Shown in pieces: positions 1 to 64,000 of a stretch of 64,000 nucleotides of DNA. A program made the translations under genes and the position numbers. The notes below the pieces were generated by a model that saw only the letters and a program-made list of their open reading frames with translations, ran no database searches and had not been told where the DNA came from. Source of the DNA: Fulvivirga imtechensis AK7. GTDB taxonomy: Bacteria; Bacteroidota; Bacteroidia; Cytophagales; Cyclobacteriaceae. Numbering within the stretch: the stretch's first letter is position 1; the number at the start of each line of letters is the position of its first letter. Location of the stretch: contig NZ_AMZN01000029.1 in the NCBI RefSeq assembly GCF_000331535.1, positions 1 to 64,000 of the forward strand. Reading direction: 5' to 3'.

Positions 1-139
1 TTCGGCATTTGTCATACCCCGATCCAAACTGTTTCTTAATAAAATTGAGGTAGCTGATGATGTCTTCCTGGGTAATCTCAGCCGGGTCTTTTTGGTGGAA
101 CTGAACACCACTGATCGCCAACAGCCATTCAGCTCGTTC
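1..139 (-). pseudogene. Tyrosine recombinase N-terminal fragment (runs off left edge)
   Basis: Read on the minus strand, positions 139 to 1 form an open frame of about 46 codons. It contains the stretches EWLLAISGVQFHQKDPAEIT and YLNFIKKQFGSGYDKCR, which resemble the SAM-like core-binding N-terminal domain of phage-type tyrosine recombinases found with IS91-like elements in Bacteroidota. An in-frame TAA (positions 142-140) lies just upstream and no ATG is visible between it and the conserved part. The 5' end is therefore either lost, frameshifted or started from a non-ATG codon. The catalytic domain, if present, lies outside the window. It could be a live gene with a misread start, but a decayed recombinase fits the decayed genes that follow. 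Confidence 0.5.
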
Positions 140-274
140 TTATCAACTGTAGTTTCTTATTTATAGATTACAACCTTGCATGTATTGTGAAAAATATTCA
201 TATTTAGTTATGATAAATAACATAATTTCTGTTATTAGCATGGTTCTAAAAATAAATAATCAAATACCTGTGAT

Positions 275-712
275 ATGAGAATGCTGTATACCCTTTTGAT
301 CGTTTTGCTATTTGGCGAACTTGCTGCTCAAACGAAGGAAGAGATTCTTAAGGATATTTCTGACCGTGAAAAAAAGGCAGTTGAACTGGTTGACTTGCAA
401 CTGAAAGGCTATAACCAACGGGATATTGAGACTTTTATTACGCCTTACAGCGAGGATGTGGAGGTTTATACTTTTCCCAATGATCTAAAGTACAAAGGAA
501 AGGATAAGCTGCGGGCATCATATGAAGGAAGCTTTAAACGGCTGACTGAACGTAAAGCAAAGGTAATTAATAGAATGGTATATGGAAGTCAGGTTATTGA
601 TCATGAGGAAATAACAGGACTGCCCAACGGAATTGTGGCGCATGCAGTCGCTATTTATGTGATTGAAGGTGGTAAGATTTCAAAGGTCTATTTTCTGCGC
701 CAATTGCTATAG
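275..712 (+). CDS. Exported NTF2/SnoaL-like protein
   Basis: This 145-residue protein begins with a signal peptide of about 18 residues (hydrophobic LLIVLLFGELAAQ, cleavage after AAQ). The rest fits a single NTF2-like cone domain: a first helix with the pattern VDLQLKGYNQRDIETFITPYS, then YTFPNDLKYKGKDKLRASYE, and a last strand ending VYFLRQLL. Members of this superfamily are small hydrolases, isomerases or ligand-binding proteins, and no substrate can be deduced here. The signal peptide places it in the periplasm. It stands alone, with AT-rich DNA upstream. A cytoplasmic-type relative without a signal peptide lies at 1687-2058. Confidence 0.75.
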   Translation: MRMLYTLLIVLLFGELAAQTKEEILKDISDREKKAVELVDLQLKGYNQRDIETFITPYSEDVEVYTFPNDLKYKGKDKLRASYEGSFKRLTERKAKVINRMVYGSQVIDHEEITGLPNGIVAHAVAIYVIEGGKISKVYFLRQLL

Positions 713-865
713 CCATTCATTCATTGATGTTCGCTGCAAATTCTTGATGATCATGTCGTATTTGTGGCAGGTTTTTCATATTCACCCCCAAAATTGCCGC
801 ATTTACACTGCAATGGTTACCCCTTTTGTTGCCGACATTTGTAATGTAACCAACCGGCAACAGCT

Positions 866-1024
866 ATGAGAAAAATAATTGTCTTATCAATGATTACTTT
901 AGATGGGGTAATGCAAGCCCCTGGTAGTCCTCAGGAAGATACATCGGGCGGTTTCCAATATGGCGGCTGGACGGCACCCTATGGTGACGAAGCTTACAGC
1001 ACAAGATATGATTTGATACTGTAA
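866..1024 (+). pseudogene. Truncated dihydrofolate-reductase-family protein
   Basis: An ATG at 866 opens a 52-codon frame starting MRKIIVLSMITLDGVMQAPG and continuing through GGFQYGGWTAPYGDEAYS. This is the characteristic N-terminus of the RibD C-terminal/DHFR-like family (YyaP/YwjB type), whose members are usually about 180 residues. The frame then hits TAA at 1022-1024. The remaining two thirds of the family domain is not present downstream; the DNA goes straight into the tail of a different gene (1041-1160). I infer a deletion that removed the 3' part of this gene and the 5' part of its neighbour. It is unlikely to make a functional enzyme. Confidence 0.7.
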
Positions 1025-1040
1025 TGGGAACAGGAGTTGA

Positions 1041-1160
1041 CTGACCATAGTGGAGGGAATGGGGGCTTTCGTAACTGCATCTGTAGTGGACCCCTTTGGG
1101 AATATTTTTGGTATCATGACCAATAAGCATTACCTGGAAATTTTTTCGCATAAGAAGTAA
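1041..1160 (+). pseudogene. VOC/glyoxalase-family protein, C-terminal remnant
   Basis: A 39-codon open frame bounded upstream by TGA at 1038-1040 reads TASVVDPFGNIFGIM and TNKHYLEIFSHKK before TAA at 1158-1160. The DPFGNIFGIMTNKHYLE segment is typical of the last strand of vicinal-oxygen-chelate (glyoxalase/bleomycin-resistance) proteins. The first roughly 90 residues of such a domain are missing. It directly abuts the truncated DHFR-like gene, so the two broken ends probably come from one deletion. An intact VOC protein lies elsewhere in the window at 11033-11422. Confidence 0.6.
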
Positions 1161-1172
1161 ACTGTAGTATTT

Positions 1173-1550
1173 ATGGAAATGAAAGATGGAAAAATGGCTT
1201 TTTATGCCAAAACCAGGCGGCAGTGGAGAGACTGGCTGGCAGCTAACAGCCAAAATGAAAAATCGGTGTGGCTCATTTTGTTTCGCAAGCATAGCGCCAC
1301 CCTATCGCTTAGCCTCATTGAAGCCACTGAAGAAGCCTTTTGCTTCGGCTGGATTGACTGTCTCTGTAAAAGGAGAGACGATGAAAGCACTACCTTGCTT
1401 TCTCAAAACGTAATCCGAAGCGCAGCAACTGGAGCAAAAATAACATAGAACGAGCAGAAAGAATGATGAAAGAAGGGGCGCATGACGGAGCAGGGACTGC
1501 AACTCATTGACATTGCAAAACAAACGGGGAAATGGACTGCCTGCGCTTGA
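1173..1550 (+). pseudogene. YdeI/OmpD-associated family protein, frameshifted
   Basis: The frame from ATG 1173 reads YAKTRRQWRDWLAANSQNEK and EEAFCFGWIDCLCKRRDDES, the standard N-terminal half of YdeI/OmpD-associated (bacteriocin-protection-like) proteins. Near 1391-1400 the family reading jumps to another frame (LAFSKRNPKRSNWSKNNIER). It jumps again near 1482 (MTEQGLQLIDIAKQTGKWTA), ending at TGA 1548-1550. At least two frameshifts are therefore needed to restore the protein. Two independent shifts within 100 bases suggest decay and argue against one sequencing error. Confidence 0.72.
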
Positions 1551-1686
1551 TCTGACCGAAAGTAGGCACTTGTGGGTGTTTTCACCAATGAGTTATTAGC
1601 GTTTTTAGTTGTTGGTAAAACACACCAACAGCGGGAAGATGAGCGAGGCCTATCTTAGATACGCTTTATAAAACTCAACTCAAAAA

Positions 1687-2058
1687 ATGACAAAGATAAC
1701 TGTAAGTCCTGACTGTGGAAATGCCCCGAAAAGAGAATTTATAAAACAGTTGAGCATCGCTTTTGCACAGCGGGATGTGGACTTTTTGGTCTACAGTGTA
1801 ACGGCAGAAATCGCTTGGAATGTAGTCGGGGATAAAGTAATTGAGGGAAATGAAAAGTTTGATCATGAATTGAAGCAAATAAGATCCGGAGAGGTGGCAG
1901 AATTAGTGATTGAGCGAATTTTGACCCACGGAAAGGAAGGAGCAGCAAGCGGGACCATGATAATGCAGAATGGAAAGAAATATGCCTTCTCGGATTTTTA
2001 TGAATTTAGTGGAGCAAAGGATGTAAAAGTAAAATCAATCACTTCATTCAATAATTGA
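1687..2058 (+). CDS. NTF2/SnoaL-like protein, cytoplasmic
   Basis: A 123-residue protein without a signal peptide. It fits a nuclear-transport-factor-2-like fold: helix REFIKQLSIAFAQRDVDFLV, then the strand region EIAWNVVGDKVIEGNEKF, and a late strand pair ending FYEFSGAKDVKVKSITSF. The aromatic and acidic residues inside the cone (W45 region, D-F-Y near 100) are typical of the superfamily. The specific reaction cannot be read from the sequence. It follows the decayed YdeI-like gene after about 135 bases and appears intact, so it is one of the few surviving small genes at this end of the window. Confidence 0.72.
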   Translation: MTKITVSPDCGNAPKREFIKQLSIAFAQRDVDFLVYSVTAEIAWNVVGDKVIEGNEKFDHELKQIRSGEVAELVIERILTHGKEGAASGTMIMQNGKKYAFSDFYEFSGAKDVKVKSITSFNN

Positions 2059-2158
2059 ATTGCAGTAAGACCGAAACAAGAATTGCCAGAGGTAGTGGAC
2101 CAAACCCTGCCGTGGGTGGGCTATGAGTGAATTATATTGTTTCGCTCAGCTACTCCAC

Positions 2159-2302
2159 CTATTTTACCATATGGGCTCCTTCACTAAACACTGCGATTCC
2201 TACCCAAGACAATAACTCACTGCCAGGAGTGTCTGATGTAGAACCATCAACATCATTACAATATTCGCAAAGGAGAATTTCAAACAAATTTTTCTTAATC
2301 AT
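2159..2302 (-). CDS. Possible small protein of 47 residues, unknown
   Basis: Minus-strand frame from ATG at 2302 to TAG at 2159. It begins MIKKNLFEILLCEYCNDVDG and ends VGIAVFSEGAHMVK. Composition is protein-like rather than repetitive, with two cysteines in a C-x-x-x-C arrangement (CEYC), but I recognise no family. It lies alone in a 620-base gap and has no obvious operon partner. It may be a real small gene, a fragment of a lost larger one, or chance. Confidence 0.25.
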   Translation of the reverse strand: MIKKNLFEILLCEYCNDVDGSTSDTPGSELLSWVGIAVFSEGAHMVK

Positions 2303-2354
2303 CGTATCTATTTATCTTTGAAACTAAGATACTTATTTCGTAAGATATTTCATT

Positions 2355-2518
2355 GAATTAGTGTCCATAAGAAAACTCTGACCGTCATCGCGCCTGCCTC
2401 GGGCTGGCCACGGGGAGAAGTCGAAGCGATCCTCTCTTAATGCACGCCAGGAAAGAGCGGATTGGCGCACTTCGTTCGCAATGACGATAAGTTGTGAGTT
2501 TTATTACAAACACGAATT
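2355..2518. repeat. Composite inverted repeat: REP-like hairpin nested in MITE-like ends
   Basis: The outer ends are related inverted repeats: AATTAGTGTCCATAAGAAAA on the left and, read on the other strand, AATTCGTGTTTGTAATAAAA on the right. Nested inside is a second palindromic unit starting CGTCATCGCG and ending CGCAATGACG. The inner unit has the look of the extragenic palindromes common in this phylum. The outer ends match those of the dispersed element seen at 2514, 22771, 35870 and 59713. No coding potential was seen. Confidence 0.6.
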
Positions 2519-2609
2519 AATGTTTGAAACAAAACTCTAAGTGGCCTTTTGAGAGCATTTTTGGGACATGCGTAACGCAGACATTGACGTTTTCTTAGAG
2601 ACACGAATC
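2514..2609. repeat. MITE-like element, copy 1
   Basis: About 96 bases with a left end containing AAAACTCTAAGTGGCC and a right end containing GCGTAACGCAGACATTG followed by CGTTTTCTTAGAGACACGAA. The two ends are imperfect inverted repeats of each other (GTGT..AAGAAAAC type). It shares its left boundary with the composite element just upstream. It belongs to the same family as the copies near 13788, 22771, 35870 and 59713. Confidence 0.65.
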
Positions 2610-2681
2610 AGGTTGATCTTGCTTTTTTAATCACTAAATCAATTGTATCCGTCCGACAACCCCCATAAAATCAATAGACTA

Positions 2682-3185
2682 ATGAATATTACTGAAAGTT
2701 ATTTGTCACGGGCAGAATTGTGGATGTTCATCACGAGTCTGACCTATTTTTTAATGAACGGAGCTCAAATTTTTGAAACTGTTGTAATGGTCCCAAAATG
2801 GACAGCCAATCCACCTGCTACTTTCACACTATTAGCTAACAAAAATGGAGCTGGGTTAAAGACCTTTTGGATTGTCGTTCATTCCCTGCACGAATTGACT
2901 TTTATATTAGCCATCATCTTTTGTTGGAAGCTCATCCCAATTAGAAATGGATTATTGGTACTATTTGCTATTCATTTCGCAGTCAGAGTTTGGACACTCT
3001 CATATTTTGCGCCAAATATCATTGAGTTTCAAAAAATTGCCGAAGGAATAGGTTCGGCAGCGGACCTGCACAAGCGAGCCAATGTCTGGAAGACTTTAAA
3101 TTACATAAGAGTGGGCATTTTTATAGCCGTTTCAATGGGCCTGATCCCATTATTTTTAAGGATAGTAAATTTTAAATCAAATTAG
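2682..3185 (+). CDS. Four-helix integral membrane protein (DUF1772/anthrone-oxygenase-like)
   Basis: I chose ATG 2682 (MNITESYLSRAELWMFITSL) rather than an upstream TTG at 2643. The 167-residue product has four hydrophobic segments: about residues 13-32, 60-80, 85-105 and 135-157. The layout, with an N-G motif in helix 1 (FLMNGAQIFETVV), a lumenal loop with P-P-A, and a late W-x-x-L-N-Y-I-R motif before helix 4, resembles DUF1772/anthrone-oxygenase-like membrane proteins. That match is weak. It acts in the inner membrane; substrate and partners are unknown. It stands between repeat elements and the P-type ATPase. Confidence 0.55.
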   Translation: MNITESYLSRAELWMFITSLTYFLMNGAQIFETVVMVPKWTANPPATFTLLANKNGAGLKTFWIVVHSLHELTFILAIIFCWKLIPIRNGLLVLFAIHFAVRVWTLSYFAPNIIEFQKIAEGIGSAADLHKRANVWKTLNYIRVGIFIAVSMGLIPLFLRIVNFKSN

Positions 3186-3338
3186 CAAATATGAGACAAA
3201 CGCTAAGTGGCTTCTATTACTGTCAAGCTACTAAAAAGAGGTCATGTATAACCTGGGTGAGATGTGATAGATGGTATTAATTCGAACAAAAGCTGTATTT
3301 TGTCTATTTTAGTAAAAGAACTATGAAAGAATATAGCC

Positions 3339-6047
3339 ATGGAAAACGGGAACATCAAATGGCATACCCTTACACCGGATCAGGTAACAAAAGAACTTGA
3401 AACCAATGTTCTTAAAGGGTTGTCCGGAGGGGAAATTGATGAGCGTTTAAAAAGATATGGAGAAAACAAAATTACACCAAAAAAGGCTCAGAGCAGCTTA
3501 GTGCGTTTTCTTCTCCAGTTTAATCAGCCGCTGATTTATATTCTCCTTGGTGCTACTCTTGTTACCGTATTGTTAGGAGAATACCTGGATGCCATAGTTA
3601 TTTTTGCCGTGGTACTTATTAACTCCATCATCGGATATATACAGGAAACAAAGGCGCTGAAAGCCATAGATGCGTTGTCCAGGAGCATGACTACCAGTGC
3701 TACGGTAATCAGAGATGGAAAAGCAACGGTTATTAAAAGCGTTCACCTCGTTCCGGGAGATATTATAACCGTACAACCGGGCGACAAAATGCCGGCAGAT
3801 GTGCGATTAGTGTCGGTTAAGGACCTTCAGATTGATGAATCAGCCCTTACCGGAGAATCGGTGTCTGCGGAAAAAGGTACAGAAGTGGTCAATACTGATG
3901 CTATACTTGGGGACCGTACAAATCTTGGCTTTGCAACCACAGTAGTTACCTATGGCACGGCAAAAGGAATTGTGGTAAGCACAGGAGACCGTACTGAGGT
4001 GGGTAAGATCAATCAATCTATTGCTACTGCGGAGGAACTGGACACGCCTTTAACCATAAAAATAAGAAAGTTCAGTCATACGTTGCTCTGGGTTATTCTC
4101 AGTTTTTCTATACTGATCTTATTAGTGGCCTGGTTAAGAGGAGAAAGCCTTGAAAACGCTTTTATGGTATCGGTAGCCCTGGTGGTAGGGGCGATACCGG
4201 AAGGCCTGCCGGCAGCAGTCACTATTATGCTCGCCATTGGTGTTTCTAAAATGGCCAAAAGAAGGGCCATTATACGAAAGCTCGTAGCTGTTGAAACCCT
4301 CGGAAGCACTAATGTCATATGTTCGGACAAAACCGGGACGCTTACTGAAAATCAGATGACCGTACAAAAGATAATGGGAGGGGAAGACTTTTTTGATGTG
4401 ACGGGGATAGGTTATAAACCCGAAGGTAAAATACTTTTTGAAGGGGAAGAGGTTGATTTAAATGATAGCCCGGCTCTCCATCACACTTTAAGAGGGAGCG
4501 TTTTATGCAACGACAGTCGGATAAAAGAGGATGAAGGCAGGTGGATAGCCGAAGGGGACCCTACGGAAGCAGCGCTGATAAGTGCGGCTGAAAAGGCAGG
4601 TATAATGGATCATTATGTTGATCATTACTATCCCCGCATAGACGAAATTCCTTTCCAGTCTGAATATCAGTATATGGCTACTCTGCATAAACATGAGGAA
4701 AATATATTGTTCCTCAAAGGGTCCGTGGAAGCTGTGCTTAGGTCATGCACACATATGATGGATAAAACAGGAAAGGTGGTATCCATAGATAAAGACTTTA
4801 TTCAGAAGAATGCAGAGAAAATGGCCGCAGAAGGTCTAAGGGTACTGGCATTTGCTTTTAAAAACTTTGACAAGTCGAAAACCAATGTAGACCACCAGGA
4901 TGTAGCAGAGGGCCTGATCTTTACCGGTCTGGCGGGAATGATAGATCCACCGAGGGAGGAAGCTATAAAGGCAGTTGCATTATGCCAGGAAGCCGGCATC
5001 AAGGTGAAAATGATCACCGGAGACCATGCTTTAACGGCTGCCACCATAGCCGCTCAATTAGGTATCAAAGGAAAAACCGAAAACGACAAGCTGACAGCGA
5101 TAACCGGACTGGAGCTGCAAAAATTATCCGATGCAGCGCTGCAGGAGGTAGCCGAAGAGGTGTCGGTATTCGCCAGGGTCAGCCCCGATCAGAAACTCAG
5201 GCTGGTTAAGGCGCTTCAGGCGATGGATAATATAGTTGCCATGACGGGAGACGGAGTAAACGATGGACCGGCTTTGAAGCAGGCTAATATAGGGGTTGCA
5301 ATGGGTATTGCCGGAACAGAAGTGGCAAAAGATGCCGCAGATATGGTTCTTACTGATGATAACTTTGCATCTATTGAAGCAGCAGTAGAGGAGGGCAGGG
5401 GTGTATTGGACAACCTTACAAAATTTATTGTATGGACACTCCCTACCAATCTGGGAGAAGGACTTGTGATCCTGGCAAGTATTGCTTTTGCCACTCAATT
5501 GCCACTTGCTCCTGTTCAGATCTTGTGGATCAATATGACAACAGCGATCTTGCTTGGTCTGATGCTTACTTTTGAACCTAAAGAGCCAGGGATCATGAAC
5601 CGGCCACCTACACCGGCAAATAAGCCTATTCTCACCTTTCCTTTGATCATGAGAACCCTCCTTGTGGGTACTTTGATCATGGTGGCTTCATTTGTTTTGT
5701 TTCGTTATGAACTATCGAGAGGAGCTACATTGCAGAAAGCTCAGACCGTAGCTACTACTGTTTTTATTGTTTTAGAAGCATTTTATCTCTTTAATTGCCG
5801 CTCACTGAGAAGGTCGGTAAAAGACATAGGGTGGTTTTCCAATAAGTGGGTCTACTACGGCACCTTTACCATGCTGCTTCTTCAACTTATATTTATACAT
5901 GCACCGTTTATGAACATCTTGTTTCACTCGGAGCCCATCGATTTTTCATCCTGGTTATTGATACTTGCAGCAGGTCTCTGTCTTTTTACAATTGTATTTA
6001 TTGAAAAAACGGTCAGGAGAAAATTAACCGGGACAGAAGAGTTTTGA
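3339..6047 (+). CDS. Cation-transporting P-type ATPase (P2 type)
   Basis: A full-length 902-residue P-type ATPase. It has an N-terminal cation-ATPase domain (about 5-75), M1-M2, the actuator loop with LTGES near 170, and M4 with PEGLP (E288). The phosphorylation motif DKTGTLT has its aspartate at 330, and the hinge motif GDGVNDG lies at 637-643; these are followed by M5-M10. The family pumps cations across the inner membrane at the cost of ATP. The architecture is closest to calcium-type P2A pumps. However, the M6 motif that reads N-x-x-T-D in SERCA reads N732-M-T-T-A736 here, so a key carboxylate ligand is missing. Specificity for calcium is therefore doubtful. The gene is monocistronic. Confidence 0.92.
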   Translation: MENGNIKWHTLTPDQVTKELETNVLKGLSGGEIDERLKRYGENKITPKKAQSSLVRFLLQFNQPLIYILLGATLVTVLLGEYLDAIVIFAVVLINSIIGYIQETKALKAIDALSRSMTTSATVIRDGKATVIKSVHLVPGDIITVQPGDKMPADVRLVSVKDLQIDESALTGESVSAEKGTEVVNTDAILGDRTNLGFATTVVTYGTAKGIVVSTGDRTEVGKINQSIATAEELDTPLTIKIRKFSHTLLWVILSFSILILLVAWLRGESLENAFMVSVALVVGAIPEGLPAAVTIMLAIGVSKMAKRRAIIRKLVAVETLGSTNVICSDKTGTLTENQMTVQKIMGGEDFFDVTGIGYKPEGKILFEGEEVDLNDSPALHHTLRGSVLCNDSRIKEDEGRWIAEGDPTEAALISAAEKAGIMDHYVDHYYPRIDEIPFQSEYQYMATLHKHEENILFLKGSVEAVLRSCTHMMDKTGKVVSIDKDFIQKNAEKMAAEGLRVLAFAFKNFDKSKTNVDHQDVAEGLIFTGLAGMIDPPREEAIKAVALCQEAGIKVKMITGDHALTAATIAAQLGIKGKTENDKLTAITGLELQKLSDAALQEVAEEVSVFARVSPDQKLRLVKALQAMDNIVAMTGDGVNDGPALKQANIGVAMGIAGTEVAKDAADMVLTDDNFASIEAAVEEGRGVLDNLTKFIVWTLPTNLGEGLVILASIAFATQLPLAPVQILWINMTTAILLGLMLTFEPKEPGIMNRPPTPANKPILTFPLIMRTLLVGTLIMVASFVLFRYELSRGATLQKAQTVATTVFIVLEAFYLFNCRSLRRSVKDIGWFSNKWVYYGTFTMLLLQLIFIHAPFMNILFHSEPIDFSSWLLILAAGLCLFTIVFIEKTVRRKLTGTEEF

Positions 6048-6266
6048 TTTTATTTCAGGTATAAAGAACTATCCATAAATTCGGCAATAGGCAAGGACAA
6101 AACATGTCTTTGAAAATGCACCAGGAATTGTAAATTTATTAATCGTTGAGCTTCGGCTGTGGTGGATAAATATGGTGTAGAAAGGGCAGGCACTCGGTTA
6201 TCATAATCCATTGTCAACGTGGAGTGCATTTTGACTAATTGAAACCAAAAATCAACATTAAATATT

Positions 6267-6574
6267 ATGAACGATAATCCGTTACAAACATTTGTTCAAG
6301 AGGCCCCTGAAATTCAAAAATCCTATGCTAATTTCATTCAATCTTTGATTGGAGACAAAGGGCTTGATAATAAGACTAAGCAATTGATCTATATTGGAAT
6401 GAAGATGATTGCTGATGATGAAAGGGCAGTTAAAATGCATGTTCCGATGGCAAAAATGCTGGAGCCTCAAGAGAAGAGGTAAAAACCACTGTTTTATTAG
6501 GTTTATCAGTTATTGGAATGAAAGCAGCATCAAAGTATTTGCCTTTGGTTTTGGAAAGTTATGATAATTATTAG
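6267..6574 (+). pseudogene. Carboxymuconolactone-decarboxylase (AhpD-like) family protein, frameshifted
   Basis: The frame from ATG 6267 gives 71 residues including FIQSLIGDKGLDNKTKQLIY and MIADDERAVKMHVPMAK, the N-terminal half of an AhpD-like alpha-helical domain. It stops at 6480-6482. In a shifted frame from about 6475 the family reading continues as EVKTTVLLGLSVIGMKAA and ends at TAG 6572-6574 with LPLVLESYDNY. One frameshift restores a protein of about 102 residues. No CxxC redox motif is present in either part, so even the intact form would not be a thiol peroxidase partner. Confidence 0.65.
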
Positions 6575-7159
6575 TGCTGTGAAACTATAGACCAACAAGA
6601 CTTTCCTCCAGAGGGAGAGGTCCTTTGTAGCAGTGGCATGTGCATAGATCCCTCTCAAGTCGGGATGACATCCGTACCAATGATAAGTTTTCATTACATG
6701 CTGATAATCAATGAGTTATTTAATTTCTCCACTACCGTCATTCCAGGATGACGTGGTGGTTTGTGATCTCTCTTGCTCCTCTTCTATGTTAATGATGGCA
6801 TAATGTCATTATCCTCAAGATCAACTAAAAGTTGTTGTTCTCGGAATGACATCCTTAACTTAATAGAATTAAGGAACCCGGTGCTACTAACATTACATCG
6901 CCGGGATGCTATGATCAGTGGTCATGAGGACGATCCGGGAGAATAAAGGATGCAGATCACGTTTGCCTTTGAGGAAATAGGATTAAGCAAATGAAAGTTA
7001 CCGACTTTAGCCAAGCGAAATCAGCTAAACACACCATTGTTAAGATCGCCACTTCTATTTACTTTTACCAAAGCTACCTTTGCTACCTGCTTCGGTTATT
7101 ACAAAGACTGAGGTTGCCGATGAGACAATAATTCACTCAGAAAGCACTGTATTTTAAGA
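6575..7159. other. Non-coding gap with a dispersed repeat
   Basis: No credible gene was found in these 585 bases. Most of the gap carries short inverted fragments rich in CGGGATGAC-type words. These include the dispersed repeat at 6673-6800, which recurs at 49156-49420. The last 100 bases presumably hold the promoter of the SulP gene, though I could not recognise a clear promoter. Confidence 0.5.
6673..6800. repeat. Dispersed repeat family 2, copy 1
   Basis: This block begins CGTACCAATGATAAGTTTTC, continues CTGATAATCAATG, and later reads GACGTGGTGGTTTGTGAT. The same words in the same order occur at 49156-49420 (CGTACCAATGACAAGTTTTC, CTGATAATCAATGG, GACGTGGTGGTTTATGAT). In that copy an extra segment of roughly 115 bases separates the two halves. 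Confidence 0.6.
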
Positions 7160-8824
7160 ATGAAAGTAGAATTTACTCCGAAATTGTTTTCACTTCTAAA
7201 AGAAGGGATCACCAGAGAAACACTATCAAAAGATATTATCTCCGGATTGATCGTTGGAATTGTGGCTTTGCCACTGGCTATTGCCTTCGCCATTGCATCC
7301 GGGGTGTCCCCCGAAAAGGGGTTGATAACAGCCATTATTGCCGGAATAATTATTTCTGCATTCGGAGGCAGCAGGGTTCAGATAGGAGGGCCAACGGGTG
7401 CATTTATTGTTATCGTATATGGCATTGTGCAGGAATTTGGCTTAAATGGTTTAACCATAGCTACTTTTATGGCTGGTTTTATCATTATCGGACTAGGACT
7501 TGCAAAGCTGGGCAATCTTTTAAAATTTATACCGTATTCGTTGATCGTAGGCTTCACGAGTGCCATTGCGCTTATCATTTTATCTTCCCAGATAAATGAT
7601 TTTTTTGGGTTAGGTATAAAGAACATTCCTTCTGATTTTTTGGAAAAATGGAGCGTTTATTTTGATCATTTTAACAATATCAATGGGTATGCCATTGCCA
7701 TTGCTGTTAGTACTGTTTTACTGACCCTGCACTTCCAAAAATTGGTAAAAAAGATACCCGGCTCCATAGTTGCCATCATTTTGTCCACCGTAGCCGTTCA
7801 GCTCTTCAATATACCCGTAGACACCATTGAAAGTAACTTCGGTGAAATTCCTAACAAATTGAGCATACCGGCAATTCCAGCGATAGATTTTAGTACTATA
7901 CAATCGTTGATCCAACCGGCATTTGCCATTGCCTTGTTGGGCAGCATAGAGTCACTACTTTCTGCCGTTGTTTCCGACTCCATGATAGGCGGCAAACACC
8001 GCTCTAATATGGAATTGGTAGCACAAGGTTCGGCCAATATCTTTTCGGCCCTATTTGGCGGAATACCTGCTACAGGGGCCATTGCCAGAACCGCCACTAA
8101 CGTGAAAAACGGAGGGAGAACCCCAATTGCCGGTATTATTCATGGGGTCGTTTTGCTGGCTATCATGTTACTTTTTGCTCCTTATGCTAAATTAATTCCA
8201 CTCTCCTGCCTGGCAGGCATTCTGATCGTAGTAGCATATCATATGAGCGAATGGAGACAATTCCTGTCGATCCTCAAAGGAAATAGAATGGATGTCATCA
8301 TTTTATTGACCACTTTTTTTCTCACTGTTATCTTTGACCTAATTATTGCCATTGAGATCGGTATTGTGCTGGCAAGCTTTCTATTTATGAAAAGAATGAG
8401 TGAGTCTGTACATATCCAAAACTTCACAGCAGACAGTGTGAGCGGTGAACAACTTTTTGAAAATGAAGGACTGGAAATACCAAAAAATGTGGTACTCTAT
8501 GAAATAAACGGACCACTCTTCTTTGGGGCGGCAAGGCAGTTCCAGGAAACAATAACACAATTACATATCAAACCCAAAGCGGTGATTATAAGAATGCGGT
8601 ATGTGCCCCTGATAGATGCCACAGGATTTCAAAGCTTGAAGGAAATCATTAAAACATTTCATGCGCATGGAACCGAAGTTGTTATTTCCGGTGCGAGTGA
8701 TGCGTTAAAGCACGATCTTGAGAAATTCAATTTATACGAGTTTATTAATAAAGAATTTGTGGTCAAGGATATAAATATCGCTATCGATAGGGTAAATGCA
8801 GGAATTACTGAGAAGCCATATTGA
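7160..8824 (+). CDS. SulP-family inorganic anion transporter
   Basis: A 554-residue inner-membrane protein. It has the SulP signature near residues 25-90 (DIISGLIVGIVALPLAIAFA and GGSRVQIGGPTGAF), about 12-14 hydrophobic segments to about residue 410, and a cytoplasmic STAS domain at about 430-545 containing LIDATGF. SulP proteins transport sulfate, bicarbonate or other anions by symport or exchange, and the substrate cannot be chosen from sequence. The 3' end overlaps the Crp/Fnr gene at 8796 by 29 bases, so the two are probably co-transcribed and translationally coupled. Confidence 0.9.
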   Translation: MKVEFTPKLFSLLKEGITRETLSKDIISGLIVGIVALPLAIAFAIASGVSPEKGLITAIIAGIIISAFGGSRVQIGGPTGAFIVIVYGIVQEFGLNGLTIATFMAGFIIIGLGLAKLGNLLKFIPYSLIVGFTSAIALIILSSQINDFFGLGIKNIPSDFLEKWSVYFDHFNNINGYAIAIAVSTVLLTLHFQKLVKKIPGSIVAIILSTVAVQLFNIPVDTIESNFGEIPNKLSIPAIPAIDFSTIQSLIQPAFAIALLGSIESLLSAVVSDSMIGGKHRSNMELVAQGSANIFSALFGGIPATGAIARTATNVKNGGRTPIAGIIHGVVLLAIMLLFAPYAKLIPLSCLAGILIVVAYHMSEWRQFLSILKGNRMDVIILLTTFFLTVIFDLIIAIEIGIVLASFLFMKRMSESVHIQNFTADSVSGEQLFENEGLEIPKNVVLYEINGPLFFGAARQFQETITQLHIKPKAVIIRMRYVPLIDATGFQSLKEIIKTFHAHGTEVVISGASDALKHDLEKFNLYEFINKEFVVKDINIAIDRVNAGITEKPY

Positions 8825-9359
8825 AAAAATAGTACCTCTGACGGATAAGGAGTTTGAGCTGGTAATATCTCACTTCACTGTTGCAGATTTTAAAAGGAAC
8901 CATTTTATTTTTGAACAAGGAGAAAAAGTTAAGCATGCTTATTACATTATATCCGGACTTTTAAAATTGACATATGTCGATGATTCGGCAAAGGAGCATA
9001 TCGTGTCTTTTGCAATGGAAGACTGGTGGGAAAGTGACTTCTATGCCTATTTTACCCAAACGAAGGCTGCAATGTCCTTAAAATGTCTTGAAGAAACCAC
9101 TGTTTTTTGCCTGTCGCTTAATGACTATCAGAATTTATGCCGGGACATGCCAAAGATGGAAAGTTTCTTCCTTCAAAAAGCACATTTGGGTTTTATCGGG
9201 TCGCAACAGCGTATTTTATCATTACTAACAACTAATGCCAGGGAGCGATATGAGCAGCTCCTGCAACAATATCCAGCGTTGTTGCAACGGGTATCCAAGA
9301 CACAACTGGCCGCCTACCTGGGTGTTTCCCGGGAGACACTGAGCAGGCTACATGATTAA
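8796..9359 (+). CDS. Crp/Fnr-family transcriptional regulator
   Basis: A 187-residue protein with a cyclic-nucleotide-binding-like beta-roll (about 20-115, HFIFEQGEKVKHAYYIISGL) and a C-terminal helix-turn-helix (VSKTQLAAYLGVSRETLSRL). The recognition helix reads S-R-E-T-L-S-R, with an Arg at the Crp R180 position rather than the Val of FNR. The protein ends immediately after the recognition helix, so the usual last beta-hairpin is short or absent. No cysteine cluster is evident, so it is not an iron-sulfur oxygen sensor. The start codon lies inside the SulP gene. The signal it senses is unknown. Confidence 0.85.
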   Translation: MQELLRSHIEKIVPLTDKEFELVISHFTVADFKRNHFIFEQGEKVKHAYYIISGLLKLTYVDDSAKEHIVSFAMEDWWESDFYAYFTQTKAAMSLKCLEETTVFCLSLNDYQNLCRDMPKMESFFLQKAHLGFIGSQQRILSLLTTNARERYEQLLQQYPALLQRVSKTQLAAYLGVSRETLSRLHD

Positions 9360-9396
9360 AATACAGATCAACTTTTATGCAACATGTCCTGAAATA

Positions 9397-9410
9397 GTGA
9401 TTAATGTCAC
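9397..9410. promoter_or_regulatory. FNR-like palindrome upstream of the RidA-like gene
   Basis: GTGAT-TAAT-GTCAC is a perfect 5+5 palindrome with a 4-base spacer, centred 64 bases before the RidA-like start codon. It fits the TGAT-N4-RTCA pattern seen at five other promoters in the window. Binding by a Crp/Fnr protein is inferred, not shown. Confidence 0.45.
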
Positions 9411-9466
9411 TGGTCAATTTCCTGCCTGATTTCCAGCTTTGTACTACCTATAAAAAGTAATACAAA

Positions 9467-9937
9467 ATGAAAAAGCAAACTTTAGCCATAGGTATGATCT
9501 TATTGGCAATCACATGTGCTAAAGCACAAAACAAAAACGTAAATCAAATGGAAAAGAAAGTAATTAACCCTTGGAAATGGCAGGATGCACGCAGCTATGT
9601 TCAGGCTGTCGAAGTAAAACATGTAGAGGGCACCCTATATGTGTCTGGTCAAACAGCAATTGATAATGAAGGAAATTCCAGCACTGCCGATATGAAAACT
9701 CAACTTCAACAAGCTATTAAAAACCTTGAAAAGGTAATTTATGAGGCCGGCTATAAATGCGAAAATATTGTTAGATTAAATGTCTATACCACTTCATCGG
9801 AAGAGCTGCTCAACAGCTTCGGTATCTTCCAGGAATGGATAGAGAAGAATAATATTAAACAAGCGAGCTCGCTCATCGAGGTAAAGGGTCTATATGAAAC
9901 ACTGAAAGTAGAATTGGAAGCTACGGTGGTTAAATAG
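9467..9937 (+). CDS. Exported RidA/YjgF-family protein
   Basis: A 156-residue protein with a signal peptide (residues 1-20, IGMILLAITCAKAQ) followed by a RidA-like domain. Family features are YVSGQTAIDNEGNS, the helix MKTQLQQAIKNLEKVIYEAG and VRLNVYTTS. Cytoplasmic RidA deaminates reactive enamine/imine intermediates using a conserved Arg. Here the expected catalytic Arg region near the C-terminus reads ASSLIEVKGL, so I do not see the canonical R-x-x-V pattern and activity may differ. The signal peptide suggests a periplasmic role. An FNR-like palindrome lies 57 bases upstream. Confidence 0.8.
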   Translation: MKKQTLAIGMILLAITCAKAQNKNVNQMEKKVINPWKWQDARSYVQAVEVKHVEGTLYVSGQTAIDNEGNSSTADMKTQLQQAIKNLEKVIYEAGYKCENIVRLNVYTTSSEELLNSFGIFQEWIEKNNIKQASSLIEVKGLYETLKVELEATVVK

Positions 9938-10355
9938 AGTAATCAAAAAATTACAGGACCGAATAAACCTTGACAAAAAGGCTTTGAGAATTAACAGCTT
10001 GCAAATTTTGGAATCTCTTTGAACCTGGCTTTCCAAAAAAAACTGAGTTTGTGTGGGATAATTTACAGGCCATGATACATCTTTGATACTAGTTCTCCAG
10101 GGATGTATTTTTTTCTTCAAATGAGTACAGCGTATGGCCCAAAATAGCGAGTGAAATTCTGCTTCAGTCTAGCTTTTTTATAGTTAAATAAAGCTAAATT
10201 GAAGAACAAAACGCCAAATAGTCAGAAGCCGAAATAGGTGGCAGGGCTTCGGCCGGTTATTTCCGCATTACAATAAATGCCGTAATTTATCGTAAGCACG
10301 TTTTAGTCCAAGCTCTGGTTTTTATGTTGAAGAGATTATTACAAGATAAAAAAAT
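9938..10355. other. Non-coding gap
   Basis: I see no credible gene in these 418 bases. A short inverted repeat, GAAGCC...GGCTTC, lies near 10221-10252, and an ATTAC...GTAAT pair follows near 10268-10287. Neither is strong enough to name as a terminator or recombination site. Confidence 0.4.
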
Positions 10356-11013
10356 ATGAATTTAAAAGATTACAAAAACATAAGAGAAACAAGGAAGATC
10401 CTGGCTTCTAAAATTCTCGATTTTAAAAAAGATAAGCAAAGCGATATCATCTATGCAGGGAAACAGCTTGGCTTTTTGGGATGGGCGAGCTATGATATTT
10501 GATGCGAGTGAGGAAAGTGATGTTTTAATGGATTTCCTTATTTATGAGAGAAATAAACTTAATACCAGGTTAGTTGACGAATTCTATGAAAGCAACGTTC
10601 AATTAGATGACATTGAGGAAGAAGTGCTGGAAGGTATGGTGAATAATAAAACGTCATATTTCGAGATTATAGAAGTAGACACAAATAATTTTACTGTGAT
10701 GCTGAAAGATTTGATTAACCCACATCAACCAGCACTAAAATTAATGGATTTAGGTCTTTCTCAAACAGCAAAAATTGGAATGGCGATATATTCGAGGGCG
10801 TTACCGGTACGAGATGTTTACATGACTTCAGGTGTGTCATTTGGATTCGACCCTTTTACAAAAAAGAAGATGCTTAGAGAAGTTTCATTTGCAAAAGTGA
10901 AAAGGAATGGCAAAATAAACTCAACTGACTTGTTCCTCTTATTTCATAAAAGAAGCAAACAATATGGAGTTGATACTGTGATGCTAGACCTCAATTCAAA
11001 TACAATATTATAA
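10356..11013 (+). pseudogene. Unknown protein of about 219 residues, frameshifted at a T5 run
   Basis: ATG 10356 starts a frame reading MNLKDYKNIRETRKILASKI and IIYAGKQLGF before drifting to a stop at 10500-10502. In the next frame the coding sense resumes immediately as FWDGRAMIFDASEESD and runs to TAA 11011-11013 (ending VMLDLNSNTIL). The switch falls at a CTTTTTGGG run around 10471-10478, and removing one T joins the two parts into one protein. It may be a real mutation, a phase-variable run or a sequencing slip. I recognise no family. The later part is mixed alpha/beta and soluble, with no signal peptide. Confidence 0.6.
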
Positions 11014-11032
11014 AGCGGATAGAAGCGTCAAA

Positions 11033-11422
11033 ATGACAAAAACAGATCCGATAATAGCTGTAAAAGATGTTGAAACCAGTTCCAAATGGTACCAGGCAGT
11101 ATTTGGATGTAAAAGTATGCATGGGGGAAGAGAGTTTGATATACTGGTAGATGAAAATAGTGAAGTTTTGATCTGCCTTCACCAATGGGGCGCACACGAG
11201 CATCCCACGATGATCAATTCTGATATTACGCCCGGAAATGGTCTGATCCTTTACTTCAGGACTGAATATATGGATACGATACGGAAAAATGTCGAAAAAC
11301 TTGGTTATTCAGTTGAGGAGGATATCCACCTGAATCCTAATTCTAGAAGAAAAGAGTTTTCGCTTAGAGATCCTGACGGATACTACTTGACAGTTACCGA
11401 ATTTCATAAATACGAAGGTTAG
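11033..11422 (+). CDS. VOC (glyoxalase/dioxygenase superfamily) protein
   Basis: A 129-residue single vicinal-oxygen-chelate unit. It opens DPIIAVKDVETSSKWYQAVF, has the central strand VLICLHQWGAHEHP, and closes with the diagnostic SLRDPDGYYLTVTEFH. Such proteins bind a divalent metal and act on, or sequester, small molecules such as methylglyoxal adducts or antibiotics, and the substrate is not evident. It lies 19 bases after the frameshifted unknown gene, probably in one transcript. Confidence 0.82.
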   Translation: MTKTDPIIAVKDVETSSKWYQAVFGCKSMHGGREFDILVDENSEVLICLHQWGAHEHPTMINSDITPGNGLILYFRTEYMDTIRKNVEKLGYSVEEDIHLNPNSRRKEFSLRDPDGYYLTVTEFHKYEG

Positions 11423-11540
11423 GTGCAGATTCACTTTCAGGGGTTCTTGCTTTTAGCCTCCTGCATCCATTTGCAACCTTTGTTAGCTTAAGCAGATTTT
11501 ACTATTTTACTGCTGTCGATTGAATTCATTTCAGAAATCA

Positions 11541-12050
11541 ATGGGAGAAACCAAAGAGTATGCAAGAGCTATGACCTTTCTAATCAAAATATTTCTCAAA
11601 GCCAGGCGCATTATTCTGTACGGATCAGTCCTGGCTGTTTTGGTTTTTGTACTGAAATGGTTACAGTGGAAGTTTCTGATCGTTGACAACTCTCTCGACA
11701 TCTACATTGGACTCATCGCAATCTTCTTTACCATCCTGGGGGTTTGGGTAGCGACACAACTGACCAAACCGAAAGTTGAGAAAGTCGTAGTAGAAAAAGA
11801 GGTTTTTATACCGCAGCCGGAGAATTTCGTCATCAACCAAATAGAACTGGAAAAACTTGATCTTACCAACCGCGAGCACGAAGTATTACAGCTTGTCGCA
11901 AGAGGATACAGCAATGCAGATATTGCAGAAAGCCTGTTTCTTTCAATAAGCACTGTCAAAACACATGTTTCAAACCTTTATGTGAAAATGAATGTAAAAA
12001 GCCGGGCCCAGGCAATAGAGAAAGCAAAAAGACTGAGAATTGTTGAATAG
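11541..12050 (+). CDS. Membrane-anchored LuxR-type regulator
   Basis: ATG 11541 (MGETKEYARAMTFLIKIFLK) was preferred over a TTG seven codons upstream. Two hydrophobic segments (about 26-42 and 52-72) are followed by a short linker and a C-terminal LuxR/GerE helix-turn-helix (about 110-165: LTNREHEVLQLVARGYSNAD, then IAESLFLSISTVKTHVSNLY). There is no receiver domain. This membrane-plus-HTH form is common in Bacteroidota and often sits beside a DUF4199 membrane protein, as it does here (12167-12673). It presumably controls its neighbour in response to an envelope signal. Confidence 0.82.
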   Translation: MGETKEYARAMTFLIKIFLKARRIILYGSVLAVLVFVLKWLQWKFLIVDNSLDIYIGLIAIFFTILGVWVATQLTKPKVEKVVVEKEVFIPQPENFVINQIELEKLDLTNREHEVLQLVARGYSNADIAESLFLSISTVKTHVSNLYVKMNVKSRAQAIEKAKRLRIVE

Positions 12051-12166
12051 CCAATCTCCTACTTTAGTATGAATTTTGTCTTGAAAGCGAAGAATTGGTA
12101 CTAAAGTATTAAGTGTCCATTATGCTGTCGTAATAATTTTGTATCCATAACCAAACGGAATTAGAA

Positions 12167-12673
12167 ATGAAAAGAAACGCATTGATTTTTGGATTAGTGA
12201 TGGGCGCTGTCTTGTGTACTAACATGATCATAATGGTCAACATGCTGTACAACAATCCGGAGTTTAAGAGTAACGATCTGCTAGGCTATGTCGTTATGGT
12301 GGTCATTTTCTCTCTGATCTTTGTTGGTATCAGGAACTACCGCAACAAAGATCTCGGTGGCACCATCTCATTTAGGAAAGCCTTTAAAACGGGATTCTTT
12401 ATAGCTTTGGTGGCTTCTACGGTCTACGTAGTGGTATGGCTCTTTTACTATTACCTGTTCGTGCCTGATTTTATCGAAAAGTACACCGCTCATGTTTTGC
12501 ATCAATGTACTTCAGAGGCTGAGATAGCAACCAAAACGGAGGAAATGGAAAATTTCGGTAAGATGTATGAAAGCCCGTTTTTCGTTATCCTCATTACCTA
12601 CGCGGAGGTCTTGCCAGTAGGGGTAATCGTTGCACTGGTGAGCTCAATAATTTTGAAAAGGAAAGAAGCATGA
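12167..12673 (+). CDS. DUF4199-family membrane protein
   Basis: A 168-residue protein with four hydrophobic segments (about 5-25, 38-56, 75-97 and 138-162). A basic loop, RNYRNKDLGGTISFRKAFKT, follows the second helix, which is the hallmark of DUF4199 proteins. Function is unknown. It follows the membrane LuxR regulator by 116 bases, and the pair is a recurring Bacteroidota arrangement. TAATTTTG at about 12131-12138 resembles the phylum's -7 element (TAnnTTTG), suggesting its own promoter. Confidence 0.8.
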   Translation: MKRNALIFGLVMGAVLCTNMIIMVNMLYNNPEFKSNDLLGYVVMVVIFSLIFVGIRNYRNKDLGGTISFRKAFKTGFFIALVASTVYVVVWLFYYYLFVPDFIEKYTAHVLHQCTSEAEIATKTEEMENFGKMYESPFFVILITYAEVLPVGVIVALVSSIILKRKEA

Positions 12674-12728
12674 AGTGCAGCATGGCAAGGTTGGCTTGTT
12701 GTAAAGTTGATAACACAAAAAAAATGCA

Positions 12729-13400
12729 ATGACACTTCAGGAAATACTCATAAGGCTTAAATCCCTTAGCCATGAAAAGATGTATGCTCACAATGTCAAA
12801 AATGGAGCGGGAGAGAACCAATTCGGTGTTAAATTAGGAGACCTTCGTAAAATGGCAAAGGAAGTGCGTACCAACCACGAACTGGCTTTAGAGCTGTGGA
12901 AGACCGGAAATATTGATGCTAGGTTGCTCTCCATTTTGATAATGAAGCCAAAATCACTTACTGCTGATGAACTGAACGAAATGGTAAAGTCAATTAGGTT
13001 TGTACAGGTGGCAGATTGGTTCAATGCATACATTATAAAAGAACATGCTGAAAGGGATTTTCTTCGTGAAAAATGGCTAAATTCTGATAATATTTGGGCT
13101 GCCCGGGCAGGGTGGAGCCTAACTGCAGGCAGAGTGGCGAGAGATGCTGAGGGGTTGGATCTCAACAAGATCTTAGAGAGGCTGGAGTCGGAGATGGCAA
13201 AGGTAGCACCCGAGGTACAATGGACAATGAATTCAGCATTGGCGCAGATAGGAATTGATCATCCGAAACACAGAAAAAGAGCTATTGAAATTGATGAAAA
13301 GCTTGGCATATATCGTGATTATCCTGTTTCTAAAGGATGTACTTCGCCCTTTGCCCCCATATGGATTAATGAAATAGTCAAAAGACAAAAGCTGACATAA
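12729..13400 (+). CDS. AlkD-like DNA alkylation repair protein
   Basis: A 223-residue all-helical protein made of HEAT-like repeats. It contains NQFGVKLGDLRKMAKEVRTN, VADWFNAYIIKEHAERDF, WAARAGWSLTAGRVARD and the C-terminal CTSPFAPIWINEIV. AlkD-type glycosylases excise cationic alkylpurines. Tryptophan and aspartate pairs suited to that role are visible (ADW, WAARAGW). I chose the ATG at 12729 because the earlier ATG at 12724 runs straight into TGA. A second, differently sequenced AlkD-family protein lies at 54416-55129. Confidence 0.82.
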   Translation: MTLQEILIRLKSLSHEKMYAHNVKNGAGENQFGVKLGDLRKMAKEVRTNHELALELWKTGNIDARLLSILIMKPKSLTADELNEMVKSIRFVQVADWFNAYIIKEHAERDFLREKWLNSDNIWAARAGWSLTAGRVARDAEGLDLNKILERLESEMAKVAPEVQWTMNSALAQIGIDHPKHRKRAIEIDEKLGIYRDYPVSKGCTSPFAPIWINEIVKRQKLT

Positions 13401-14044
13401 AAAGTTGCCCATGGTACGCTAATTCATGATGAGTATCTGTTGACCATGACTTGCTAACATCTCTAAAAAGGCAGCGAATTGCAGATTTGGCAAAGCCGGA
13501 GGAGTCCGATGTTGGATTATTTGGGTATATAAGTAAGTAAGTACGGCTTTGCCAGGCTTGATAGGCCTTTTTTGGATGGCATATATGTAAGTCGACCAAA
13601 ATACTGTCTGATGGCACTTATAGTCGGTGGCCAAATAATTTTCCATATCGGGTGTATTGTTTTTCCTATTGCCCTTTTTTTATCCTTAGTATCCAAATTG
13701 TAAAAAAAATGTCATTCTTCGTTTTCCCGAAGTGTGTCGCTGCGATAACTACACAAATGGAGCTGAGTTGACGCGTACCGAGGTACGTGAGCATTTTTGG
13801 AACGAGCGTAACGCGTACATTGGCGTTTTCATAGAGGCACTAATTATTTTGTCACTCAACAGGATTTTAAAAACAGGTGGGTGAAAAATATTGGCTGTCA
13901 TGTTTAGAGTAATTGTTTCGTCATCGGATTCTGGCTTGGCAGCGTTTTAGGACTGGGTGGCAGTTGGAATTAAATTGGGTGTTTATGAGTTTTAATGAGA
14001 GCGTCTCAATACTCATATCTCAATGCTCAAGTCTAAAAAAACTA
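13401..14044. other. Non-coding gap with a partial MITE-like end
   Basis: No gene is credible here. The first 250 bases contain broken open frames on the minus strand that show no family features. The right part holds the right half of the dispersed inverted-repeat element (13788-13846). The stretch just before 14045 is open in the frame of the next gene but lacks its conserved sequence. Confidence 0.4.
13788..13846. repeat. MITE-like element, right half only
   Basis: The sequence reads GTGAGCATTTTTGGAACGAG, then CGTAACGCGTACATTGGCG and TTTTCATAGAGGCACTAATT. It matches the right halves of the copies at 22771 and 59713. The matching left end (AACTCTAAGTGG) is not found upstream, so this copy is truncated. 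Confidence 0.55.
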
Positions 14045-14809
14045 ATGGAATATTTCGTAGATAAAAATTCAGTGGTGCGCCAAATATGGGGAAAGGGTGA
14101 TACCATTCTTACCATATTTGCCGGTGCCGCCGCTGAATTTGCACTCAATAAGGCGGTAGATTGGTTATATTTCACCGGTCGCCTTCCTGTCGATCCTCTC
14201 GGGCGGCTCTTCTCTACCGTCTCGTACGCCCGGGCTATTGTCTTTTCTGAAAAGCATGCTGCTATACGTGCCATTGATGCCATGACGAAGATACATGCTG
14301 GTGTGGAGGCGAAACGAGGAGCAAAAATTCCTGACTGGGCCTATCGCGATGTACTTTTTATGCTGATCGACTATTCCATCAGGTCGTTTGAGGTGCTGGA
14401 GCGTAAGCTGACTGCCGGAGAAAAGAAAGAGGTGTTTCAGGTGTTTTATAGGTTAGGAAGCCGAATGGGAGTAAAGGAGCTGCCTGAAACCTTTGAAGCA
14501 TGGGTAGAAATGCGGCAGGAACATCTGCAACATCACCTACAGCGCACACATTTTACAGACGACTTGTTTACTCAGTATCGAAAACACCTCGGCCTAATGC
14601 GCTACAGGCTTTTAATTGAAACACAAGCGTTGGTTGTGCCGCAGAAGGTCCGTGAGTTGCTTGGCCTGCGCAGAGTTTCCCTTCTGAATCCCCTGATCGC
14701 AGCGTACAAGCTGGCCACAAGCATTAGGGTTGATTGGCTGATGAAGGCCCTCATTCTTCCATCAAAATATAAAAGCGAGATCAAGGCGCTGGATACCGCA
14801 CCAAACTAA
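14045..14809 (+). CDS. MpaB-type oxygenase (DUF2236)
   Basis: The conserved domain starts at ATG 14045 (MEYFVDKNSVVRQIWGKGDT); the open frame extends 44 codons further upstream but without family sequence. The 254-residue product shows the DUF2236/MpaB pattern: AAAEFALNKAVDWLYFTGRL, RLFSTVSYARAIVFSEK, and a central helix with histidines and DWAYRDVLFMLIDYSIRSFE. Relatives include heme-b oxygenases such as the latex-clearing and mycophenolic-acid pathway enzymes; the substrate here is unknown. No signal peptide is seen. It is monocistronic. Confidence 0.75.
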   Translation: MEYFVDKNSVVRQIWGKGDTILTIFAGAAAEFALNKAVDWLYFTGRLPVDPLGRLFSTVSYARAIVFSEKHAAIRAIDAMTKIHAGVEAKRGAKIPDWAYRDVLFMLIDYSIRSFEVLERKLTAGEKKEVFQVFYRLGSRMGVKELPETFEAWVEMRQEHLQHHLQRTHFTDDLFTQYRKHLGLMRYRLLIETQALVVPQKVRELLGLRRVSLLNPLIAAYKLATSIRVDWLMKALILPSKYKSEIKALDTAPN

Positions 14810-15008
14810 CAGTGGCACAATCTTTAGACAATAAAAGTCGGATCAATCCGCGCAGTTAATGTCTGAACAGTAGGACTTACAAATTAAAAATTAACATCCA
14901 TTATTTTGAATTGTTGTTTAATTTTAAAGACAAAGGAAGCATTCCATTTCTGTTGCGATGTTTGCTTTTGTATAAGAAACTTCAACAACAAACCTAAATA
15001 CAAGCGTT

Positions 15009-16019
15009 ATGTATAAAGTAGCAGTATACAGTACCAAACCCTACGATAAAAATTTCCTTCAGAAAGCCGCTCAGGGCCATAACGTGGAATTTCATTATTT
15101 CGAAGACTCCCTTTCCGAAGAGACTGCTGATTTTGCCAGAGGCTTTGAAGCAGTTTGTATTTTTGTGAATGACAGAGCCACTCGTCATATCGTTGAGAAG
15201 CTGGCTGCAAATGGCGTGAGGTTGATCGTTCTGAGGAGCGCTGGGTTTAACCATGTAGACCTGGAAGCTGTTGCTGATCATGGCATAAAAGTGGTAAGGG
15301 TGCCGGCATATTCTCCTTATGCCGTAGCAGAACATGCGCTGGCCATGATCATGACACTGAACAGAAAAACCCACAGGGCTTTTAACAGGGTGCGGGAAAA
15401 TAACTTTTCCCTTAACGGACTGATAGGGTTTGATTTACATGGAAAGACGGTAGGGGTGATCGGAACAGGGAAAATTGGTAGTATCTTTTGCAAGATCATG
15501 CTTGGGTTGGGTTGCAATGTTATAGGAAATGATCCATATCCTGATGAAGAAGTGCGGAAGATGGGTGTTACATATCATTCTCTCGAAGAATTGTTCAGGC
15601 AATCAGATATCATTTCCCTGCAATGTCCCCTGACACCCCAAACCCATCACCTGATCAATAAAGATGCTATCCACCTGATGAAGGAAGGGGTCATGCTGAT
15701 TAACACGAGCAGAGGCGGACTTATTGATACAAAAGCATTAATTACAGGGCTAAAGTCCGGAAAGATAGGCTATCTTGGTATGGATGTCTACGAACAGGAA
15801 GAAAACCTCTTTTTTAAAGATTTGAGTGATCAGATCATTCACGATGACCTGATTATGCGGCTGATCACTTTTCCAAATGTGTTGATCACTTCACACCAGG
15901 CATTTTTTACGGAAAATGCGATGAAAAACATTGCGGAAACTACAGTCTCCAATATCAATCAATTTCTGGAAGCTAAAGCACTTGATAATGAGGTGAAGTC
16001 TGAAAAAGTACACGCTTAA
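15009..16019 (+). CDS. ldhA: D-lactate dehydrogenase (2-hydroxyacid dehydrogenase family)
   Basis: A 336-residue NAD-dependent dehydrogenase. The substrate domain contains LRSAGFNHVD (76-85). The Rossmann motif GVIGTGKIG begins at 149. The catalytic residues are R235 (INTSRGGLID), E264 (VYEQEE) and H296 (ITSHQAFF), the positions known in characterised D-lactate dehydrogenases. It interconverts pyruvate and D-lactate. Eleven bases downstream a lactate permease gene begins, so the pair forms a lactate import/oxidation or fermentation/export operon. Full family length. Confidence 0.88.
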   Translation: MYKVAVYSTKPYDKNFLQKAAQGHNVEFHYFEDSLSEETADFARGFEAVCIFVNDRATRHIVEKLAANGVRLIVLRSAGFNHVDLEAVADHGIKVVRVPAYSPYAVAEHALAMIMTLNRKTHRAFNRVRENNFSLNGLIGFDLHGKTVGVIGTGKIGSIFCKIMLGLGCNVIGNDPYPDEEVRKMGVTYHSLEELFRQSDIISLQCPLTPQTHHLINKDAIHLMKEGVMLINTSRGGLIDTKALITGLKSGKIGYLGMDVYEQEENLFFKDLSDQIIHDDLIMRLITFPNVLITSHQAFFTENAMKNIAETTVSNINQFLEAKALDNEVKSEKVHA

Positions 16020-16030
16020 ACGTCAACAGA

Positions 16031-17491
16031 ATGAGCCTCACCTATAGTGCGCTGGCTGTTTTACCCGTTGTCATGCTTCTGCTGATAAGTCTGTGGAAAG
16101 GGGTCAAACCAGGGGTGTATACCGGTCTTGCAGTTACTTCAGTTTTGTTTTTTATATGGGACAGCAACTGGCTGGCTTTTCCTGCCTCATTTATTGCTGC
16201 CTTTATTGATACTATAAGCATACTGATGATTGTCTTTGGAGCGATATTTCTTTATCACACGATGGATCAAAAGGGGTATATCAATGGCATAAAGCTATCA
16301 TTACAAGGGGTTCACTCAGATAGAAATTTTCAGTTTTACTTTCTGGCTTTTTTTCTGACAGCCTTTTTTGAAAGTGTGGCGGGTTTTGGCACTCCTGGGG
16401 CCATTGTGCCGCTTTTGCTCATCTCCATGGGCTTTTCCGCAACCATGTCTGTTGCATCTGTATTGCTCATAGATGGTATCTTCGCTTTATCAGGTGCCAT
16501 TGGCACTCCCGTATCAGTAGGGCTGGAAGCACCACTCGGGCTTCCCTCGGCCATGATCCCTAAAATATACCTTTACGCTGCTATAACCATGGCCGCAGCA
16601 GGTGTTATTGTATTGCTGTCGGTTCACCGTTTTCTGAAAAAAGAAAACACAGGTGTCAGGGACTACAGTTGGATGGTATACCTGAGTATTATGGGGCTGT
16701 TTGTAACTTTCAGCTACTTTTTACTGGAGCTTACCGGAGTGGTGGCGGCAGTGTTTATGGCTATAATCTCTTACCTCTTTTTCTTTACCAATAAAAAATT
16801 AAAATGGAAGCCCTGGATCCCTTATGTTCTTTTGGTAGGGTTACTTTTAATCCCTAAAATAATTTCTCCACTATCCTCCTTGCTGGCTTTCCGGTTATCG
16901 TTTAATGAAATCCTGAGTACCGGTGTGAGCGCTTCTCTACAGCCACTGCGATCTCCTCTGGTTCCTTTTATCGTTGCAGCGATTTCTGCCGCTTTTTTAG
17001 CCAAGGACCTCTCGTTTGAGATAAAGCCGGTACTTACAAAAACAATGGCTGTTTTTCTTGTCTTGTTCCCTTCACTTGCCATTACCCGCCTTATGTTGTC
17101 GAGCGGAACTACCATGCCTTCAATGGTAGAAGCCCTAGGCGCCATTTTTGGTGAGTCAGGTGCTGCTTATCCTGTATTAAGTCCTTTTATAGGCGTTTTA
17201 GGAGCGTTTATTACCGGTAGCACAACTGTTTCTAATGTGATTTTCGGACCAGTACAACTCAATACTGCCCAGCATCTACTTTACCCGGAAGAGCTTATTC
17301 TGGCACTTCAACTGGCCGGAGCATCGCTGGGCAATGCCATTTGTCTTTTTAATATAATTGCCGCTGCTGCTGTGGCTGACGTTAAGAATTATAGCGCTAT
17401 TCTCAAGAAGAATATGATGCCGGTTTTAGGTGCGTCATTGGTAGTATCATTGGTGGGATATTTGATCATGTTTTTTGGTCTTAAATTTTAG
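16031..17491 (+). CDS. lldP: Lactate permease (LctP/LldP family)
   Basis: A 486-residue protein with about 12-13 membrane segments. It has the family signatures FFESVAGFGTPGAIVPLLLI and the second-half pair GVLGAFITGSTTVSNVIFGP and QLAGASLGNAICLFNIIAAA. LctP/LldP proteins import L- or D-lactate (and glycolate) with protons. The length is slightly short of the roughly 550-residue E. coli protein but both signature halves are intact. It is co-transcribed with the upstream D-lactate dehydrogenase, which supports lactate as the substrate. Confidence 0.87.
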   Translation: MSLTYSALAVLPVVMLLLISLWKGVKPGVYTGLAVTSVLFFIWDSNWLAFPASFIAAFIDTISILMIVFGAIFLYHTMDQKGYINGIKLSLQGVHSDRNFQFYFLAFFLTAFFESVAGFGTPGAIVPLLLISMGFSATMSVASVLLIDGIFALSGAIGTPVSVGLEAPLGLPSAMIPKIYLYAAITMAAAGVIVLLSVHRFLKKENTGVRDYSWMVYLSIMGLFVTFSYFLLELTGVVAAVFMAIISYLFFFTNKKLKWKPWIPYVLLVGLLLIPKIISPLSSLLAFRLSFNEILSTGVSASLQPLRSPLVPFIVAAISAAFLAKDLSFEIKPVLTKTMAVFLVLFPSLAITRLMLSSGTTMPSMVEALGAIFGESGAAYPVLSPFIGVLGAFITGSTTVSNVIFGPVQLNTAQHLLYPEELILALQLAGASLGNAICLFNIIAAAAVADVKNYSAILKKNMMPVLGASLVVSLVGYLIMFFGLKF

Positions 17492-17630
17492 ATATCAAAA
17501 ACTATTAGTTGGAGATAGTGAATCACAATGGTTGCTGGTTTTGGGCATAGGAATACCTAATTTATTTTGTATATTTTTTAAGATCAATCATATTTGAAGA
17601 AATATATATCATAGACCTTTTAAAAAAAAT

Positions 17631-18557
17631 ATGAAAAACTTTCTTTCAGTGATATGTCTGGTGTTTTGTGTTGGGGTATCGTTCGGCCAGAATTATGAAA
17701 AAGTAGTCTTTAATAATGAACCCGGTGATGGCTATTACCTGGCCATAGCACCTGAATCTACAGAAATTTCAGGAGTTCTCGTACTGTTGCCCGGATTTGG
17801 TCAAACAGCAGAAAGTATCTTTCCTGAGACTAAAATTCACAACGTTGCCTATCTGCACGGCATTTTGACCATTGCTGTGGCGGGTGGACGAAAGTTGTAT
17901 GCTGATGAAGAAGTGATGACCAAACTGAATGCAACATTGGAGCACGTAAAAGAAAGGTACAACTTGAGTAGGGACCAGTTTGTAATTGGAGGCTTCTCGG
18001 CTGGTGGAACTATCAGCCTGCGATACGCTGAATATTGCTATGAGCGTCCACAGGAGGCATCAATTCAACCAAAAGGAGTGTTTAGCGTTGACTCACCTGT
18101 AGATTTGTTTAATATTTGGGATTATTTCCAAAGGGAGATCAAGAAAAATTATTCTGAAGCAGGGGTAGGTGAAGCCAACTTTGTTTCAGAAATAATGTTG
18201 AGGGAAATAGGACATCCGGTCAAAAATAAGGCAACTTACGACAAGTTGACCCCCTTCAATGCAGACCTTGACGAACCAGGCAATGAAAGGTTCCTTAAAG
18301 ATGTTAGCGTACGTGTATACCATGATATAGATGTTATTTGGCTGTTGCAAAACAGGAGGAGAAGCTTGTTTGACTCCAATGCGCTGGCAGCCTCCGAGCT
18401 GATCAACAGACTTTTGCTGGCGGGCAATGAGAAGGCGGAATTTGTGCCTGCGAAGCAGCCGGGTTTCAGAAGTGCCGGATTCCGACATCCACATTCATGG
18501 TCTATTGTAGATGAGGTGGAGCTCGTGCTGTGGGTAAGTAAGAATTTAAGGGAGTAA
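17631..18557 (+). CDS. Exported alpha/beta hydrolase
   Basis: A 308-residue protein with a signal peptide (1-19, ending VGVSFGQ). It shows an alpha/beta-hydrolase core: the strand ISGVLVLLPGFGQTAES forming the oxyanion region, and the nucleophile elbow GGFSAGG near residues 122-128 (Ser nucleophile). A late histidine lies in FRHPHSWSIVDEVELVLWV. The acid residue is probably in the VYHDIDVIW segment. It would act in the periplasm or outside on an ester or peptide substrate. I cannot name a narrower family. It appears monocistronic, with the GNAT gene following after 37 bases. Confidence 0.75.
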   Translation: MKNFLSVICLVFCVGVSFGQNYEKVVFNNEPGDGYYLAIAPESTEISGVLVLLPGFGQTAESIFPETKIHNVAYLHGILTIAVAGGRKLYADEEVMTKLNATLEHVKERYNLSRDQFVIGGFSAGGTISLRYAEYCYERPQEASIQPKGVFSVDSPVDLFNIWDYFQREIKKNYSEAGVGEANFVSEIMLREIGHPVKNKATYDKLTPFNADLDEPGNERFLKDVSVRVYHDIDVIWLLQNRRRSLFDSNALAASELINRLLLAGNEKAEFVPAKQPGFRSAGFRHPHSWSIVDEVELVLWVSKNLRE

Positions 18558-18594
18558 AGCGACATAAGAACTAATCCAGTGCAAAGAAACACAA

Positions 18595-19113
18595 ATGGCT
18601 TGCCAATATGAAGTGAGAAATACAGGAAAAGCTGATCTGGACCTCATCTTTGATTTATTCGAACAATCTATTATTTACCAGGAGAAAAGAGGTTACCCGG
18701 TGTGGAAAAACTACGATCGCAATGCAATCGTCAAGGATATCGAGAATAAAAATCAGTATAAGGTGATGATAAATGCTAAGCCGGCCATTGTATTCAGTGT
18801 TTGCTATGTCGATAAAATTATTTGGCGTGAACGAGACAAAGGAGAATCTATATACTTGCATCGAATTGTGGTAAACCCGGAATTTAAAGGGCAGAAGTTG
18901 TTTGGAAAGATTCTGGAATGGGCAATCAGCCACTGCAAAAAGCACGGACTTAGCAGTATCCGGATGGACACATGGACCGCCAACCCTACAATTATAGACT
19001 ACTACAAGAACTTTGGTTTTAATTTTGTTGAAAATTTCATTACCCCGGATACTCCTGAATTACCCGTTCATAATCGTAATTTGGCATTGACACTATTAGA
19101 ATTTAATCTATGA
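18595..19113 (+). CDS. GNAT-family N-acetyltransferase
   Basis: A 172-residue acetyltransferase with a recognisable GNAT fold. Motif A is YLHRIVVNPEFKGQKLFGKI (about 84-103), which binds the acetyl-CoA pyrophosphate. Motif B follows as IRMDTWTANPTIIDYYKNFG. The acceptor substrate is not evident. It starts 37 bases after the hydrolase gene, on the same strand, and may share its transcript. Full length for the family, no signal peptide. Confidence 0.85.
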   Translation: MACQYEVRNTGKADLDLIFDLFEQSIIYQEKRGYPVWKNYDRNAIVKDIENKNQYKVMINAKPAIVFSVCYVDKIIWRERDKGESIYLHRIVVNPEFKGQKLFGKILEWAISHCKKHGLSSIRMDTWTANPTIIDYYKNFGFNFVENFITPDTPELPVHNRNLALTLLEFNL

Positions 19114-19181
19114 TTGAATGAATGATAACGACATTTGAGCAGGAACCGTAACACAATCGGGTCGGTAACGTAATACACGAT

Positions 19182-19526
19182 ATGCCACATTTTGTAATTG
19201 ACTGCTCGGAGAACATCACCCGGTTGAAGTTACCCGAGGAAATTATGCAGAAAGTATATAAAGCAGCGGAATCAACCGGGCTTTTTGCAAACGGAGACAT
19301 AAAAGTGAGGATCAATCCCTTTCAACATTACAATGTCGGAAATACGAAAAATGATTTTATACATGTCTTTGCCAACATCATGGAAGGGCGAACTGTGGAC
19401 CAAAAGAGTGACCTTTCTAAAAGGATAACCGCGGCTCTAAAATCTATGTTTCCCGATGTTCCCATTATTTCAATCAACATCAGGGACTTTGAAAAAGCCA
19501 CTTATTGCAACAAATCTATGGTTTAA
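19182..19526 (+). CDS. 5-carboxymethyl-2-hydroxymuconate isomerase-like protein
   Basis: A 114-residue tautomerase-superfamily protein. It starts M-P-H-F-V-I-D-C-S, so methionine removal would expose the N-terminal proline that serves as the catalytic base. The later signatures GDIKVRINPFQHYNVGN and FIHVFANIMEGRTVDQKSDL match the CHMI family. CHMI acts in the homoprotocatechuate pathway of aromatic breakdown. No other gene of that pathway is nearby, so the physiological substrate is uncertain. Confidence 0.8.
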   Translation: MPHFVIDCSENITRLKLPEEIMQKVYKAAESTGLFANGDIKVRINPFQHYNVGNTKNDFIHVFANIMEGRTVDQKSDLSKRITAALKSMFPDVPIISINIRDFEKATYCNKSMV

Positions 19527-19614
19527 AACTGTCTCTTGCATTAATGATGGAGTTGGAAAGGTGTGAAAATGGCTGGCATGAACCTAATACTTCGAAGTAA
19601 AATGACATTTTTCT

Positions 19615-20052
19615 ATGAGTAAGAAACTTTCTCCCCGCCTGGAGGAAATTGTAAATGCACTTCCACTTTACAAAAGTATCCGTGTATTGGAAATTGGCTG
19701 TGGACCCGGTGTTGCCGCTCGTGAAATTGCTAACAGGATAGGAGATGGTTATATTCTGGCGATTGACCGTTCCGCAAAGGCAATCCAGCAGGCTGTAAAG
19801 AACTCTGAAGCAGAAATAAAATCCGGGTGTTTGTCTTTTCGACAGGTTGCTATTGAGGATTTTGAGTTGGAGGCCGGGGAAAAGCCTTATGATATTGCAT
19901 TTGCCGTCCGAGTGGGCGCATTGGATGGCCGGCATCCGAAAGTAGGAGCATTGGCCCTTCCTCGAATTGCCAAAGCTTTAACTGAAAATGGAAAACTTTA
20001 CATTGATGGCGGGGACCCACTAAAAGAACTTCCGTTTGATGATTTTCGATGA
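19615..20052 (+). CDS. Class I SAM-dependent methyltransferase
   Basis: A 145-residue minimal methyltransferase. Motif I reads RVLEIGCGPGVAAREIA (about 23-39), followed by ILAIDRSAKAI for the acidic ribose-binding strand and QVAIEDFELEAG. It lacks extra substrate-recognition domains. No substrate can be inferred. It ends KELPFDDFR before TGA, a natural end for this small group. An intrinsic terminator lies about 210 bases downstream. Confidence 0.8.
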   Translation: MSKKLSPRLEEIVNALPLYKSIRVLEIGCGPGVAAREIANRIGDGYILAIDRSAKAIQQAVKNSEAEIKSGCLSFRQVAIEDFELEAGEKPYDIAFAVRVGALDGRHPKVGALALPRIAKALTENGKLYIDGGDPLKELPFDDFR

Positions 20053-20264
20053 AAGATTTAGTGACTTTAAAAAAAAAATGGGGATGAAGTCTTCTCAAAA
20101 GCGGAGTCCTGCTCAATAGTCTGTCGTTTATTCTTTGCCGGCAAACCAATTATCCCTGCAATCTGTATATTATCTGCTTATTTTGGAAACTGATCGATGT
20201 GTAGTTCATTTACATATATTATCCTGCTACCTTGGCAACAATTAAAGCCAACTATAGACAACAG

Positions 20265-20301
20265 AAAATCCCCCGGAGCCAGGTCTTCGGGGGATTTTTT
20301 T
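20265..20301 (+). terminator. Intrinsic terminator after the methyltransferase gene
   Basis: AAATCCCCCGGAG, a short loop, then CTTCGGGGGATTT followed by T residues forms a strong GC-rich hairpin. It sits between the plus-strand methyltransferase and the convergent minus-strand gene. As the A-run and T-run flank both sides it may work in both directions. Confidence 0.8.
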
Positions 20302-20339
20302 ACAGCTTCAATGTTGAGCAAAGTATTTGCTCTGAAGCA

Positions 20340-22661
20340 TTATTTTTTCTGTAGCTTGACAGTCTCAACCTTGTTCTTTTTGGTTACTTGTAGTATATAG
20401 ATACCATCTCGTAAAAAATGTAGATTAATGGATTTCTCTTTTTCACCTCTGTGATTTGATGAGTGCAACAATATTCCCTGAGGTGTGAAAATTCTGACTC
20501 CGTAAGGTTCAGCGTTGTTCCTTAAAACAATTGTTACACTTTCAATGACAGGATTTGGGTAAACCGCAAAGTCTTTTGATGTAAACTCGATATTGGTTCC
20601 AACTACTTCTGTTACTTCAATATTGACGATAAAATTGTCACTCTCTAACTCCCCATCATTGACCGTTACCGGTACACTAAGACTTCCAATAAAATCAATT
20701 TCTGGATTTATTTCATTTTGAGACACCGTGAAGTTCTCTCCTTCCATGACTTTCAAAGTAAAGTCTTCCGGAAAGTTATTATCAACATCTGTGACAAGTA
20801 AGTCTGCCAAAGAAATTTCCAGTGAAGTGTTTGTTTGTGTAGTCAGTTCTCTTGCGAGACCCGTAATATATGGGGCATCATTTACCGGATCAATGGTAAT
20901 AATCAGCACTTCTGTATAAGAATAATTTTCTTTGGCTCCATCATCTGCTGTAATTGTAAAACTCTGTTCACCGAATTTGTCTTGCAATGATGTTATTTCA
21001 AGCCTACCGGTGGATTGGTCAAATGTAAACTCAAAAAGATCAGAATTATCTGGAGATATAGTATAAGATACAGCTTGACCCGTCTCTTCAGATGGAGTAT
21101 TTAGTTGAGACATTTCTAATACTTGGGTTCCCGAAAAATCTTCTTGAAAAACTCTGCTTCCTACAATTTCAAATTCAGGCTCAGTATTGAAAGATTTCTC
21201 AAATTTTGATAAGTAAATCTCGTTGAATCCATTTGATGGAAGCGTAGTTTCATTTGCTTCATTATCACCAAAAACAATATCACCCCTATAAAAACCTGCT
21301 AAGTGGGCATTACCGAACTTGTCCAATGCTACGTCTGAACCCTGTTCCCAGTCTGTACTGCCAGCTGATGTAACCCAAATAAACTCACCGTCTGTCGAAA
21401 ATTTAGCCAGGAAAATATCACCAGAGCCCAAGTTTGCAATAGTTGAATCGTTTCTCTCGTTAGCACCAAATTGAATCTCATCTCCAAAATATCCGGTGAC
21501 AAATATGTTTGAGAGGCTGTCAATGTCTAACCCAATTCCTCTGTCATCACTGGAACTGATACCTGTTTTTGCCCAAATAAATTCTCCGGAGGAATTGTAC
21601 TTGGCGAGAATTATCTCGTCTAATCCTGTGCCGGTGAGCTGGGTTTCATTGTCAGAGCCTGAACCTAATGTTATTGAACCAAAAAAACTTCCTGTAAAAA
21701 TGACATCACCGCTTTCATCGACTTTTATATCGCCACTGACATCACCAACCCCTGAAGAGAATGGTTCAATTGCCCATATAAAAATACCATCATTATCATA
21801 TTTCGCGATAAAGGAGGATTCATTTCCGTCATTTAAAACCGTTTCATTGGACAACCCTCCTCCAAAAGTTGCCTCATCAAAATAATTTCCAGTTACATAA
21901 ACGTATCCGTTATTATCTATATCAATGTTTTTACCAGAGTCAAAATTTGCTCCCCCTGCACTTTTTACCCACAAAAGAGTTCCGTCCGGGGCATATTTTG
22001 AGATGAAAATGTCGGTATTTTGGCCTTCAAGGATTGTTTCATTTGCTTCTCCTTTTCCAAATATAACAGTCCCCCAAAATGCACCGGTAACATACACATA
22101 GCCATTTTTATCCACCACTAATCCTTGCCCACCCGGATTGTCATCATTTTCACCTCCAATACCTTTCGCCCAGTTTAGATTTCCATCCTTATCATACTTG
22201 GCAATAAATATTTCCCCGGATGCTCCGGATAATGTGGTTTCATTGACCTGCCCCAAACCGAACGTGGCTTCTTGAAAGAAGGAGCCTGAAATATAAACGT
22301 TTTGATTATCGTCTACATCGATAGCATAACTAGTGATACTATTATTTGAAGCGCCTGCTTGTTGAACCCATATCAGTTTTCCAACATTGTCATATTTAGC
22401 AACAAAAGAACCATTAATGAAAAGGGTAGTTTCATTTGCCTCCCCCTCACCGAAAACAGCCCCGGAGGAACCAGCCAAAATGGTACCGGTGAGATAAACA
22501 TTTCCTTCTTCATCAACGGCAATGCTATTTGCTTCGTCACCTGTGCTCCCGGAGCTATTACTCCCTGCTTTTGTTGCAAAAAGAACTTTTTGTGCGTAAC
22601 AGTTATTTATGGCTGAGATAAATAAAGATAGAAAAAACAGGTGTAGGAAAATTTGCTTCAT
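20340..22661 (-). CDS. SBBP beta-propeller protein with T9SS type A sorting domain
   Basis: A 773-residue exported protein. It has a signal peptide (1-23, ending NNCYAQ), then about nine SBBP repeats (about 25-460). Each repeat has the pattern D-x-x-G-N-V-Y-[LV]-T-G and F-[IL]-A-K-Y-D-x-x-G-x-L-x-W. A cadherin-like segment follows (about 475-690, FTITADDGAKENYSYTEVLI). The C-terminal sorting domain (about 695-773) contains FAVYPNPV and ends VTKKNKVETVKLQKK. The C-terminus is the signal that routes proteins across the outer membrane by T9SS and anchors or releases them. It is probably a cell-surface or secreted binding protein. It is monocistronic and convergent with the methyltransferase. Confidence 0.88.
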   Translation of the reverse strand: MKQIFLHLFFLSLFISAINNCYAQKVLFATKAGSNSSGSTGDEANSIAVDEEGNVYLTGTILAGSSGAVFGEGEANETTLFINGSFVAKYDNVGKLIWVQQAGASNNSITSYAIDVDDNQNVYISGSFFQEATFGLGQVNETTLSGASGEIFIAKYDKDGNLNWAKGIGGENDDNPGGQGLVVDKNGYVYVTGAFWGTVIFGKGEANETILEGQNTDIFISKYAPDGTLLWVKSAGGANFDSGKNIDIDNNGYVYVTGNYFDEATFGGGLSNETVLNDGNESSFIAKYDNDGIFIWAIEPFSSGVGDVSGDIKVDESGDVIFTGSFFGSITLGSGSDNETQLTGTGLDEIILAKYNSSGEFIWAKTGISSSDDRGIGLDIDSLSNIFVTGYFGDEIQFGANERNDSTIANLGSGDIFLAKFSTDGEFIWVTSAGSTDWEQGSDVALDKFGNAHLAGFYRGDIVFGDNEANETTLPSNGFNEIYLSKFEKSFNTEPEFEIVGSRVFQEDFSGTQVLEMSQLNTPSEETGQAVSYTISPDNSDLFEFTFDQSTGRLEITSLQDKFGEQSFTITADDGAKENYSYTEVLIITIDPVNDAPYITGLARELTTQTNTSLEISLADLLVTDVDNNFPEDFTLKVMEGENFTVSQNEINPEIDFIGSLSVPVTVNDGELESDNFIVNIEVTEVVGTNIEFTSKDFAVYPNPVIESVTIVLRNNAEPYGVRIFTPQGILLHSSNHRGEKEKSINLHFLRDGIYILQVTKKNKVETVKLQKK

Positions 22662-22770
22662 GAAATGAAATTTTTTATTGGAGTTTGTTTTTTGAGGTCC
22701 AATATAAGTTTATTTTTATTTTATAGGAAATAATCAAATGCTTTTTTCTGATCACAAGAATACATTTGTT

Positions 22771-22945
22771 CACTAATTCCTGTCTATAAGAAAACTCTAA
22801 GTGGCTTTAAGAAAACGTTCCCGCCAAAGGGCGGGACGAAGTACCAAAAAACGGAGCGCCGTACAGTTGTTACAGTTGTCGGGATGAGCATTTCTGGAGC
22901 GGGCGTAACGCAGACATTGGCGTTTTCTTAGAGGACACTAATTCG
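22771..22945. repeat. MITE-like element, full-length copy
   Basis: About 175 bases. The left end reads CACTAATTCCTGTCTATAAG and AAAACTCTAAGTGGCTTTAA. The right end reads GCGTAACGCAGACATTGGCG and TTTTCTTAGAGGACACTAAT. The interior has a small palindrome (CCCGCCAAAGGGCGGG) and GTTGTCGGGATGAGCATTT. The ends are inverted repeats of each other. There is no coding capacity, so movement would need an enzyme from elsewhere. Confidence 0.7.
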
Positions 22946-23079
22946 CTGTTTAAAAGCATATTTCTACTATTGTTCACCTATTGTACACCAATTCAGTTAG
23001 GGTTGTCTACATTGAATAGTTGCTTTTATTAAATTCTTCATGAAGAAAATATTTCTTTTTGCAGTTGGTTTTGTCGCTC

Positions 23080-23093
23080 TTGATGTAGGTCAA
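23080..23093. promoter_or_regulatory. FNR-like box upstream of the ECF sigma operon
   Basis: TTGAT-GTAG-GTCAA is a 5+5 palindrome with a single mismatch to the FNR/ANR consensus TTGAT-N4-ATCAA. It lies 82 bases before the proposed sigma-factor start. It suggests that the operon containing the sigma factor and perhaps the cytochrome/YceI genes responds to a Crp/Fnr-type regulator. Confidence 0.5.
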
Positions 23094-23175
23094 ATCAGTG
23101 AAATAAAGCGGAAAAATGAGTTTAAACATTTAAATTGAAATAGGGAGGCAACCTATTCGCAACCTTTCTCGTGTA

Positions 23176-23751
23176 GTGGAAAATTTAAATAATAAGGTAA
23201 ACCCGGATAATGTGATGATCCTGATACAAGGCTGCAGGAACAATGATCGTGAAAGCCAGAGATTGCTTTATAAGCATTACTATGTATATGCTATGAGCAT
23301 CTGTATCCGGTATGCACAAAGTGAAGAGGAGGCAAAGGAAATTTTGAATGATGGATTTATGAAGGTTTTTGCTAAAATAAAGATGTATGACAGTAGCAAA
23401 TCATTTAAGGGGTGGATGAGAAGAATATTGATCAATACCGCTATAGATCATTTCAGGGCCAATAAAAAGCATTACTATCATTCTGACCTCGAAGGTTGTG
23501 ATGACCCTGCTGATGGTAATGTCATTAGTGAGATGTCATATAATGAATTATTGGGACTTGTTCAGAAGCTATCACCGATGTACAGAACAGTTTTCTCACT
23601 GTACGCAATAGATGGTTATAGCCATGAAGATATAGCTTCGGAGCTGGGGATATCCGTGGGTACTTCAAAATCTAATTTATCAAAAGCACGTGCTAATCTA
23701 CGCAAGATGCTCGTGAAGACGAATAAAGAACTATATGAGCAGCATATCTGA
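23176..23751 (+). CDS. ECF-type RNA polymerase sigma factor
   Basis: A 191-residue sigma-70-family protein of the extracytoplasmic-function class. Region 2 (about 25-95: RLLYKHYYVYAMSICIRYAQ and FMKVFAKIKMYD, then FKGWMRRILINTAIDHFR) binds core polymerase and the -10 element. Region 4 (about 130-180: LSPMYRTVFSLYAIDGYSHE and IASELGISVGTSKSNLSKAR) binds the -35 element. The start is taken as GTG 23176; ATG 23215 (MILIQGCRNNDRES) is a reasonable alternative. The gene overlaps the next one by 17 bases. That gene begins with an anti-sigma-like helix, so the two are probably a sigma/regulator pair. Confidence 0.88.
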   Translation: MENLNNKVNPDNVMILIQGCRNNDRESQRLLYKHYYVYAMSICIRYAQSEEEAKEILNDGFMKVFAKIKMYDSSKSFKGWMRRILINTAIDHFRANKKHYYHSDLEGCDDPADGNVISEMSYNELLGLVQKLSPMYRTVFSLYAIDGYSHEDIASELGISVGTSKSNLSKARANLRKMLVKTNKELYEQHI

Positions 23752-25381
23752 TAAAGATATTGACAAGATATTTCGGGAAGCCGCTGAAAAATATAGCACC
23801 ACCTTTGATGAGGAGGCCTGGAAAGATATTGATCGCAGGCTGGACGGAGATGAGCCTGATGGAGGCATGGGATATTTCAAGGTTCTTGGGGTAGTCATTG
23901 GCCTTTTCATCCTCGGTTCTGTGATGGTTGGATGGTATACGCTCAGGAATGATGAGGTGGATAGAAATGTAGCTCCTATTTCAATTAAAGACGACAGTGC
24001 GGCACAATCTTTAGAACCATCAAAGGCGGCCGGGGACCTGGAAGTGTCTGATCAGACAAGCGCATTGGATCGAAACAGCATTAATGGAATCGATAATTCG
24101 TCAAATTCACTTTCACCGGAGGAACCGGATCAAAGCGCAGTTGACGATAAAGATATAAAAACCAGGGATTTTGACACCAATAGCCATACAGAAGCCCAGA
24201 CAGGTGCCATCCAAAATGACCAGGTGGCCTTACATGATGCTGATAATGAGGGCGGTGCGATTGTATCAACGCAAAGCAGGAAAGAGCGGCATAACCGCAC
24301 CTCGATAAGCCAGCGGGAGGAAATGACTTTGGATGGGTCTTTGGAAGATGAGGCTATGGCTACCCGGCAGGAAAATGACGAGAAAATAGTAGACTCTCAG
24401 GGAGAGAAAGATGCCGGTTTGCCGGGGAAGAAGTTATCAGAACTTATTGTATCGAACATGGAAGATGAAGACGTCATCTCCAAATGGGAAGCAGCGAGAA
24501 GGGCTGTATCTGACGAGGAGAAAGCGGTCTCTGGCGAAATGGAGAAGGCCATTATTCTTCAGTCCGATCGGAATGAGAATTCTGTGGTGGATCAAAAGCA
24601 GAGCATATCTGAGGTGAGGGAAGAGCGTGTGGTGACAGAAATCAACCGAAAATCAGTTAATAAGGCTTTTTACCTTCAAAGAGATGTTGCAGACGAACCT
24701 GATACAGTATTGCGGATGGGATATTTGCCATGGGATTATCACCTTGGTGAAGGGGAGATACTACCGGTGCCGGCAGAGGAACAAGAGAAGGAGCAGCAGG
24801 AAAAACGTGGGTTTGCATTAAAGCTGACATATTCCCCGGATTTCAGTTCTATCGGCTACTTCAAACCAGATAAGCCGGGAAGTAATTTCGGTCTGCTGGG
24901 TGAGTACCCCATAGGAAAGCGATGGAGTATTTCAGCCGGAGCCATCTATTCCAAAAAAATATACTTTAACGAAGAAGGTGGTGGAAGCTATTCCTCCGGG
25001 CCCACAGACAGACTGGATGCAGATTGTCGCGTAATCGATATTCCTTTGAATATCCACTATTACGCTCAACAGGCCGATAATCATAGTTTATACTTTACAG
25101 CAGGCGCTTCCAGCTACGTGATGCTCAGGGAAAATTATAATTACACGAAGACCGGTGGCTCAGGGCCCTGGTCGTGGTCAGAGGAGATCAAGAACGAAAA
25201 TAGCCACTGGTTTAGCATTTTAAACTTGTCGGTGGGTTATGAGCGCAGAATAGGCCGGCACATATTTTTACAACTGGAGCCCTTCCTCAAAGCCCCTATG
25301 TCGGGAGTGGGAGAGGGGAAAGTCGATTTGGTGAGTACGGGTGCATTTTTAAATCTGAAATATCAATTTATACCTAAATAA
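23735..25381 (+). CDS. Anti-sigma-like, single-TM protein with C-terminal beta-barrel
   Basis: A 548-residue protein with three parts. Residues 1-40 contain IFREAAEKYSTTFDEEAWKD, an amphipathic helix of the kind found in Bacteroidota sigma regulators. One membrane segment lies at about 47-67 (VLGVVIGLFILGSVMVGW). A long acidic, low-complexity linker (about 70-350) follows. A C-terminal region (about 360-548, FALKLTYSPDFSSIGYF to GAFLNLKYQFIPK) has the alternating pattern of an outer-membrane beta-barrel. There is no cleavable signal peptide. The layout would place the N-terminus in the cytoplasm and the barrel in the outer membrane. It overlaps the sigma gene, so sigma control is inferred from context. 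Confidence 0.7.
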   Translation: MSSISDKDIDKIFREAAEKYSTTFDEEAWKDIDRRLDGDEPDGGMGYFKVLGVVIGLFILGSVMVGWYTLRNDEVDRNVAPISIKDDSAAQSLEPSKAAGDLEVSDQTSALDRNSINGIDNSSNSLSPEEPDQSAVDDKDIKTRDFDTNSHTEAQTGAIQNDQVALHDADNEGGAIVSTQSRKERHNRTSISQREEMTLDGSLEDEAMATRQENDEKIVDSQGEKDAGLPGKKLSELIVSNMEDEDVISKWEAARRAVSDEEKAVSGEMEKAIILQSDRNENSVVDQKQSISEVREERVVTEINRKSVNKAFYLQRDVADEPDTVLRMGYLPWDYHLGEGEILPVPAEEQEKEQQEKRGFALKLTYSPDFSSIGYFKPDKPGSNFGLLGEYPIGKRWSISAGAIYSKKIYFNEEGGGSYSSGPTDRLDADCRVIDIPLNIHYYAQQADNHSLYFTAGASSYVMLRENYNYTKTGGSGPWSWSEEIKNENSHWFSILNLSVGYERRIGRHIFLQLEPFLKAPMSGVGEGKVDLVSTGAFLNLKYQFIPK

Positions 25382-25386
25382 TAATC

Positions 25387-26205
25387 ATGAAGAAGAAAGT
25401 AAACCTTTTACAATATTGTTTTCTGTTAATTTTGGTTATACCACTGCTGAGCAATTGCACCAATGAAAAAGATGATCCCAAACCTGTGGTGGATTGTTCA
25501 AAATCAGGCCTGCTGATCAATGTAGATAATATTGAAGCAGCATCAGGCTGTGCTTCCAGCGATGCAAGTGTCAGTGTGTCTGCCGAGGGTGGTGAAGGAG
25601 AGATCACCTTTAGTATTGATAACGGCGCCTTCCAATCTTCAGGAACCTTCAGTAATCTTTCAGCCGGTAACTTTACTATTACTGCGAAGGATGATAATGG
25701 TTGTGAAGTATCCACGGAAGTGCCAGTGGGTGTAGAGGGTGCCACATTGGCTATTTCCTCGGTATCTGTCACGGTAGCAGGTTGTGAGGACTCCAATGGC
25801 CAGCTTTCTGTAACGGCTGCAGGAGATGGTATAATATTATACAAGTTAAATGAAGGTAGTTTCCAGGCATCCAGCACTTTCAGTGGCCTGACTGCTGGTA
25901 TATATACTGTTACCATTAAAGACGATACAGACTGTGAAGTATCCTCACAAAAGAAGGTGCTAAACGGAACTAGCTATGAACAGCAGGTAAAAGAAATTAT
26001 TATGACCAACTGTGCCATCAGCGGATGTCATAATGGTGATAACGGCTCTGATAGAAACTGGACGGTCTTCTCCAATGTCCAGAATAAAGCAGCCAGAATA
26101 AAAGAACTTACCCAAGACGGAACCATGCCACTAACAGGTTCAATCACTGAAGAAGAAAAAGCCCTCATTGCCTGTTGGGTGGATGATGGCGCTCTTGATA
26201 ATTAA
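25387..26205 (+). CDS. Lipoprotein with SprB-like repeats and a C-terminal heme c site
   Basis: A 272-residue lipoprotein. The signal sequence ends in a lipobox-like LLSNC near residue 24. Two similar repeats follow (about 40-110 and 115-195), each with A-x-G-C-x-x-S-x-[AG] and FQ-[AS]-S-x-TFS-x-L-x-A-G-x-[FY]-T-[IV]-[TK], resembling SprB repeats. The C-terminal 75 residues contain CAISGCH, a C-x4-CH heme-binding variant, and a later methionine (DGTMPLTG) as a possible sixth ligand. This is the layout of cytochrome c lipoproteins encoded beside YceI and DUF5777 proteins, both of which follow here. It probably carries electrons at the outer membrane. Confidence 0.75.
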   Translation: MKKKVNLLQYCFLLILVIPLLSNCTNEKDDPKPVVDCSKSGLLINVDNIEAASGCASSDASVSVSAEGGEGEITFSIDNGAFQSSGTFSNLSAGNFTITAKDDNGCEVSTEVPVGVEGATLAISSVSVTVAGCEDSNGQLSVTAAGDGIILYKLNEGSFQASSTFSGLTAGIYTVTIKDDTDCEVSSQKKVLNGTSYEQQVKEIIMTNCAISGCHNGDNGSDRNWTVFSNVQNKAARIKELTQDGTMPLTGSITEEEKALIACWVDDGALDN

Positions 26206-26231
26206 TTATTGACCTTAACATATAAAAAACA

Positions 26232-26765
26232 ATGATGAGACTAGTTATAGTAATCCTTTTTTTGTGCCTTTTTTTTGAGGTTCAGGCGCAAAAGTATAAG
26301 TCAGTGGAAGGTAAAGTGAGGTTCTTCTCGGAAGCAACCCTTGAAAATATTGCCGCTGACAACGCCAAAGCCTCCAGCGTATTTGACGAAAGCAATGGCA
26401 ATATTGTGTTTTCGGTGCCCATTAAGTCATTTGAGTTTAGGAAATCGCTGATGCAAGAGCATTTCAATGAAAATTACATGGAGTCTGACCAGTATCCCAA
26501 GGCGATTTTTAAGGGAACAGTTACAGGTTTTGAAAATAAGGCCGGCACTCAGAAGGTATCAGCACAAGGAGACATGACCATTCATGGCGTGACTAAACCT
26601 GTCAACGTGGATGGCACTATGGAACTGAAAGATGGACAGATATACCTGAAGAGCGTTTTTAAAGTAAGATTAGAAGACTACAATGTAAAAATACCTCAGG
26701 TCCTTTGGCAGAATATTGCCGAAGAGGTGGAAGTGACCATGAATTTTATTTACCAACCTATATAG
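26232..26765 (+). CDS. YceI-family protein
   Basis: A 177-residue exported protein with a signal peptide (1-19, ending EVQAQ) and one YceI lipocalin-like domain. Signatures are VEGKVRFFSEATLENIAADN, the conserved ESDQYPKAIFKGTV and MTIHGVTKPVNVDGTM, and a final strand VEVTMNFIYQPI. YceI proteins bind long isoprenoid or fatty chains in the periplasm. It lies 26 bases after the cytochrome-like lipoprotein and 16 bases before the DUF5777 gene, so the three are one operon and probably one envelope electron-transfer or quinone-handling unit. That role is an inference. Confidence 0.88.
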   Translation: MMRLVIVILFLCLFFEVQAQKYKSVEGKVRFFSEATLENIAADNAKASSVFDESNGNIVFSVPIKSFEFRKSLMQEHFNENYMESDQYPKAIFKGTVTGFENKAGTQKVSAQGDMTIHGVTKPVNVDGTMELKDGQIYLKSVFKVRLEDYNVKIPQVLWQNIAEEVEVTMNFIYQPI

Positions 26766-26781
26766 CCAGTATTTTTTAACC

Positions 26782-27678
26782 ATGACAAAATCTAAGAAAT
26801 TGAAAAAAATAATCTCTCTAATGGCTGTCATTTTGTGTATGGCGCCTGCATATTCACAAGATGATCTGATGAACCTTGTGGATGAACCTGACGATAAAGG
26901 TTATGCCTCAGCTACTTTTAAAGGTACCCGTATCATTCTGGGGCATTCTGTTGAGACTAAAAGCAAAAATGAACTGGAGTTTTTGATCAGCCACCGCTTC
27001 GGCCGTATCAATTCCGGGGCTCACAACCTTTTTGGCCTGGACCAGGCCAACATTCGGCTGGGACTGGAGTATGGTATAAGCGAAAACCTCAATGTTGGCG
27101 TGGGACGAAGCTCTTATGACAAAACATTTGATGGTTTTTTGAAATACAGAATAGTGCAACAATCCGAAAAGGGTTTCCCATTCTCTGTTGTACTGTTTAA
27201 TAGTATAGCATTGAAAACAACTCCAAAAGAAGAGGATGATCCAACGTATGAATTGACGGATCGTTTGGCCAATACCCATCAGCTTTTGATAGCTAAAAAG
27301 TTCAGCAACAATTTTTCTCTTCAGGTGATGCCCGTGTTCGTTCATAAAAACAGGGTGGAAAGCTTTGATGAGAATAACCAGGTGGCTATAGGAGTAGGAG
27401 GAAGGATAAAGCTTACCAAAAGGCTCGCATTGAATGCAGAATACTATTATAGATTAGATCCTCCCACAGATTCTCCGTACAAGAATTCTGTCGCCATTGG
27501 GTTTGACATTGAAACGGGAGGGCATGTGTTCCAGTTGCACTTCACCAATTCCGTTATGACGGTAGAGCGATCATTCATCACGGAAAACCGGGACGACTTC
27601 TTTGATGGCGATATTCATTTTGGCTTTAACATTTCAAGAACCTTTTCTCTCGGAGGAAAGAAGGAAGGGGACTGGTAA
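26782..27678 (+). CDS. DUF5777-family outer-membrane beta-barrel protein
   Basis: A 298-residue protein with a signal peptide (about 1-25, ending APAYSQ). The next segment, DDKGYASATFKGTRIILGHS, is typical of DUF5777, and the rest is a run of amphipathic strands (for example LEFLISHRFGRINSG, NIRLGLEYGISENLNVGVG and FHFGFNISRTFSLGG). It is predicted to sit in the outer membrane; transport or anchoring activity is unknown. As the third gene of the cytochrome-YceI-DUF5777 unit, it may form the outer-membrane part. An inverted-repeat hairpin lies about 120 bases downstream. Confidence 0.83.
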   Translation: MTKSKKLKKIISLMAVILCMAPAYSQDDLMNLVDEPDDKGYASATFKGTRIILGHSVETKSKNELEFLISHRFGRINSGAHNLFGLDQANIRLGLEYGISENLNVGVGRSSYDKTFDGFLKYRIVQQSEKGFPFSVVLFNSIALKTTPKEEDDPTYELTDRLANTHQLLIAKKFSNNFSLQVMPVFVHKNRVESFDENNQVAIGVGGRIKLTKRLALNAEYYYRLDPPTDSPYKNSVAIGFDIETGGHVFQLHFTNSVMTVERSFITENRDDFFDGDIHFGFNISRTFSLGGKKEGDW

Positions 27679-27795
27679 AGTGGAGTATTGAGATGTGAGA
27701 CTTGAGTATTGAGACGAAGAAACCGGTACCGGTAGTTGGTAGTGAAATCACTAATCACCGGCTTCGGTCCTCTTCGGACTTCAGTCTTCCATATA

Positions 27796-27839
27796 TTCAT
27801 CGGATGAGACTTGCTTTGAGAAGACACTCATCCGATGAA
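27796..27839. terminator. Hairpin between convergent genes
   Basis: TTCATCGGATGAG and its exact complement CTCATCCGATGAA form a perfect 13-bp stem around an 18-base loop. It sits between the plus-strand DUF5777 gene and the minus-strand kinase gene. There is no long T-run, so it may act as a factor-dependent terminator or an mRNA 3'-end stabiliser for both. Confidence 0.45.
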
Positions 27840-27869
27840 AGTTCACCGATCACCGATTACAGATCCACT

Positions 27870-28493
27870 CTATTTGGTGCTGAATAAACCATGTAGCTCC
27901 ACATCAATTTTGCTGACGATGTGCGCGAAGTCTTCTCTCCTGGCCACGAAATCGAGGTTATTAACATCTATCACCAAAAGCTTGCCCAGGTCGTAGCCTT
28001 GGATCCAGTTTTTATAATGTTCATTCAGGTTTTTTAGATAGTCGAGCCTGATTGCATTTTCATAGTCGCGCCCCCTTTTTTCAATTTGACTAACAAGCTT
28101 CGGAATATCAGCCTTTAAATAGATCAATAGGTCAGGTGGCTCCACATGTTGCATCATCGACTCAAAGAGCGTGAGATAGCTGCCATAATCCCTGTCGTTG
28201 ATGAATCCGGATTTATATAAATTAGAGGCAAAAATATAGGCATCTTCGTAAATAGTGCGGTCCTGAACGGTAGACTGCCAGCTTTCTCTTATTTTCTTTA
28301 CTTGAGTAAATCTACTGTTCAAAAAGAATACCTGGAGATGAAATGACCAGCGTTCCATATCTTCATAAAAATCTGCCAGGTATGGATTATCTTCAACGGA
28401 TTCCAGTTCAGCATGCCAGCCATAGTGTCTGGAGAGCATTTTAGCGAGAGTTGTTTTTCCGGAACCAATGTTGCCGCAGATAGCGATGTGCAT
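27870..28493 (-). CDS. Deoxynucleoside kinase
   Basis: A 207-residue kinase of the dNK/dGK family, which phosphorylates deoxynucleosides for salvage of DNA precursors. Motifs are the P-loop GNIGSGKTT (7-15), the substrate/catalytic helix ending VEDNPYLADFYED, DRTIYEDAYIFA (the D-R-S/T motif with the catalytic and ribose-binding residues), and the lid arginines in IEKRGRDYE. Typical length and no signal peptide. It is monocistronic on the minus strand. The terminator at 28543-28583 isolates it from upstream transcription. Confidence 0.9.
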   Translation of the reverse strand: MHIAICGNIGSGKTTLAKMLSRHYGWHAELESVEDNPYLADFYEDMERWSFHLQVFFLNSRFTQVKKIRESWQSTVQDRTIYEDAYIFASNLYKSGFINDRDYGSYLTLFESMMQHVEPPDLLIYLKADIPKLVSQIEKRGRDYENAIRLDYLKNLNEHYKNWIQGYDLGKLLVIDVNNLDFVARREDFAHIVSKIDVELHGLFSTK

Positions 28494-28542
28494 ATCGAGA
28501 GATTAATTTTTTGCAGGCAAATCTATTACTTAGAATCTTAAG

Positions 28543-28583
28543 TAAAAAAATAAAAAAGAAAAAAGGCCGGTAACCAGCCGGCC
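28543..28583 (-). terminator. Intrinsic terminator, minus strand
   Basis: On the minus strand a GGCCGG-CTGGTTA-CCGGCC hairpin (28583-28565) is followed by about 20 mostly T residues (28564-28544). It would stop transcription coming from the right before it enters the deoxynucleoside kinase gene. Its presence implies a minus-strand transcript ending here, consistent with the small broken gene at 28688-28884. Confidence 0.7.
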
Positions 28584-28687
28584 CGGGTTTTACCCTTTTA
28601 GTGAAACCCCACTTATGAAGAAAATTTTACTGCTTCAAAAGTACTGGGGCCTCCACTGGTAAATAGAAATTAATTATTAAGGCTATA

Positions 28688-28884
28688 TTAAGTTTTGGTT
28701 CTGAGGTGCAGCACAATCGCCAATGCCGTAAAGATGTCGGGGATAATTTCCAGAATAAAAACTCCCAAAAACCTACCAGTCCCGGACCTGTTCCAGAGCC
28801 CCCTGGCAAAAGGCGATAACCGAAGTAAGCTTCACCAAAAGCTATGAAAATCCGAAGGGCCAGGATTTTTTTGCGCCATTCCAT
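28688..28884 (-). pseudogene. Small membrane protein, apparently frameshifted
   Basis: On the minus strand ATG 28884 starts MEWRKKILALRIFIAFGEAY and reaches GTGPGLVGF. At a GGTTTTTGGG run (about 28768-28758) the sensible reading shifts frame to LGVFILEIIPDIFTALAIVL and ends with TAA at 28690-28688. Joined, this is a roughly 64-residue protein with two hydrophobic segments. Without the shift the frame continues as a poorly protein-like tail. The intrinsic terminator just downstream supports a transcript here. No family is recognised. Confidence 0.38.
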
Positions 28885-29061
28885 TGTCTCGGGTTTGTTG
28901 GACTACTTCTCAAGAAGTGCTTTTCTGAAGGGTCCCGGAACGGGGTCCGGGAACAGGTGCGAGAGGTCGAATAATATATTTCAGAAAGCTATTAACTTAA
29001 TCTCATTGCCATTGTTAAACCAAAAGGAGCCATTCCTAGCCGGTTAATAAATTGTTCTCTC

Positions 29062-29502
29062 ATGGAGCAGGAAATAGAGATAGTTTTGATAGAAGATAAT
29101 CCCGATGATGCAGCGTTGGCTATAAGGGCGCTGAAGCGAAAAAACCTGGCCAACAAAGTGATACATTTGAATGACGGTGAAGAGGCCCTTACATTTTTCT
29201 TTGGCGCTGCAGGTGTTCCGGGCCGGGCAGAAGAAGGCACCCCAAGGGTAGTGTTGCTTGACCTGAATATGCCCAAAGTCTCAGGACTGGAAGTGCTTCA
29301 AAAATTGAGATCGAATACAAAAACGGCCGGAATACCGGTGATAGTGCTTACATCTTCATCTTCCGACCCAAAAATTAAAAGGTGTAATGAACTCGGGGCT
29401 GACAGGTACATTGTAAAACCTGTTGATTTTAGAAGTTTCGCGGAAACTGTCGCTGATTTAGGTATGAAATGGATTGTTTTCAATCATCACCAAAAGGTAT
29501 AG
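29062..29502 (+). CDS. Single-domain response regulator (CheY/Rcp1-like)
   Basis: A 146-residue stand-alone receiver domain. The acidic pocket is E11-D12, the phosphorylation site D67 lies in VLLDLNMPKVSG, the signalling Thr/Ser is in VIVLTSSSSDPKI and the lysine is in YIVKPVDF. The extra loop FFFGAAGVPGRAEEGTPR between beta2 and beta3 is typical of the Rcp1-like group that pairs with phytochrome-type or hybrid histidine kinases. No output domain is present, so it relays phosphate or acts through protein contacts. The gene 29593-30042 follows after 90 bases. Confidence 0.9.
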   Translation: MEQEIEIVLIEDNPDDAALAIRALKRKNLANKVIHLNDGEEALTFFFGAAGVPGRAEEGTPRVVLLDLNMPKVSGLEVLQKLRSNTKTAGIPVIVLTSSSSDPKIKRCNELGADRYIVKPVDFRSFAETVADLGMKWIVFNHHQKV

Positions 29503-29592
29503 GTCGTAAATCAGCATATCTTCTGATAAAAGTCATTTTAGCCTCTTGCGCTAGTCTTTACTTTTGAATTAAACAAATTAAGCGCCATAGCC

Positions 29593-30042
29593 ATGGAAAT
29601 GAGAATAAGACCCAAAAGCGACTACCTGAAGCAGGCAGGTTGGGAAGAGTTGTATGTTTTATCCGGCCATTGGAAATCTGATATGGATTTTTATTCGGAC
29701 GAATTGAATTTCCTTTCAAATCTTTTAAACAGGTATAGTATGTGGCTTACGGAAAATGATAATATAAGACGTGTCGAAAAGGTGAAGCTGAAGCTTTCAG
29801 TGCTTCAGGAATTTAAAAATGATTTGATCCATTGCGTTTTAAAACACATGAGGCATCTTAAAGATCTGATGGAAAACCCGTTTAGCTATGATGAGATAAT
29901 ATTTAGAAATGAGCATGCAGAACTGGAAGATGATTTTGCAGACTTCATTAAAGCGCACAGAACGCTCAAAAGAGAGGTGTTTTCTCTTACTTCCAGTATA
30001 GTGGAAAGTGAGAACATAAATAACTTACTACATGGTGGGTAA
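29593..30042 (+). CDS. Helical protein of unknown function
   Basis: A 149-residue soluble protein, almost entirely alpha-helical and charged, with coiled-coil character (LNFLSNLLNRYSMWLTENDN, then VEKVKLKLSVLQEFKNDLIH, and a third helix EHAELEDDFADFIKAHRTLK). Histidines recur at helix positions (ALKHMRHLKDL, EHAELE), vaguely like a four-helix bundle, but no metal-binding pattern is clear. It follows the Rcp1-like response regulator and may be its partner; that is context only. No family is recognised. Confidence 0.6.
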   Translation: MEMRIRPKSDYLKQAGWEELYVLSGHWKSDMDFYSDELNFLSNLLNRYSMWLTENDNIRRVEKVKLKLSVLQEFKNDLIHCVLKHMRHLKDLMENPFSYDEIIFRNEHAELEDDFADFIKAHRTLKREVFSLTSSIVESENINNLLHGG

Positions 30043-30068
30043 ATATTTGATCCCAGGGAAGTTGGCGC

Positions 30069-31766
30069 TCAAAAACCTCGTGCAGCATCATCACCTCTGG
30101 GATCAGCGCCTCCCTCCAGCTCCCTGTTGGGCCGTACCAAAATAGCATCCACGCGACCAATAGTTCCCCGTTCCTCTATCCGGTGTCCCATTTCCTCAAG
30201 CGTTTCTCGGGTATCCTTATCCAGTGCATTCCTTTCTATCAATATAACATCCGGCTTCCACTGGTGATGAAACCTTCCTGCATTTACCGCCTCCTGCATG
30301 GTCATATTAAATTCAGTGACGTTCAGTATTGCCTGGAAAACAGATGTGATGATAGTAGAGCCCCCCGGTGTGCCAACTACCATATACAGTTTTTTGTTTT
30401 TCTCTAATATTGTCGGGGTCATTGAGCTGAGCATTCTCTTTAAAGGTAAAATAGCATTGGCTTTGCCTCCTACCAGACCGTACATGTTTGGTACCCCGGG
30501 TTTCACACTGAAGTCATCCATTTCGTTGTTCAGAATGAACCCTGCGCTATCTACCACCACATAAGAACCATAACTGCCATTTAACGTTGTTGTAACGGCC
30601 ACCGCATTGCCTTTTGTGTCAATAATTGAGAAGTGTGTTGTCTCTTCCGACTCATAAAGTGAGAAGTCACCGGCATTGATAGAATCACTCGGAGTGGCAT
30701 TTGTGGGGCTTACGGTAAGCATTTGTTCTTTGAGATATGTGGTATCAAGAAGATGTGCCGTGGGTACGAGGTAAAAATCCGGGTCACCCAGGTGTGTTGC
30801 CCTGTCGGCATAAACTCTTCTTTCTGCCTCTACCATATAGTGTATAGCCTGGGGAGAATGAAACCCATAATCTGCAAGAGGGTGAGGCTCTATCATTTTG
30901 AGTAATTGTATGAGCGCAATACCGCCACTTGAAGGAGGAGGCATAGAAATTATTTTATATTCTTTGTAGACGCCTTCTACCGGTTTTCTCCAAATAGCAT
31001 GATAGTTATTAAGATCCTCCAGGGTTATAATGCCATTCCCACGTTTCATCTCAGCCACAATAAGGTCTGCAGTTCTTCCCTCATAGAACCCAGCCCTCTT
31101 ATGATCCCGGATGCGCATGAGCGTTTCAGCCAGGTGAGGGAGTTGTAGTGTGTCCCCCTCAGCCCATTGCCGGGTAGCAAAGTGGGGTGTCACCGTATTG
31201 TATTGCTGAAACTGCTCCCTATTGCCATTCAACCCTTTCGCCTCTTTTTGTGTTAAGGGAAAGCCATTTTTCGCCAGGTCAATAGCCGGTTGTACCAGTT
31301 CACTCCAGGACAAACGGCCATATTTTTTGTGAGCTTCCACCATACCGGCTACGGAGCCAGGCACTCCCGCAGCAAGATGGCCCATGCGGCTGAGATCTTC
31401 TATTACTTCACCGTTTTCATCGAGGTACATAGTCTCACGGGATGCCAAAGGAGCTGTCTCTCTATAATCCAGAGCATCAGTTTTACCATCGTGGCTACGA
31501 TATAGCATAAATCCTCCGCCACCAATATTCCCCGCTGCCGGAAATACTACAGCCAGGGCAAATTGCACGGCCACTGCTGCGTCAACCGCATTACCACCTT
31601 TTGCAAGTATATCGACACCTACCTGAGAAGCCAGCGGATGAGCTGATACCACCATAGCGCTATCAGTGATCAAACCCATAACCGGTTGCTTTGATGATGG
31701 TTCATCCGGTTGGCAGGCAAAGACACTGGTTATCAGGAAAATAATAGCTAATATTCTTGCGTTCAT
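30069..31766 (-). CDS. ggt: Gamma-glutamyltransferase, lipoprotein form
   Basis: I take ATG 31766, which gives a lipoprotein signal (MNARILAIIFLITSVFAC) and a 565-residue product; a TTG 18 bases earlier is less likely. Family signatures are GGNAVDAAVAVQFALAVV, GNIGGGGFMLY and DYRETAPL in the large subunit. The small-subunit N-terminus TTHFSIIDTKGNAVAVTTTL follows, where autocleavage exposes the catalytic Thr. The PGGSTIITSVFQ stretch forms the oxyanion region. The enzyme hydrolyses or transfers the gamma-glutamyl group of glutathione-like substrates in the periplasm. A TetR-type gene is divergently transcribed 103 bases away. Confidence 0.92.
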   Translation of the reverse strand: MNARILAIIFLITSVFACQPDEPSSKQPVMGLITDSAMVVSAHPLASQVGVDILAKGGNAVDAAVAVQFALAVVFPAAGNIGGGGFMLYRSHDGKTDALDYRETAPLASRETMYLDENGEVIEDLSRMGHLAAGVPGSVAGMVEAHKKYGRLSWSELVQPAIDLAKNGFPLTQKEAKGLNGNREQFQQYNTVTPHFATRQWAEGDTLQLPHLAETLMRIRDHKRAGFYEGRTADLIVAEMKRGNGIITLEDLNNYHAIWRKPVEGVYKEYKIISMPPPSSGGIALIQLLKMIEPHPLADYGFHSPQAIHYMVEAERRVYADRATHLGDPDFYLVPTAHLLDTTYLKEQMLTVSPTNATPSDSINAGDFSLYESEETTHFSIIDTKGNAVAVTTTLNGSYGSYVVVDSAGFILNNEMDDFSVKPGVPNMYGLVGGKANAILPLKRMLSSMTPTILEKNKKLYMVVGTPGGSTIITSVFQAILNVTEFNMTMQEAVNAGRFHHQWKPDVILIERNALDKDTRETLEEMGHRIEERGTIGRVDAILVRPNRELEGGADPRGDDAARGF

Positions 31767-31796
31767 ATATAAATCTTTAAACAATTTCTAATATAC

Positions 31797-31862
31797 TTGT
31801 TTGCTGTAAGATTTTACAAACAAACTGCGGTATTAATTACCGAAATAATAGTATATTGTTTG
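31797..31862. promoter_or_regulatory. Candidate operator between ggt and the TetR gene
   Basis: TTGTTTG (31797-31803) and CAAACAA (31817-31823) form an inverted repeat with a 13-base spacer. A third TTGTTTG lies at 31856-31862, just before the TetR start. In both forward copies the word is preceded by an AT-rich ATA and followed by CTG. Placement between divergent genes suggests a TetR operator; binding is inferred. Confidence 0.4.
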
Positions 31863-31869
31863 CTGAATT

Positions 31870-32514
31870 ATGGAAACTCTAGAAGTCGGGGTACGAGAAA
31901 AGAAGTCTGCGAAGATCAAGCTGAACATCCTTCATGCTGCTACACAGCTACTTGGTAAAAAGTCATTTACTGATCTTTATGTCGATGATATCTGCGAGAA
32001 AGTAAAGATCTCGAAGGTTACTTTTTTTAAATATTTCCCGCAAAAAGATGACATCCTGTTATATTATCTGCGAGTCTGGTGCCTCGATAGAGCCATAGAG
32101 CTTTATCACCATCCAAAAGAAGGCATAGAGGGGGTCAAATATCTTTTTGATCGGGTGTCTGATACTTTTGAACGAAACCCGGGGCTTATACTTAATTTGA
32201 TCAGCTATTTTACAAGCTTGAGCAGGCCACCATCTCCATTTCCCTTAAAGCTTGTTGAAAGACAGCTTCTTTACCCAAAAGAGGAGTATCTGAATAAGAT
32301 ACAGATCATGTCCATTCATCAAATGATGGAGAAATTTCTTCTTGAAGCTATTTTCAATAAGCAAATAACGCTTTCGAGTGATACCAAAGAACTTGCCAAT
32401 TTGTTTCTGACAGTACTCTATGGTTCGGTGGTAACATCGCATTTGGAGCAGATTAGTCCGATAAGGGCCTTTTTTAGGAGAAATATTGATAACCTGCTAA
32501 AAGGATTACACTAA
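31870..32514 (+). CDS. TetR/AcrR-family transcriptional regulator
   Basis: A 214-residue regulator. The N-terminal helix-turn-helix (about 18-62) reads LNILHAATQLLGKKSFTDLY, then VDDICEKVKISKVTFFKYFP and KDDILLYYL. The rest is helical and would form the ligand pocket and dimer interface. It is divergent from gamma-glutamyltransferase with repeated TTGTTTG words between them, so it may repress ggt and itself. Its 3' end overlaps the convergent glycosyltransferase gene by 4 bases. The ligand is unknown. Confidence 0.85.
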   Translation: METLEVGVREKKSAKIKLNILHAATQLLGKKSFTDLYVDDICEKVKISKVTFFKYFPQKDDILLYYLRVWCLDRAIELYHHPKEGIEGVKYLFDRVSDTFERNPGLILNLISYFTSLSRPPSPFPLKLVERQLLYPKEEYLNKIQIMSIHQMMEKFLLEAIFNKQITLSSDTKELANLFLTVLYGSVVTSHLEQISPIRAFFRRNIDNLLKGLH

Positions 32515-33512
32515 GCCATCATCAGGAAGTCCACACCCTCATTATAACCTTTCTGCCCCAGGTATTGAAGGATATCCGCTTTTCCCCGGCGGTCGCTCAC
32601 ATAGCACAAAATAAATAAATTGCCCGGAGCAGGAAGCCGGGTATAATGGATAAAACGCTCGCCTTTATCATTTCTTAACTTCACGTCTATAAATTTGTCG
32701 ATGGTGAGCCCCAACTGCTTTAAGTACCTGACTCTGTTGTTGACAACCCTGCCTGCTCCCCAAACCCAGAGAGGTGGTAGCAGTTTACCAAATTGCTGCT
32801 TCAAATATAGTTTTAGGTACCTGGACTTCACAAGAAAAAATCTCTCATAGGCATAGTGACTGTGATTGCGCGATAGTCTTTCAGGGTAGTCGTGCCACTC
32901 TAAAAGATAATCATTTACTTTGGCCATTGCCACACCATGATGCAGCCAGCGTAACCACAATTCGTAGTCTTCAGGCAGCTTACCTTCCTGGTAGCCCCCG
33001 AACCGATGTACCAAATGCCTGCGAAACATTACAGAAGGGTGGGAGAAAGGGGATTCTGCAAATCTTTTATGCTGAATTTCTCCAGAGGTGATAATGGTGT
33101 TGATCCAGTTGACGTAAGTGGCATAACCTTCCCGGGCCACTGTGTCCCCTTTGTATCGTACCAGTGACGAAACAAGGCCGGTATCAGTATGTGTATCCAG
33201 GTATTCGACCTGTTGCTTTAACCGCGTACTTAGCGAAAAATCGTCAGCATCCATACGGGCAATGTATTTTCCTGAACTCATTTTTATGCCAAAATTAAGC
33301 GCCCGCGCAATGCCTGACCGGGAAAGATGAAATAACCTGAGCCTGTCGTCCATGCTTGTCATTCGCTGCACTGTCCGTGTAGTGTTGTCTGTTGAACCAT
33401 CATCAACAACTATCAGTTCGAAATCTGCAAAGGTTTGCTGTAAAATACTGCGGATAGCCCGTTCAATGGTGCTTTCTGCATTGAATACTGGCAAAACTAC
33501 CGAAACTTTCAA
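32511..33512 (-). CDS. Family 2 glycosyltransferase
   Basis: A 333-residue GT-A enzyme. It begins MKVSVVLPVFNAESTIERAI, has VVDDGSTDNT for the nucleotide-binding acidic residues, ARMDADD as the metal-binding DxD, and LPEDYELWLRWLHHG with the catalytic acidic residue. The start codon is TTG at 33512, inside TTGA shared with the stop of the upstream TPR gene, so translation is probably coupled. It transfers a sugar to a cell-surface polysaccharide or glycan. The roughly 100-residue C-terminal extension looks like a nucleotide-binding-like fold (WVWGAGRVVNNRVRYL). Confidence 0.88.
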   Translation of the reverse strand: MKVSVVLPVFNAESTIERAIRSILQQTFADFELIVVDDGSTDNTTRTVQRMTSMDDRLRLFHLSRSGIARALNFGIKMSSGKYIARMDADDFSLSTRLKQQVEYLDTHTDTGLVSSLVRYKGDTVAREGYATYVNWINTIITSGEIQHKRFAESPFSHPSVMFRRHLVHRFGGYQEGKLPEDYELWLRWLHHGVAMAKVNDYLLEWHDYPERLSRNHSHYAYERFFLVKSRYLKLYLKQQFGKLLPPLWVWGAGRVVNNRVRYLKQLGLTIDKFIDVKLRNDKGERFIHYTRLPAPGNLFILCYVSDRRGKADILQYLGQKGYNEGVDFLMMA

Positions 33513-34240
33513 GATTTGCGCTTCAAAAATCCCTTCAGAAACTCTTTAAACGCCTTTCGCTCGGACCGGGTGGTCAGTAGGCTCTTTACCAGTCGTAAGT
33601 AACCTTTCATGGTAAGCTTTTCTTCCCGTTGCAGTTTTTGCTCCTTCTTTTTGTGAAGCTCTATTTTTGGGAGATCCGAAGCCGGTGCTTTTTTTGTTTT
33701 TTCAGGATCATACTTCGGATCAAGCCGATCGGCTCGTTCAAAGCTTTTATTAGATTGCTCAATATATCCCAGTTTTTCCTCGATAAGGCCTTTGTTGTTG
33801 AAGGCGATGGCGTCTTCAGGGTCAAGGGCGATCGTTTTTTCATAATCGGCAATGGCCCCTTTAAGATCGCCCATCCGTTCTTTGATGAAGGCTCTGCTTG
33901 AATACCGGAATGGTTTGTGAGGCTCCAGCTCTACGGCCTTGTTCAGGTCTTGTAAAGAGAGGCCATTGTCTCCGGAAAGATGTAATGCCACTGCACGCTC
34001 ACTATAGTAGAAAGCATTGTCCGGTTGCAATTCGATCAGTATGTTGAAATCATCTAACGCTTCACTGAAGCGCTGCAGCTTGAAGAAGGACTTCGCCCTG
34101 TTATAGCGGGCTTCATGGTGTTTCGAATCAACTGCCAGAGCCTGGCTAAACCATTCTATGGCCTCTGCAAAATTGTCGTTTTTACAGCGGTCAATACCTT
34201 TAATATAGTAATCCTGTGCTGTCTGATTCATTTTCAACAT
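33509..34240 (-). CDS. Tetratricopeptide-repeat protein
   Basis: About 243 residues, with four to five TPR units between about 8 and 170 (for example AIEWFSQALAVDSKHHEARY, ALDDFNILIELQPDNAFYYS, AIADYEKTIALDPEDAIAFN), then a basic tail (LHKKKEQKLQREEKLTMKGY). ATG 34240 is preferred because an AGGAC motif sits at a suitable distance; ATG 34231 is also possible. It overlaps the lysine-rich lipoprotein gene at its 5' end and the TTG start of the glycosyltransferase at its 3' end. The three genes are one translationally coupled operon. TPRs mediate protein contacts, perhaps with the glycosyltransferase. Confidence 0.8.
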   Translation of the reverse strand: MLKMNQTAQDYYIKGIDRCKNDNFAEAIEWFSQALAVDSKHHEARYNRAKSFFKLQRFSEALDDFNILIELQPDNAFYYSERAVALHLSGDNGLSLQDLNKAVELEPHKPFRYSSRAFIKERMGDLKGAIADYEKTIALDPEDAIAFNNKGLIEEKLGYIEQSNKSFERADRLDPKYDPEKTKKAPASDLPKIELHKKKEQKLQREEKLTMKGYLRLVKSLLTTRSERKAFKEFLKGFLKRKS

Positions 34241-34505
34241 TTTCAAGGTCCTGTCCTTTAATTTCTTCCGTTTCCTTGATCTTTTTTGTTTTGGGTGGCT
34301 TTTTTCGAGGAGGCTTCACCTCTTTTGATTGTTTCAGGATCTTTACCTTTACATATTTTACCCGTTTTTTATGCTTGTCCTTCTTTTTGTTGAAAAACCT
34401 GTTCCTGTTGTCAGGCTTCACATGTTTTACAGTGGTGTACTTAGCACTGTCACATGCAAATAGCAGGCTAAGGACCAGGAGCGATATGGTTAAAACACGT
34501 TTCAA
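34200..34505 (-). CDS. Small lysine-rich lipoprotein
   Basis: A 101-residue protein starting at TTG 34505 with a lipoprotein signal MKRVLTISLLVLSLLFAC (lipid-modified Cys18). The mature part is extremely basic and low in complexity (NRFFNKKKDKHKKRVKYVKV, KPPRKKPPKTKKIKETEE). It probably lies at the membrane face and could contact acidic polysaccharide or peptidoglycan, but nothing shows this directly. Its 3' end overlaps the TPR gene by about 40 bases. Small basic lipoproteins of this type are often unannotated. Confidence 0.6.
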   Translation of the reverse strand: MKRVLTISLLVLSLLFACDSAKYTTVKHVKPDNRNRFFNKKKDKHKKRVKYVKVKILKQSKEVKPPRKKPPKTKKIKETEEIKGQDLENVENESDSTGLLY

Positions 34506-34571
34506 GTAGAACTACTAAAACGCAAAGTAGTTTGATTTTATTGAAAAAGTAAATGAATAGTTCGTGTTTTC

Positions 34572-34627
34572 GATTCACAGTTCGCAGTTCACAGTTCACA
34601 GTTCTCAGTTCACGGTTCACAGTTCAG
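34572..34627. repeat. Short tandem repeat of about 7-8 bases (CAGTTCA type)
   Basis: Seven or so imperfect units of CAGTTCA/CAGTTCG follow one another (TTCACAGTTCGCAGTTCACA, GTTCACAGTTCTCAGTTCAC, GGTTCACAGTTCAG). The block lies in the gap between the lipoprotein and the membrane glycosyltransferase genes. Comparable low-complexity text occurs at other gene ends in this window. Confidence 0.65.
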
Positions 34628-34662
34628 AGACCAGTAACAAGAAATCAGCGACCAGCTATCAG

Positions 34663-35856
34663 CTACACATTCACCTGTGCGGTGGCTCGCTTGGCTTTGT
34701 CCCATACGGCTGATTGGGTGCCTTTTATATACCTGAAGAAACCTCTGAATACGGCATAATTCATCATAGTGAAATAATAGGGGATGAAAAATACTTTCAC
34801 TTTCAGGTTATTGTTTTGTAACATCCAGCCGATAGCAGAGAAGATATAGAATAATGCCTGAAGGACAAAAATGGCTTGATAAAGCTGATGACTATACAGG
34901 GCCAAATATAAATTACTGAAAAAGATCACGATAAGCGCCAGCGGAGCCAGGGTCCATCGGAGTACGCGATGTGATATGTACTGGAAACTTAATGTGCCAT
35001 ATTTAAAAATATTGAGGAGTGGGCTCAACTTCACAATAGCTTGTATGCCACCCGCTGAGATCCGGATCTTTCTTTTTAGTTCTTCTTTTACAGATGCTGA
35101 CCCCGTTTCCATGGCGTAGGCGTCAGGTTCATACTCTACCTTATATCCTGCCATGGCTATTTTTAAAGATACGTAGAAGTCTTCAATGATGATATGATTG
35201 TCTACAGGTTCAAATAGCTCTGTTCTGACAGCGAAAAGCTCTCCGGCAGCTCCTACTACCGAATGCAGCTCCGAATCCCATTGTTTTAGCTTTGATTCAT
35301 ACTTCCAGTAAAAACCCTCACCTGATGCCGCGGCATTATCACTTTCATTGGAGAACACCCGTTTCTCACCAGCTACCAGGCCAACTTTAGGATCACCGAA
35401 ATGATGTACAATGTTTTGAATGGCATCCGAGTTAAGAGTGGTGTTGGCATCCGAAAAAATAGTGACAGGTGATTTGACAAAAGGCATAACACGGTTAACC
35501 GCAGCGATCTTGCCATTCCTCTTATTTTCGTGGTGATGTTCTACCTGCGGATAACTTTTGATAATTTCTGCTGTTTCATCAGTAGAGCCATCTGTTACGA
35601 TCAAGACCTTCATTTTGTCTTCCGGATAGTTGAGACTGAGGGAGTTTTCTATCTTTTGACGTATGCAGTCTTCTTCATTGTATGCAGCAATTATATGAGT
35701 TACCTCAGGGAAGAATTTTGTAGAAGTAGCGGTTGGTTTGCGTGAAAATATACGTTTGATCTTAACTAAAAAGAAGAGTAAAAACCCATAACCAACATAA
35801 GCATAAACGACAATGAATATACAGGTCCAGAAGCAAATCTCTATTATTTCATTCAT
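34663..35856 (-). CDS. Membrane family 2 glycosyltransferase
   Basis: A 397-residue processive-type glycosyltransferase. One membrane segment (about 8-32) is followed by the GT-A domain (about 48-280). Motifs are HIIAAYNEEDCIRQKIENSL, VTDGSTDET, FSDANTTLNSDA (DxD), and a QxxRW-like region (KRKIRISAGGIQAI). Three or four C-terminal membrane segments (about 300-375) follow. It resembles cellulose/hyaluronan-synthase-like enzymes that make and extrude surface polysaccharides. The conserved IIEDFYVSLKIAMAGYKV carries the catalytic Asp. It is the most upstream member of the minus-strand group and the only polytopic one. Confidence 0.85.
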   Translation of the reverse strand: MNEIIEICFWTCIFIVVYAYVGYGFLLFFLVKIKRIFSRKPTATSTKFFPEVTHIIAAYNEEDCIRQKIENSLSLNYPEDKMKVLIVTDGSTDETAEIIKSYPQVEHHHENKRNGKIAAVNRVMPFVKSPVTIFSDANTTLNSDAIQNIVHHFGDPKVGLVAGEKRVFSNESDNAAASGEGFYWKYESKLKQWDSELHSVVGAAGELFAVRTELFEPVDNHIIIEDFYVSLKIAMAGYKVEYEPDAYAMETGSASVKEELKRKIRISAGGIQAIVKLSPLLNIFKYGTLSFQYISHRVLRWTLAPLALIVIFFSNLYLALYSHQLYQAIFVLQALFYIFSAIGWMLQNNNLKVKVFFIPYYFTMMNYAVFRGFFRYIKGTQSAVWDKAKRATAQVNV

Positions 35857-35869
35857 TAAAGCGATCTAT

Positions 35870-35948
35870 TTAGTGTTTGTAAGGAAACTCTAAGTGGCTT
35901 TAAGAAAACGAATGTAGCGCAGACATTGCTGTTTTCTTAGAGACACTA
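35870..35948. repeat. MITE-like element, short copy
   Basis: A 79-base version of the dispersed element. The left end is TTAGTGTTTGTAAGGAAACT and CTAAGTGGCTTTAAGAAAAC. The right end is GTAGCGCAGACATTGCTGTT and TTCTTAGAGACACTA. The interior present in the longer copies is missing, leaving ends that could fold into one long hairpin. It lies in the divergent region before the 1553-residue adhesin gene. Confidence 0.7.
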
Positions 35949-36134
35949 TTTATAAGTTAACCGGTTATGCTAAAAATACCTGAAAGGCAAATTTGAGCAA
36001 AAAAGGTTGATGATAATGTTAAATCAAAATTTTTAACCGGGATTTCAGAAAAATGTTTTTTATATATAAAAATATTAAAAAATAGATCAGTGTAATATTT
36101 CTGTTAAATTTGTTATCCCAATTTATTAGAATAA

Positions 36135-39100
36135 ATGGCGAACGGTTTGCGTTTTAAAAGTATCATAGGTGTTATTTTCATCACGATCAGCATTTGCGGT
36201 ATTTTGGTAAATGCCCGCGCCCAGTCGCCTCAATTTACCAGTACACCCGTTGAAAATGGTGAATATGGTGCGTCTTACCAGTACAATATTACAACCTCTC
36301 CGGGCGCTGGCGATCTTGAGATCTTACTGACTTCGGGCGATCTTCCTGCAGGTATTACACTGACCGACTTTGGAGATGGCACAGGACAGTTGGCAGGCAC
36401 TCCAACTGAAACGGGAAGTTTTCCCATTGTTCTCACAGTGCGGGAAGAATTGGATAATGCCAGCAGCGATACACAAAGTTTTACGCTTTCCATTGCCAAA
36501 GCAACAGCGACTGTAAGTTTTGATGACCTTTCAACCACCTACAATGGCGGCCCTCAGACACCAACAGTCATTACCACACCTTCCGGTCTTACGGTAGATG
36601 TGACATATGATGGCAGCGCCACAGCTCCGACCAATGCAGGGAGCTATGAGGTAGTAGCTACGGTGAATGATGCTAATTACACCGGCAGCGCTACCGGTAC
36701 ATTCACCATTAATAAAGCCACCGCTACCGTAACGCTTGACGACCTGACTGTTACCTACAATGGCAGCCCTCAGTCACCAACGGTCACTACCACACCTTCC
36801 GGTCTTACGGTAGATGTGACCTATGATGGCAGTGCCACAGCTCCGACCAATGCAGGGAGCTATGAGGTAACAGCCATGGTGAATGATGCTAATTACACCG
36901 GTAGCGCTACCGGTACATTAACCATTAATAAAGCCACCGCTACCGTAACGCTTGACGACCTGACTGTTAACTACAATGGCAGCCCTCAGTCACCAACGGT
37001 CACTACCACACCTTCCGGTCTTACGGTAGATGTGACCTATGATGGCAGCGCCACAGCCCCGACCAATGCAGGGAGCTATGAGGTAACAGCTACGGTGAAT
37101 GATGCTAATTACACCGGTAGCGCTACCGGTACCTTCACCATTAATAAAGCCACCGCTACCGTAACGCTTGACGACCTGACTGTTACCTACAATGGCAGCC
37201 CTCAGTCACCAACGGTCACTACCACACCTTCCGGTCTTACGGTAGATGTGACCTATGATGGCAGTGCCACAGCTCCGACCAATGCAGGGAGCTATGAGGT
37301 AACAGCTACGGTGAATGATGTTAATTACAGCGGTAATAACACTGGCACCTTTACCATTAACAAGGCCGGCGCAACAGTAACTTTTGGCAGTCTTACTGCT
37401 ACATATGATGGCAACCCGAAGCCTGTTACTACTACTACCACACCGGCAGGATTAGGAGTGAGCATTACTTATGATGGATCATTGACGCCACCCACTAATG
37501 TTGGTTCTTATGCAGTAATAGCTACAATAAATGATCCCAACTATACAGGGTCAGCGTCTAATACATTCAGTATCACCAAGGCATCAGCAATGGTATCGTT
37601 ATCAAATACCATCCAAACTTATGATGGAGCGCCTAAAATGGTCACTGTTACTACCACACCATCTGGTCTTACTGTAAATATTACGTATGATGGCTCAACT
37701 ACACCTCCCACCAATGCGGGCACCTATGCGGTGGTTGCTACCGTAGATGATACGAATTATGGCGGTTCTAATAGTGGCTCTCTTCGCATAAATAAAGCAG
37801 TGGCTACAGTTACCATCAGTAATCTCTATCAAAATTATGATGGTGACGAAAAACCCGTTACAGTTACTACTGTTCCCTCTGGACTGACTACTACCGTTAC
37901 TTATGACGGCTCGTCAACAGTACCCTCTGCACCGGGATCTTACGTGGTAGAGGCTATAGTTAGCAACGCAAATTATTCAGGTTCATCTTCCCAGGTATTG
38001 GTGATCAATGGTCCTCCTACTACATCAGGGATACCTGATGTAAATGTAAACGAAGATGCTGCTAATTATAACATAGCGCTGAGGCCAATCTTTGCCGATG
38101 CTGAGGATAGTGATGCTGCCCTTAACTTTGCAGTGGTGAACAACACTAATCCCACGCTATTCACAAGTACCAACATCAATAGCTCTGACGTGTTGATCCT
38201 TGATTTTGCACCAGACCAAAATGGGGAAGCTTTTATCACGGTAAGGGTTACAGATACAGGAGGCCTTTTTGTGGATGATGAATTTAAAGTTTCTGTTGCA
38301 GCCGTTCAGGACAACCCTGTATTTACCAGTACACCTGTTTTAGGAGCTGTAAGAGGTAGTAACTATGCGTATAATTCCCAGGCCACTGATCCGGATGTAG
38401 GTGATGTGCTAACTTATTCTAGTGTGGTAAAGCCAGGCTGGCTAACCTTTCAGGACAATGGCGGTGGTTCGGGAACTTTATCAGGAACACCCGGTGCAGG
38501 TGATATTGGTAGTCATGATGTGTTACTGATTGTTACTGATGGGGGCAGACAAGCGGTACAGGAGTTTCAAATTACAGTGGTAGAAACAAACTTTGAACCA
38601 TCCTTTACCTCTACACCTGTAACATCTGTGGACGAGGATGAATTGTATTCTTACAACGTTACCGCAACAGACCCGGATGCCGGTGACACTCCGACTATTT
38701 CTGTTGTAACTAAGCCAGATTGGCTGGCATTAGGGGAAGTAGATGGGACAGATGATGTTCTTTATGGCACACCTACCAATGCTGATGTGGGTGAGCATGA
38801 CGTTGTTTTGCGTGCTACTGATATGTTTGGAGCATTCGATGAGCAGTCTTTTATCATTACGGTGATCAATATAAATGATGCGCCTGAGTTTACCTCGGAG
38901 CCTGTGACAACGGCCACGCAGAATATCGAATATACATACAACATCCAGATAAAGGACGAGGATCCTGACGACAATTATACGATTACCGCTACCACAATAC
39001 CTTCCTGGCTAGACCAGCCTGTTGATCAGGGAAATGGTATGGCATTATTGTCGGGAATACCTCCTGTCAGTACGACCAATTTTGAAGAATACAATGTTAC

Positions 39101-40796
39101 ACTTATAGTGGAAGATGCAGCGGGAGCCACTGACGAGCAACAGTTTACGATCACGGTAGAATATCAAAATTACCCACCCACGCTTGATCCCATTGCAGAC
39201 CAGGGCCCCTTTAACGAAGATCACCCCGGCACAATAACAGTGCCGCTAACTGGTATTTCAGCGGGCAATGGTGAGACTCAAACATTATCTGTTACCGTAG
39301 TGTCGGACAATGAAAATCTTATTTCCGATGTAGATGTGAACTATACCAGCCCTGAGGTTGGAGGTTCGCTCTCTTTTAGACCTGAAGCCGACCAAAATGG
39401 CGTTGCCAATATTACTGTTACTGTACAGGACAGTGGTGCGGAAAGCTTCAATAGCATTTCAAGGTCTTTTCAGGTGACGATTAACCCTGTCAATGATAAG
39501 CCTGTTTTTACGAAAACCCATGCGGACCAGCGCGTCAGAGTAGGTGAGGAGTTCTCTGCTGTTGTAGAGGCCACAGATATTGATACCGGTGATGTATTGA
39601 CAATAACAATGAGCACTGAAGCCGGCTGGCTTACCCTGGAGGATAATGGAAATGGTATGGCAGCCATATCAGGAACAGTGCCACAAGGGGCTGCCGGAAC
39701 TAATTATCTTGTAACGGTAAAGGTGACTGATCAGGCAGGAGAATTTTCGACAACGGCTTTTACTATTAGTGTGAATACTCCGCCACTGATTAATAACATT
39801 GATATATCCATTGATGAAGATGAAGTATATGAATTTTTGATAGATGATTTCAATAGTGTTTTTTCGGATACGGAGAATGATAATATTGCCAAAATAAGAA
39901 TTCAGTCATTGCCGGATTTCGTCAAAACTTTTACTTGGCAAGGCACGGCCATTAAGGCGGGGGATGAAATAACGGTTGATAACGGTAGTATTAAACAGCT
40001 AATTTACACTCCTCCTATTGATGAATCTGGAACGGCCAATTTTACTTGGCAAGCCTTTGATGGTTACGACTGGTCGGATCTAGCGGAGGTAACAATAGTG
40101 GTTATTGCTATTAATGATGCCCCATTTTTTAAGGAAAAAGAGGATGAACCAATATTTTATAAGCAAGGGGACGGCCCTGTGCCTGTTACTCGTATTTTGG
40201 TGATCAGAGACATTGATAATCAAAACTTGAAAGAAGCCACAATTAACATACTTCAAGAAGGGTATATAAAAGGCGAGGATATACTTCAGTACGATAATTC
40301 TTTTAATTCAAATATCACAGGCAAATTTGACGCACAAACCGGAGAAATGAAATTGACTGGTATAGATAATTTTATCAATTATGCGGAAGCAATCAAAAAT
40401 GTGCTTTATGAAAATACCTTCCTTGGAGAAACGGACAAAACGGAAAAGACAATCAGTATTGTTGTTACAGATGAAGATGGAGAAAAGAGTGAAGCTTTTA
40501 ATCGAAAAATAGAAATAACAGAAGTGCTCCCCGAAGTTGATATAGTAAGCGCCTTTACTCCAAATAATGATGGGACTAATGATTACTGGGATTTCAAGAA
40601 CCTGGAGTATTACACTACTATAAAAATCTCAGTGTTTAACGATAATGGCAGCCGAGTCTTTTCATGTAGCAGTGTAGATTGCAAGTGGGATGGCACTATG
40701 GAGGGGAAAGCCTTGCCGGCAGGTTCTTACTTCTACACAATCGATCTTAACAATGGCAGGCGTAAGTATCAGGGTACGGTTACCATCCTGAAATAG
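36135..40796 (+). CDS. MBG-repeat giant surface protein with T9SS type B sorting domain
   Basis: A 1553-residue exported protein. A signal peptide (about 1-29, ending NARAQ) is followed by a putative Ig-like (He_PIG) domain and seven MBG repeats (about 122-620). These repeats share ATVTLDDLTVTYNGSPQSPT and THAGSYEV-like ANDANYTGSATGT patterns. Several cadherin/He_PIG-like domains follow (about 630-1330; FTSTPV, SATDPDAGD and LSGTP signatures). The C-terminal gliding-motility/T9SS type B domain starts near FTPNNDGTNDYWDFKNLEYY and ends KYQGTVTILK. It is predicted to be secreted through the T9SS and held on the cell surface as an adhesin. A paralogue follows at 40987. Confidence 0.88.
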   Translation: MANGLRFKSIIGVIFITISICGILVNARAQSPQFTSTPVENGEYGASYQYNITTSPGAGDLEILLTSGDLPAGITLTDFGDGTGQLAGTPTETGSFPIVLTVREELDNASSDTQSFTLSIAKATATVSFDDLSTTYNGGPQTPTVITTPSGLTVDVTYDGSATAPTNAGSYEVVATVNDANYTGSATGTFTINKATATVTLDDLTVTYNGSPQSPTVTTTPSGLTVDVTYDGSATAPTNAGSYEVTAMVNDANYTGSATGTLTINKATATVTLDDLTVNYNGSPQSPTVTTTPSGLTVDVTYDGSATAPTNAGSYEVTATVNDANYTGSATGTFTINKATATVTLDDLTVTYNGSPQSPTVTTTPSGLTVDVTYDGSATAPTNAGSYEVTATVNDVNYSGNNTGTFTINKAGATVTFGSLTATYDGNPKPVTTTTTPAGLGVSITYDGSLTPPTNVGSYAVIATINDPNYTGSASNTFSITKASAMVSLSNTIQTYDGAPKMVTVTTTPSGLTVNITYDGSTTPPTNAGTYAVVATVDDTNYGGSNSGSLRINKAVATVTISNLYQNYDGDEKPVTVTTVPSGLTTTVTYDGSSTVPSAPGSYVVEAIVSNANYSGSSSQVLVINGPPTTSGIPDVNVNEDAANYNIALRPIFADAEDSDAALNFAVVNNTNPTLFTSTNINSSDVLILDFAPDQNGEAFITVRVTDTGGLFVDDEFKVSVAAVQDNPVFTSTPVLGAVRGSNYAYNSQATDPDVGDVLTYSSVVKPGWLTFQDNGGGSGTLSGTPGAGDIGSHDVLLIVTDGGRQAVQEFQITVVETNFEPSFTSTPVTSVDEDELYSYNVTATDPDAGDTPTISVVTKPDWLALGEVDGTDDVLYGTPTNADVGEHDVVLRATDMFGAFDEQSFIITVININDAPEFTSEPVTTATQNIEYTYNIQIKDEDPDDNYTITATTIPSWLDQPVDQGNGMALLSGIPPVSTTNFEEYNVTLIVEDAAGATDEQQFTITVEYQNYPPTLDPIADQGPFNEDHPGTITVPLTGISAGNGETQTLSVTVVSDNENLISDVDVNYTSPEVGGSLSFRPEADQNGVANITVTVQDSGAESFNSISRSFQVTINPVNDKPVFTKTHADQRVRVGEEFSAVVEATDIDTGDVLTITMSTEAGWLTLEDNGNGMAAISGTVPQGAAGTNYLVTVKVTDQAGEFSTTAFTISVNTPPLINNIDISIDEDEVYEFLIDDFNSVFSDTENDNIAKIRIQSLPDFVKTFTWQGTAIKAGDEITVDNGSIKQLIYTPPIDESGTANFTWQAFDGYDWSDLAEVTIVVIAINDAPFFKEKEDEPIFYKQGDGPVPVTRILVIRDIDNQNLKEATINILQEGYIKGEDILQYDNSFNSNITGKFDAQTGEMKLTGIDNFINYAEAIKNVLYENTFLGETDKTEKTISIVVTDEDGEKSEAFNRKIEITEVLPEVDIVSAFTPNNDGTNDYWDFKNLEYYTTIKISVFNDNGSRVFSCSSVDCKWDGTMEGKALPAGSYFYTIDLNNGRRKYQGTVTILK
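36501..37364 (+). repeat. Four 216-bp coding repeats (MBG units)
   Basis: Units start at 36501, 36717, 36933 and 37149, exactly 216 bases (72 codons) apart. Units 2-4 differ by only a handful of bases, mostly at synonymous or single codon positions (for example TTACC versus TTAAC at the same place). Unit 1 is more diverged. Such identity at third codon positions points to recent duplication or ongoing gene conversion, and to possible repeat-number variation between isolates. Confidence 0.85.
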
Positions 40797-40986
40797 AATA
40801 TTTAGTGATGAGCAAGCGTACTCTGATACGAGGAAGACGGATAAGTTTTTTTAGTTTGTGTCTGTAACTTTTAATTATCTCAGTTGTTCAAGAAGAGTAA
40901 TATGTGACACTGTAAGTTAAAGATTTTGAGGTGATTTGATCTCAAATCAATACAAAGTCACATGGTATTTTTCACCAAACAGTTAA

Positions 40987-42903
40987 TTGAACAACTTGAG
41001 ACTAGTGAGACTAGTAATCTATATAGGAATAATGATCGGAAGCCTGGCTTTGTCATTCCGTACCCTGGCACAATCACCAAAATTCACGAGTATCCCCGTG
41101 GAGGAAGGCGCTTTGGGAGAGCATTATGAATATAACATCACCACTGATGGGTGGTGGTTCTTTGCCAGAGAGATAGTGATGACTGATGGAGAGCTTCCCG
41201 ATGGTATTGAACTTGAGGATTTTGGTAACGGCACGGGAAAACTTAGTGGAACACCCGAGGAAGCAGGCAGCTTTTTTATTGAGCTAACAGTGAGGAGGGT
41301 GAGTAATCACAGTCAAAATGATGTGCAGTCATTTACGCTCACCATAGACAAATATGAGGCTTCAGTGACTTTGCATGATCTCAATACTACGTATGACGGA
41401 GATGCCCACGAAGTGAAGGTCACTACATCACCAGAAGGCCTGGATGTGGAAATTACTTACAATGAGTCATCTGCAGCCCCGACAGATGCAGGTAGCTACC
41501 ATGTGGAAGCCACAGTGGATGATGACAATTATGCAGGATCGGCTACTGGTACGCTGGTGATCAATAAGGCTCCCGCTGATGTAACAGTAGGGACCATAAG
41601 AAAGAGTTACAATGGCAATCCGCAACATGCTACTGCTACGACCACCCCGGCAGGATTAGACCTGTCTTTTACCTACAACGGTTCCTCAGAACCCCCAACA
41701 AATATTGGTAGCTATAATGTGAAGGCTACGGTTAACGATAAGAATTACACGGGAAGCGGCACTGGTACGTTGATTATTGAAGAAGGGGCGGCCAATGTTA
41801 CACTCAGCGCTCTGAATACCATCTATAACGGCAGTCAACAATCTGCTAAGGTTACCACATCCCCCCCGGGGCTTTCTGTTGATGTTACTTACAATGGTTC
41901 GCCCTCAGCTCCCATAGATGCAGGCAGCTATACGGTGAAAGCAACTATTACTGAACCAAATTACAGCGGGTCTGCCACCGGAACAATGGTTATTAGCAAG
42001 GCTACAGCCAGTATTGCATTGAACAACCTTACGGCTACCTATGATGGCAACCCTAAAGCGGTGGCTGTTACAACCACCCCGGACGGATTGAATGTTGAAG
42101 TAACATATAATGGTATAAGCGCCCCACCGGTTGACCCTGGAGAATATACTGTAGAGGCTGTGATCAGGGAGGCCAATTATAAAGGACAAACTTCCGGAAA
42201 GCTGACCATAAAAGGAGGAGAGCCAGGTGGAGATAACAGGCCCGTGATTACCAACCTTGAGAAACATGCATTATTCTACGATCAGGGAGATGCTGGAAGA
42301 CCTATTACTGAAAGTGTAATTATCAATGATTTTGACGATACACATATATATAGCGCAACTATCGTCATCGACAAAAATTATATAGACGGAGAGGATCGTT
42401 TGGAATATAACGGAAGCAGTGAACAAATTACGGCTGAATTCATTGCTAGCGAAGGCACATTGGTGTTATCAGGTATGGACACCAGGTCAAATTACGAAGT
42501 GGCTTTGGCAAATGTACTTTATAGTAATAGTTTCATGGGAGAAACGCAGGTAACTCAAAAAAGGCTTAAATTAACGGTGTCTGATAGCGTCAATACCAGC
42601 CTGCCCGCCCACAGAGATATTAATATTTATGTGCTACCCGAGTTAAATATAGTAAATGCATTTACTCCTAATGGGGACGGTGTGAATGATCACTGGAACT
42701 TTGTAAATTTGGAGGCTTATACGATTGTGGCTATCTCTGTTTACAATAAACACGGTCAGAAGGTATATAGCTGTATCGATAGAGACTGTGCCTGGGATGG
42801 TACTCACAGAGGTAAAGAGTTACCTGCCGATGCATATTTTTATACCATTGATCTTGATAATGGAAAAAGGAAGTATGAGGGTGTAGTCACAATACTAAGA
42901 TGA
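40987..42903 (+). CDS. MBG-repeat surface protein with T9SS type B sorting domain (paralogue)
   Basis: A 638-residue, shorter version of the upstream protein. It has a signal peptide from a TTG start at 40987 (ending SFRTLAQ), one He_PIG-like domain, four MBG units (about 120-410) and a C-terminal type B sorting domain (FTPNGDGVNDHWNFVNLEAY to KYEGVVTILR). An ATG at 41032 would give too short a signal sequence, so TTG is preferred. It lacks the long cadherin-like middle of its neighbour. Its stop overlaps the start of the PorP/SprF gene (ATGA), so the two are translationally coupled. Confidence 0.85.
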   Translation: MNNLRLVRLVIYIGIMIGSLALSFRTLAQSPKFTSIPVEEGALGEHYEYNITTDGWWFFAREIVMTDGELPDGIELEDFGNGTGKLSGTPEEAGSFFIELTVRRVSNHSQNDVQSFTLTIDKYEASVTLHDLNTTYDGDAHEVKVTTSPEGLDVEITYNESSAAPTDAGSYHVEATVDDDNYAGSATGTLVINKAPADVTVGTIRKSYNGNPQHATATTTPAGLDLSFTYNGSSEPPTNIGSYNVKATVNDKNYTGSGTGTLIIEEGAANVTLSALNTIYNGSQQSAKVTTSPPGLSVDVTYNGSPSAPIDAGSYTVKATITEPNYSGSATGTMVISKATASIALNNLTATYDGNPKAVAVTTTPDGLNVEVTYNGISAPPVDPGEYTVEAVIREANYKGQTSGKLTIKGGEPGGDNRPVITNLEKHALFYDQGDAGRPITESVIINDFDDTHIYSATIVIDKNYIDGEDRLEYNGSSEQITAEFIASEGTLVLSGMDTRSNYEVALANVLYSNSFMGETQVTQKRLKLTVSDSVNTSLPAHRDINIYVLPELNIVNAFTPNGDGVNDHWNFVNLEAYTIVAISVYNKHGQKVYSCIDRDCAWDGTHRGKELPADAYFYTIDLDNGKRKYEGVVTILR

Positions 42904-43922
42904 TGAACAAGATGAAAGGTTATATAAAATTAATTGCCTTGTTGTGCTTGCTTATACTGATCTGTTTTGAAGGTATGGCACAGAGGCAGACTTTTACACA
43001 ATATTATCTGAACTTACCAGCGATTAATGCAGGGTTTACAGGTTTTGAACCTTTCTTGGACATGAAAACTGCTTATCGTCAGCGTTGGAATAATTTTTCT
43101 GAAAAGAATAATTCTTTTTATATCAGTGCTTACGGGTCTCTGGGAAGCACTTCGCCTACGGTTTTTAGGAATAATGCGCTAAGAGTAAGCAATCCTTCTA
43201 CCTATGGTCGGCTGGCCCGGAATAAAAACCTGAAAAGGAAGCATGGCCTTGGCGGAATGGTGATGTCTCAGACAGTAGGCCCTTTTAAATCATTGGAGAC
43301 ATCAGCGAATTATGCTTATCATTTGCCCATAACGGGCCTCACATCCCTTTCATTCGGTACACGGATCAGTTATAATAATTACGAAATTGATTTTTCGGTA
43401 TTTGATGTAAGAGAGCATCCTGATGTTGTATACGATGAACTTCTCGAGGCCGGGGGAAAACAACAACAGTTTGTTGGAGATTTTGGGATAGTGCTCTACA
43501 CATCACGATTTTTTTTCGGGCTATCTTCATCCAACCTCGTGGCCAGTAGTTTCGGAAGTGGTAGATTATTAGAGCTTCCATCAGACCTCTCTCTGGAATT
43601 TTTAGCGGGCTCGCAGTTTGAGCTGAGTCCTTATGTGGAGCTATATCCAGGCATACGCATGCGACATAGTGAAATATATGGTTTGTCATGGGAGGTAAAT
43701 GCCCGTCTGAGATACAATAAACTCATTTATTTAGGCGCTGTTTATCAAAATGACGTAAAGGCCTCACTGTTATTTGGTTTGACTTTTGATAGCAGATACA
43801 ATATTAATTATTCCTATGATTATTATCTTAATGACCTGAGGGAGTTTAGCACCGGCAACCATGAGTTTACCCTGGGTATTGCCATATTTAACAAATACTC
43901 AACCGAACCCAGGCTGTGGTAG
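42900..43922 (+). CDS. PorP/SprF-family outer-membrane protein
   Basis: A 340-residue beta-barrel protein with a signal peptide (about 1-27, ending CFEGMAQ). It has the PorP/SprF signatures FTQYYLNLPAINAGFTGFEP and MKTAYRQRWNNF, GLGGMVMSQTVGPFKSLET, and a late strand region ending HEFTLGIAIFNK. SprF-type proteins are encoded beside large type B T9SS substrates and are needed for that substrate's surface attachment. The overlap with the preceding adhesin gene and the PD40 gene next door fit that model. It is probably dedicated to one or both MBG proteins. Confidence 0.88.
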   Translation: MMNKMKGYIKLIALLCLLILICFEGMAQRQTFTQYYLNLPAINAGFTGFEPFLDMKTAYRQRWNNFSEKNNSFYISAYGSLGSTSPTVFRNNALRVSNPSTYGRLARNKNLKRKHGLGGMVMSQTVGPFKSLETSANYAYHLPITGLTSLSFGTRISYNNYEIDFSVFDVREHPDVVYDELLEAGGKQQQFVGDFGIVLYTSRFFFGLSSSNLVASSFGSGRLLELPSDLSLEFLAGSQFELSPYVELYPGIRMRHSEIYGLSWEVNARLRYNKLIYLGAVYQNDVKASLLFGLTFDSRYNINYSYDYYLNDLREFSTGNHEFTLGIAIFNKYSTEPRLW

Positions 43923-43948
43923 GTAGCGAAGATAAATTTTTTAATGTA

Positions 43949-45229
43949 ATGAGTAACAGAAGTTTAATTCTTGCCTTTATTTGTTTCGGGATCATATCTA
44001 ATATACATGCACAGGGGTTGGTTTTTGACGAGCCGGTGAAGCTTGGATCTGCTATTAATTCCTCTGCCGAAGAAATTATGCCTTTGATCTCACCTGATGG
44101 TATGCATCTGTATTTTACACGCGCCTTCCATAAAGAGAACATAGGTGGAGAATTTGCAGGAATGGATATCTGGGTGGCTGAAAGAGACGAAAAAGGACAG
44201 TGGAAAGAGGCTACTAACAGGTTAAATAGCCTGAATAACAGGGATAATAACGCGGTTATAGGTCTCCGGGCAGATAGTAAGGTAGTATATATGCTCAATT
44301 CTTACAGCAATAAGCGAGGCGTGGCATTTTCAAAGAAGCTTAATGGCAAGTGGGGTGCCCCTGAGATCATAGAAGTACCCGGAATAGCTAAAATGGATTT
44401 TATTGGATTCTATATGAATCCAACCTATGATGTCCTGCTTATTTCTATGAAAGGTGATAAAAGCTACGGTAATGAAGACCTCTATGTCAGCTTAAAAAAC
44501 AGCAGAGGACAATGGCAACCTCCTGTCAATCTCGGAGCTACTATCAATACCTCCGGATTTGAAATATCTCCGTATCTTTCCGCAGACGGTAAAAAACTGT
44601 ATTTCGCCAGCGATGGCCACGGGGGCTATGGCGATGCGGATATTTTTGTGGCCGAACGGTTATACGACAGTTGGACGGTATGGTCGAAACCCAGAAACCT
44701 TGGAACTCCCATTAATAGTAGCAAATTTGATGCATATTTTAGTATTGCAAATGATTCTACTGCCGTTTTGGCCAGCAACAGGTCTGATGACTTATCAGAC
44801 ATATATGTGAGCAGGATAGCCGGTCAACAAAAGGATAATCAAAAGGAGCTGACCAAAAGCCTGATCCAGGAGGCAAGGAGCCTGTTGGCGGAAATAAGAG
44901 GTGAAGGCAATAAAAAAGAGTATTTTATAGAGTTTGAGTACGAATCGGAAGAAATAAACGAGGAGGAAAAAACAAAACTGTCAAATCTGGTAAAAGATTT
45001 GAATTATCAGCAATATGCTAAAATTAATTTGCTGAGCTTTGCAAATGAAAAGGAAAGTGCTGCATTGCATGAAAAAAGGTTACATAAAATAGTGAATTAT
45101 TTGAAACTTTCTGGAATTAATGAGAGTAAAATCCATGTTAATGAGTCGAACAAGAATATGACACAAGGTGCAGCGACCGCTTTATTTGACGCAAAGTATG
45201 GTGTTTTGATTATTGTTTCTAATAACTAA
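43949..45229 (+). CDS. PD40 beta-propeller protein with degenerate OmpA-like tail
   Basis: I chose ATG 43949 (MSNRSLILAFICFGIISNIH), which gives a signal peptide; a GTG 33 bases earlier overlaps the previous stop. Residues about 25-290 contain four or more PD40 (WD40-like TolB) repeats such as EISPYLSADGKKLYFASDGH and GGYGDADIFVAE. The C-terminal 110 residues resemble an OmpA domain in order of elements (YFIEFEYESEEINEEEKTKL, then INLLSF, then RLHKIVNYLKLSGINESKIH). However, the peptidoglycan-binding Asp and Arg motifs (HTD, NxxLSxxRA) are not recognisable. With PorP/SprF it probably forms the periplasmic part of the adhesin export unit. Confidence 0.75.
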   Translation: MSNRSLILAFICFGIISNIHAQGLVFDEPVKLGSAINSSAEEIMPLISPDGMHLYFTRAFHKENIGGEFAGMDIWVAERDEKGQWKEATNRLNSLNNRDNNAVIGLRADSKVVYMLNSYSNKRGVAFSKKLNGKWGAPEIIEVPGIAKMDFIGFYMNPTYDVLLISMKGDKSYGNEDLYVSLKNSRGQWQPPVNLGATINTSGFEISPYLSADGKKLYFASDGHGGYGDADIFVAERLYDSWTVWSKPRNLGTPINSSKFDAYFSIANDSTAVLASNRSDDLSDIYVSRIAGQQKDNQKELTKSLIQEARSLLAEIRGEGNKKEYFIEFEYESEEINEEEKTKLSNLVKDLNYQQYAKINLLSFANEKESAALHEKRLHKIVNYLKLSGINESKIHVNESNKNMTQGAATALFDAKYGVLIIVSNN

Positions 45230-45244
45230 GTATCTGATCCGGTA

Positions 45245-47494
45245 ATGAATATATACTACCTGATAAATTTGATAAAACGGAGATTATGGTTACTCATAAT
45301 CATTCCCATAATCGGGGCCGCAGCGGCTTTTATGTTGCTTTCAAGCCTGCCCCAGAAATATAGGTCGAGTGCTCAGTTGGCTACTGGTTTCACCACGGAT
45401 GAAACTGTTAAGCTAAATGATGAGAAGTTTAACGTAGGAAAGACCACTCAGGATTTTAATAACCTGATCGAACAGATGAATTCGGAGCTGGTAGTGACGC
45501 TGGTGTCCTATAACCTGATCATCCATGACCTTACCTCTGATATTCCTTTCAGAACAGTGGATTATGCCACTTCTGAACTGAAGAAGCCAACGCCGGAGGA
45601 AAAACAGGAAATGGTGAAAGTCTATAAGGAAAAGCTTCAGTCTATGAAGTTGCTGTCATCATTTGATCCTAAGGAGCTCAAGCTGCTGGAGTATCTGAAG
45701 GCTTATCGCTACAACTCATTTTCCCTGAAGGAGAAAGGACTTGACATTGGCAGGGTTAAAAACTCCGACTTCATTTCAGTAGAATTTGTCTCTGAGGACC
45801 CCGCGTTGTCGGCTTATGTGGTCAATACACTTTGTGGGGAATTTATCCGCTACAACCGTAATTTAAAATCTTCCTTATCAGATGAGTCAGTGAGTCTGCT
45901 GGCTAAGCTGGTGCAGGAGAAAAAGGAAGCACTGGATAAACGAACTACAGAACTTAATGAGTTTAAAAGCAGCAACCAGGTGCTTAACCAAAGGCTGGAA
46001 AACGACATCAAACTCACTCAGATTGCAGAATATGAAGGAAAGAAAAGTGTGGAAGAGGATAATATCCGTGCATTAAGGCTTTCAATAGCTCAAACCAGGG
46101 ACAGGATCCGCAGGGCTAATAATAATAAGGGTGGCGCCAATAATACCAAGGTATTGCAATTGAGAGAAAATATTAACAAGCTGAACCAGCTTTATATTGA
46201 CGGTGGATCCAATGATCCTGAGCTTGAAAAAAGTATTGCGGATCTAAGGAATGAGCTGCAGATCGAGATGACCAGGCTAGGAACTGAGGCCAGTCTTCTT
46301 GATGAAGCCAAGCTTCAGGAACAACTGGACAACTATGAGTTGCAGTTGGGTATTGCACAATCCAGTCTGGCAGGCATTAACAGTACGCTTGGACGATTAC
46401 GCTCTCAAATTGCAGGACACAATACCAAAGAATCCACCTTGGATGGCCTTACCAAAGAAGTGGAGCTGGCTTCCAAGGAGTACAACCAGGCTTTGGATAA
46501 GTACAATGAATACAAGAATAGGTCCCTGATCCTGGGTAGTTCGCTAAGGCTTATCAAAGAAGGACAACCCGCATTGGAGCCCGAATCTTCCCATACATTG
46601 GTGATCACGGCCCTGGCTGGCGCTAGCAGCTTTGCACTTTGTGTAGTGTTTATAGTGCTTATGGAATTTATTGATTTCAGGATCAAAACCAGTGATAATT
46701 TCAGGAAAGTGACTAAACTCAAACTGGCTGGAACAATCAATAAAATCCCGACTAAAAACCTAAAGCTGAACGATATTTTTAATGAATACTCTCAAAATGC
46801 GGACCTCATAGTATTTAAACAATTGCTGAGAAAGGTAAGGTTTGAACTTGAATCCACAGGCGGGCACTCCGTGCTTGTAACAAGCACAAAACCGGGAGAG
46901 GGGAAAACCTTTTTTATTCTATGCCTGGCATATTCTCTGAGCCTGATCAAAAAGAAGGTGCTGATCATCGATACTAACTTCAAAAACAACGGACTTACTA
47001 AGCTGCTTTTGGTAAAGCCGAATTTCCATCGCCTGTTGGAGGAAGGAGATACCAAAAGAAGGACTAACCACCTGCTCAATGCTGCAACAAACGAACCTGT
47101 TCAAGAAGGGCAGGAACCTCCCAAGGAACCGGATATGGACCAGGAGTTTAGCAGAAAGATCATATACCCTACGGGGCACAAGAATATCGACATTATAGGT
47201 AGCAACCCATCCACAAACTCTCCAATGGAGATATTGGCGGGAAGAGACTTTAAGAAGATGCTTAAAACTTTTGAGCAAAACTACGACTATATACTCATGG
47301 AGGGAGCGTCTCTTAATGATTTTCCAGACACAAAAGAATTGGTGGAGTATGCAGATCTTGTACTTCCTATTTTTTCTGCCGAGTCGACAATTAAGCAGGT
47401 GGACAAGGAGTCTATCAGCTACCTCAAATCGTTGGACGGCCGCCTGATGGGATCCGTACTTAATAAAGTGGAGAACGAAAACCTGAAAATATAG
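45245..47494 (+). CDS. Wzc-like polysaccharide chain-length/tyrosine-kinase protein, kinase half degenerate
   Basis: A 749-residue membrane protein. Wzz-type domain: membrane segments at about 15-35 and 455-480 bracket a large coiled-coil periplasmic region with a GNVR-like end. The cytoplasmic ATPase has a Walker A motif STKPGEGKT (K554) and a Walker A' region VLIIDTNFKNNG. The Walker B position reads YILMEGAS with E686 where BY-kinases have Asp. The C-terminus (VLNKVENENLKI) has no tyrosine cluster, so autophosphorylation as in Wzc is unlikely. It sits 15 bases after the PD40 gene and 3 bases before a glycosyltransferase gene. It probably controls polysaccharide length or export. Confidence 0.82.
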   Translation: MNIYYLINLIKRRLWLLIIIPIIGAAAAFMLLSSLPQKYRSSAQLATGFTTDETVKLNDEKFNVGKTTQDFNNLIEQMNSELVVTLVSYNLIIHDLTSDIPFRTVDYATSELKKPTPEEKQEMVKVYKEKLQSMKLLSSFDPKELKLLEYLKAYRYNSFSLKEKGLDIGRVKNSDFISVEFVSEDPALSAYVVNTLCGEFIRYNRNLKSSLSDESVSLLAKLVQEKKEALDKRTTELNEFKSSNQVLNQRLENDIKLTQIAEYEGKKSVEEDNIRALRLSIAQTRDRIRRANNNKGGANNTKVLQLRENINKLNQLYIDGGSNDPELEKSIADLRNELQIEMTRLGTEASLLDEAKLQEQLDNYELQLGIAQSSLAGINSTLGRLRSQIAGHNTKESTLDGLTKEVELASKEYNQALDKYNEYKNRSLILGSSLRLIKEGQPALEPESSHTLVITALAGASSFALCVVFIVLMEFIDFRIKTSDNFRKVTKLKLAGTINKIPTKNLKLNDIFNEYSQNADLIVFKQLLRKVRFELESTGGHSVLVTSTKPGEGKTFFILCLAYSLSLIKKKVLIIDTNFKNNGLTKLLLVKPNFHRLLEEGDTKRRTNHLLNAATNEPVQEGQEPPKEPDMDQEFSRKIIYPTGHKNIDIIGSNPSTNSPMEILAGRDFKKMLKTFEQNYDYILMEGASLNDFPDTKELVEYADLVLPIFSAESTIKQVDKESISYLKSLDGRLMGSVLNKVENENLKI

Positions 47495-47497
47495 ATA

Positions 47498-48718
47498 ATG
47501 ATATCAGGCAGAGATATAGTTGTAATAGGTATTCAGCCGTGGGATTATTATGTCGGAAGCAATTGCAAGAATATTGCTGAAGAGTTTGCCAAACATAACC
47601 GGGTGTTATACGTCAACGAGCCGCTGAATCGCATTACAAGTATTCGGGACAAACAAGCTGATGAAGTGAAAATGCGCCAGGAGGTGATCAGGGGTCAACG
47701 GGAGGGTTTGGTAGAGGTAGGCGACAATATCTGGACGCTATATCCTAAAAAGATGATAGAAAGCATCAACTGGCTGCCGCGATCGCCTTTATACAACTAC
47801 CTTAACAGAAGAAATAACAGGATATTTTACAAGGAAATAAAAGAGACGATGGACGCATTGTCATTTAAGGATGTAATTCTTTTCAATGACAGTCTTATCT
47901 TTTTAGGCTACTATGCTGTGGAGATGCTGTGTCCTGCATTATCCATTTACTACATACGTGACAATTTGGTTTCTCAGGATTATTTTGCCAGGCATGGTGC
48001 CGATATGGAGCCGCAGCTTGCAAAAAAATACGATGCTGTTGTTGCTAATTCAGACTATCTGGCCAATTATCTTAAGCCATATAATCAAGAGTCGTATATG
48101 GTAGGGCAGGGGTGTGATTTCTCACTTTTCGACCTTTCGGCTATTTCGGAAAGGCCAAACGATATTAAGGATATACCGGGCCCGATTGTGGGCTACCTTG
48201 GTTTTCTTACCAGTCTGCGACTGGATATTGGGCTAATGGAGCATTTGGCCACCTCTATGAAGGAAGGAAGCCTTGTGCTTGTAGGCCCGGAAGATGATGA
48301 TTTTAAGAGTTCACGCCTTCATAATATGGAAAATGTGTACTTTCTCGGTAATAAAAAAGGGCCTGAACTGCCTGCTTATATTGCCGCATTCGATGTTGCT
48401 ATTAATCCTCAGGAGGTAAATGATCTTACTATTGGAAACTATCCGCGTAAGGTAGACGAGTACCTTGCCATGGGCAAGGCTGTGGTGGCTACTTATACCG
48501 AAGCTATGGATTATTTCAAAGACCATGTATATCTGAGCAGGGATAAAGAGGAGTTTGCACAGCACGTACAAAAAGCTTTGCAGGAAGACTCCCCTGAACT
48601 GGCGAAAGAAAGGATCCTGTTTGCCAAATCTCATACCTGGGAAAATAATGTAAAGAATATTTACAAGGTGATGAGTACCGCTATGGAGGAGAAGGTAGCC
48701 TCAGTGAACAGCCGCTAA
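47498..48718 (+). CDS. Family 4/1-type glycosyltransferase
   Basis: A 406-residue GT-B enzyme. The N-terminal Rossmann half contains VIGIQPWDYYVGSNCKNIAE and HNRVLYVNEPLN. The C-terminal half contains GPIVGYLGFLTSLRLDIGLM, LVGPEDDDF and VDEYLAMGKAVVAT (the E-x7-E like donor-binding element), then SHTWENNVKNIYKVM. It uses a nucleotide sugar to extend a surface polysaccharide. It starts 3 bases after the Wzc-like gene, so the two are one unit. No membrane segment. Confidence 0.86.
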   Translation: MISGRDIVVIGIQPWDYYVGSNCKNIAEEFAKHNRVLYVNEPLNRITSIRDKQADEVKMRQEVIRGQREGLVEVGDNIWTLYPKKMIESINWLPRSPLYNYLNRRNNRIFYKEIKETMDALSFKDVILFNDSLIFLGYYAVEMLCPALSIYYIRDNLVSQDYFARHGADMEPQLAKKYDAVVANSDYLANYLKPYNQESYMVGQGCDFSLFDLSAISERPNDIKDIPGPIVGYLGFLTSLRLDIGLMEHLATSMKEGSLVLVGPEDDDFKSSRLHNMENVYFLGNKKGPELPAYIAAFDVAINPQEVNDLTIGNYPRKVDEYLAMGKAVVATYTEAMDYFKDHVYLSRDKEEFAQHVQKALQEDSPELAKERILFAKSHTWENNVKNIYKVMSTAMEEKVASVNSR

Positions 48719-49103
48719 TATTTAACGAGAATTCAAAGTAAAATACTTTAAAAATAAGATTATCCCTGCCTGTCCGGTACTATTCTAGCGTGAGTTCGAT
48801 ATAGTAGAACCAATTAAATAGTATTCGTATCCAAAAATAACCTAAAATTGCTTTTTAACCCGTATTATGCAATAGACTTCGTGATGAGCGATAAAAATGG
48901 CTGTGAGATAAGTGCTCACACAGAATTTTGCAACGGAGGCATAGCATCGCTACGGTGAGTAGCAAAATTTGAGTAATGCCTGTCCGGCGAATGACGGGAT
49001 GCTTAGATTACAGTCAGTTTTGTCGCGGAATAGACTTCTATTACATAATTCGGGTTTAAGGTCATTCTGCCTTGGCCCGAACGTGCCTCGGGGAGGCACG
49101 AAG

Positions 49104-49635
49104 AATCTTACTAAGTTTAAGTGTACAATTAAGAACTTAGGAAGATCCTTCCTCACGTACCAATGACAAGTTTTCGTTACGTACTGATAATCAATGGTCT
49201 ATTCAATTTCCAATGCCGTCATCCCGGACGTAACGCAGTGAAGATCCGGGATATCCTCACTACTGGCAGTGTCCGGGCGTCAGCTTCTGCCATGGATCAG
49301 GGGGATCCTGAATATTTTCTCCGGTGCACTACTAAAATTTCAGGAGGACGTGGTGGTTTATGATTGCTGTTGCTCCCTTCTTCATCTGTGGTTAATGAGA
49401 CGCACATATTCTAATCACAATGTTTTAGCCCTTTTTCACGGGGTGAGCTCATGATTTTCATCGCAAGCTTAGAAATTTAGCCATTTATCCACAGCCCTTG
49501 CTACGCATAGCGGCTACGCGAAGACGATGCTTGATCTTTTCCCAGAAAGCGTTGGCTTTCAATCTGCTGAAAACTTATTTATTGGTACGAGAGTCCTCCT
49601 AAGTTCTTAATTGTACACTTAAACTTAGTAAGATT
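49104..49635. repeat. Long inverted repeat with perfect 39-bp arms
   Basis: The arm 49104-49142 (AATCTTACTAAGTTTAAGTG and TACAATTAAGAACTTAGGA) is the exact reverse complement of 49597-49635. Outside the perfect core the arms continue imperfectly: TGCCTCGGGGAGGCA with CATTCTGCCTTG on the left mirrors CAAGGCAGAATG with TGCTTCCCCGAAGCA on the right. The 454-base interior holds the dispersed repeat copy. It may be a non-autonomous mobile element or encode a long structured RNA. Confidence 0.75.
49156..49420. repeat. Dispersed repeat family 2, copy 2
   Basis: It matches 6673-6800 in two blocks: CGTACCAATGACAAGTTTTC through CTGATAATCAATGG near the start, and AGGACGTGGTGGTTTATGAT through TTAATGAGACG near the end. 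An additional segment of about 115 bases rich in CCGGG words lies between them. The copy is inside the long inverted repeat. Confidence 0.55.
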
Positions 49636-49787
49636 TTTTATGCTTCCCCGAAGCAAGTTAAGTAAGTTAGAGACAAGGCAGAATGGATCTTAAGCAGAGG
49701 GTTTTGAGATTTGTTGTAACAATTCAGGTTTAAATTTTTTTAAATAATACAAAGGATAGTAAAAGGTGATCCTTTTCAGCATATATC

Positions 49788-49801
49788 CTGATAAACGTCA
49801 T
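49788..49801. promoter_or_regulatory. FNR-like site upstream of the CoA-transferase gene
   Basis: CTGAT-AAAC-GTCAT matches the TGAT-N4-RTCA pattern with the spacing of the other sites. It ends 62 bases before the start codon. It is one mismatch from a perfect palindrome. Confidence 0.35.
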
Positions 49802-49863
49802 GAGGGAAGGGATGCCGGCACTGTAGATTTGCGCAAATAATTGATAACAATAACATTAGCAAT

Positions 49864-51150
49864 ATGAATGATCTGAAAATTGTAACTGCGGAAGAAGCGG
49901 TAGCAAACATACAATCAGGCAACAGGGTGTTTATACAGGGAGCCGCCATGACGCCAAAATTATTAATCGAAAAACTCTGCGACCGGTATAAAGAGCTGGA
50001 GGATGTGGAGTTTGTTCATATGCACACCGAAGGGCCGGCTCCATATACTAAGGAACCATATTGTAATTCCTTTAAAGTAAACAGTTGTTTTGTGGGTGGA
50101 AATGTGAGGGATGCGGTTAACTGTGGCAATGGCGATTATATTCCCATTTTTTTAAGTGAGATACACTGGCTGTTTAAAAAAGATATTTTGCCGATCAATG
50201 TCGCCCTGATCCAGGTTTCCGTGCCTGATGCACATGGTTTCTGTTCGCTGGGCACTTCCATTGACGTTACTCTTTCTGCCATTCAGTCTGCCAGAATAGT
50301 GATTGCGCAAATCAATCCGCAAGTGCCGAGAACTCATGGTGACGGTATTATACATATAAAGAATATCGATTATGCTGTGGAGGCAGATCAGCCGATACAT
50401 AGTGTAGCCTTACCTGAGCCCAATGAAACAGAAATACAGATCGGCAGGCATGTGGCTACTTTAATTGAAGATGGGGCAACTCTTCAAATGGGTATTGGCG
50501 CGATTCCTAATGTGGTGCTGGCCAATCTCTCCAATCATAGAAGATTGGGTATTCACACGGAGATGTTCTCAGATGGTATTCTTCCGTTAGTTGAATCGGG
50601 TGTTATTACCGGGGAAGAAAAGAAGGTGAAGCCAGGAAAGATCGTAAGTTGTTTTGCTATGGGTTCGGAAAAACTTTACAAATTCATGAATGACAACCCC
50701 ATCGTGCATATGAAGGAGGCCGCATACACCAATGATACGGCTATCATCAGACAGAACCCTAAGGTGACAGCGATCAATAGCGCTATAGAAATTGATATTA
50801 CCGGACAGGTATGTGCCGATACAATTGGAAATTACCAATATTCCGGTGTTGGCGGGCAAATGGATTTTATCAGAGGCGCTTCCTTGTCATGGGGAGGAAA
50901 ACCGATCATAGCTATGCCGTCAGTAACTTCTAAAGGCCAGACAAAAATTGTCCCTTACCTGAAACAAGGGGCAGGGGTAACGACCACAAGAGCACACGTG
51001 CATTATATTGCTACAGAATATGGCGTGGTAGACTTGTATGGCAAAAACCTGAAGCAGAGGGCCCAGGCATTGATATCAATAGCCCACCCGGATCATCAGG
51101 AGCAGTTGGAGAGAGAGGCATTCGAGCGGTTTAATGTTAAATGCTTATAA
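49864..51150 (+). CDS. Acetyl-CoA hydrolase/transferase-family protein (4-hydroxybutyrate CoA-transferase-like)
   Basis: A 428-residue CoA-transferase. Signatures are GNRVFIQGAAMTPKLLIEKL near the start, SVPDAHGFCSLGTSIDVTLS, the active-site glutamate E233 in IHTEMFSDGILPL, and GGQMDFIRGASLSWGGKPII. This family exchanges CoA between acyl-CoAs and acetate or 4-hydroxybutyrate through a glutamyl-CoA intermediate. The length and order of motifs fit the 4-hydroxybutyrate/acetate type, but the true acyl substrate is not certain. Monocistronic, with an intrinsic terminator about 115 bases downstream and an FNR-like site upstream. Confidence 0.88.
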   Translation: MNDLKIVTAEEAVANIQSGNRVFIQGAAMTPKLLIEKLCDRYKELEDVEFVHMHTEGPAPYTKEPYCNSFKVNSCFVGGNVRDAVNCGNGDYIPIFLSEIHWLFKKDILPINVALIQVSVPDAHGFCSLGTSIDVTLSAIQSARIVIAQINPQVPRTHGDGIIHIKNIDYAVEADQPIHSVALPEPNETEIQIGRHVATLIEDGATLQMGIGAIPNVVLANLSNHRRLGIHTEMFSDGILPLVESGVITGEEKKVKPGKIVSCFAMGSEKLYKFMNDNPIVHMKEAAYTNDTAIIRQNPKVTAINSAIEIDITGQVCADTIGNYQYSGVGGQMDFIRGASLSWGGKPIIAMPSVTSKGQTKIVPYLKQGAGVTTTRAHVHYIATEYGVVDLYGKNLKQRAQALISIAHPDHQEQLEREAFERFNVKCL

Positions 51151-51265
51151 GAGTGGTCAGCGCTAAAAATTAGCCAAGTTCACTTTCGTAGATTTATTAG
51201 ATGCCCATGTTGGTTTCAGCATGTTGCGATTAGGGGCAACTGTAGTATACAAAGGATTTGTTTAG

Positions 51266-51305
51266 AGAGGCGTGGAGAGATTTTCTCCGCGACCTCTGTT
51301 TTTCC
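51266..51305 (+). terminator. Intrinsic terminator of the CoA-transferase gene
   Basis: AGAGGCGTGGAGA pairs, with one bulge or mismatch, with TCTCCGCGACCTCT across a short ATT loop, and is followed by GTTTTT. It sits about 115 bases after the CoA-transferase stop. Confidence 0.7.
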
Positions 51306-51404
51306 GTAGATTTTCAGATTTTCTATATGATTGTCATATCGATGAGACCACCTATAAAGAATGGTTGATCCGGACTGGCTATAATTTTTGAAGAGCCTCT
51401 TCCT

Positions 51405-52478
51405 CTATTTGGCAAAATGCCATCTCTGAATTTGAAGCAGCTTATTCTTATCTTTAATAACAATTCTACCACTTCTCGTTTCAATGATACCTTCGTCCTT
51501 AAGGTCGGAGATCACACGGATCACCGATTCTGTGGCCGTACCCACCATGTTGGCCAGGTCATCGCGAGATATGCCTAACTCAAAGCTTTCTGTGCCTTCC
51601 GGATTAAATTTTTCGCTAACTGTCAGCAATGCTTCTGCCGTCCGCTGCCTCACCGAGTTGTAAGCCAGATTAAGTAGCTTTTGCTCTTTTTCAGTCACTT
51701 TATTGGATAACATCTCTATGAATTTTCTGGAAACATCACGGTTGGTATAGACAAGATCGAAAAACTCATCACGGGGAATGAAGATGATCTCTGAGTCTTC
51801 CATAGTCTCCGCACTGTCATCATGCTCTTTATTTTCAAGCAGTGTTTCATATCCAAAAAACTCACCGGCAGTATAAATACCGGTGATCAGCTCTTTTCCG
51901 TCTTCATTGGTACGTATACTCTTTACCTTTCCCGATACCAGGAAGTAAACATAATTGGCATATTCTCCTTCACGATATATGTCGTGTTTTTTCTTATACT
52001 GTCTCGCCTTTTTGTCAGCATGCAGGTGGTTGAGGTCGTGAACATTCTTAGCATCTTTAATAAATTCATTTAACCCCTCAGCATTGGACAGGTACTCCTT
52101 TCTTAGAGCTTCGGCCTTCCTCAACCGTATTTCTATGGCATCCAGTAGTTCAGTATCTTCAAAAGGCTTTGTTAAGTAGTCATCAGCGCCCAGATTCATT
52201 CCTTTTCTCATATCTGTGCGTTCGGCCTTAGCGGTGAGGAAGATAAAAGGGATATTTGCGGTAGCCTCTTTTTTTACCAGGATATGCAGCACGCCATAGC
52301 CATCCAGTTCCGGCATCATAATATCGCATATGATCAGGTCTGGCAACTCTTCCAGAGCCTTTTGCACACCTTCTTTTCCATTACCTGCTTCTACAGTCTT
52401 ATATCCGTCAAGCTCTAATATTTCTACAATGTTTTCTCTTATTTCTTTATTGTCTTCAATGACGAGTATCTTTTTCAT
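51405..52478 (-). CDS. Response regulator with Crp/Fnr-type output (REC-cNMP-HTH)
   Basis: A 357-residue fusion of three parts. The receiver domain (1-120) has acidic residues E8-D9, phosphorylation site D52 in LIICDIMMPELDG, and K104 region LTKPFED. A cyclic-nucleotide-binding-like beta-roll (about 160-280) contains DIYREGEYANYVYFLVSGKV. The HTH (about 300-345) contains ISRDDLANMVGTATESVIRV. The recognition helix carries T-E-S-V-I-R, more like FNR than Crp. It is encoded 45 bases downstream of the PAS histidine kinase, its likely partner. The fusion of receiver and Crp modules is a Bacteroidota pattern. Confidence 0.9.
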   Translation of the reverse strand: MKKILVIEDNKEIRENIVEILELDGYKTVEAGNGKEGVQKALEELPDLIICDIMMPELDGYGVLHILVKKEATANIPFIFLTAKAERTDMRKGMNLGADDYLTKPFEDTELLDAIEIRLRKAEALRKEYLSNAEGLNEFIKDAKNVHDLNHLHADKKARQYKKKHDIYREGEYANYVYFLVSGKVKSIRTNEDGKELITGIYTAGEFFGYETLLENKEHDDSAETMEDSEIIFIPRDEFFDLVYTNRDVSRKFIEMLSNKVTEKEQKLLNLAYNSVRQRTAEALLTVSEKFNPEGTESFELGISRDDLANMVGTATESVIRVISDLKDEGIIETRSGRIVIKDKNKLLQIQRWHFAK

Positions 52479-52523
52479 ATAGGTTTAAGTAGGTTTAATC
52501 TTCAATTATGTACGCTGTAAAAG

Positions 52524-53780
52524 CTATTTTGGCAGTACGATCGTAAATGTAGTGCCTTCACCAAATTTACTTTCAAAAGAGATATCACCATTTAGCATAT
52601 CTACATATTTTTTAACAATATTTAAGCCAAGGCCGGTACCCTGAATGTTCGTGACATTGCTGGCTCTGAAAAACCTTTCAAACATGTGCTTCTGTTCTTC
52701 TTCCGGAATACCTATACCCTGGTCGACTACCTGTAGCAACAATTTTTCTTCCATATCCAGGACTTTCACGATCACTTCGCCACCCGGTTCAGAATATTTA
52801 ATCGCATTGCTCAGCAAGTTGATGAGTATGTTTTTCAGTGTTTTTTTGTCCGAATATAAGTAATATTCCTCTTCCTCAGTATCGATATGAATTTTTTGTC
52901 CGTCTTTTACAATGGCATCCATCTCGTCTACCACATCTCGTAGCATATCCATCAACTCGATATCTTCATTGATGAGCTCCACCTTGCCTTCCTCCAATTT
53001 AGAGAGAGAAAGAAAGTCATTCAAAATGCCTGTGAGATTATTAATGGAAGATTTGATCTTATGAATGTGCTTTTTTCTTTTATCCTCTGTGTCAGGGGCT
53101 GTATATCGCTCTATCAGCGAGGCAGATGACAGTATGGTACTCAAAGGGGTTCTGAATTCATGAGAAGCCATGGATACAAACCTGGATTTCAGTTCATTCA
53201 GTTCTCGTTCGCGACTCAGCGCCACTTTGGTTTCTTCTTCAGCCTTTTTCCTGATGGTAATTTGTTCCTCCAGTTCTTTATTGGCTTTTTCCAACTGACT
53301 GATCGTTTGGTCTAGCTCGCGGGTGCGCTGTGTTACCCTTTTTTCCAGTTCTGCTGCGTAGACGATCAATTGTTCTTCGCTGCGTTTCAAAGCTTCTTCA
53401 ATTTTCTTTCGCTCGGTGATGTCTATTACAAAGGCTACGGTATGATCCACCCCATCAATTTGAGCCCTGTTTAGACTAATTTCGACCGGAAAGTCATCAC
53501 CATTTTTTCTTCGGCCCAGAAGATCCCTTCCTTTGCCCATTTGTCGGGGCGAAGGATGTTCTTCATACTCCTGACGATCTTTAACATGGCTATGACGTAA
53601 AGCAGGTGGAACCAATGACTCTATCTGCATGCCGATAAGTTCACCCTGCTCGTAGCCGAACAGGAGATGGCTGGCTTCATTGGCCAGGGCAATAACCCCC
53701 TTTTTGCTCACCACCAATATGCCTTCCTCGCAAGCCTCGAATATGGCTTCGTATGTTTCGGTATATTCTTCCTGTCCCAA
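52524..53780 (-). CDS. PAS-domain sensor histidine kinase
   Basis: A 418-residue soluble kinase with no membrane segments. A PAS domain (about 10-125, GILVVSKKGVIALANEASHL to VAFVIDITERKK) is followed by a coiled coil (about 126-195), the HisKA domain with phosphoacceptor H207 in SMASHEFRTPLST, and the ATPase with N box LINLLSNAIKYSEPG, G1 VVDQGIGIPEE and G2 GTGLGLNIVKKYVD. The start is TTG 53780, because the frame is closed just upstream and no ATG occurs before residue 51. A cytosolic PAS input suggests sensing of redox, oxygen or a metabolite; the ligand is unknown. It precedes the REC-Crp regulator in one operon. Confidence 0.9.
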   Translation of the reverse strand: MGQEEYTETYEAIFEACEEGILVVSKKGVIALANEASHLLFGYEQGELIGMQIESLVPPALRHSHVKDRQEYEEHPSPRQMGKGRDLLGRRKNGDDFPVEISLNRAQIDGVDHTVAFVIDITERKKIEEALKRSEEQLIVYAAELEKRVTQRTRELDQTISQLEKANKELEEQITIRKKAEEETKVALSRERELNELKSRFVSMASHEFRTPLSTILSSASLIERYTAPDTEDKRKKHIHKIKSSINNLTGILNDFLSLSKLEEGKVELINEDIELMDMLRDVVDEMDAIVKDGQKIHIDTEEEEYYLYSDKKTLKNILINLLSNAIKYSEPGGEVIVKVLDMEEKLLLQVVDQGIGIPEEEQKHMFERFFRASNVTNIQGTGLGLNIVKKYVDMLNGDISFESKFGEGTTFTIVLPK

Positions 53781-53825
53781 CTTTTTTTATTGATAAAATT
53801 AAAAATCTTTTCCTTTTTCAAAAAT

Positions 53826-53839
53826 ATGATAAAAATCAG
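53826..53839. promoter_or_regulatory. FNR-like palindrome between the kinase operon and uspA-like gene
   Basis: ATGAT-AAAA-ATCAG contains TGAT-N4-ATCA. It lies 46 bases upstream of the kinase start (minus strand) and 84 bases upstream of the universal stress protein start (plus strand), so it could serve either or both promoters. Confidence 0.5.
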
Positions 53840-53922
53840 TAACCCCCATGAGAGATTATCATAATGAGAACTTATGGAAGTACCTATTTTAGCATCAAGA
53901 ATAGGAGATAAATTGAAAATCC

Positions 53923-54393
53923 ATGGCTATGTTTAAGCGTATAATTTTTCCTACGGACTTTTCCGAATCCTCAGCCAAGGCCTTTTCCTACGTTTTGGAT
54001 GTTGTTCGCTCTCATCAGAGCGAACTCATAATTTTATATACATATCGATTAATTTCCGGTGCAGACGGGCGTTATTATGGCAATAAAATTTCTATAAAAA
54101 GAGAGCGTGAGGAGGAGGCTAACAAGCAGTTTGAACAATTGAAGCAATGTTATCCCGAATTATCGGACTTTGAACACCATTTTTTAACGGAGGTTGGCTT
54201 TGTCAGCGACAGGATATCCCTTGCAGTTGAACGTTTTAACATTGATCTTGTGGTGCTTTCTGAAAGTATTCAACAACAGTTGAAAGAAAAATGGGAGATG
54301 AGTGATGAAAATTTACCGGGGCGGTTCCATTGTCCTGTGCTACTGGTGCCTTCGGAGGTTGTGAATGAGCAGGAAACTGTGAAAGTAGGATAA
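53923..54393 (+). CDS. Universal stress protein (UspA family)
   Basis: A 156-residue single Usp domain. It begins MFKRIIFPTDFSESSAKAFS (ATG 53923, or 53929 two codons later) and has the strand SELIILYTYRL and the late CPVLLVPSE. The ATP-binding G-2x-G-9x-G-S/T motif is not recognisable in GRFHCPVLLVPSE, so it may be of the non-ATP-binding UspA type. Usp proteins accumulate in stress, including oxygen limitation. It shares its upstream region, which has an FNR-like palindrome, with the divergent kinase operon. Confidence 0.85.
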   Translation: MAMFKRIIFPTDFSESSAKAFSYVLDVVRSHQSELIILYTYRLISGADGRYYGNKISIKREREEEANKQFEQLKQCYPELSDFEHHFLTEVGFVSDRISLAVERFNIDLVVLSESIQQQLKEKWEMSDENLPGRFHCPVLLVPSEVVNEQETVKVG

Positions 54394-54415
54394 ATATCGA
54401 ATTAACCACACCGGC

Positions 54416-55129
54416 ATGAACCTTATTATAGATAATGTAAGGAAAGAATTAAAAGAAAATAGCGATGATGATACCAGGCAAAGCGGCTTCAGGTTTTTTA
54501 AAGAAGAAGTGAAGTTATATGGTGTAAAGACTGCTGTGGTAACCAAAATAGCCAAGCAACATTTGAAATCTATAAAAGAAAAACCAAAAGCGGAGATACT
54601 GGAGTTGTGCGAAGTACTGTGGCAGTCAGGGTATATGGAGGAATCATTCGTGGCGTGCCAGTGGTCGTATGCACTCAGGAAATCATATGAGCCGGTCGAT
54701 TTTAAAATTTTTGAAAAGTGGGTAAATACGTATGTCTGCAACTGGGCTTCATGTGACACCCTCTGTAACCACACGGTTGGGACATTTGTGGACATGTATC
54801 CGAAATATGTGAATGATCTGAAGAAATGGGCAAGATCAGATAACCGGTGGTCTAGAAGGGCCGCGGCTGTAACACTCATCATTCCCGCCAGAAAGGGAAA
54901 GTTTCTTCAAGACATCTTCGATATTGCGGATATATTACTGAATGATCAGGATGACCTGGTGCAAAAAGGTTATGGTTGGATGCTTAAAGCTGCCAGCGAA
55001 AGCCATCAAAGGGAAGTGTATGATTATGTAATAAAAAACAAAGCTTTCATGCCCAGAACCGCACTTAGGTATGCCATAGAAAAAATGCCGCCAGAGCTGA
55101 GGAAGAAGGCAATGGAGAAGCCAATCTGA
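54416..55129 (+). CDS. AlkD-like DNA alkylation repair protein
   Basis: A 237-residue helical HEAT-repeat protein. It contains RFFKEEVKLYGVKTAVVTKI, CQWSYALRKSYEPVDFKIFE, WVNTYVCNWASCDTLCNHTV and WSRRAAAVTLIIPARKGKFL, the order seen in DNA alkylation repair proteins. The last block, DDLVQKGYGWMLKAAS, also fits. AlkD removes positively charged alkylpurines from DNA. It starts 23 bases after the universal stress gene and may be co-transcribed. It is only distantly similar to the one at 12729-13400. Confidence 0.84.
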   Translation: MNLIIDNVRKELKENSDDDTRQSGFRFFKEEVKLYGVKTAVVTKIAKQHLKSIKEKPKAEILELCEVLWQSGYMEESFVACQWSYALRKSYEPVDFKIFEKWVNTYVCNWASCDTLCNHTVGTFVDMYPKYVNDLKKWARSDNRWSRRAAAVTLIIPARKGKFLQDIFDIADILLNDQDDLVQKGYGWMLKAASESHQREVYDYVIKNKAFMPRTALRYAIEKMPPELRKKAMEKPI

Positions 55130-55227
55130 AATCTGAAACCGTAGCGCAGCAGAGGTTCACGAGGGGTCGAGGAGCATGGTTACGCGTATGAGTAAATCTG
55201 AGATCTGAAATCTTAAAACCGTAGCGC
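55128..55227. repeat. Short direct repeat at gene end
   Basis: GAAATCTGAAACCGTAGCGC (55128-55147) and GAAATCTTAAAACCGTAGCG (55207-55226) are near copies about 80 bases apart. They lie between the AlkD-like gene and the convergent Crp/Fnr gene. The intervening words (ATCTGAGATCTGAAATC) are also repetitive. Confidence 0.5.
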
Positions 55228-55275
55228 GGGTAGCGTAACCAGGGAATCGGTCTTCGATCTTCTCACATCTTACAT

Positions 55276-55872
55276 CTAATCCCTAAAAACCTTTCTGTTC
55301 ACAATTTTCAACTCCTTTTTTCGCGCCAGCGCCTTTACGGTGCGGATAACCGTTTCCACCCTTAGGCCGGTCATGTCGGCAATTTGCTGGCGTGTGAAGG
55401 GTACCTCATATTCCAGTTCAGGGGTATCTTCTTTTTCTTTGAAATAGTCGATCAATGTCATGATCCTGTGCTCGGGGGTATAGCTGGAGATCTCTTTGGC
55501 GATCATGGCTTTGAACTGGAGCCGTTTGCTTAGAATTGAGCAGAATTTCAAATGGAGTTCGAAGTTCTCTTTGAGCAGATCAATAAAATTATCTTTAGAC
55601 AGCTTCCATACTACAGAATCAATTACTGCATCTGCATTGGCAGGGTAGGGGAAATTGCCGAAGAGAGGTGGCTCACCAAAGCTTTCCCCTTCTTTGAACA
55701 TCCCCTGAATGAACTCCTGCCCATCAGAACTGAAATTGTTCATTTTGATCACTCCTTCCGCTACCTGATAGTAGTTTAATGGCGAACTGCCCTCCAGAAA
55801 AAGGATCTCATTTTTCTTTAAGCTAACCTGTCTGGCACCGTATTTCTGCAGCGTAGATGTATCTATTGTCAT
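55276..55872 (-). CDS. Crp/Fnr-family regulator with FNR-like recognition helix
   Basis: A 198-residue regulator: beta-roll sensor domain (about 15-120, NEILFLEGSSPLNYYQVAEG), dimer helix and HTH (about 150-195, VPFTRQQIADMTGLRVETVI). The recognition helix reads R-V-E-T-V-I-R, with Val-Glu and Arg spaced as in FNR (V-E-T-I-S-R), so TGAT-type half-sites are expected. There is only one cysteine, so it cannot hold an FNR-type iron-sulfur cluster; a heme, nitric oxide or nucleotide signal is possible. It is divergent from hemN, with an FNR-like palindrome 35 bases before its own start. It is the best candidate for the regulator of the sites listed here. Confidence 0.86.
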   Translation of the reverse strand: MTIDTSTLQKYGARQVSLKKNEILFLEGSSPLNYYQVAEGVIKMNNFSSDGQEFIQGMFKEGESFGEPPLFGNFPYPANADAVIDSVVWKLSKDNFIDLLKENFELHLKFCSILSKRLQFKAMIAKEISSYTPEHRIMTLIDYFKEKEDTPELEYEVPFTRQQIADMTGLRVETVIRTVKALARKKELKIVNRKVFRD

Positions 55873-55906
55873 GAGTCAAAGATAATACCGGAAGGTTAAC
55901 AAAAAT

Positions 55907-55920
55907 CTGATTTATATCAG
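55907..55920. promoter_or_regulatory. FNR-like palindrome between the Crp/Fnr gene and hemN
   Basis: CTGAT-TTAT-ATCAG is a perfect palindrome of the TGAT-N4-ATCA type. It is 35 bases upstream of the regulator and 74 bases upstream of hemN, so it could give autoregulation and hemN activation. Confidence 0.6.
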
Positions 55921-55993
55921 GGTTTTACCTGAAGCAAGTCATGAATAAAACAGGGCTTAACCACTACTTTAGCAGAAAAATTGGAATGAGGGT

Positions 55994-57358
55994 ATGACCA
56001 CGCAAGAGTTAATCAAAAAGTACAATGTGCCTGCACCAAGGTATACCAGCTACCCCACAGTACCCATGTGGGAAGAGGAAAAGATTGGTACCGATGCCTG
56101 GATGCGGATCGTAAAGAAAACCTTTGTTGAGAGTAACCGTGAAAAAGGTATTAGTCTGTACATACACCTGCCGTTCTGTGAAAGCTTGTGCACTTATTGT
56201 GGCTGCAATACCAGGATCACAAAAAATCATAAAGTAGAGACCGGGTATATCGAAGCTCTTCACGCAGAGTGGCAAATGTATGTGGATAGTTGGGAAGACA
56301 AGCCTGTGATCAGGGAATTGCATCTTGGTGGTGGTACACCTACTTTTTTTAGCCCTGAGAACCTGCAGTTGTTATTACAGGGCATATTAGAAAAGGCCAA
56401 GGTACATTCTGATCATGAATTTAGTTTTGAAGGGCATCCTAATAATACTACGGAAGCACACTTGCAGACATTGTACGACCTGGGGTTCAGCAGAGTGAGT
56501 TTTGGTATTCAGGACCTGGACCTGAAAGTGCAGCAGGCTATCAACAGGATCCAGCCTTATGAAAATGTAAAGACCGCTACGGAAGCGGCAAGACGGGTGG
56601 GTTATACTTCTGTCAACTTTGATCTGATCTATGGCCTGCCATTTCAAACCCCCGAAAGTGTTTCGAATACCATCGACCAGGTAGGACAACTGATGCCGGA
56701 AAGGATAGCATTCTACAGCTATGCTCATGTGCCGTGGATCAAGCCTGCTCAGAGGGGGTATTCTGAGGCTGATCTTCCCAGCGATGAAAACAAAAGAAAG
56801 CTGTACGAGTTGGGCAAAGAAAAATTTGTGAGAATGGGATATAAAGATATTGGAATGGATCATTTTGCACTTCCTCATGATGTGCTATATCAGGCTGCTG
56901 AAAATGATACCCTTCACAGAAATTTCATGGGTTATACTACCTGTAATACTGATCTGTTACTGGGCTTGGGCACCTCATCGATCAGCGATGCGAAATATGG
57001 CTATATGCAAAATTTAAAGGTGGTAGAGAAGTATAAACAGGCGGTTTTGGAAGGACAGCCAGCCATTTTGAAAGGTCATATAATGACAGCGGAAGATCTT
57101 TTGCTCAAAAAGCATATCCTGGAATTGTTGTGTACCGGCCAGTGCTTTTTAGGAGAGGAAATTATCAGGATAATAGGCGGAGAAGCTATAGTTCAACTCC
57201 ATACCATGAGAAAGGAGGGCTTGCTGACCCTTAATAAAAGTCTGTTAAAAGTGACTGATATGGGCAAAGCATTTATAAGAAATATCGCAATGGTATTTGA
57301 TATGCGATTAAAACGCGCCAAAGCCGCATCGGAACCCGTATTTAGTAAAGCTATTTGA
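55994..57358 (+). CDS. hemN: Oxygen-independent coproporphyrinogen III oxidase
   Basis: A 454-residue radical-SAM enzyme. The 4Fe-4S motif is C62-x3-C66-x2-C69 (HLPFCESLCTYCGCNT). Further family features are LHLGGGTPTF, the RVSFGIQDLD segment, and GHIMTAEDLLLKKHILELLC near the end. The N-terminal NVPAPRYTSYPTVPMW is typical of true HemN rather than of the HemW-like group. It converts coproporphyrinogen III to protoporphyrinogen IX without oxygen, allowing heme synthesis in anoxia. It overlaps or abuts the QueD-like gene downstream and is divergent from a Crp/Fnr gene. Confidence 0.93.
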   Translation: MTTQELIKKYNVPAPRYTSYPTVPMWEEEKIGTDAWMRIVKKTFVESNREKGISLYIHLPFCESLCTYCGCNTRITKNHKVETGYIEALHAEWQMYVDSWEDKPVIRELHLGGGTPTFFSPENLQLLLQGILEKAKVHSDHEFSFEGHPNNTTEAHLQTLYDLGFSRVSFGIQDLDLKVQQAINRIQPYENVKTATEAARRVGYTSVNFDLIYGLPFQTPESVSNTIDQVGQLMPERIAFYSYAHVPWIKPAQRGYSEADLPSDENKRKLYELGKEKFVRMGYKDIGMDHFALPHDVLYQAAENDTLHRNFMGYTTCNTDLLLGLGTSSISDAKYGYMQNLKVVEKYKQAVLEGQPAILKGHIMTAEDLLLKKHILELLCTGQCFLGEEIIRIIGGEAIVQLHTMRKEGLLTLNKSLLKVTDMGKAFIRNIAMVFDMRLKRAKAASEPVFSKAI

Positions 57359-57363
57359 TCTCT

Positions 57364-57804
57364 ATGCAGGTATTACGTGTCACCAAGGAGTTTGATTTTG
57401 AAATGGCGCATGCACTTCACGGGTATGATGGTAAATGTGCCAATATTCATGGGCATACATACTATCTGTCTGTGACAGTCATTGGCAAGCCAGGAGCAAA
57501 GGAGGGCGATCCCAAATTAGGAATGGTGGTGGATTTTTCAGTATTGAAAATGATAGTGAAGGAGCAGGTTGTCGATCAATTTGATCACGCTTTGGTGTTA
57601 AAGGACACAGACCCGCTGGTGGCCGGTATCCATGGTTTTAGTCACGTGATAAAGACCAGCTATCAACCTACGTGCGAAAACCTTCTGATCGATTTTGTCA
57701 GTCGCATAGAAGAAAAAATAAAAGCCCCCCTCAGGCTATATTCCGTTTGCCTGAGGGAAACCAATACCAGCTATGCTTCCTGGTTTGCAGACGACAATTT
57801 GTGA
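57364..57804 (+). CDS. queD: 6-carboxytetrahydropterin synthase/PTPS-family protein
   Basis: ATG 57364 (MQVLRVTKEFDFEMAHALHG) gives 146 residues; the frame also allows TTG 57355, which overlaps the hemN stop. Zinc ligands are H16, H29 and H31 (MAHALHG and CANIHGHTY), and the catalytic Cys is C25 in KCANIHGH. FDHALVLKDTDP and CLRETNTSYASW carry the other active-site acids. QueD makes 6-carboxytetrahydropterin for queuosine, while relatives make pterin for folate or other cofactors. Being in one transcript with hemN and near oxygen-limitation genes, its pterin product may serve a redox cofactor; this is speculative. The gene symbol is the family name. Confidence 0.8.
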   Translation: MQVLRVTKEFDFEMAHALHGYDGKCANIHGHTYYLSVTVIGKPGAKEGDPKLGMVVDFSVLKMIVKEQVVDQFDHALVLKDTDPLVAGIHGFSHVIKTSYQPTCENLLIDFVSRIEEKIKAPLRLYSVCLRETNTSYASWFADDNL

Positions 57805-59591
57805 ATATGATCTTGTATATTCTGCACTTCGGTTTTGGCACTTTCCAAATGCTCTACAGTTAAATTGTCTGAGAAACACTGTTTTGAGGCAAGGGGCAGA
57901 TCGAGGTAGTATGAAATACCTGCCAAAAGATTTTCGCAGAAATTGGTATAACTCCTGAGGGTTTTATTGTCTGGAGAGTAGGTTTTATCCACCTGCTCGC
58001 GAATATAGTTTACATAAAGCCTCAGTTCTTTCACAAACATATGTGGTCGTTCGGTATTTTCCAGGAGATCGGCCCTGTCATAAATGTGATCGGTCATCTC
58101 CTGAAGTGTGGTCAATTTTGAAAAGTAGGCAATGTTGGGTCCCGGACAAATGGTTACTGACTCCAGTTTTTTGACAAAGGGTATTTTGTACTGGTGAGTA
58201 ACAGAATTACTGAGTCCGATACACAAACACTCTTTGCTAAGCACTTCATCAAGTTGATCCTGGAGCTGTTCCTTTGGAAGGTCAAGGGTTTGCAATTGTT
58301 CGATTTTCATCTTTTGATACCTCCTGGAAGCAGTGCAGATGGGCTCATTGGTAAATTCTGTGTTTGATACCAGGTATTTTTCCGTACATGGACTTCCGGG
58401 AAATCCTCTTTTTATCCTCTCCCTTTTTTCAAGATCGGAAGACGTCCCTTTCAGATAGTTGAACCGTACTCCCAGAGGTGAGTTGGTGCTGAGTACTACA
58501 TCTTTTTCCCCGGCTTCGGTCAGGCGTGTCAGAGTTGCTTCATCAACCGTAGTAGCTTCAGGGCATAGCAGGAATGGAGTTCCCCAGCCGGTACTGTCAA
58601 TGTTATAATATTCTCGAAGGAAAACATCCTCCTGGTGTGTGCCGATCCCCCCTTGTACGGTGAATTTTATCGGGTGTGGCCGTTCATAAGTGGGTTTTCC
58701 AAGGGCTTCCATCGCAGGATTGTAGATTTCAAATAAACTGTTAATAAGTTCTTCTCTTCTATTTTTAAATTCATCCAGAATAGGTCCCATCAGCAGTCCT
58801 TCTGTGGCAAAAGCATGACCTCCGCAGTTGAGCCCCGATTCCACCCTGAACTCACTCACCCAAATTCCTTTCTTAGCCAGATATTTACCCTGTATCAAAG
58901 CAGACCGGAAGTCGCTGACTTTGATGATGATCTTTTTATCAAACTGGCCCCAGCCTTTGGGATCAAACGCTTCAAATTTTTCGAGGTAGTTGAAAAGTCT
59001 GGGGTTCATGCCGGCAGAAAAGATGACCGCTGAATCTTTTAGCTCGCTTTCGGCATAACCTTTTAAAGCAGTTAATGCGTCCGATCCGTCTTCAATCAGC
59101 TCTCCGCTTTTGCTGTAGTTGTTTTTGTCCAGCTTTGTCATAATATTCACCTCTATAGCGCCCGGTTTCATTTCTTCTTTTAGGAAATGTTCGAGCGTGT
59201 GTTTTTCCCGCTCACTCATTGAGCGCATCATCTCCCGGTATATAGCCTTCAGGTTACTATCTTCAGGTAGCATGTCGAAGTACTTTACTATTTCCGAACC
59301 AGCTTCAAATGCTGAAGACTTGAGTTTTTCAAATTGATTTTTGACAATCCTGCTGAGCAGGTTTAGATAATCTGTGATCCTTTTGGCCCTGTAATCTTCC
59401 TCGTCCGGTGTAATGGGGCTATATGGTTCATCGTATTGCTGATAGTAGTATTTACGCATCGTTTCTACCAGGTTATCTTCGATGATGGATACTGCTGATG
59501 TAATACCGAAACGCGCTACTTTAATAGGTGAATCAATGGTGAATGCTAACCCCATAACAGGGATATGAAAGTGGTGAATGGCTGTCTGCAT
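57771..59591 (-). CDS. Unrecognised 606-residue protein with a possible TIM-barrel-like core and many cysteines
   Basis: A 606-residue soluble protein with no signal peptide. The first 40 residues (IPVMGLAFTIDSPIKVARFG) look like a TIM-barrel entry strand. Later features are MTKLDKNNYS near 152, DKKIIIKVSDFRSALIQGKY near 218, ESGLNCGGHAFATEGLLMGP near 251, FTVQGGIGTHQEDVFLREYY near 310 and STGWGTPFLLCPEATTVDEA near 333. The GGIG and STGWGTPFL pieces resemble phosphate-binding loops of flavin-dependent TIM-barrel enzymes. Cysteines at 256, 343, 402, 419, 455, 457 and 482 could hold an iron-sulfur cluster. I know no named family. It sits among hemN, queD, the Crp/Fnr gene and nrdJ, with an FNR-like palindrome 52 bases upstream. 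Its 3' end overlaps queD by 34 bases, tail to tail. Confidence 0.7.
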   Translation of the reverse strand: MQTAIHHFHIPVMGLAFTIDSPIKVARFGITSAVSIIEDNLVETMRKYYYQQYDEPYSPITPDEEDYRAKRITDYLNLLSRIVKNQFEKLKSSAFEAGSEIVKYFDMLPEDSNLKAIYREMMRSMSEREKHTLEHFLKEEMKPGAIEVNIMTKLDKNNYSKSGELIEDGSDALTALKGYAESELKDSAVIFSAGMNPRLFNYLEKFEAFDPKGWGQFDKKIIIKVSDFRSALIQGKYLAKKGIWVSEFRVESGLNCGGHAFATEGLLMGPILDEFKNRREELINSLFEIYNPAMEALGKPTYERPHPIKFTVQGGIGTHQEDVFLREYYNIDSTGWGTPFLLCPEATTVDEATLTRLTEAGEKDVVLSTNSPLGVRFNYLKGTSSDLEKRERIKRGFPGSPCTEKYLVSNTEFTNEPICTASRRYQKMKIEQLQTLDLPKEQLQDQLDEVLSKECLCIGLSNSVTHQYKIPFVKKLESVTICPGPNIAYFSKLTTLQEMTDHIYDRADLLENTERPHMFVKELRLYVNYIREQVDKTYSPDNKTLRSYTNFCENLLAGISYYLDLPLASKQCFSDNLTVEHLESAKTEVQNIQDHIHKLSSANQEA

Positions 59592-59642
59592 ATTCTAAAT
59601 ATTAGTTCCCCACAAAGGTGGCAATCAGAAGGCTTTAATAAT

Positions 59643-59656
59643 ATGATCTGGATCAT
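59643..59656. promoter_or_regulatory. FNR-like palindrome upstream of the 606-residue protein gene
   Basis: ATGAT-CTGG-ATCAT is a perfect TGAT-N4-ATCA palindrome, 52 bases before the minus-strand start at 59591. Confidence 0.58.
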
Positions 59657-59712
59657 GTGGAAGTCGGGAGACCGAAGACCGAAGTGGTAATGATGATGAG
59701 TAGTGAGTAATT

Positions 59713-59850
59713 AATTAGTGTTTGTTAGAAAACTCTAAGTGGCTTTTAAGAAATGAAGTCCCAAAAAGCGGAGTCCCATACTGTTGTCGGGATGAGCATT
59801 TTTGGGACAAGTATAACGCAGACATTGGCGTTTTCTTAAAGACACTAATT
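59713..59850. repeat. MITE-like element, full-length copy
   Basis: 138 bases. The left end is AATTAGTGTTTGTTAGAAAA and CTCTAAGTGGCTTTTAAGAA. The right end is GTATAACGCAGACATTGGCG and TTTTCTTAAAGACACTAATT. The ends are inverted repeats of each other. The interior shares AAGTCCCAAAAAGCGGAGTC and GTTGTCGGGATGAGCATTT with the copy at 22771, which points to one family and not to chance hairpins. Confidence 0.72.
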
Positions 59851-60055
59851 AGTCTTGAGTACTGAGGAACGAAGCCTGCTTTACTAAGCCTGTAAGGACT
59901 AGTAAAGCTTTCCTGACAATGAACCTTAAGCGAACCTCCGCCATTCACACAGACCATCGGTAACTGCAATAGCAAAAATACCTAACAAATAACTAATGAA
60001 CCAGAAACATTAAACATGTCAATCATCAAGCAGAAGTAGTCAGGCAACTCTCTAT

Positions 60056-60175
60056 TAACAATTAACGATTAACCGATAACAATTAACGATTAACCAAACA
60101 TCAAACAACCACTTCCGACTCCGGTCTCCCGACTCCCGACTTCGATCTTCCGACTTCCGACTTCCGTCTTCGGTC
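60056..60175. repeat. Two tandem low-complexity blocks before nrdJ end
   Basis: Two copies of AACAATTAACGATTAACC lie at about 60057-60074 and 60078-60095. A block of CTTCCGACT-type units (GACTCCGGTCTCCCGACTCC, TTCCGACTTCCGACTTCCGT) follows to about 60175. The stretch is non-coding and sits just beyond the 3' end of nrdJ. The rest of 59851-60178 contains no gene I can support. Confidence 0.6.
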
Positions 60176-60178
60176 ATC

Positions 60179-62731
60179 TCACCCACACTTGCTGTAACCG
60201 CACTGGCTGCACTGGAGGCAAGATTCCTGGTACACCATAGATGCTTGTTTACATTGAGGGCAAGCGTTATTCGTAGGCACGGTACCATCGGGGATGAACT
60301 GAAGCAGGGCGCGTTTCACACCATTTCTCCAGGTGTTCAGCGTCTGTCCATCCAGGAATAGGTCCTCGACCATTTCCACTACATATTTTATCGGCATACC
60401 GTGGCGCAGTACACCACTGATCAGCTTCGCGTAGTTCCAATACTCCTTGTTAAAGGTTCGCGACAGCCCTTCGATAGTCACTTTATAGCCATCTTTATCC
60501 TGGTACTGAAAATCGTAGCGGTTTTTGCCATTCTGTCCTTTGCTTTTGATCACTTTTCCCTTCTTTACCTTTGATAATATGGAGAAAGAATCCTCGGCTC
60601 GTCCGGTAAAGATCTCGTAGGGTTTGTTGTGATACAGACCAACCACAGCTACCCAATTTTCTTCATTATTTTTAAACTGAAGCACAGCGGCTTCCAGCTC
60701 GGCAGGACGTTTTGGCGGATTGGTCTCTACGAAATCGTGTTTCTCCTTTTTTTGTTCGCTTACCAATATACCGGCCCTGCTGCCCTCGCGATATACTGTG
60801 ATGCCTTTACAACCCTGCCGCCAGGCTTCCAGGTAGATTTCTGAGATCATATCTTGCGGTGTTTCCTCCGGTAGATTCACTGTAATACTAATGGAATGAT
60901 CCACCCACTTTTGGAGTACACTTTGTAGTGTTACCTTGTCAGACCAATCAATTTGCTCGCTGCTGGCGCCTGCATAGGGAGATTTCTCCACCAGTTGCTT
61001 CAGGTCATTTGCTTTTAGTGTTTCTATTTCGTCAGGCTGAAATCCCTGTGCCTCCAGCCATCTTTTGAATCCATGATGAAAAATAGCAAATTCTTCGTAA
61101 TAGTCGCCATTATCATCTACAAAGTAGGGTTTATCATTGTCTGGCTTAGCATTTACCTTCTTTCTTCGGGAGTAGTACAGTCTGAACACAGGCTCTATGC
61201 CTGATGTTGTTTGTGCCAGCAAGCTCGTGGATCCGGTTGGTGCTATGGTTAGCATAGAAATATTTCTTCTGCCTTGCACTCTCATTTCCTCCACTAATTC
61301 CGGATCTATTGCTTCTATCCGGCTGAGAAATGGTTGATCCGTCTCTTTTTCCGCATCATAAATAGGAAATGCACCCCTCTCTTTTGCCAGGTTTACGGAG
61401 CTCCTGTAAGCCTCTGTCACCAGCGTGCTTTGCACTTTCTCCGCCATAATAATAGATGCCGAAGAGCCGTATTTAATGCCCAGGTTGGCCAGCATATCTC
61501 CAAGTCCGGTGATGCCTAACCCGGTTCTCCTTCCTTTTTCACACTTTTCTTTGATTTTCAGCCACAGGGTTCGCTCTACTTGCTTATAGCTTTCCGGTTC
61601 GGGGTCGCTGTCTATTTTCCCTATGATCTTGTCTATTTTTTCCAGCTCCAGGTCTACCAGGTCATCCATCAGTCTCAAAGCGATCCGCACGTGCTGCTTG
61701 AAGAGGTCAAAATCAAAATGAGCGTTTTGTTGAAAGGGCTCCTTTACATAACCAGTCAGGTTGATAGCCATGAGTCTGCAACTGTCGTACGGGCATAGGG
61801 GTATTTCACCACAGGGATTGGTGGAAACTGTGCCAAAGCCTTCGTCTGCATACCGGTCGGGCAATGATTCACGAATGATGGTATCCCAGAAGATCACCCC
61901 TGGTTCGGCCGATTTCCAGGCGCCTTCTGTTATCTCCTGCCAGATGTCCATGGCTCTTATTGATCTTTTTACTGTAGGAGACGGACTATTGACGGGGAAT
62001 TGCTGCTGGTATTCCGCATCCTCTTCAACGGCTTGCATAAATTCGTCATCCAGCTTCAGGGAAATATTGGCACCTGTTACGGCTGTTGTGTCTCCCTTGG
62101 CTTTGGCAAATGAGATAGCTTCGGGGTGTTTTGCTGCCAGCGTTAGCATGAGTGCACCTCTTCGACCACCCTGAGCCACCTCCCGGGTGGAGTTGGAAAA
62201 CCGGTGCATGAAGGGCACAATGCCCGTGGCCGTAAGCGCAGAGTTGTTGACGGTACTACCTTCGGGCCGGATGTGCGACAAGTCAAGGCCTACACCCCCG
62301 CGTCTTTTCATCAGTTGTACCAGCTCTTCATCCAGATTAAGCACAGCACCATAGGAGTCAGCGTCTTGTTCTACACCCACAACGAAGCAGTTGGACAGCG
62401 ATACGTGCTGAAAATTGTTACCGATGCCCGACATAGGGCTTCCCTGTGGGATGATATACTTAAAATTTCTCAACAGTTCGTATATCTCGTCTTCAAGCAG
62501 AGGCAGGGGGTATTTTGCTTCTATCCGTGCGAACTCACGGGCCAGCCTCCGATGCATATCGTCAGGCGATCTTTCATAATAATGTCCCTTGCTGTCCTTT
62601 AGCGCATACTTACTCATCCACACTTCGGCAGCAAGCGTGTCGCCCTGGAAATAGGCAATGCTTTGCTTTCGAACTTCTTCTTCTGCATACTTCTTTAAGG
62701 TTTCTGTGGGTTCCGGTAGTTTAGCGATCAT
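60179..62731 (-). CDS. nrdJ: Adenosylcobalamin-dependent (class II) ribonucleotide reductase
   Basis: An 850-residue class II enzyme that makes deoxynucleotides using a cobalamin-generated thiyl radical, so it works with or without oxygen. Features are NFQHVSLSNCFVVGV near 125 (redox Cys), RGGVGLDLSHIRPEGS, the catalytic NPCGEIPLCPYDSCRLMAIN near 310, GRRTGLGITGLGDML, and TIAPTGSTSLLAQTTSG. The C-terminal zinc-ribbon-like tail is ACPQCKQASMVYQESCLQCS plus CGYSKC. No intein is visible. It is 19 bases downstream of the hemerythrin-like gene and so the last member of a ric-hemerythrin-nrdJ operon. This indicates dependence on B12 for DNA synthesis under low oxygen. Confidence 0.93.
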   Translation of the reverse strand: MIAKLPEPTETLKKYAEEEVRKQSIAYFQGDTLAAEVWMSKYALKDSKGHYYERSPDDMHRRLAREFARIEAKYPLPLLEDEIYELLRNFKYIIPQGSPMSGIGNNFQHVSLSNCFVVGVEQDADSYGAVLNLDEELVQLMKRRGGVGLDLSHIRPEGSTVNNSALTATGIVPFMHRFSNSTREVAQGGRRGALMLTLAAKHPEAISFAKAKGDTTAVTGANISLKLDDEFMQAVEEDAEYQQQFPVNSPSPTVKRSIRAMDIWQEITEGAWKSAEPGVIFWDTIIRESLPDRYADEGFGTVSTNPCGEIPLCPYDSCRLMAINLTGYVKEPFQQNAHFDFDLFKQHVRIALRLMDDLVDLELEKIDKIIGKIDSDPEPESYKQVERTLWLKIKEKCEKGRRTGLGITGLGDMLANLGIKYGSSASIIMAEKVQSTLVTEAYRSSVNLAKERGAFPIYDAEKETDQPFLSRIEAIDPELVEEMRVQGRRNISMLTIAPTGSTSLLAQTTSGIEPVFRLYYSRRKKVNAKPDNDKPYFVDDNGDYYEEFAIFHHGFKRWLEAQGFQPDEIETLKANDLKQLVEKSPYAGASSEQIDWSDKVTLQSVLQKWVDHSISITVNLPEETPQDMISEIYLEAWRQGCKGITVYREGSRAGILVSEQKKEKHDFVETNPPKRPAELEAAVLQFKNNEENWVAVVGLYHNKPYEIFTGRAEDSFSILSKVKKGKVIKSKGQNGKNRYDFQYQDKDGYKVTIEGLSRTFNKEYWNYAKLISGVLRHGMPIKYVVEMVEDLFLDGQTLNTWRNGVKRALLQFIPDGTVPTNNACPQCKQASMVYQESCLQCSQCGYSKCG

Positions 62732-62750
62732 GAGATTGAGTAGTTAATGT

Positions 62751-63284
62751 TTACATAGGATTCAAAATGGCCTCCATCTCAATTATTTTTGGAAAGAGGA
62801 TGTTATTTTCCAACAGTGTCAGCTCATGCCAACGGGTTTTCAGTTCTTTCAATTTGCGATATGTGGTTTCGAAAACCGGACTGTCTTCTGCCGGAAGAGC
62901 AGCCTGGCGCATCAATTTCAGGAGCAGGTCGAATCGGAGCTTTTCCGCCTTATGCTCATAGTACATCTTGTGAATGGAAGGACACACCGAATACAGGGTA
63001 GACTTTCGTTTAGTACGGTGCTTCTTCAATTCGGTCGTGTACCTTCTTACATAAGGCAGAATGGTAATCGCCTCTTTGCCAAAATGGGCTTCCAGCTTCC
63101 AGGCACAAAAGGAAAAAAGGTTTTGCATTTCATATACCTGTGGGTATTCATGTCCGTATATCTCTACCAGATGCCCGAAACTGGTTTTGGCTTCAGAGAT
63201 CAGTTGAAGAATGGCTATATGGTGACCCTTGATCACATAGTTAGCTAACAGATCGGCCGGCCATAAATAATAGTCTACCTTCAT
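62751..63284 (-). CDS. Hemerythrin-like protein related to the C-terminal domain of Ric
   Basis: A 177-residue helical protein whose motifs parallel the hemerythrin part of the Ric protein upstream: LLANYVIKGHHIAILQLISE (cf. YIVNNHHKYVRDN), VYEMQNLFSF, KLEAHFGKEAITILPYVRRY and ELTLLENNILFPK. The paralogue has HVHLENNILFPK, where the His four residues before the conserved Glu would be an iron ligand. Here that position is Leu, while the Glu is kept. A His six residues before the Glu (W-H-E-L) might compensate. It may bind a mono- or di-iron site in a modified way. It lacks the N-terminal ScdA domain. It lies 88 bases after Ric and 19 before nrdJ. Confidence 0.7.
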   Translation of the reverse strand: MKVDYYLWPADLLANYVIKGHHIAILQLISEAKTSFGHLVEIYGHEYPQVYEMQNLFSFCAWKLEAHFGKEAITILPYVRRYTTELKKHRTKRKSTLYSVCPSIHKMYYEHKAEKLRFDLLLKLMRQAALPAEDSPVFETTYRKLKELKTRWHELTLLENNILFPKIIEMEAILNPM

Positions 63285-63372
63285 ACAGTGGCAAAAAATA
63301 TTGAAGGTGAGATATAGAATGACGGGTGAGTATGTTGGTGCATGATCAGTTGTTTATATTGCAATTGAATTA

Positions 63373-64000
63373 TTAAAAACTATCTTCCAGGGCAATGGCC
63401 TTAGGAAACAGGATATTGTTCTCCAGGTGAACATGCTGATGCAGGTCGTCTTCGAAAGCTTGCAACTTTTCAAACAGCAGACGGTATGAAGCACATGCAT
63501 CTTCCGGTATGGTATACTGTTCCGACAGTCTTCGAATGTCATCAAATCCCTGGCCTGCTTCCGAATGTTCATCTTCCATCATCATGATGGGGTTGCGTAT
63601 TGAACCAAAAGGAAAATGCACTTTTCCTTTGGAAACCATAGTGCGAATAGCGGGGAAAAGTACCTGCTCCTCTTTTTCCATATGCTCCAGCAGGTCTTCT
63701 GTGATCTCGCTGACAATTCCGGCAATTTCAATCAACTCAGGATGAAACTCCCCGTGTACCTGGGCTACCTTATCAGCCAAATTCTCGAGGTCCTGCGCGT
63801 TATCTCTGACATATTTATGATGATTATTGACGATATATTCTGTCAGGAAGTCTAATGACCATTCGTTGGCCCGCATGTTGAACTGTGGAATTTCCTCTGC
63901 CTTGTCAATTTCCTGCAGGATCTCATCTGACCTGACGCCAGCTTCGGCACATGCCTCGTCTAAAGGACGGGCGCCTTTACAGCAGAAATCTATATTGTAT
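63373..64000 (-). CDS. ric: Iron-sulfur cluster repair di-iron protein (Ric/ScdA/YtfE), runs off right edge
   Basis: The minus-strand frame stays open from the stop at 63373 to the window edge, so the start codon is outside. Visible parts are the end of the ScdA N-terminal domain (IDFCCKGARPLDEACAEAGV, with the double Cys) and a hemerythrin domain: YIVNNHHKYVRDNA, VHGEFHPE, EHMEKEEQVLFPAIR, MMEDEHSEAGQGF and HVHLENNILFPKA. These His and Glu residues bind two irons. The family repairs iron-sulfur clusters damaged by nitric oxide or peroxide. It heads the operon with a hemerythrin-like gene and nrdJ. An internal ATG at 63876 is not the true start because conserved sequence continues upstream. 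Confidence 0.9.
   Translation of the reverse strand, partial: YNIDFCCKGARPLDEACAEAGVRSDEILQEIDKAEEIPQFNMRANEWSLDFLTEYIVNNHHKYVRDNAQDLENLADKVAQVHGEFHPELIEIAGIVSEITEDLLEHMEKEEQVLFPAIRTMVSKGKVHFPFGSIRNPIMMMEDEHSEAGQGFDDIRRLSEQYTIPEDACASYRLLFEKLQAFEDDLHQHVHLENNILFPKAIALEDSF

Follow-up and report, generated by a model that had tools for sequence, protein, structure and literature searches.

The described regulators closest to the one considered here belong to the Crp/Fnr family, and hemN of P. aeruginosa is reportedly under both Anr and Dnr, as a 1998 title by Rompf has it. In P. aeruginosa, dnr itself is under direct Anr control, according to the available part of PMC12403760, and the accessible text of PMC1274295 gives the DNR consensus operator as CTTGATnnnnATCAAG. 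HcpR, found in Bacteroides, Porphyromonas, Clostridia and others, is a Crp/Fnr regulator of nitrosative stress (available portions of PMC1274295 and PMC12750200); HcpR2 has the operator GTAACnnnnGTTAC and a Pro at position 181, with other residues (Ser, Gln) in a few species (same portion of PMC1274295).

We analyzed a stretch of 64,000 nt (the window; NZ_AMZN01000029.1 positions 1-64,000, from the marine Bacteroidota member Fulvivirga imtechensis AK7, GCF_000331535.1), for which a sequence-only reading had proposed a low-oxygen and nitrosative-stress regulon marked by six TGAT-N4-RTCA sites, at 9397, 23080, 49788, 53826, 55907 and 59643. All six are present, and the proposal is partly supported: a regulon of low-oxygen/NO type holds for four of the six sites, but the operator length, the proteins taken to read it and the sites at 9397 and 23080 required revision. 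The features are as follows:

29524..29535, + strand: extra predicted operator TCTGATAAAAGTCATT, overlooked earlier
29559..29566, + strand: -7 box TACTTTTG of the promoter at the 29524 site, operator centre -41.5
29593..30042, + strand: 149-aa protein of unassigned family, 3' of the extra operator
49789..49800, + strand: predicted operator CCTGATAAACGTCATG of the CoA-transferase promoter, a core match with FNR-type flanks
49824..49831, + strand: -7 box TAGATTTG, CoA-transferase promoter, operator centre -41.5
49864..51150, + strand: CoA-transferase, butyryl-CoA:acetate type (Pfam PF13336/PF02550; TIGR03948 287.7 bits, well under the equivalog cut-off of 674.8)
51405..52478, - strand: response regulator, a receiver fused to a Crp-type effector domain and HTH, helix TATESVIR (Pfam Response_reg, cNMP_binding, HTH_Crp_2)
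52524..53780, - strand: PAS-domain sensor histidine kinase (Pfam PAS, HisKA, HATPase_c)
53827..53838: predicted operator TATGATAAAAATCAGT between the PAS-kinase and Usp genes, a core match
53923..54393, + strand: universal stress protein (Pfam Usp)
55276..55872, - strand: Crp/Fnr-family regulator, class A, 198 aa, recognition helix GLRVETVIR (Pfam cNMP_binding, HTH_Crp_2)
55877..55884, - strand: -7 box TATCTTTG, crp promoter, operator centre -41.5
55908..55919: predicted operator TCTGATTTATATCAGG between crp and hemN, FNR-type flanks, fitting both promoters
55965..55972, + strand: -7 box TACTTTAG (1 mismatch), hemN promoter, operator centre -63.5
55994..57358, + strand: hemN, oxygen-independent coproporphyrinogen III oxidase (TIGR00538 421.6 bits, cut-off 325)
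57771..59591, - strand: 606-aa conserved protein
59613..59620, - strand: -7 box CACCTTTG (1 mismatch), 606-aa gene promoter, operator centre -41.5
59642..59657: predicted class-A-type operator TATGATCTGGATCATG, 5' of the 606-aa gene (score 17.8; 1 mismatch to TATGAYNNNNRTCATA)
60179..62731, - strand: nrdJ, B12-dependent ribonucleotide reductase (TIGR02504 538 bits)
62751..63284, - strand: hemerythrin-domain protein 1 (PF01814 26.0 bits, cut-off 25.3)
63373..64000, - strand: hemerythrin protein 2 (PF01814), in a 306-aa frame extending to C29:64293

TGAT-N4-RTCA makes 12 strand-matches at 9 places in the window, against 6.5 +/- 3.0 in 100 dinucleotide shuffles, 6 of which reach 12; TGAY-N4-RTCA makes 9, against 5.1 +/- 2.6, and 12 of 100 shuffles reach that number. 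By these counts, the earlier observation survives as a set of real sites but not as a notable number of them, and its list, although every entry exists, omits three matches (24633, 29524 and 50765), of which 24633 and 50765 are intragenic. What exceeds chance in the window is the combination of a site with a -7 box, not the core alone. TGAY-N4-RTCA-N23-TAnnTTTG has four matches (three exact, one with 1 mismatch) where 0.15 are expected (0/100 shuffles), namely at crp, the CoA-transferase, the 606-aa gene and the overlooked 29524 site. Allowing both spacings and at most one box mismatch, the 64 kb hold 6 distinct coupled sites, 9397 included, where the 13 found across 798 kb of this genome would lead one to expect 1.04 (Poisson P = 7e-4, an optimistic value because the window was chosen for having sites); none of 500 shuffles attains 8 oriented hits, and controls with spacers of 0, 2, 6, 8, 10 and 12 gave 0 coupled hits. 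We find it hardly credible that these are chance sites, a short palindrome spotted by eye: the core is indeed scarcely enriched here and 23080 is unsupported, but the controls with other spacers, the recurrence in relatives and the constant distance to the promoter contradict chance for the motif, if not for every single site.

An exact TAnnTTTG lies at offset 29 or 30 in 52 of 119 promoter-oriented sequences, with at most one sequence at each other offset. Since that offset is fixed and the -7 box spans -12 to -5 (available part of PMC9723704), the operator centre falls at -41.5/-42.5, so that, by the predicted starts, these 52 sequences place it near the -41.5 of class II activators. A box with at most one mismatch stands at offset 51-52 in 11/19 hemN sites, giving an operator centre of -63.5 from the -7 box position, and in 11/16 sites of the 606-aa gene in genomes without class A. 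The proposed site at the 55276 gene's own promoter is borne out, the operator at 55908..55919 being correctly spaced to the crp -7 box.

TGAY-N4-RTCA is found again in relatives ahead of hemN, of the PAS-kinase operon and of the CoA-transferase, its half-sites separated by exactly 4 nt: in 17/30 hemN loci (19 hits at spacer 4, 0-3 at others), 11/14 PAS-kinase loci (11 and 0-1) and 9/24 CoA-transferase loci (9 and 0-2), the window's own included each time. Promoter spacing at 53827..53838 matched weakly. A TATGA-type site precedes the 606-aa gene in F. marina and Chryseolinea too. Four of the six original sites (49788, 53826, 55907 and 59643) do belong. Of the other two, 23080 looks like chance, the ECF sigma gene at 23176 having a site in 1/24 loci, its own only, and 9397 looks like the operator of a different Crp protein, since it is a GTGA-N6-TCAC, as one would predict for the R-E-containing Crp whose gene is adjacent at 8796-9359; the L-PSP gene at 9467 has an upstream site in 3/8 loci, own included, with differing flanks.

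Among the genes so preceded, the 606-aa protein has six Cys invariant across seven sequences and zero matches in Pfam, NCBIfam, PHROGs and PADLOC; its model resembles, with low confidence, the TIM-barrel enzymes PfaD, FabX and nitronate monooxygenase. The 149-aa protein had zero matches in Pfam and PHROGs. nrdJ, 19 bp behind a hemerythrin gene on the same strand, is probably in its operon, and a class-A-type site lies before the hemerythrin genes at C29:64344, beyond the window end and without a good -7 box.

The core could be read by no fewer than three Crp/Fnr proteins. The 55276 protein is a member of the Crp/Fnr superfamily (PF00027 and PF13545; best Foldseek match to a CRP, E 5e-16, TM 0.77; AlphaFold2 model pLDDT 89.6), and class A forms its own clade (support 99/96), with 14 orthologues in the other 59 of 60 searched genomes at 40-63% identity. 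The Glu of RVETxIR is present in 14/14 rows of class-A alignment A1; His107 is nearly invariant in alignments A1 and A3, and His135 in A1 only. As the sequence-only reading had noted, the protein lacks a cysteine cluster, its single Cys being unconserved among orthologues. The receiver-Crp fusion at 51405-52478 had escaped that inventory. The genome's FNR, C21:20097, carries an N-terminal CxxC and further Cys. E-T/S-x-I-R helices are common to all three classes, with few exceptions, which makes cross-binding likely, and the hemN, PAS-kinase and CoA-transferase sites occur also in genomes without a 55276 orthologue (e.g., G036, of the same genus), so that another regulator must read them there, either the CxxC FNR or the fusion. 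The fusion could be the main core-site reader in the window, phosphorylated by the PAS kinase 52524, in which case the input would be a kinase signal (redox or haem via PAS) and not Fe-S or NO. Its gene adjoins the sites, its TATESVIR helix is almost that of FNR and its own operon has the site conserved in 11/14 loci; against this, promoter spacing at 53826 is poor and some genomes (e.g., G037) have the hemN site but no kinase match at E 1e-50, and we judge this reading quite improbable.

Near class-A genes, the operator extends to a 16-mer, TATGAY-N4-RTCATA. Around class-A orthologues at 80 named Bacteroidota loci (1.515 Mb) it occurs 86 times (79 intergenic), at 66/80 loci, with 0-2 occurrences at other spacers; within the family, 18 occur at 14 class-A loci (227 kb, 11.6% intergenic), 16 of them intergenic, with 0-1 at other spacers, and 4 of these loci (L041, L043, L045 and L048) lack the strict form. 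In a set of 121 distinct TGAY-N4-RTCA sites from the intergenic DNA of class-A loci, picked regardless of flank, the preceding base is A in 64% and T in 10%. Of the six sites first proposed, only 59643 (16-mer score 17.8) fits the 55276-type operator well, the others scoring 8.5 (53826), 4.0 (55907), 3.7 (49788), 3.1 (23080) and -1.2 (9397). Three of the six top-scoring 16-mers in the genome have no -7 box at the expected offset with at most one mismatch: C29:64344 and both on C6, which precede genes for a haem A synthase and for a GNAT-like protein.

Motif, spacer, conservation, promoter distances and flank difference are all computed observations, and the last bears on whether FNR alone reads every site, class A being a minor or unrelated neighbor and the TATGA flank a mere mark of strong promoters. 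The shared helix, the core sites at hemN, PAS kinase and CoA-transferase where class A is absent, and TATGACCTTCATCATA at -41.5 of the FNR gene's own promoter all suit such a reading. However, TA half-flanks at -41.5-type sites track class A at equal promoter position (25/34 near class A versus 7/28 near FNR in class-A-free genomes, P = 3e-4), strict sites are ~10-fold denser near class A (18 in 227 kb) than near FNR (3 in 383 kb), and a strong norB upstream site is confined to class-A genomes (3/5 versus 0/6 others; the other 2/5 have norB without it), making FNR alone unlikely. The flanks divide a 55276 type, with TATGA, as at norB, globin, hemerythrin and nosZ, from an FNR-like one, as at hemN, the CoA-transferase and crp itself.

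The putative targets are of the low-oxygen/NO type expected, but the most clearly NO-related ones fall beyond the window, at C29:64344, C29:67599 and C21:6210 (upstream of norB). Within 10 kb of class A there is a globin at 54/80 and NosZ at 16/80 named loci, as against 1/20 and 0/20 near FNR; within the family, globin proximity was non-significant (4/14 versus 1/20, P = 0.13). Operons downstream of class-A sites include norB (4 of 137) and nosZ (15 of 137), and further targets are globin, hemerythrin, cytochrome c and B12-dependent ribonucleotide reductases. These last suit oxygen shortage equally well, and across 60 genomes NorB did not co-occur significantly with class A (5/15 versus 6/45 others, P = 0.12), nor did the 606-aa gene (6/15 versus 25/45, P = 0.38). 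Class A might accordingly sense something other than NO (oxygen via another cofactor, N2O-linked redox or haem) in a generally micro-oxic regulon; with norB and nosZ among the targets, we regard this as possible but doubtful.

The best explanation, which we hold to be somewhat probable, is a two-layer Crp/Fnr cascade for oxygen shortage and nitrogen oxides, arranged like ANR above DNR. The FNR-like protein C21:20097 would bind TGAY-N4-RTCA core sites, perhaps helped by the receiver-Crp fusion, activating hemN from -63.5 and, from -41.5, the CoA-transferase as well as crp 55276; the 55276 Crp, probably sensing nitric oxide by analogy with DNR, would bind TATGAY-N4-RTCATA at -41.5/-42.5 and switch on the 606-aa gene, the hemerythrin-nrdJ genes, a globin operon and norB. 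In this cascade we infer activation, the assignment of proteins to sites and the NO signal. A core site precedes the class-A gene itself in only 19/80 named loci, so the step from FNR to class A is not general. The conserved switch probably lets oxygen- and NO-sensing regulators activate haem, NO-defence and anaerobic genes, and recurs in many relatives.

nosZ and norB genes are numerous in Bacteroidota; a literature search found no operator or regulator described for them in this phylum, and no description of the present switch. It is conceivable, though we would put it at rather less than even, that a Crp/Fnr clade unnamed in the literature searched and spread through Bacteroidota (flavobacteria, Pedobacter, Cytophagales) is the phylum's NO regulator, with its own operator TATGAYYNNRRTCATA at -41.5/-42.5, that FNR works from core sites flanked differently, often by C, at -41.5 or -63.5, and that genes such as that of the 606-aa FMN/Fe-S-like enzyme swap controls through flank and helical turn upon regulator gain or loss. 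The analysis yields a testable 16-mer along with a named regulator gene and fixed promoter spacings for genome-wide prediction, as well as new candidate NO-stress genes, encoding the 606-aa protein, a globin-adjacent 96-aa membrane protein and 437- and 383-aa membrane proteins.

Compared with known systems, the 55276 protein shares the fold of E. coli CRP at 18-20% identity in structural alignments, and CRP Arg82-Ser83 align with class-A Tyr76-Pro77, both invariant in A1 and Tyr76 also in A3. Arg82 and Ser83 of CRP contact the cAMP phosphate, and with Tyr-Pro in place of this phosphate cassette we reject a cAMP-bound CRP. E. coli FNR has the same TGAT-N4-ATCA core and V-E-T helix start, whereas class A has no Cys cluster, Ile for Ser before Arg, and a TA for a T flank; with one Cys where an Fe-S FNR has four, 55276 is not of that kind, and the FNR operator TTGATnnnnATCAA has zero exact copies in the window. 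HcpR shares with class A the Crp/Fnr family and the Bacteroidota phylum, but Glu at position 181 and TGAY half-sites instead of GTAACnnnnGTTAC set class A apart. DNR is the best PDB profile match of class A (84 bits; best CRP 80), and the tree places it outside class A, although its long branch makes this placement tentative; the DNR operator CTTGATnnnnATCAAG agrees in core with TATGAYnnnnRTCATA but differs in flank, and norB/nosZ operons among the predicted targets are a DNR-like trait. As far as the available part of PMC12403760 describes it, the ANR-DNR network of P. aeruginosa resembles the proposed scheme in setting an Fe-S FNR-type protein above a Crp/Fnr protein of different cofactor, and resembles the present network in its overlapping FNR-like boxes and in including nor, nos, hemN and a hemerythrin.

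The six TGAT-N4-RTCA sites that the sequence-only reading had listed (9397, 23080, 49788, 53826, 55907 and 59643) are all present in the window (C29:1-64000), part of a 6.74-Mb Bacteroidota genome. Its claim that six such sites are notable is unsupported as made, because the 12-mer is at most weakly enriched relative to shuffled sequence: TGAT-N4-RTCA gives 12 strand-matches against 6.5 +/- 3.0 (6 of 100 shuffles reach 12), and the core form TGAY-N4-RTCA gives 9 against 5.1 +/- 2.6 (12 of 100 shuffles reach 9). The count was not significant and was rejected as evidence. The E. coli FNR box was also rejected as the motif (2 one-mismatch matches in the window vs 5.1 expected), and a reversed-pattern control (381 vs 50; 87 vs 25) was discarded because codon bias can produce it. 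No RNA element in the window matched Rfam at gathering scores. The genes around the sites are as follows:

49864, CoA-transferase
51405-52478, receiver-Crp fusion (response-regulator receiver, Crp effector and DNA-binding domain)
52524, PAS histidine kinase
53923, universal stress protein
54416, DNA-alkylation-repair-type protein
55276..55872, minus strand, Crp/Fnr-family regulator, with its orthologues termed class A
55994, HemN
57355, QueD-like protein
57771, 606-aa protein without any family
60179, NrdJ
near nrdJ, two hemerythrins

Hemerythrin 2, hemerythrin 1 and nrdJ are closely spaced and read the same way. For the 606-aa protein, Foldseek found no structure matching the model with an E value of at most 0.001. 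A MITE-like element of ~600 bases (49063-49685; inverted ends of 66 nt, 89% complementary, 448 nt between arms) immediately precedes the CoA-transferase gene. A dispersed repeat of ~160 bases has copies at 22760-22960 and 59690-59880 and another elsewhere in the genome (locus L062).

Conservation in relatives was found for the sites of hemN, the PAS kinase and the CoA-transferase and not for 23080. The core lies within 300 bases upstream of hemN in 17 of 30 loci (own included; the best 30 out of 48 matching genomes), with 19 matches against 0-3 for other spacers up to 10. It precedes the PAS kinase in 11 of 14 loci (own included; 10 of 24 loci were left out as partial matches), with other spacers at 0-1, and the CoA-transferase in 9 of 24 loci (own included; 24 of 34 matches), with other spacers at 0-2. 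Two genes served as negative controls: the ECF sigma gene next to site 23080 had a site in 1 of 24 loci, that of the window itself, and no spacer length stood out; the L-PSP gene next to site 9397 had one in 3 of 8 loci, mostly with GTGA/TCAC flanks. Among 60 family genomes (own included), an orthologue of 55276 occurs in 15, our genome plus 14 whose identities of 40-63% are well separated from the following matches at 33%. Around these 14 loci (227 kb), we counted 18 copies of the strict 16-mer TATGAY-N4-RTCATA, spread over 10 of the 14 loci and intergenic in 16 cases; spacers of 0-12 other than 4 give 0-1 copies each. In 80 class-A loci of named Bacteroidota (the best 80 of at least 567, close relatives among them), strict sites number 86, of which 79 are intergenic, and are present in 66 loci, with other spacers at 0-2; the nearest locus of this set is that of Fulvivirga marina (Cytophagales; Crp identity 80%).

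These sites stand at fixed distances from promoters. The flavobacterial sigma-A -7 box is TAnnTTTG at -12 to -5, according to PMC9723704. Among 119 promoter-oriented sequences from the named loci, 52 match the box exactly at 29 or 30 bases past the site centre, and every other offset holds at most one. With the box at -12 to -5, the site centre therefore falls at -41.5 or -42.5, the class II activator position. The 4-base spacer gives 60, 44 and 14 matches at offsets 29, 30 and 51, against a maximum of 4 at any offset for control spacers of 0, 2, 6, 8, 10 and 12. A box with at most one mismatch lies at offset 51-52 in 11 of 19 hemN sites and, for the 606-aa gene, in 11 of 16 sites from class-A-less genomes, which therefore puts the site centre at -63.5 or -64.5. 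Where class A is present, 3 of the 6 sites of the 606-aa gene show the 29-base spacing and none the longer one (its count left out 4 of 30 loci with broken 5' ends). The following promoters in the window carry a site and a -7 box:

crp (55276), box TATCTTTG, exact match
CoA-transferase, box TAGATTTG, exact match
site at 29524, absent from the sequence-only reading, box TACTTTTG, exact match
606-aa gene, box with one mismatch

The site noted at the regulator's own promoter thus stands, with an exact box at the -41.5 spacing. Because boxes lie at matching distances on both sides, the palindrome 55908-55919 fits two promoters, crp at -41.5 and hemN at -63.5 (one box mismatch). Site 53826 has poor promoter spacing on both sides.

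Two sites fell out of the proposed regulon. Site 23080 is not conserved and has no -7 box within one mismatch. Site 9397 has AGTGA/TCACT flanks and another Crp neighbour (8796-9359), whose recognition helix SRETLSR is of the R-E type; from both features we infer that it lies outside the 55276/FNR regulon. An R-E helix goes with G at operator position 3, according to PMC1274295. The site (9398-9409, AGTGA-N6-TCACT, with a near -7 box) lies between this regulator and the L-PSP-family gene (9467-9937), and a relative carries two TGTGAT-N4-RTCACA copies; site, regulator and L-PSP gene are probably a separate cognate pair.

The genome has six Crp-like matches in all, of which at least three are candidate readers: class A, the receiver-Crp fusion and FNR (C21:20097, with CxxC and further cysteines). 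Frames of 340-393 aa with Crp-like matches occur in many family genomes. The three form separate tree groups (support 99/96 for class A, 92/91 for FNR, 89/58 for receiver-Crp) and, with few exceptions, share an E-T/S-x-I-R helix. TA half-flanks occur at 25 of 34 class II sites near class A vs 7 of 28 near FNR (P = 3e-4; 20 FNR loci from genomes without class A), and strict sites number 18 in 227 kb near class A vs 3 in 383 kb near FNR, so the TATGA extension tracks class A, not promoter position. The hemN, kinase and CoA-transferase sites also occur where class A is absent, as in G036, a genome of the same genus in which NorB and the 606-aa gene are missing as well. By this flank rule, 55276 would prefer TATGATTTGAATCATA-type sites and FNR CCTGATTTATATCAGG-type sites. 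FNR's own promoter has a TATGA-type site. A core site lies within 350 bases upstream of the class-A gene in 19 of 80 named loci (best 80 of at least 567), and FNR control of class A is therefore not general.

Four of the six ATGAYYYRRRTCAT places genome-wide are C29:64344, C29:67599, C21:6210 and 59643, and three of the six fall inside 8 kb of each other. C29:64344, just beyond the window, is a class-A-type site upstream of hemerythrin 2, hemerythrin 1 and nrdJ; C29:67599, the second strong site, is followed by a truncated globin gene set between those of the 383-aa and 437-aa proteins; and C21:6210, the third, precedes norB, the nitric oxide reductase gene. Three of our genome's six best 16-mers have no -7 box within one mismatch at the expected offset: C29:64344 and two on contig C6, before haem A synthase and a GNAT-like gene. 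Since C29:64344 lacks a good box, our confidence in the model is slightly lower. We rejected the idea that class-A genomes as a whole are enriched in the strict 16-mer, with counts low everywhere (0-15 per genome), and because ATGAYYYRRRTCAT is also frequent in some class-A-less genomes (G059 9, G004 8, G041 7), its count alone is no marker of class A. The 798-kb comparison sample from our genome comprised 40 non-random stretches of contigs C6, C55, C27 and C33. The 437-aa (C29:64714-66027; L065:714-2027) and 383-aa (C29:66391-67542; L065:2391-3542) proteins, whose genes stand on either side of the one for the truncated globin and follow a class-A site, are hydrophobic by eye and have no family match; the 383-aa protein, to our eye, may resemble NnrS.

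Sites were scored with a matrix whose inner flanks are fixed by construction, because its 24 seeds were picked by ATGAY-N4-RTCAT. After sites scoring at least 14 in the named loci (annotation partial: similarity clusters, ten representatives by Pfam), the commonest genes encode a 96-aa membrane protein with globin; others encode cytochrome c, hemerythrin, NosZ, fasciclin, the 437-aa and 606-aa proteins, B12-dependent reductases and NorB. In 42 of the 80 named loci (best 80 of at least 567), class-A sites adjoin the gene of the ~96-aa hydrophobic protein (L159:10714-11004), which has no assigned family and is usually followed by a truncated-globin gene. Within the family, hemerythrin lies beside class A in 6 of 14 loci vs 1 of 20 beside FNR (P = 0.01), and NosZ in 4 of 14 vs 0 of 20 (P = 0.02); the same comparison for globin gave P = 0.13. 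At genome level, association of class A with NorB (5/15 vs 6/45, P = 0.12) or the 606-aa gene (P = 0.38) was not significant. A strong site lies upstream of norB in 3 of 5 class-A genomes vs 0 of 6 others.

The predicted class-A structure is Crp-like and of high confidence (pLDDT 89.6). As had been read from its sequence, 55276 has no cysteine cluster; with no Fe-S ligands, and Tyr-Pro aligned with CRP's cAMP-phosphate residue pair, neither FNR nor cAMP chemistry would be expected. Both protein alignments (A1, which left out the frameshifted copy L019, and A3) show His107 as nearly invariant, and one of them His135; as a guess, they may be haem ligands. In a profile search of the PDB, class A scores highest with DNR, narrowly ahead of the best CRP (84 vs 80 bits). 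Because norB and nosZ are among the targets, NO is the most likely signal.

Neither the TATGAY-N4-RTCATA operator nor the class-A regulator is described in the literature searched, mostly outside subscription papers, or in the accessible parts of PMC8510549, PMC12750200, PMC12403760 and PMC9723704. Rodionov 2005 gives DNR, NnrR and HcpR operators (PMC1274295), and a mention of Bacteroides in its accessible text concerns HcpR; none of the operators found there is TATGAY-N4-RTCATA. An FNR-like protein above class A would be a layering similar to that of ANR above DNR, as described in PMC12403760.
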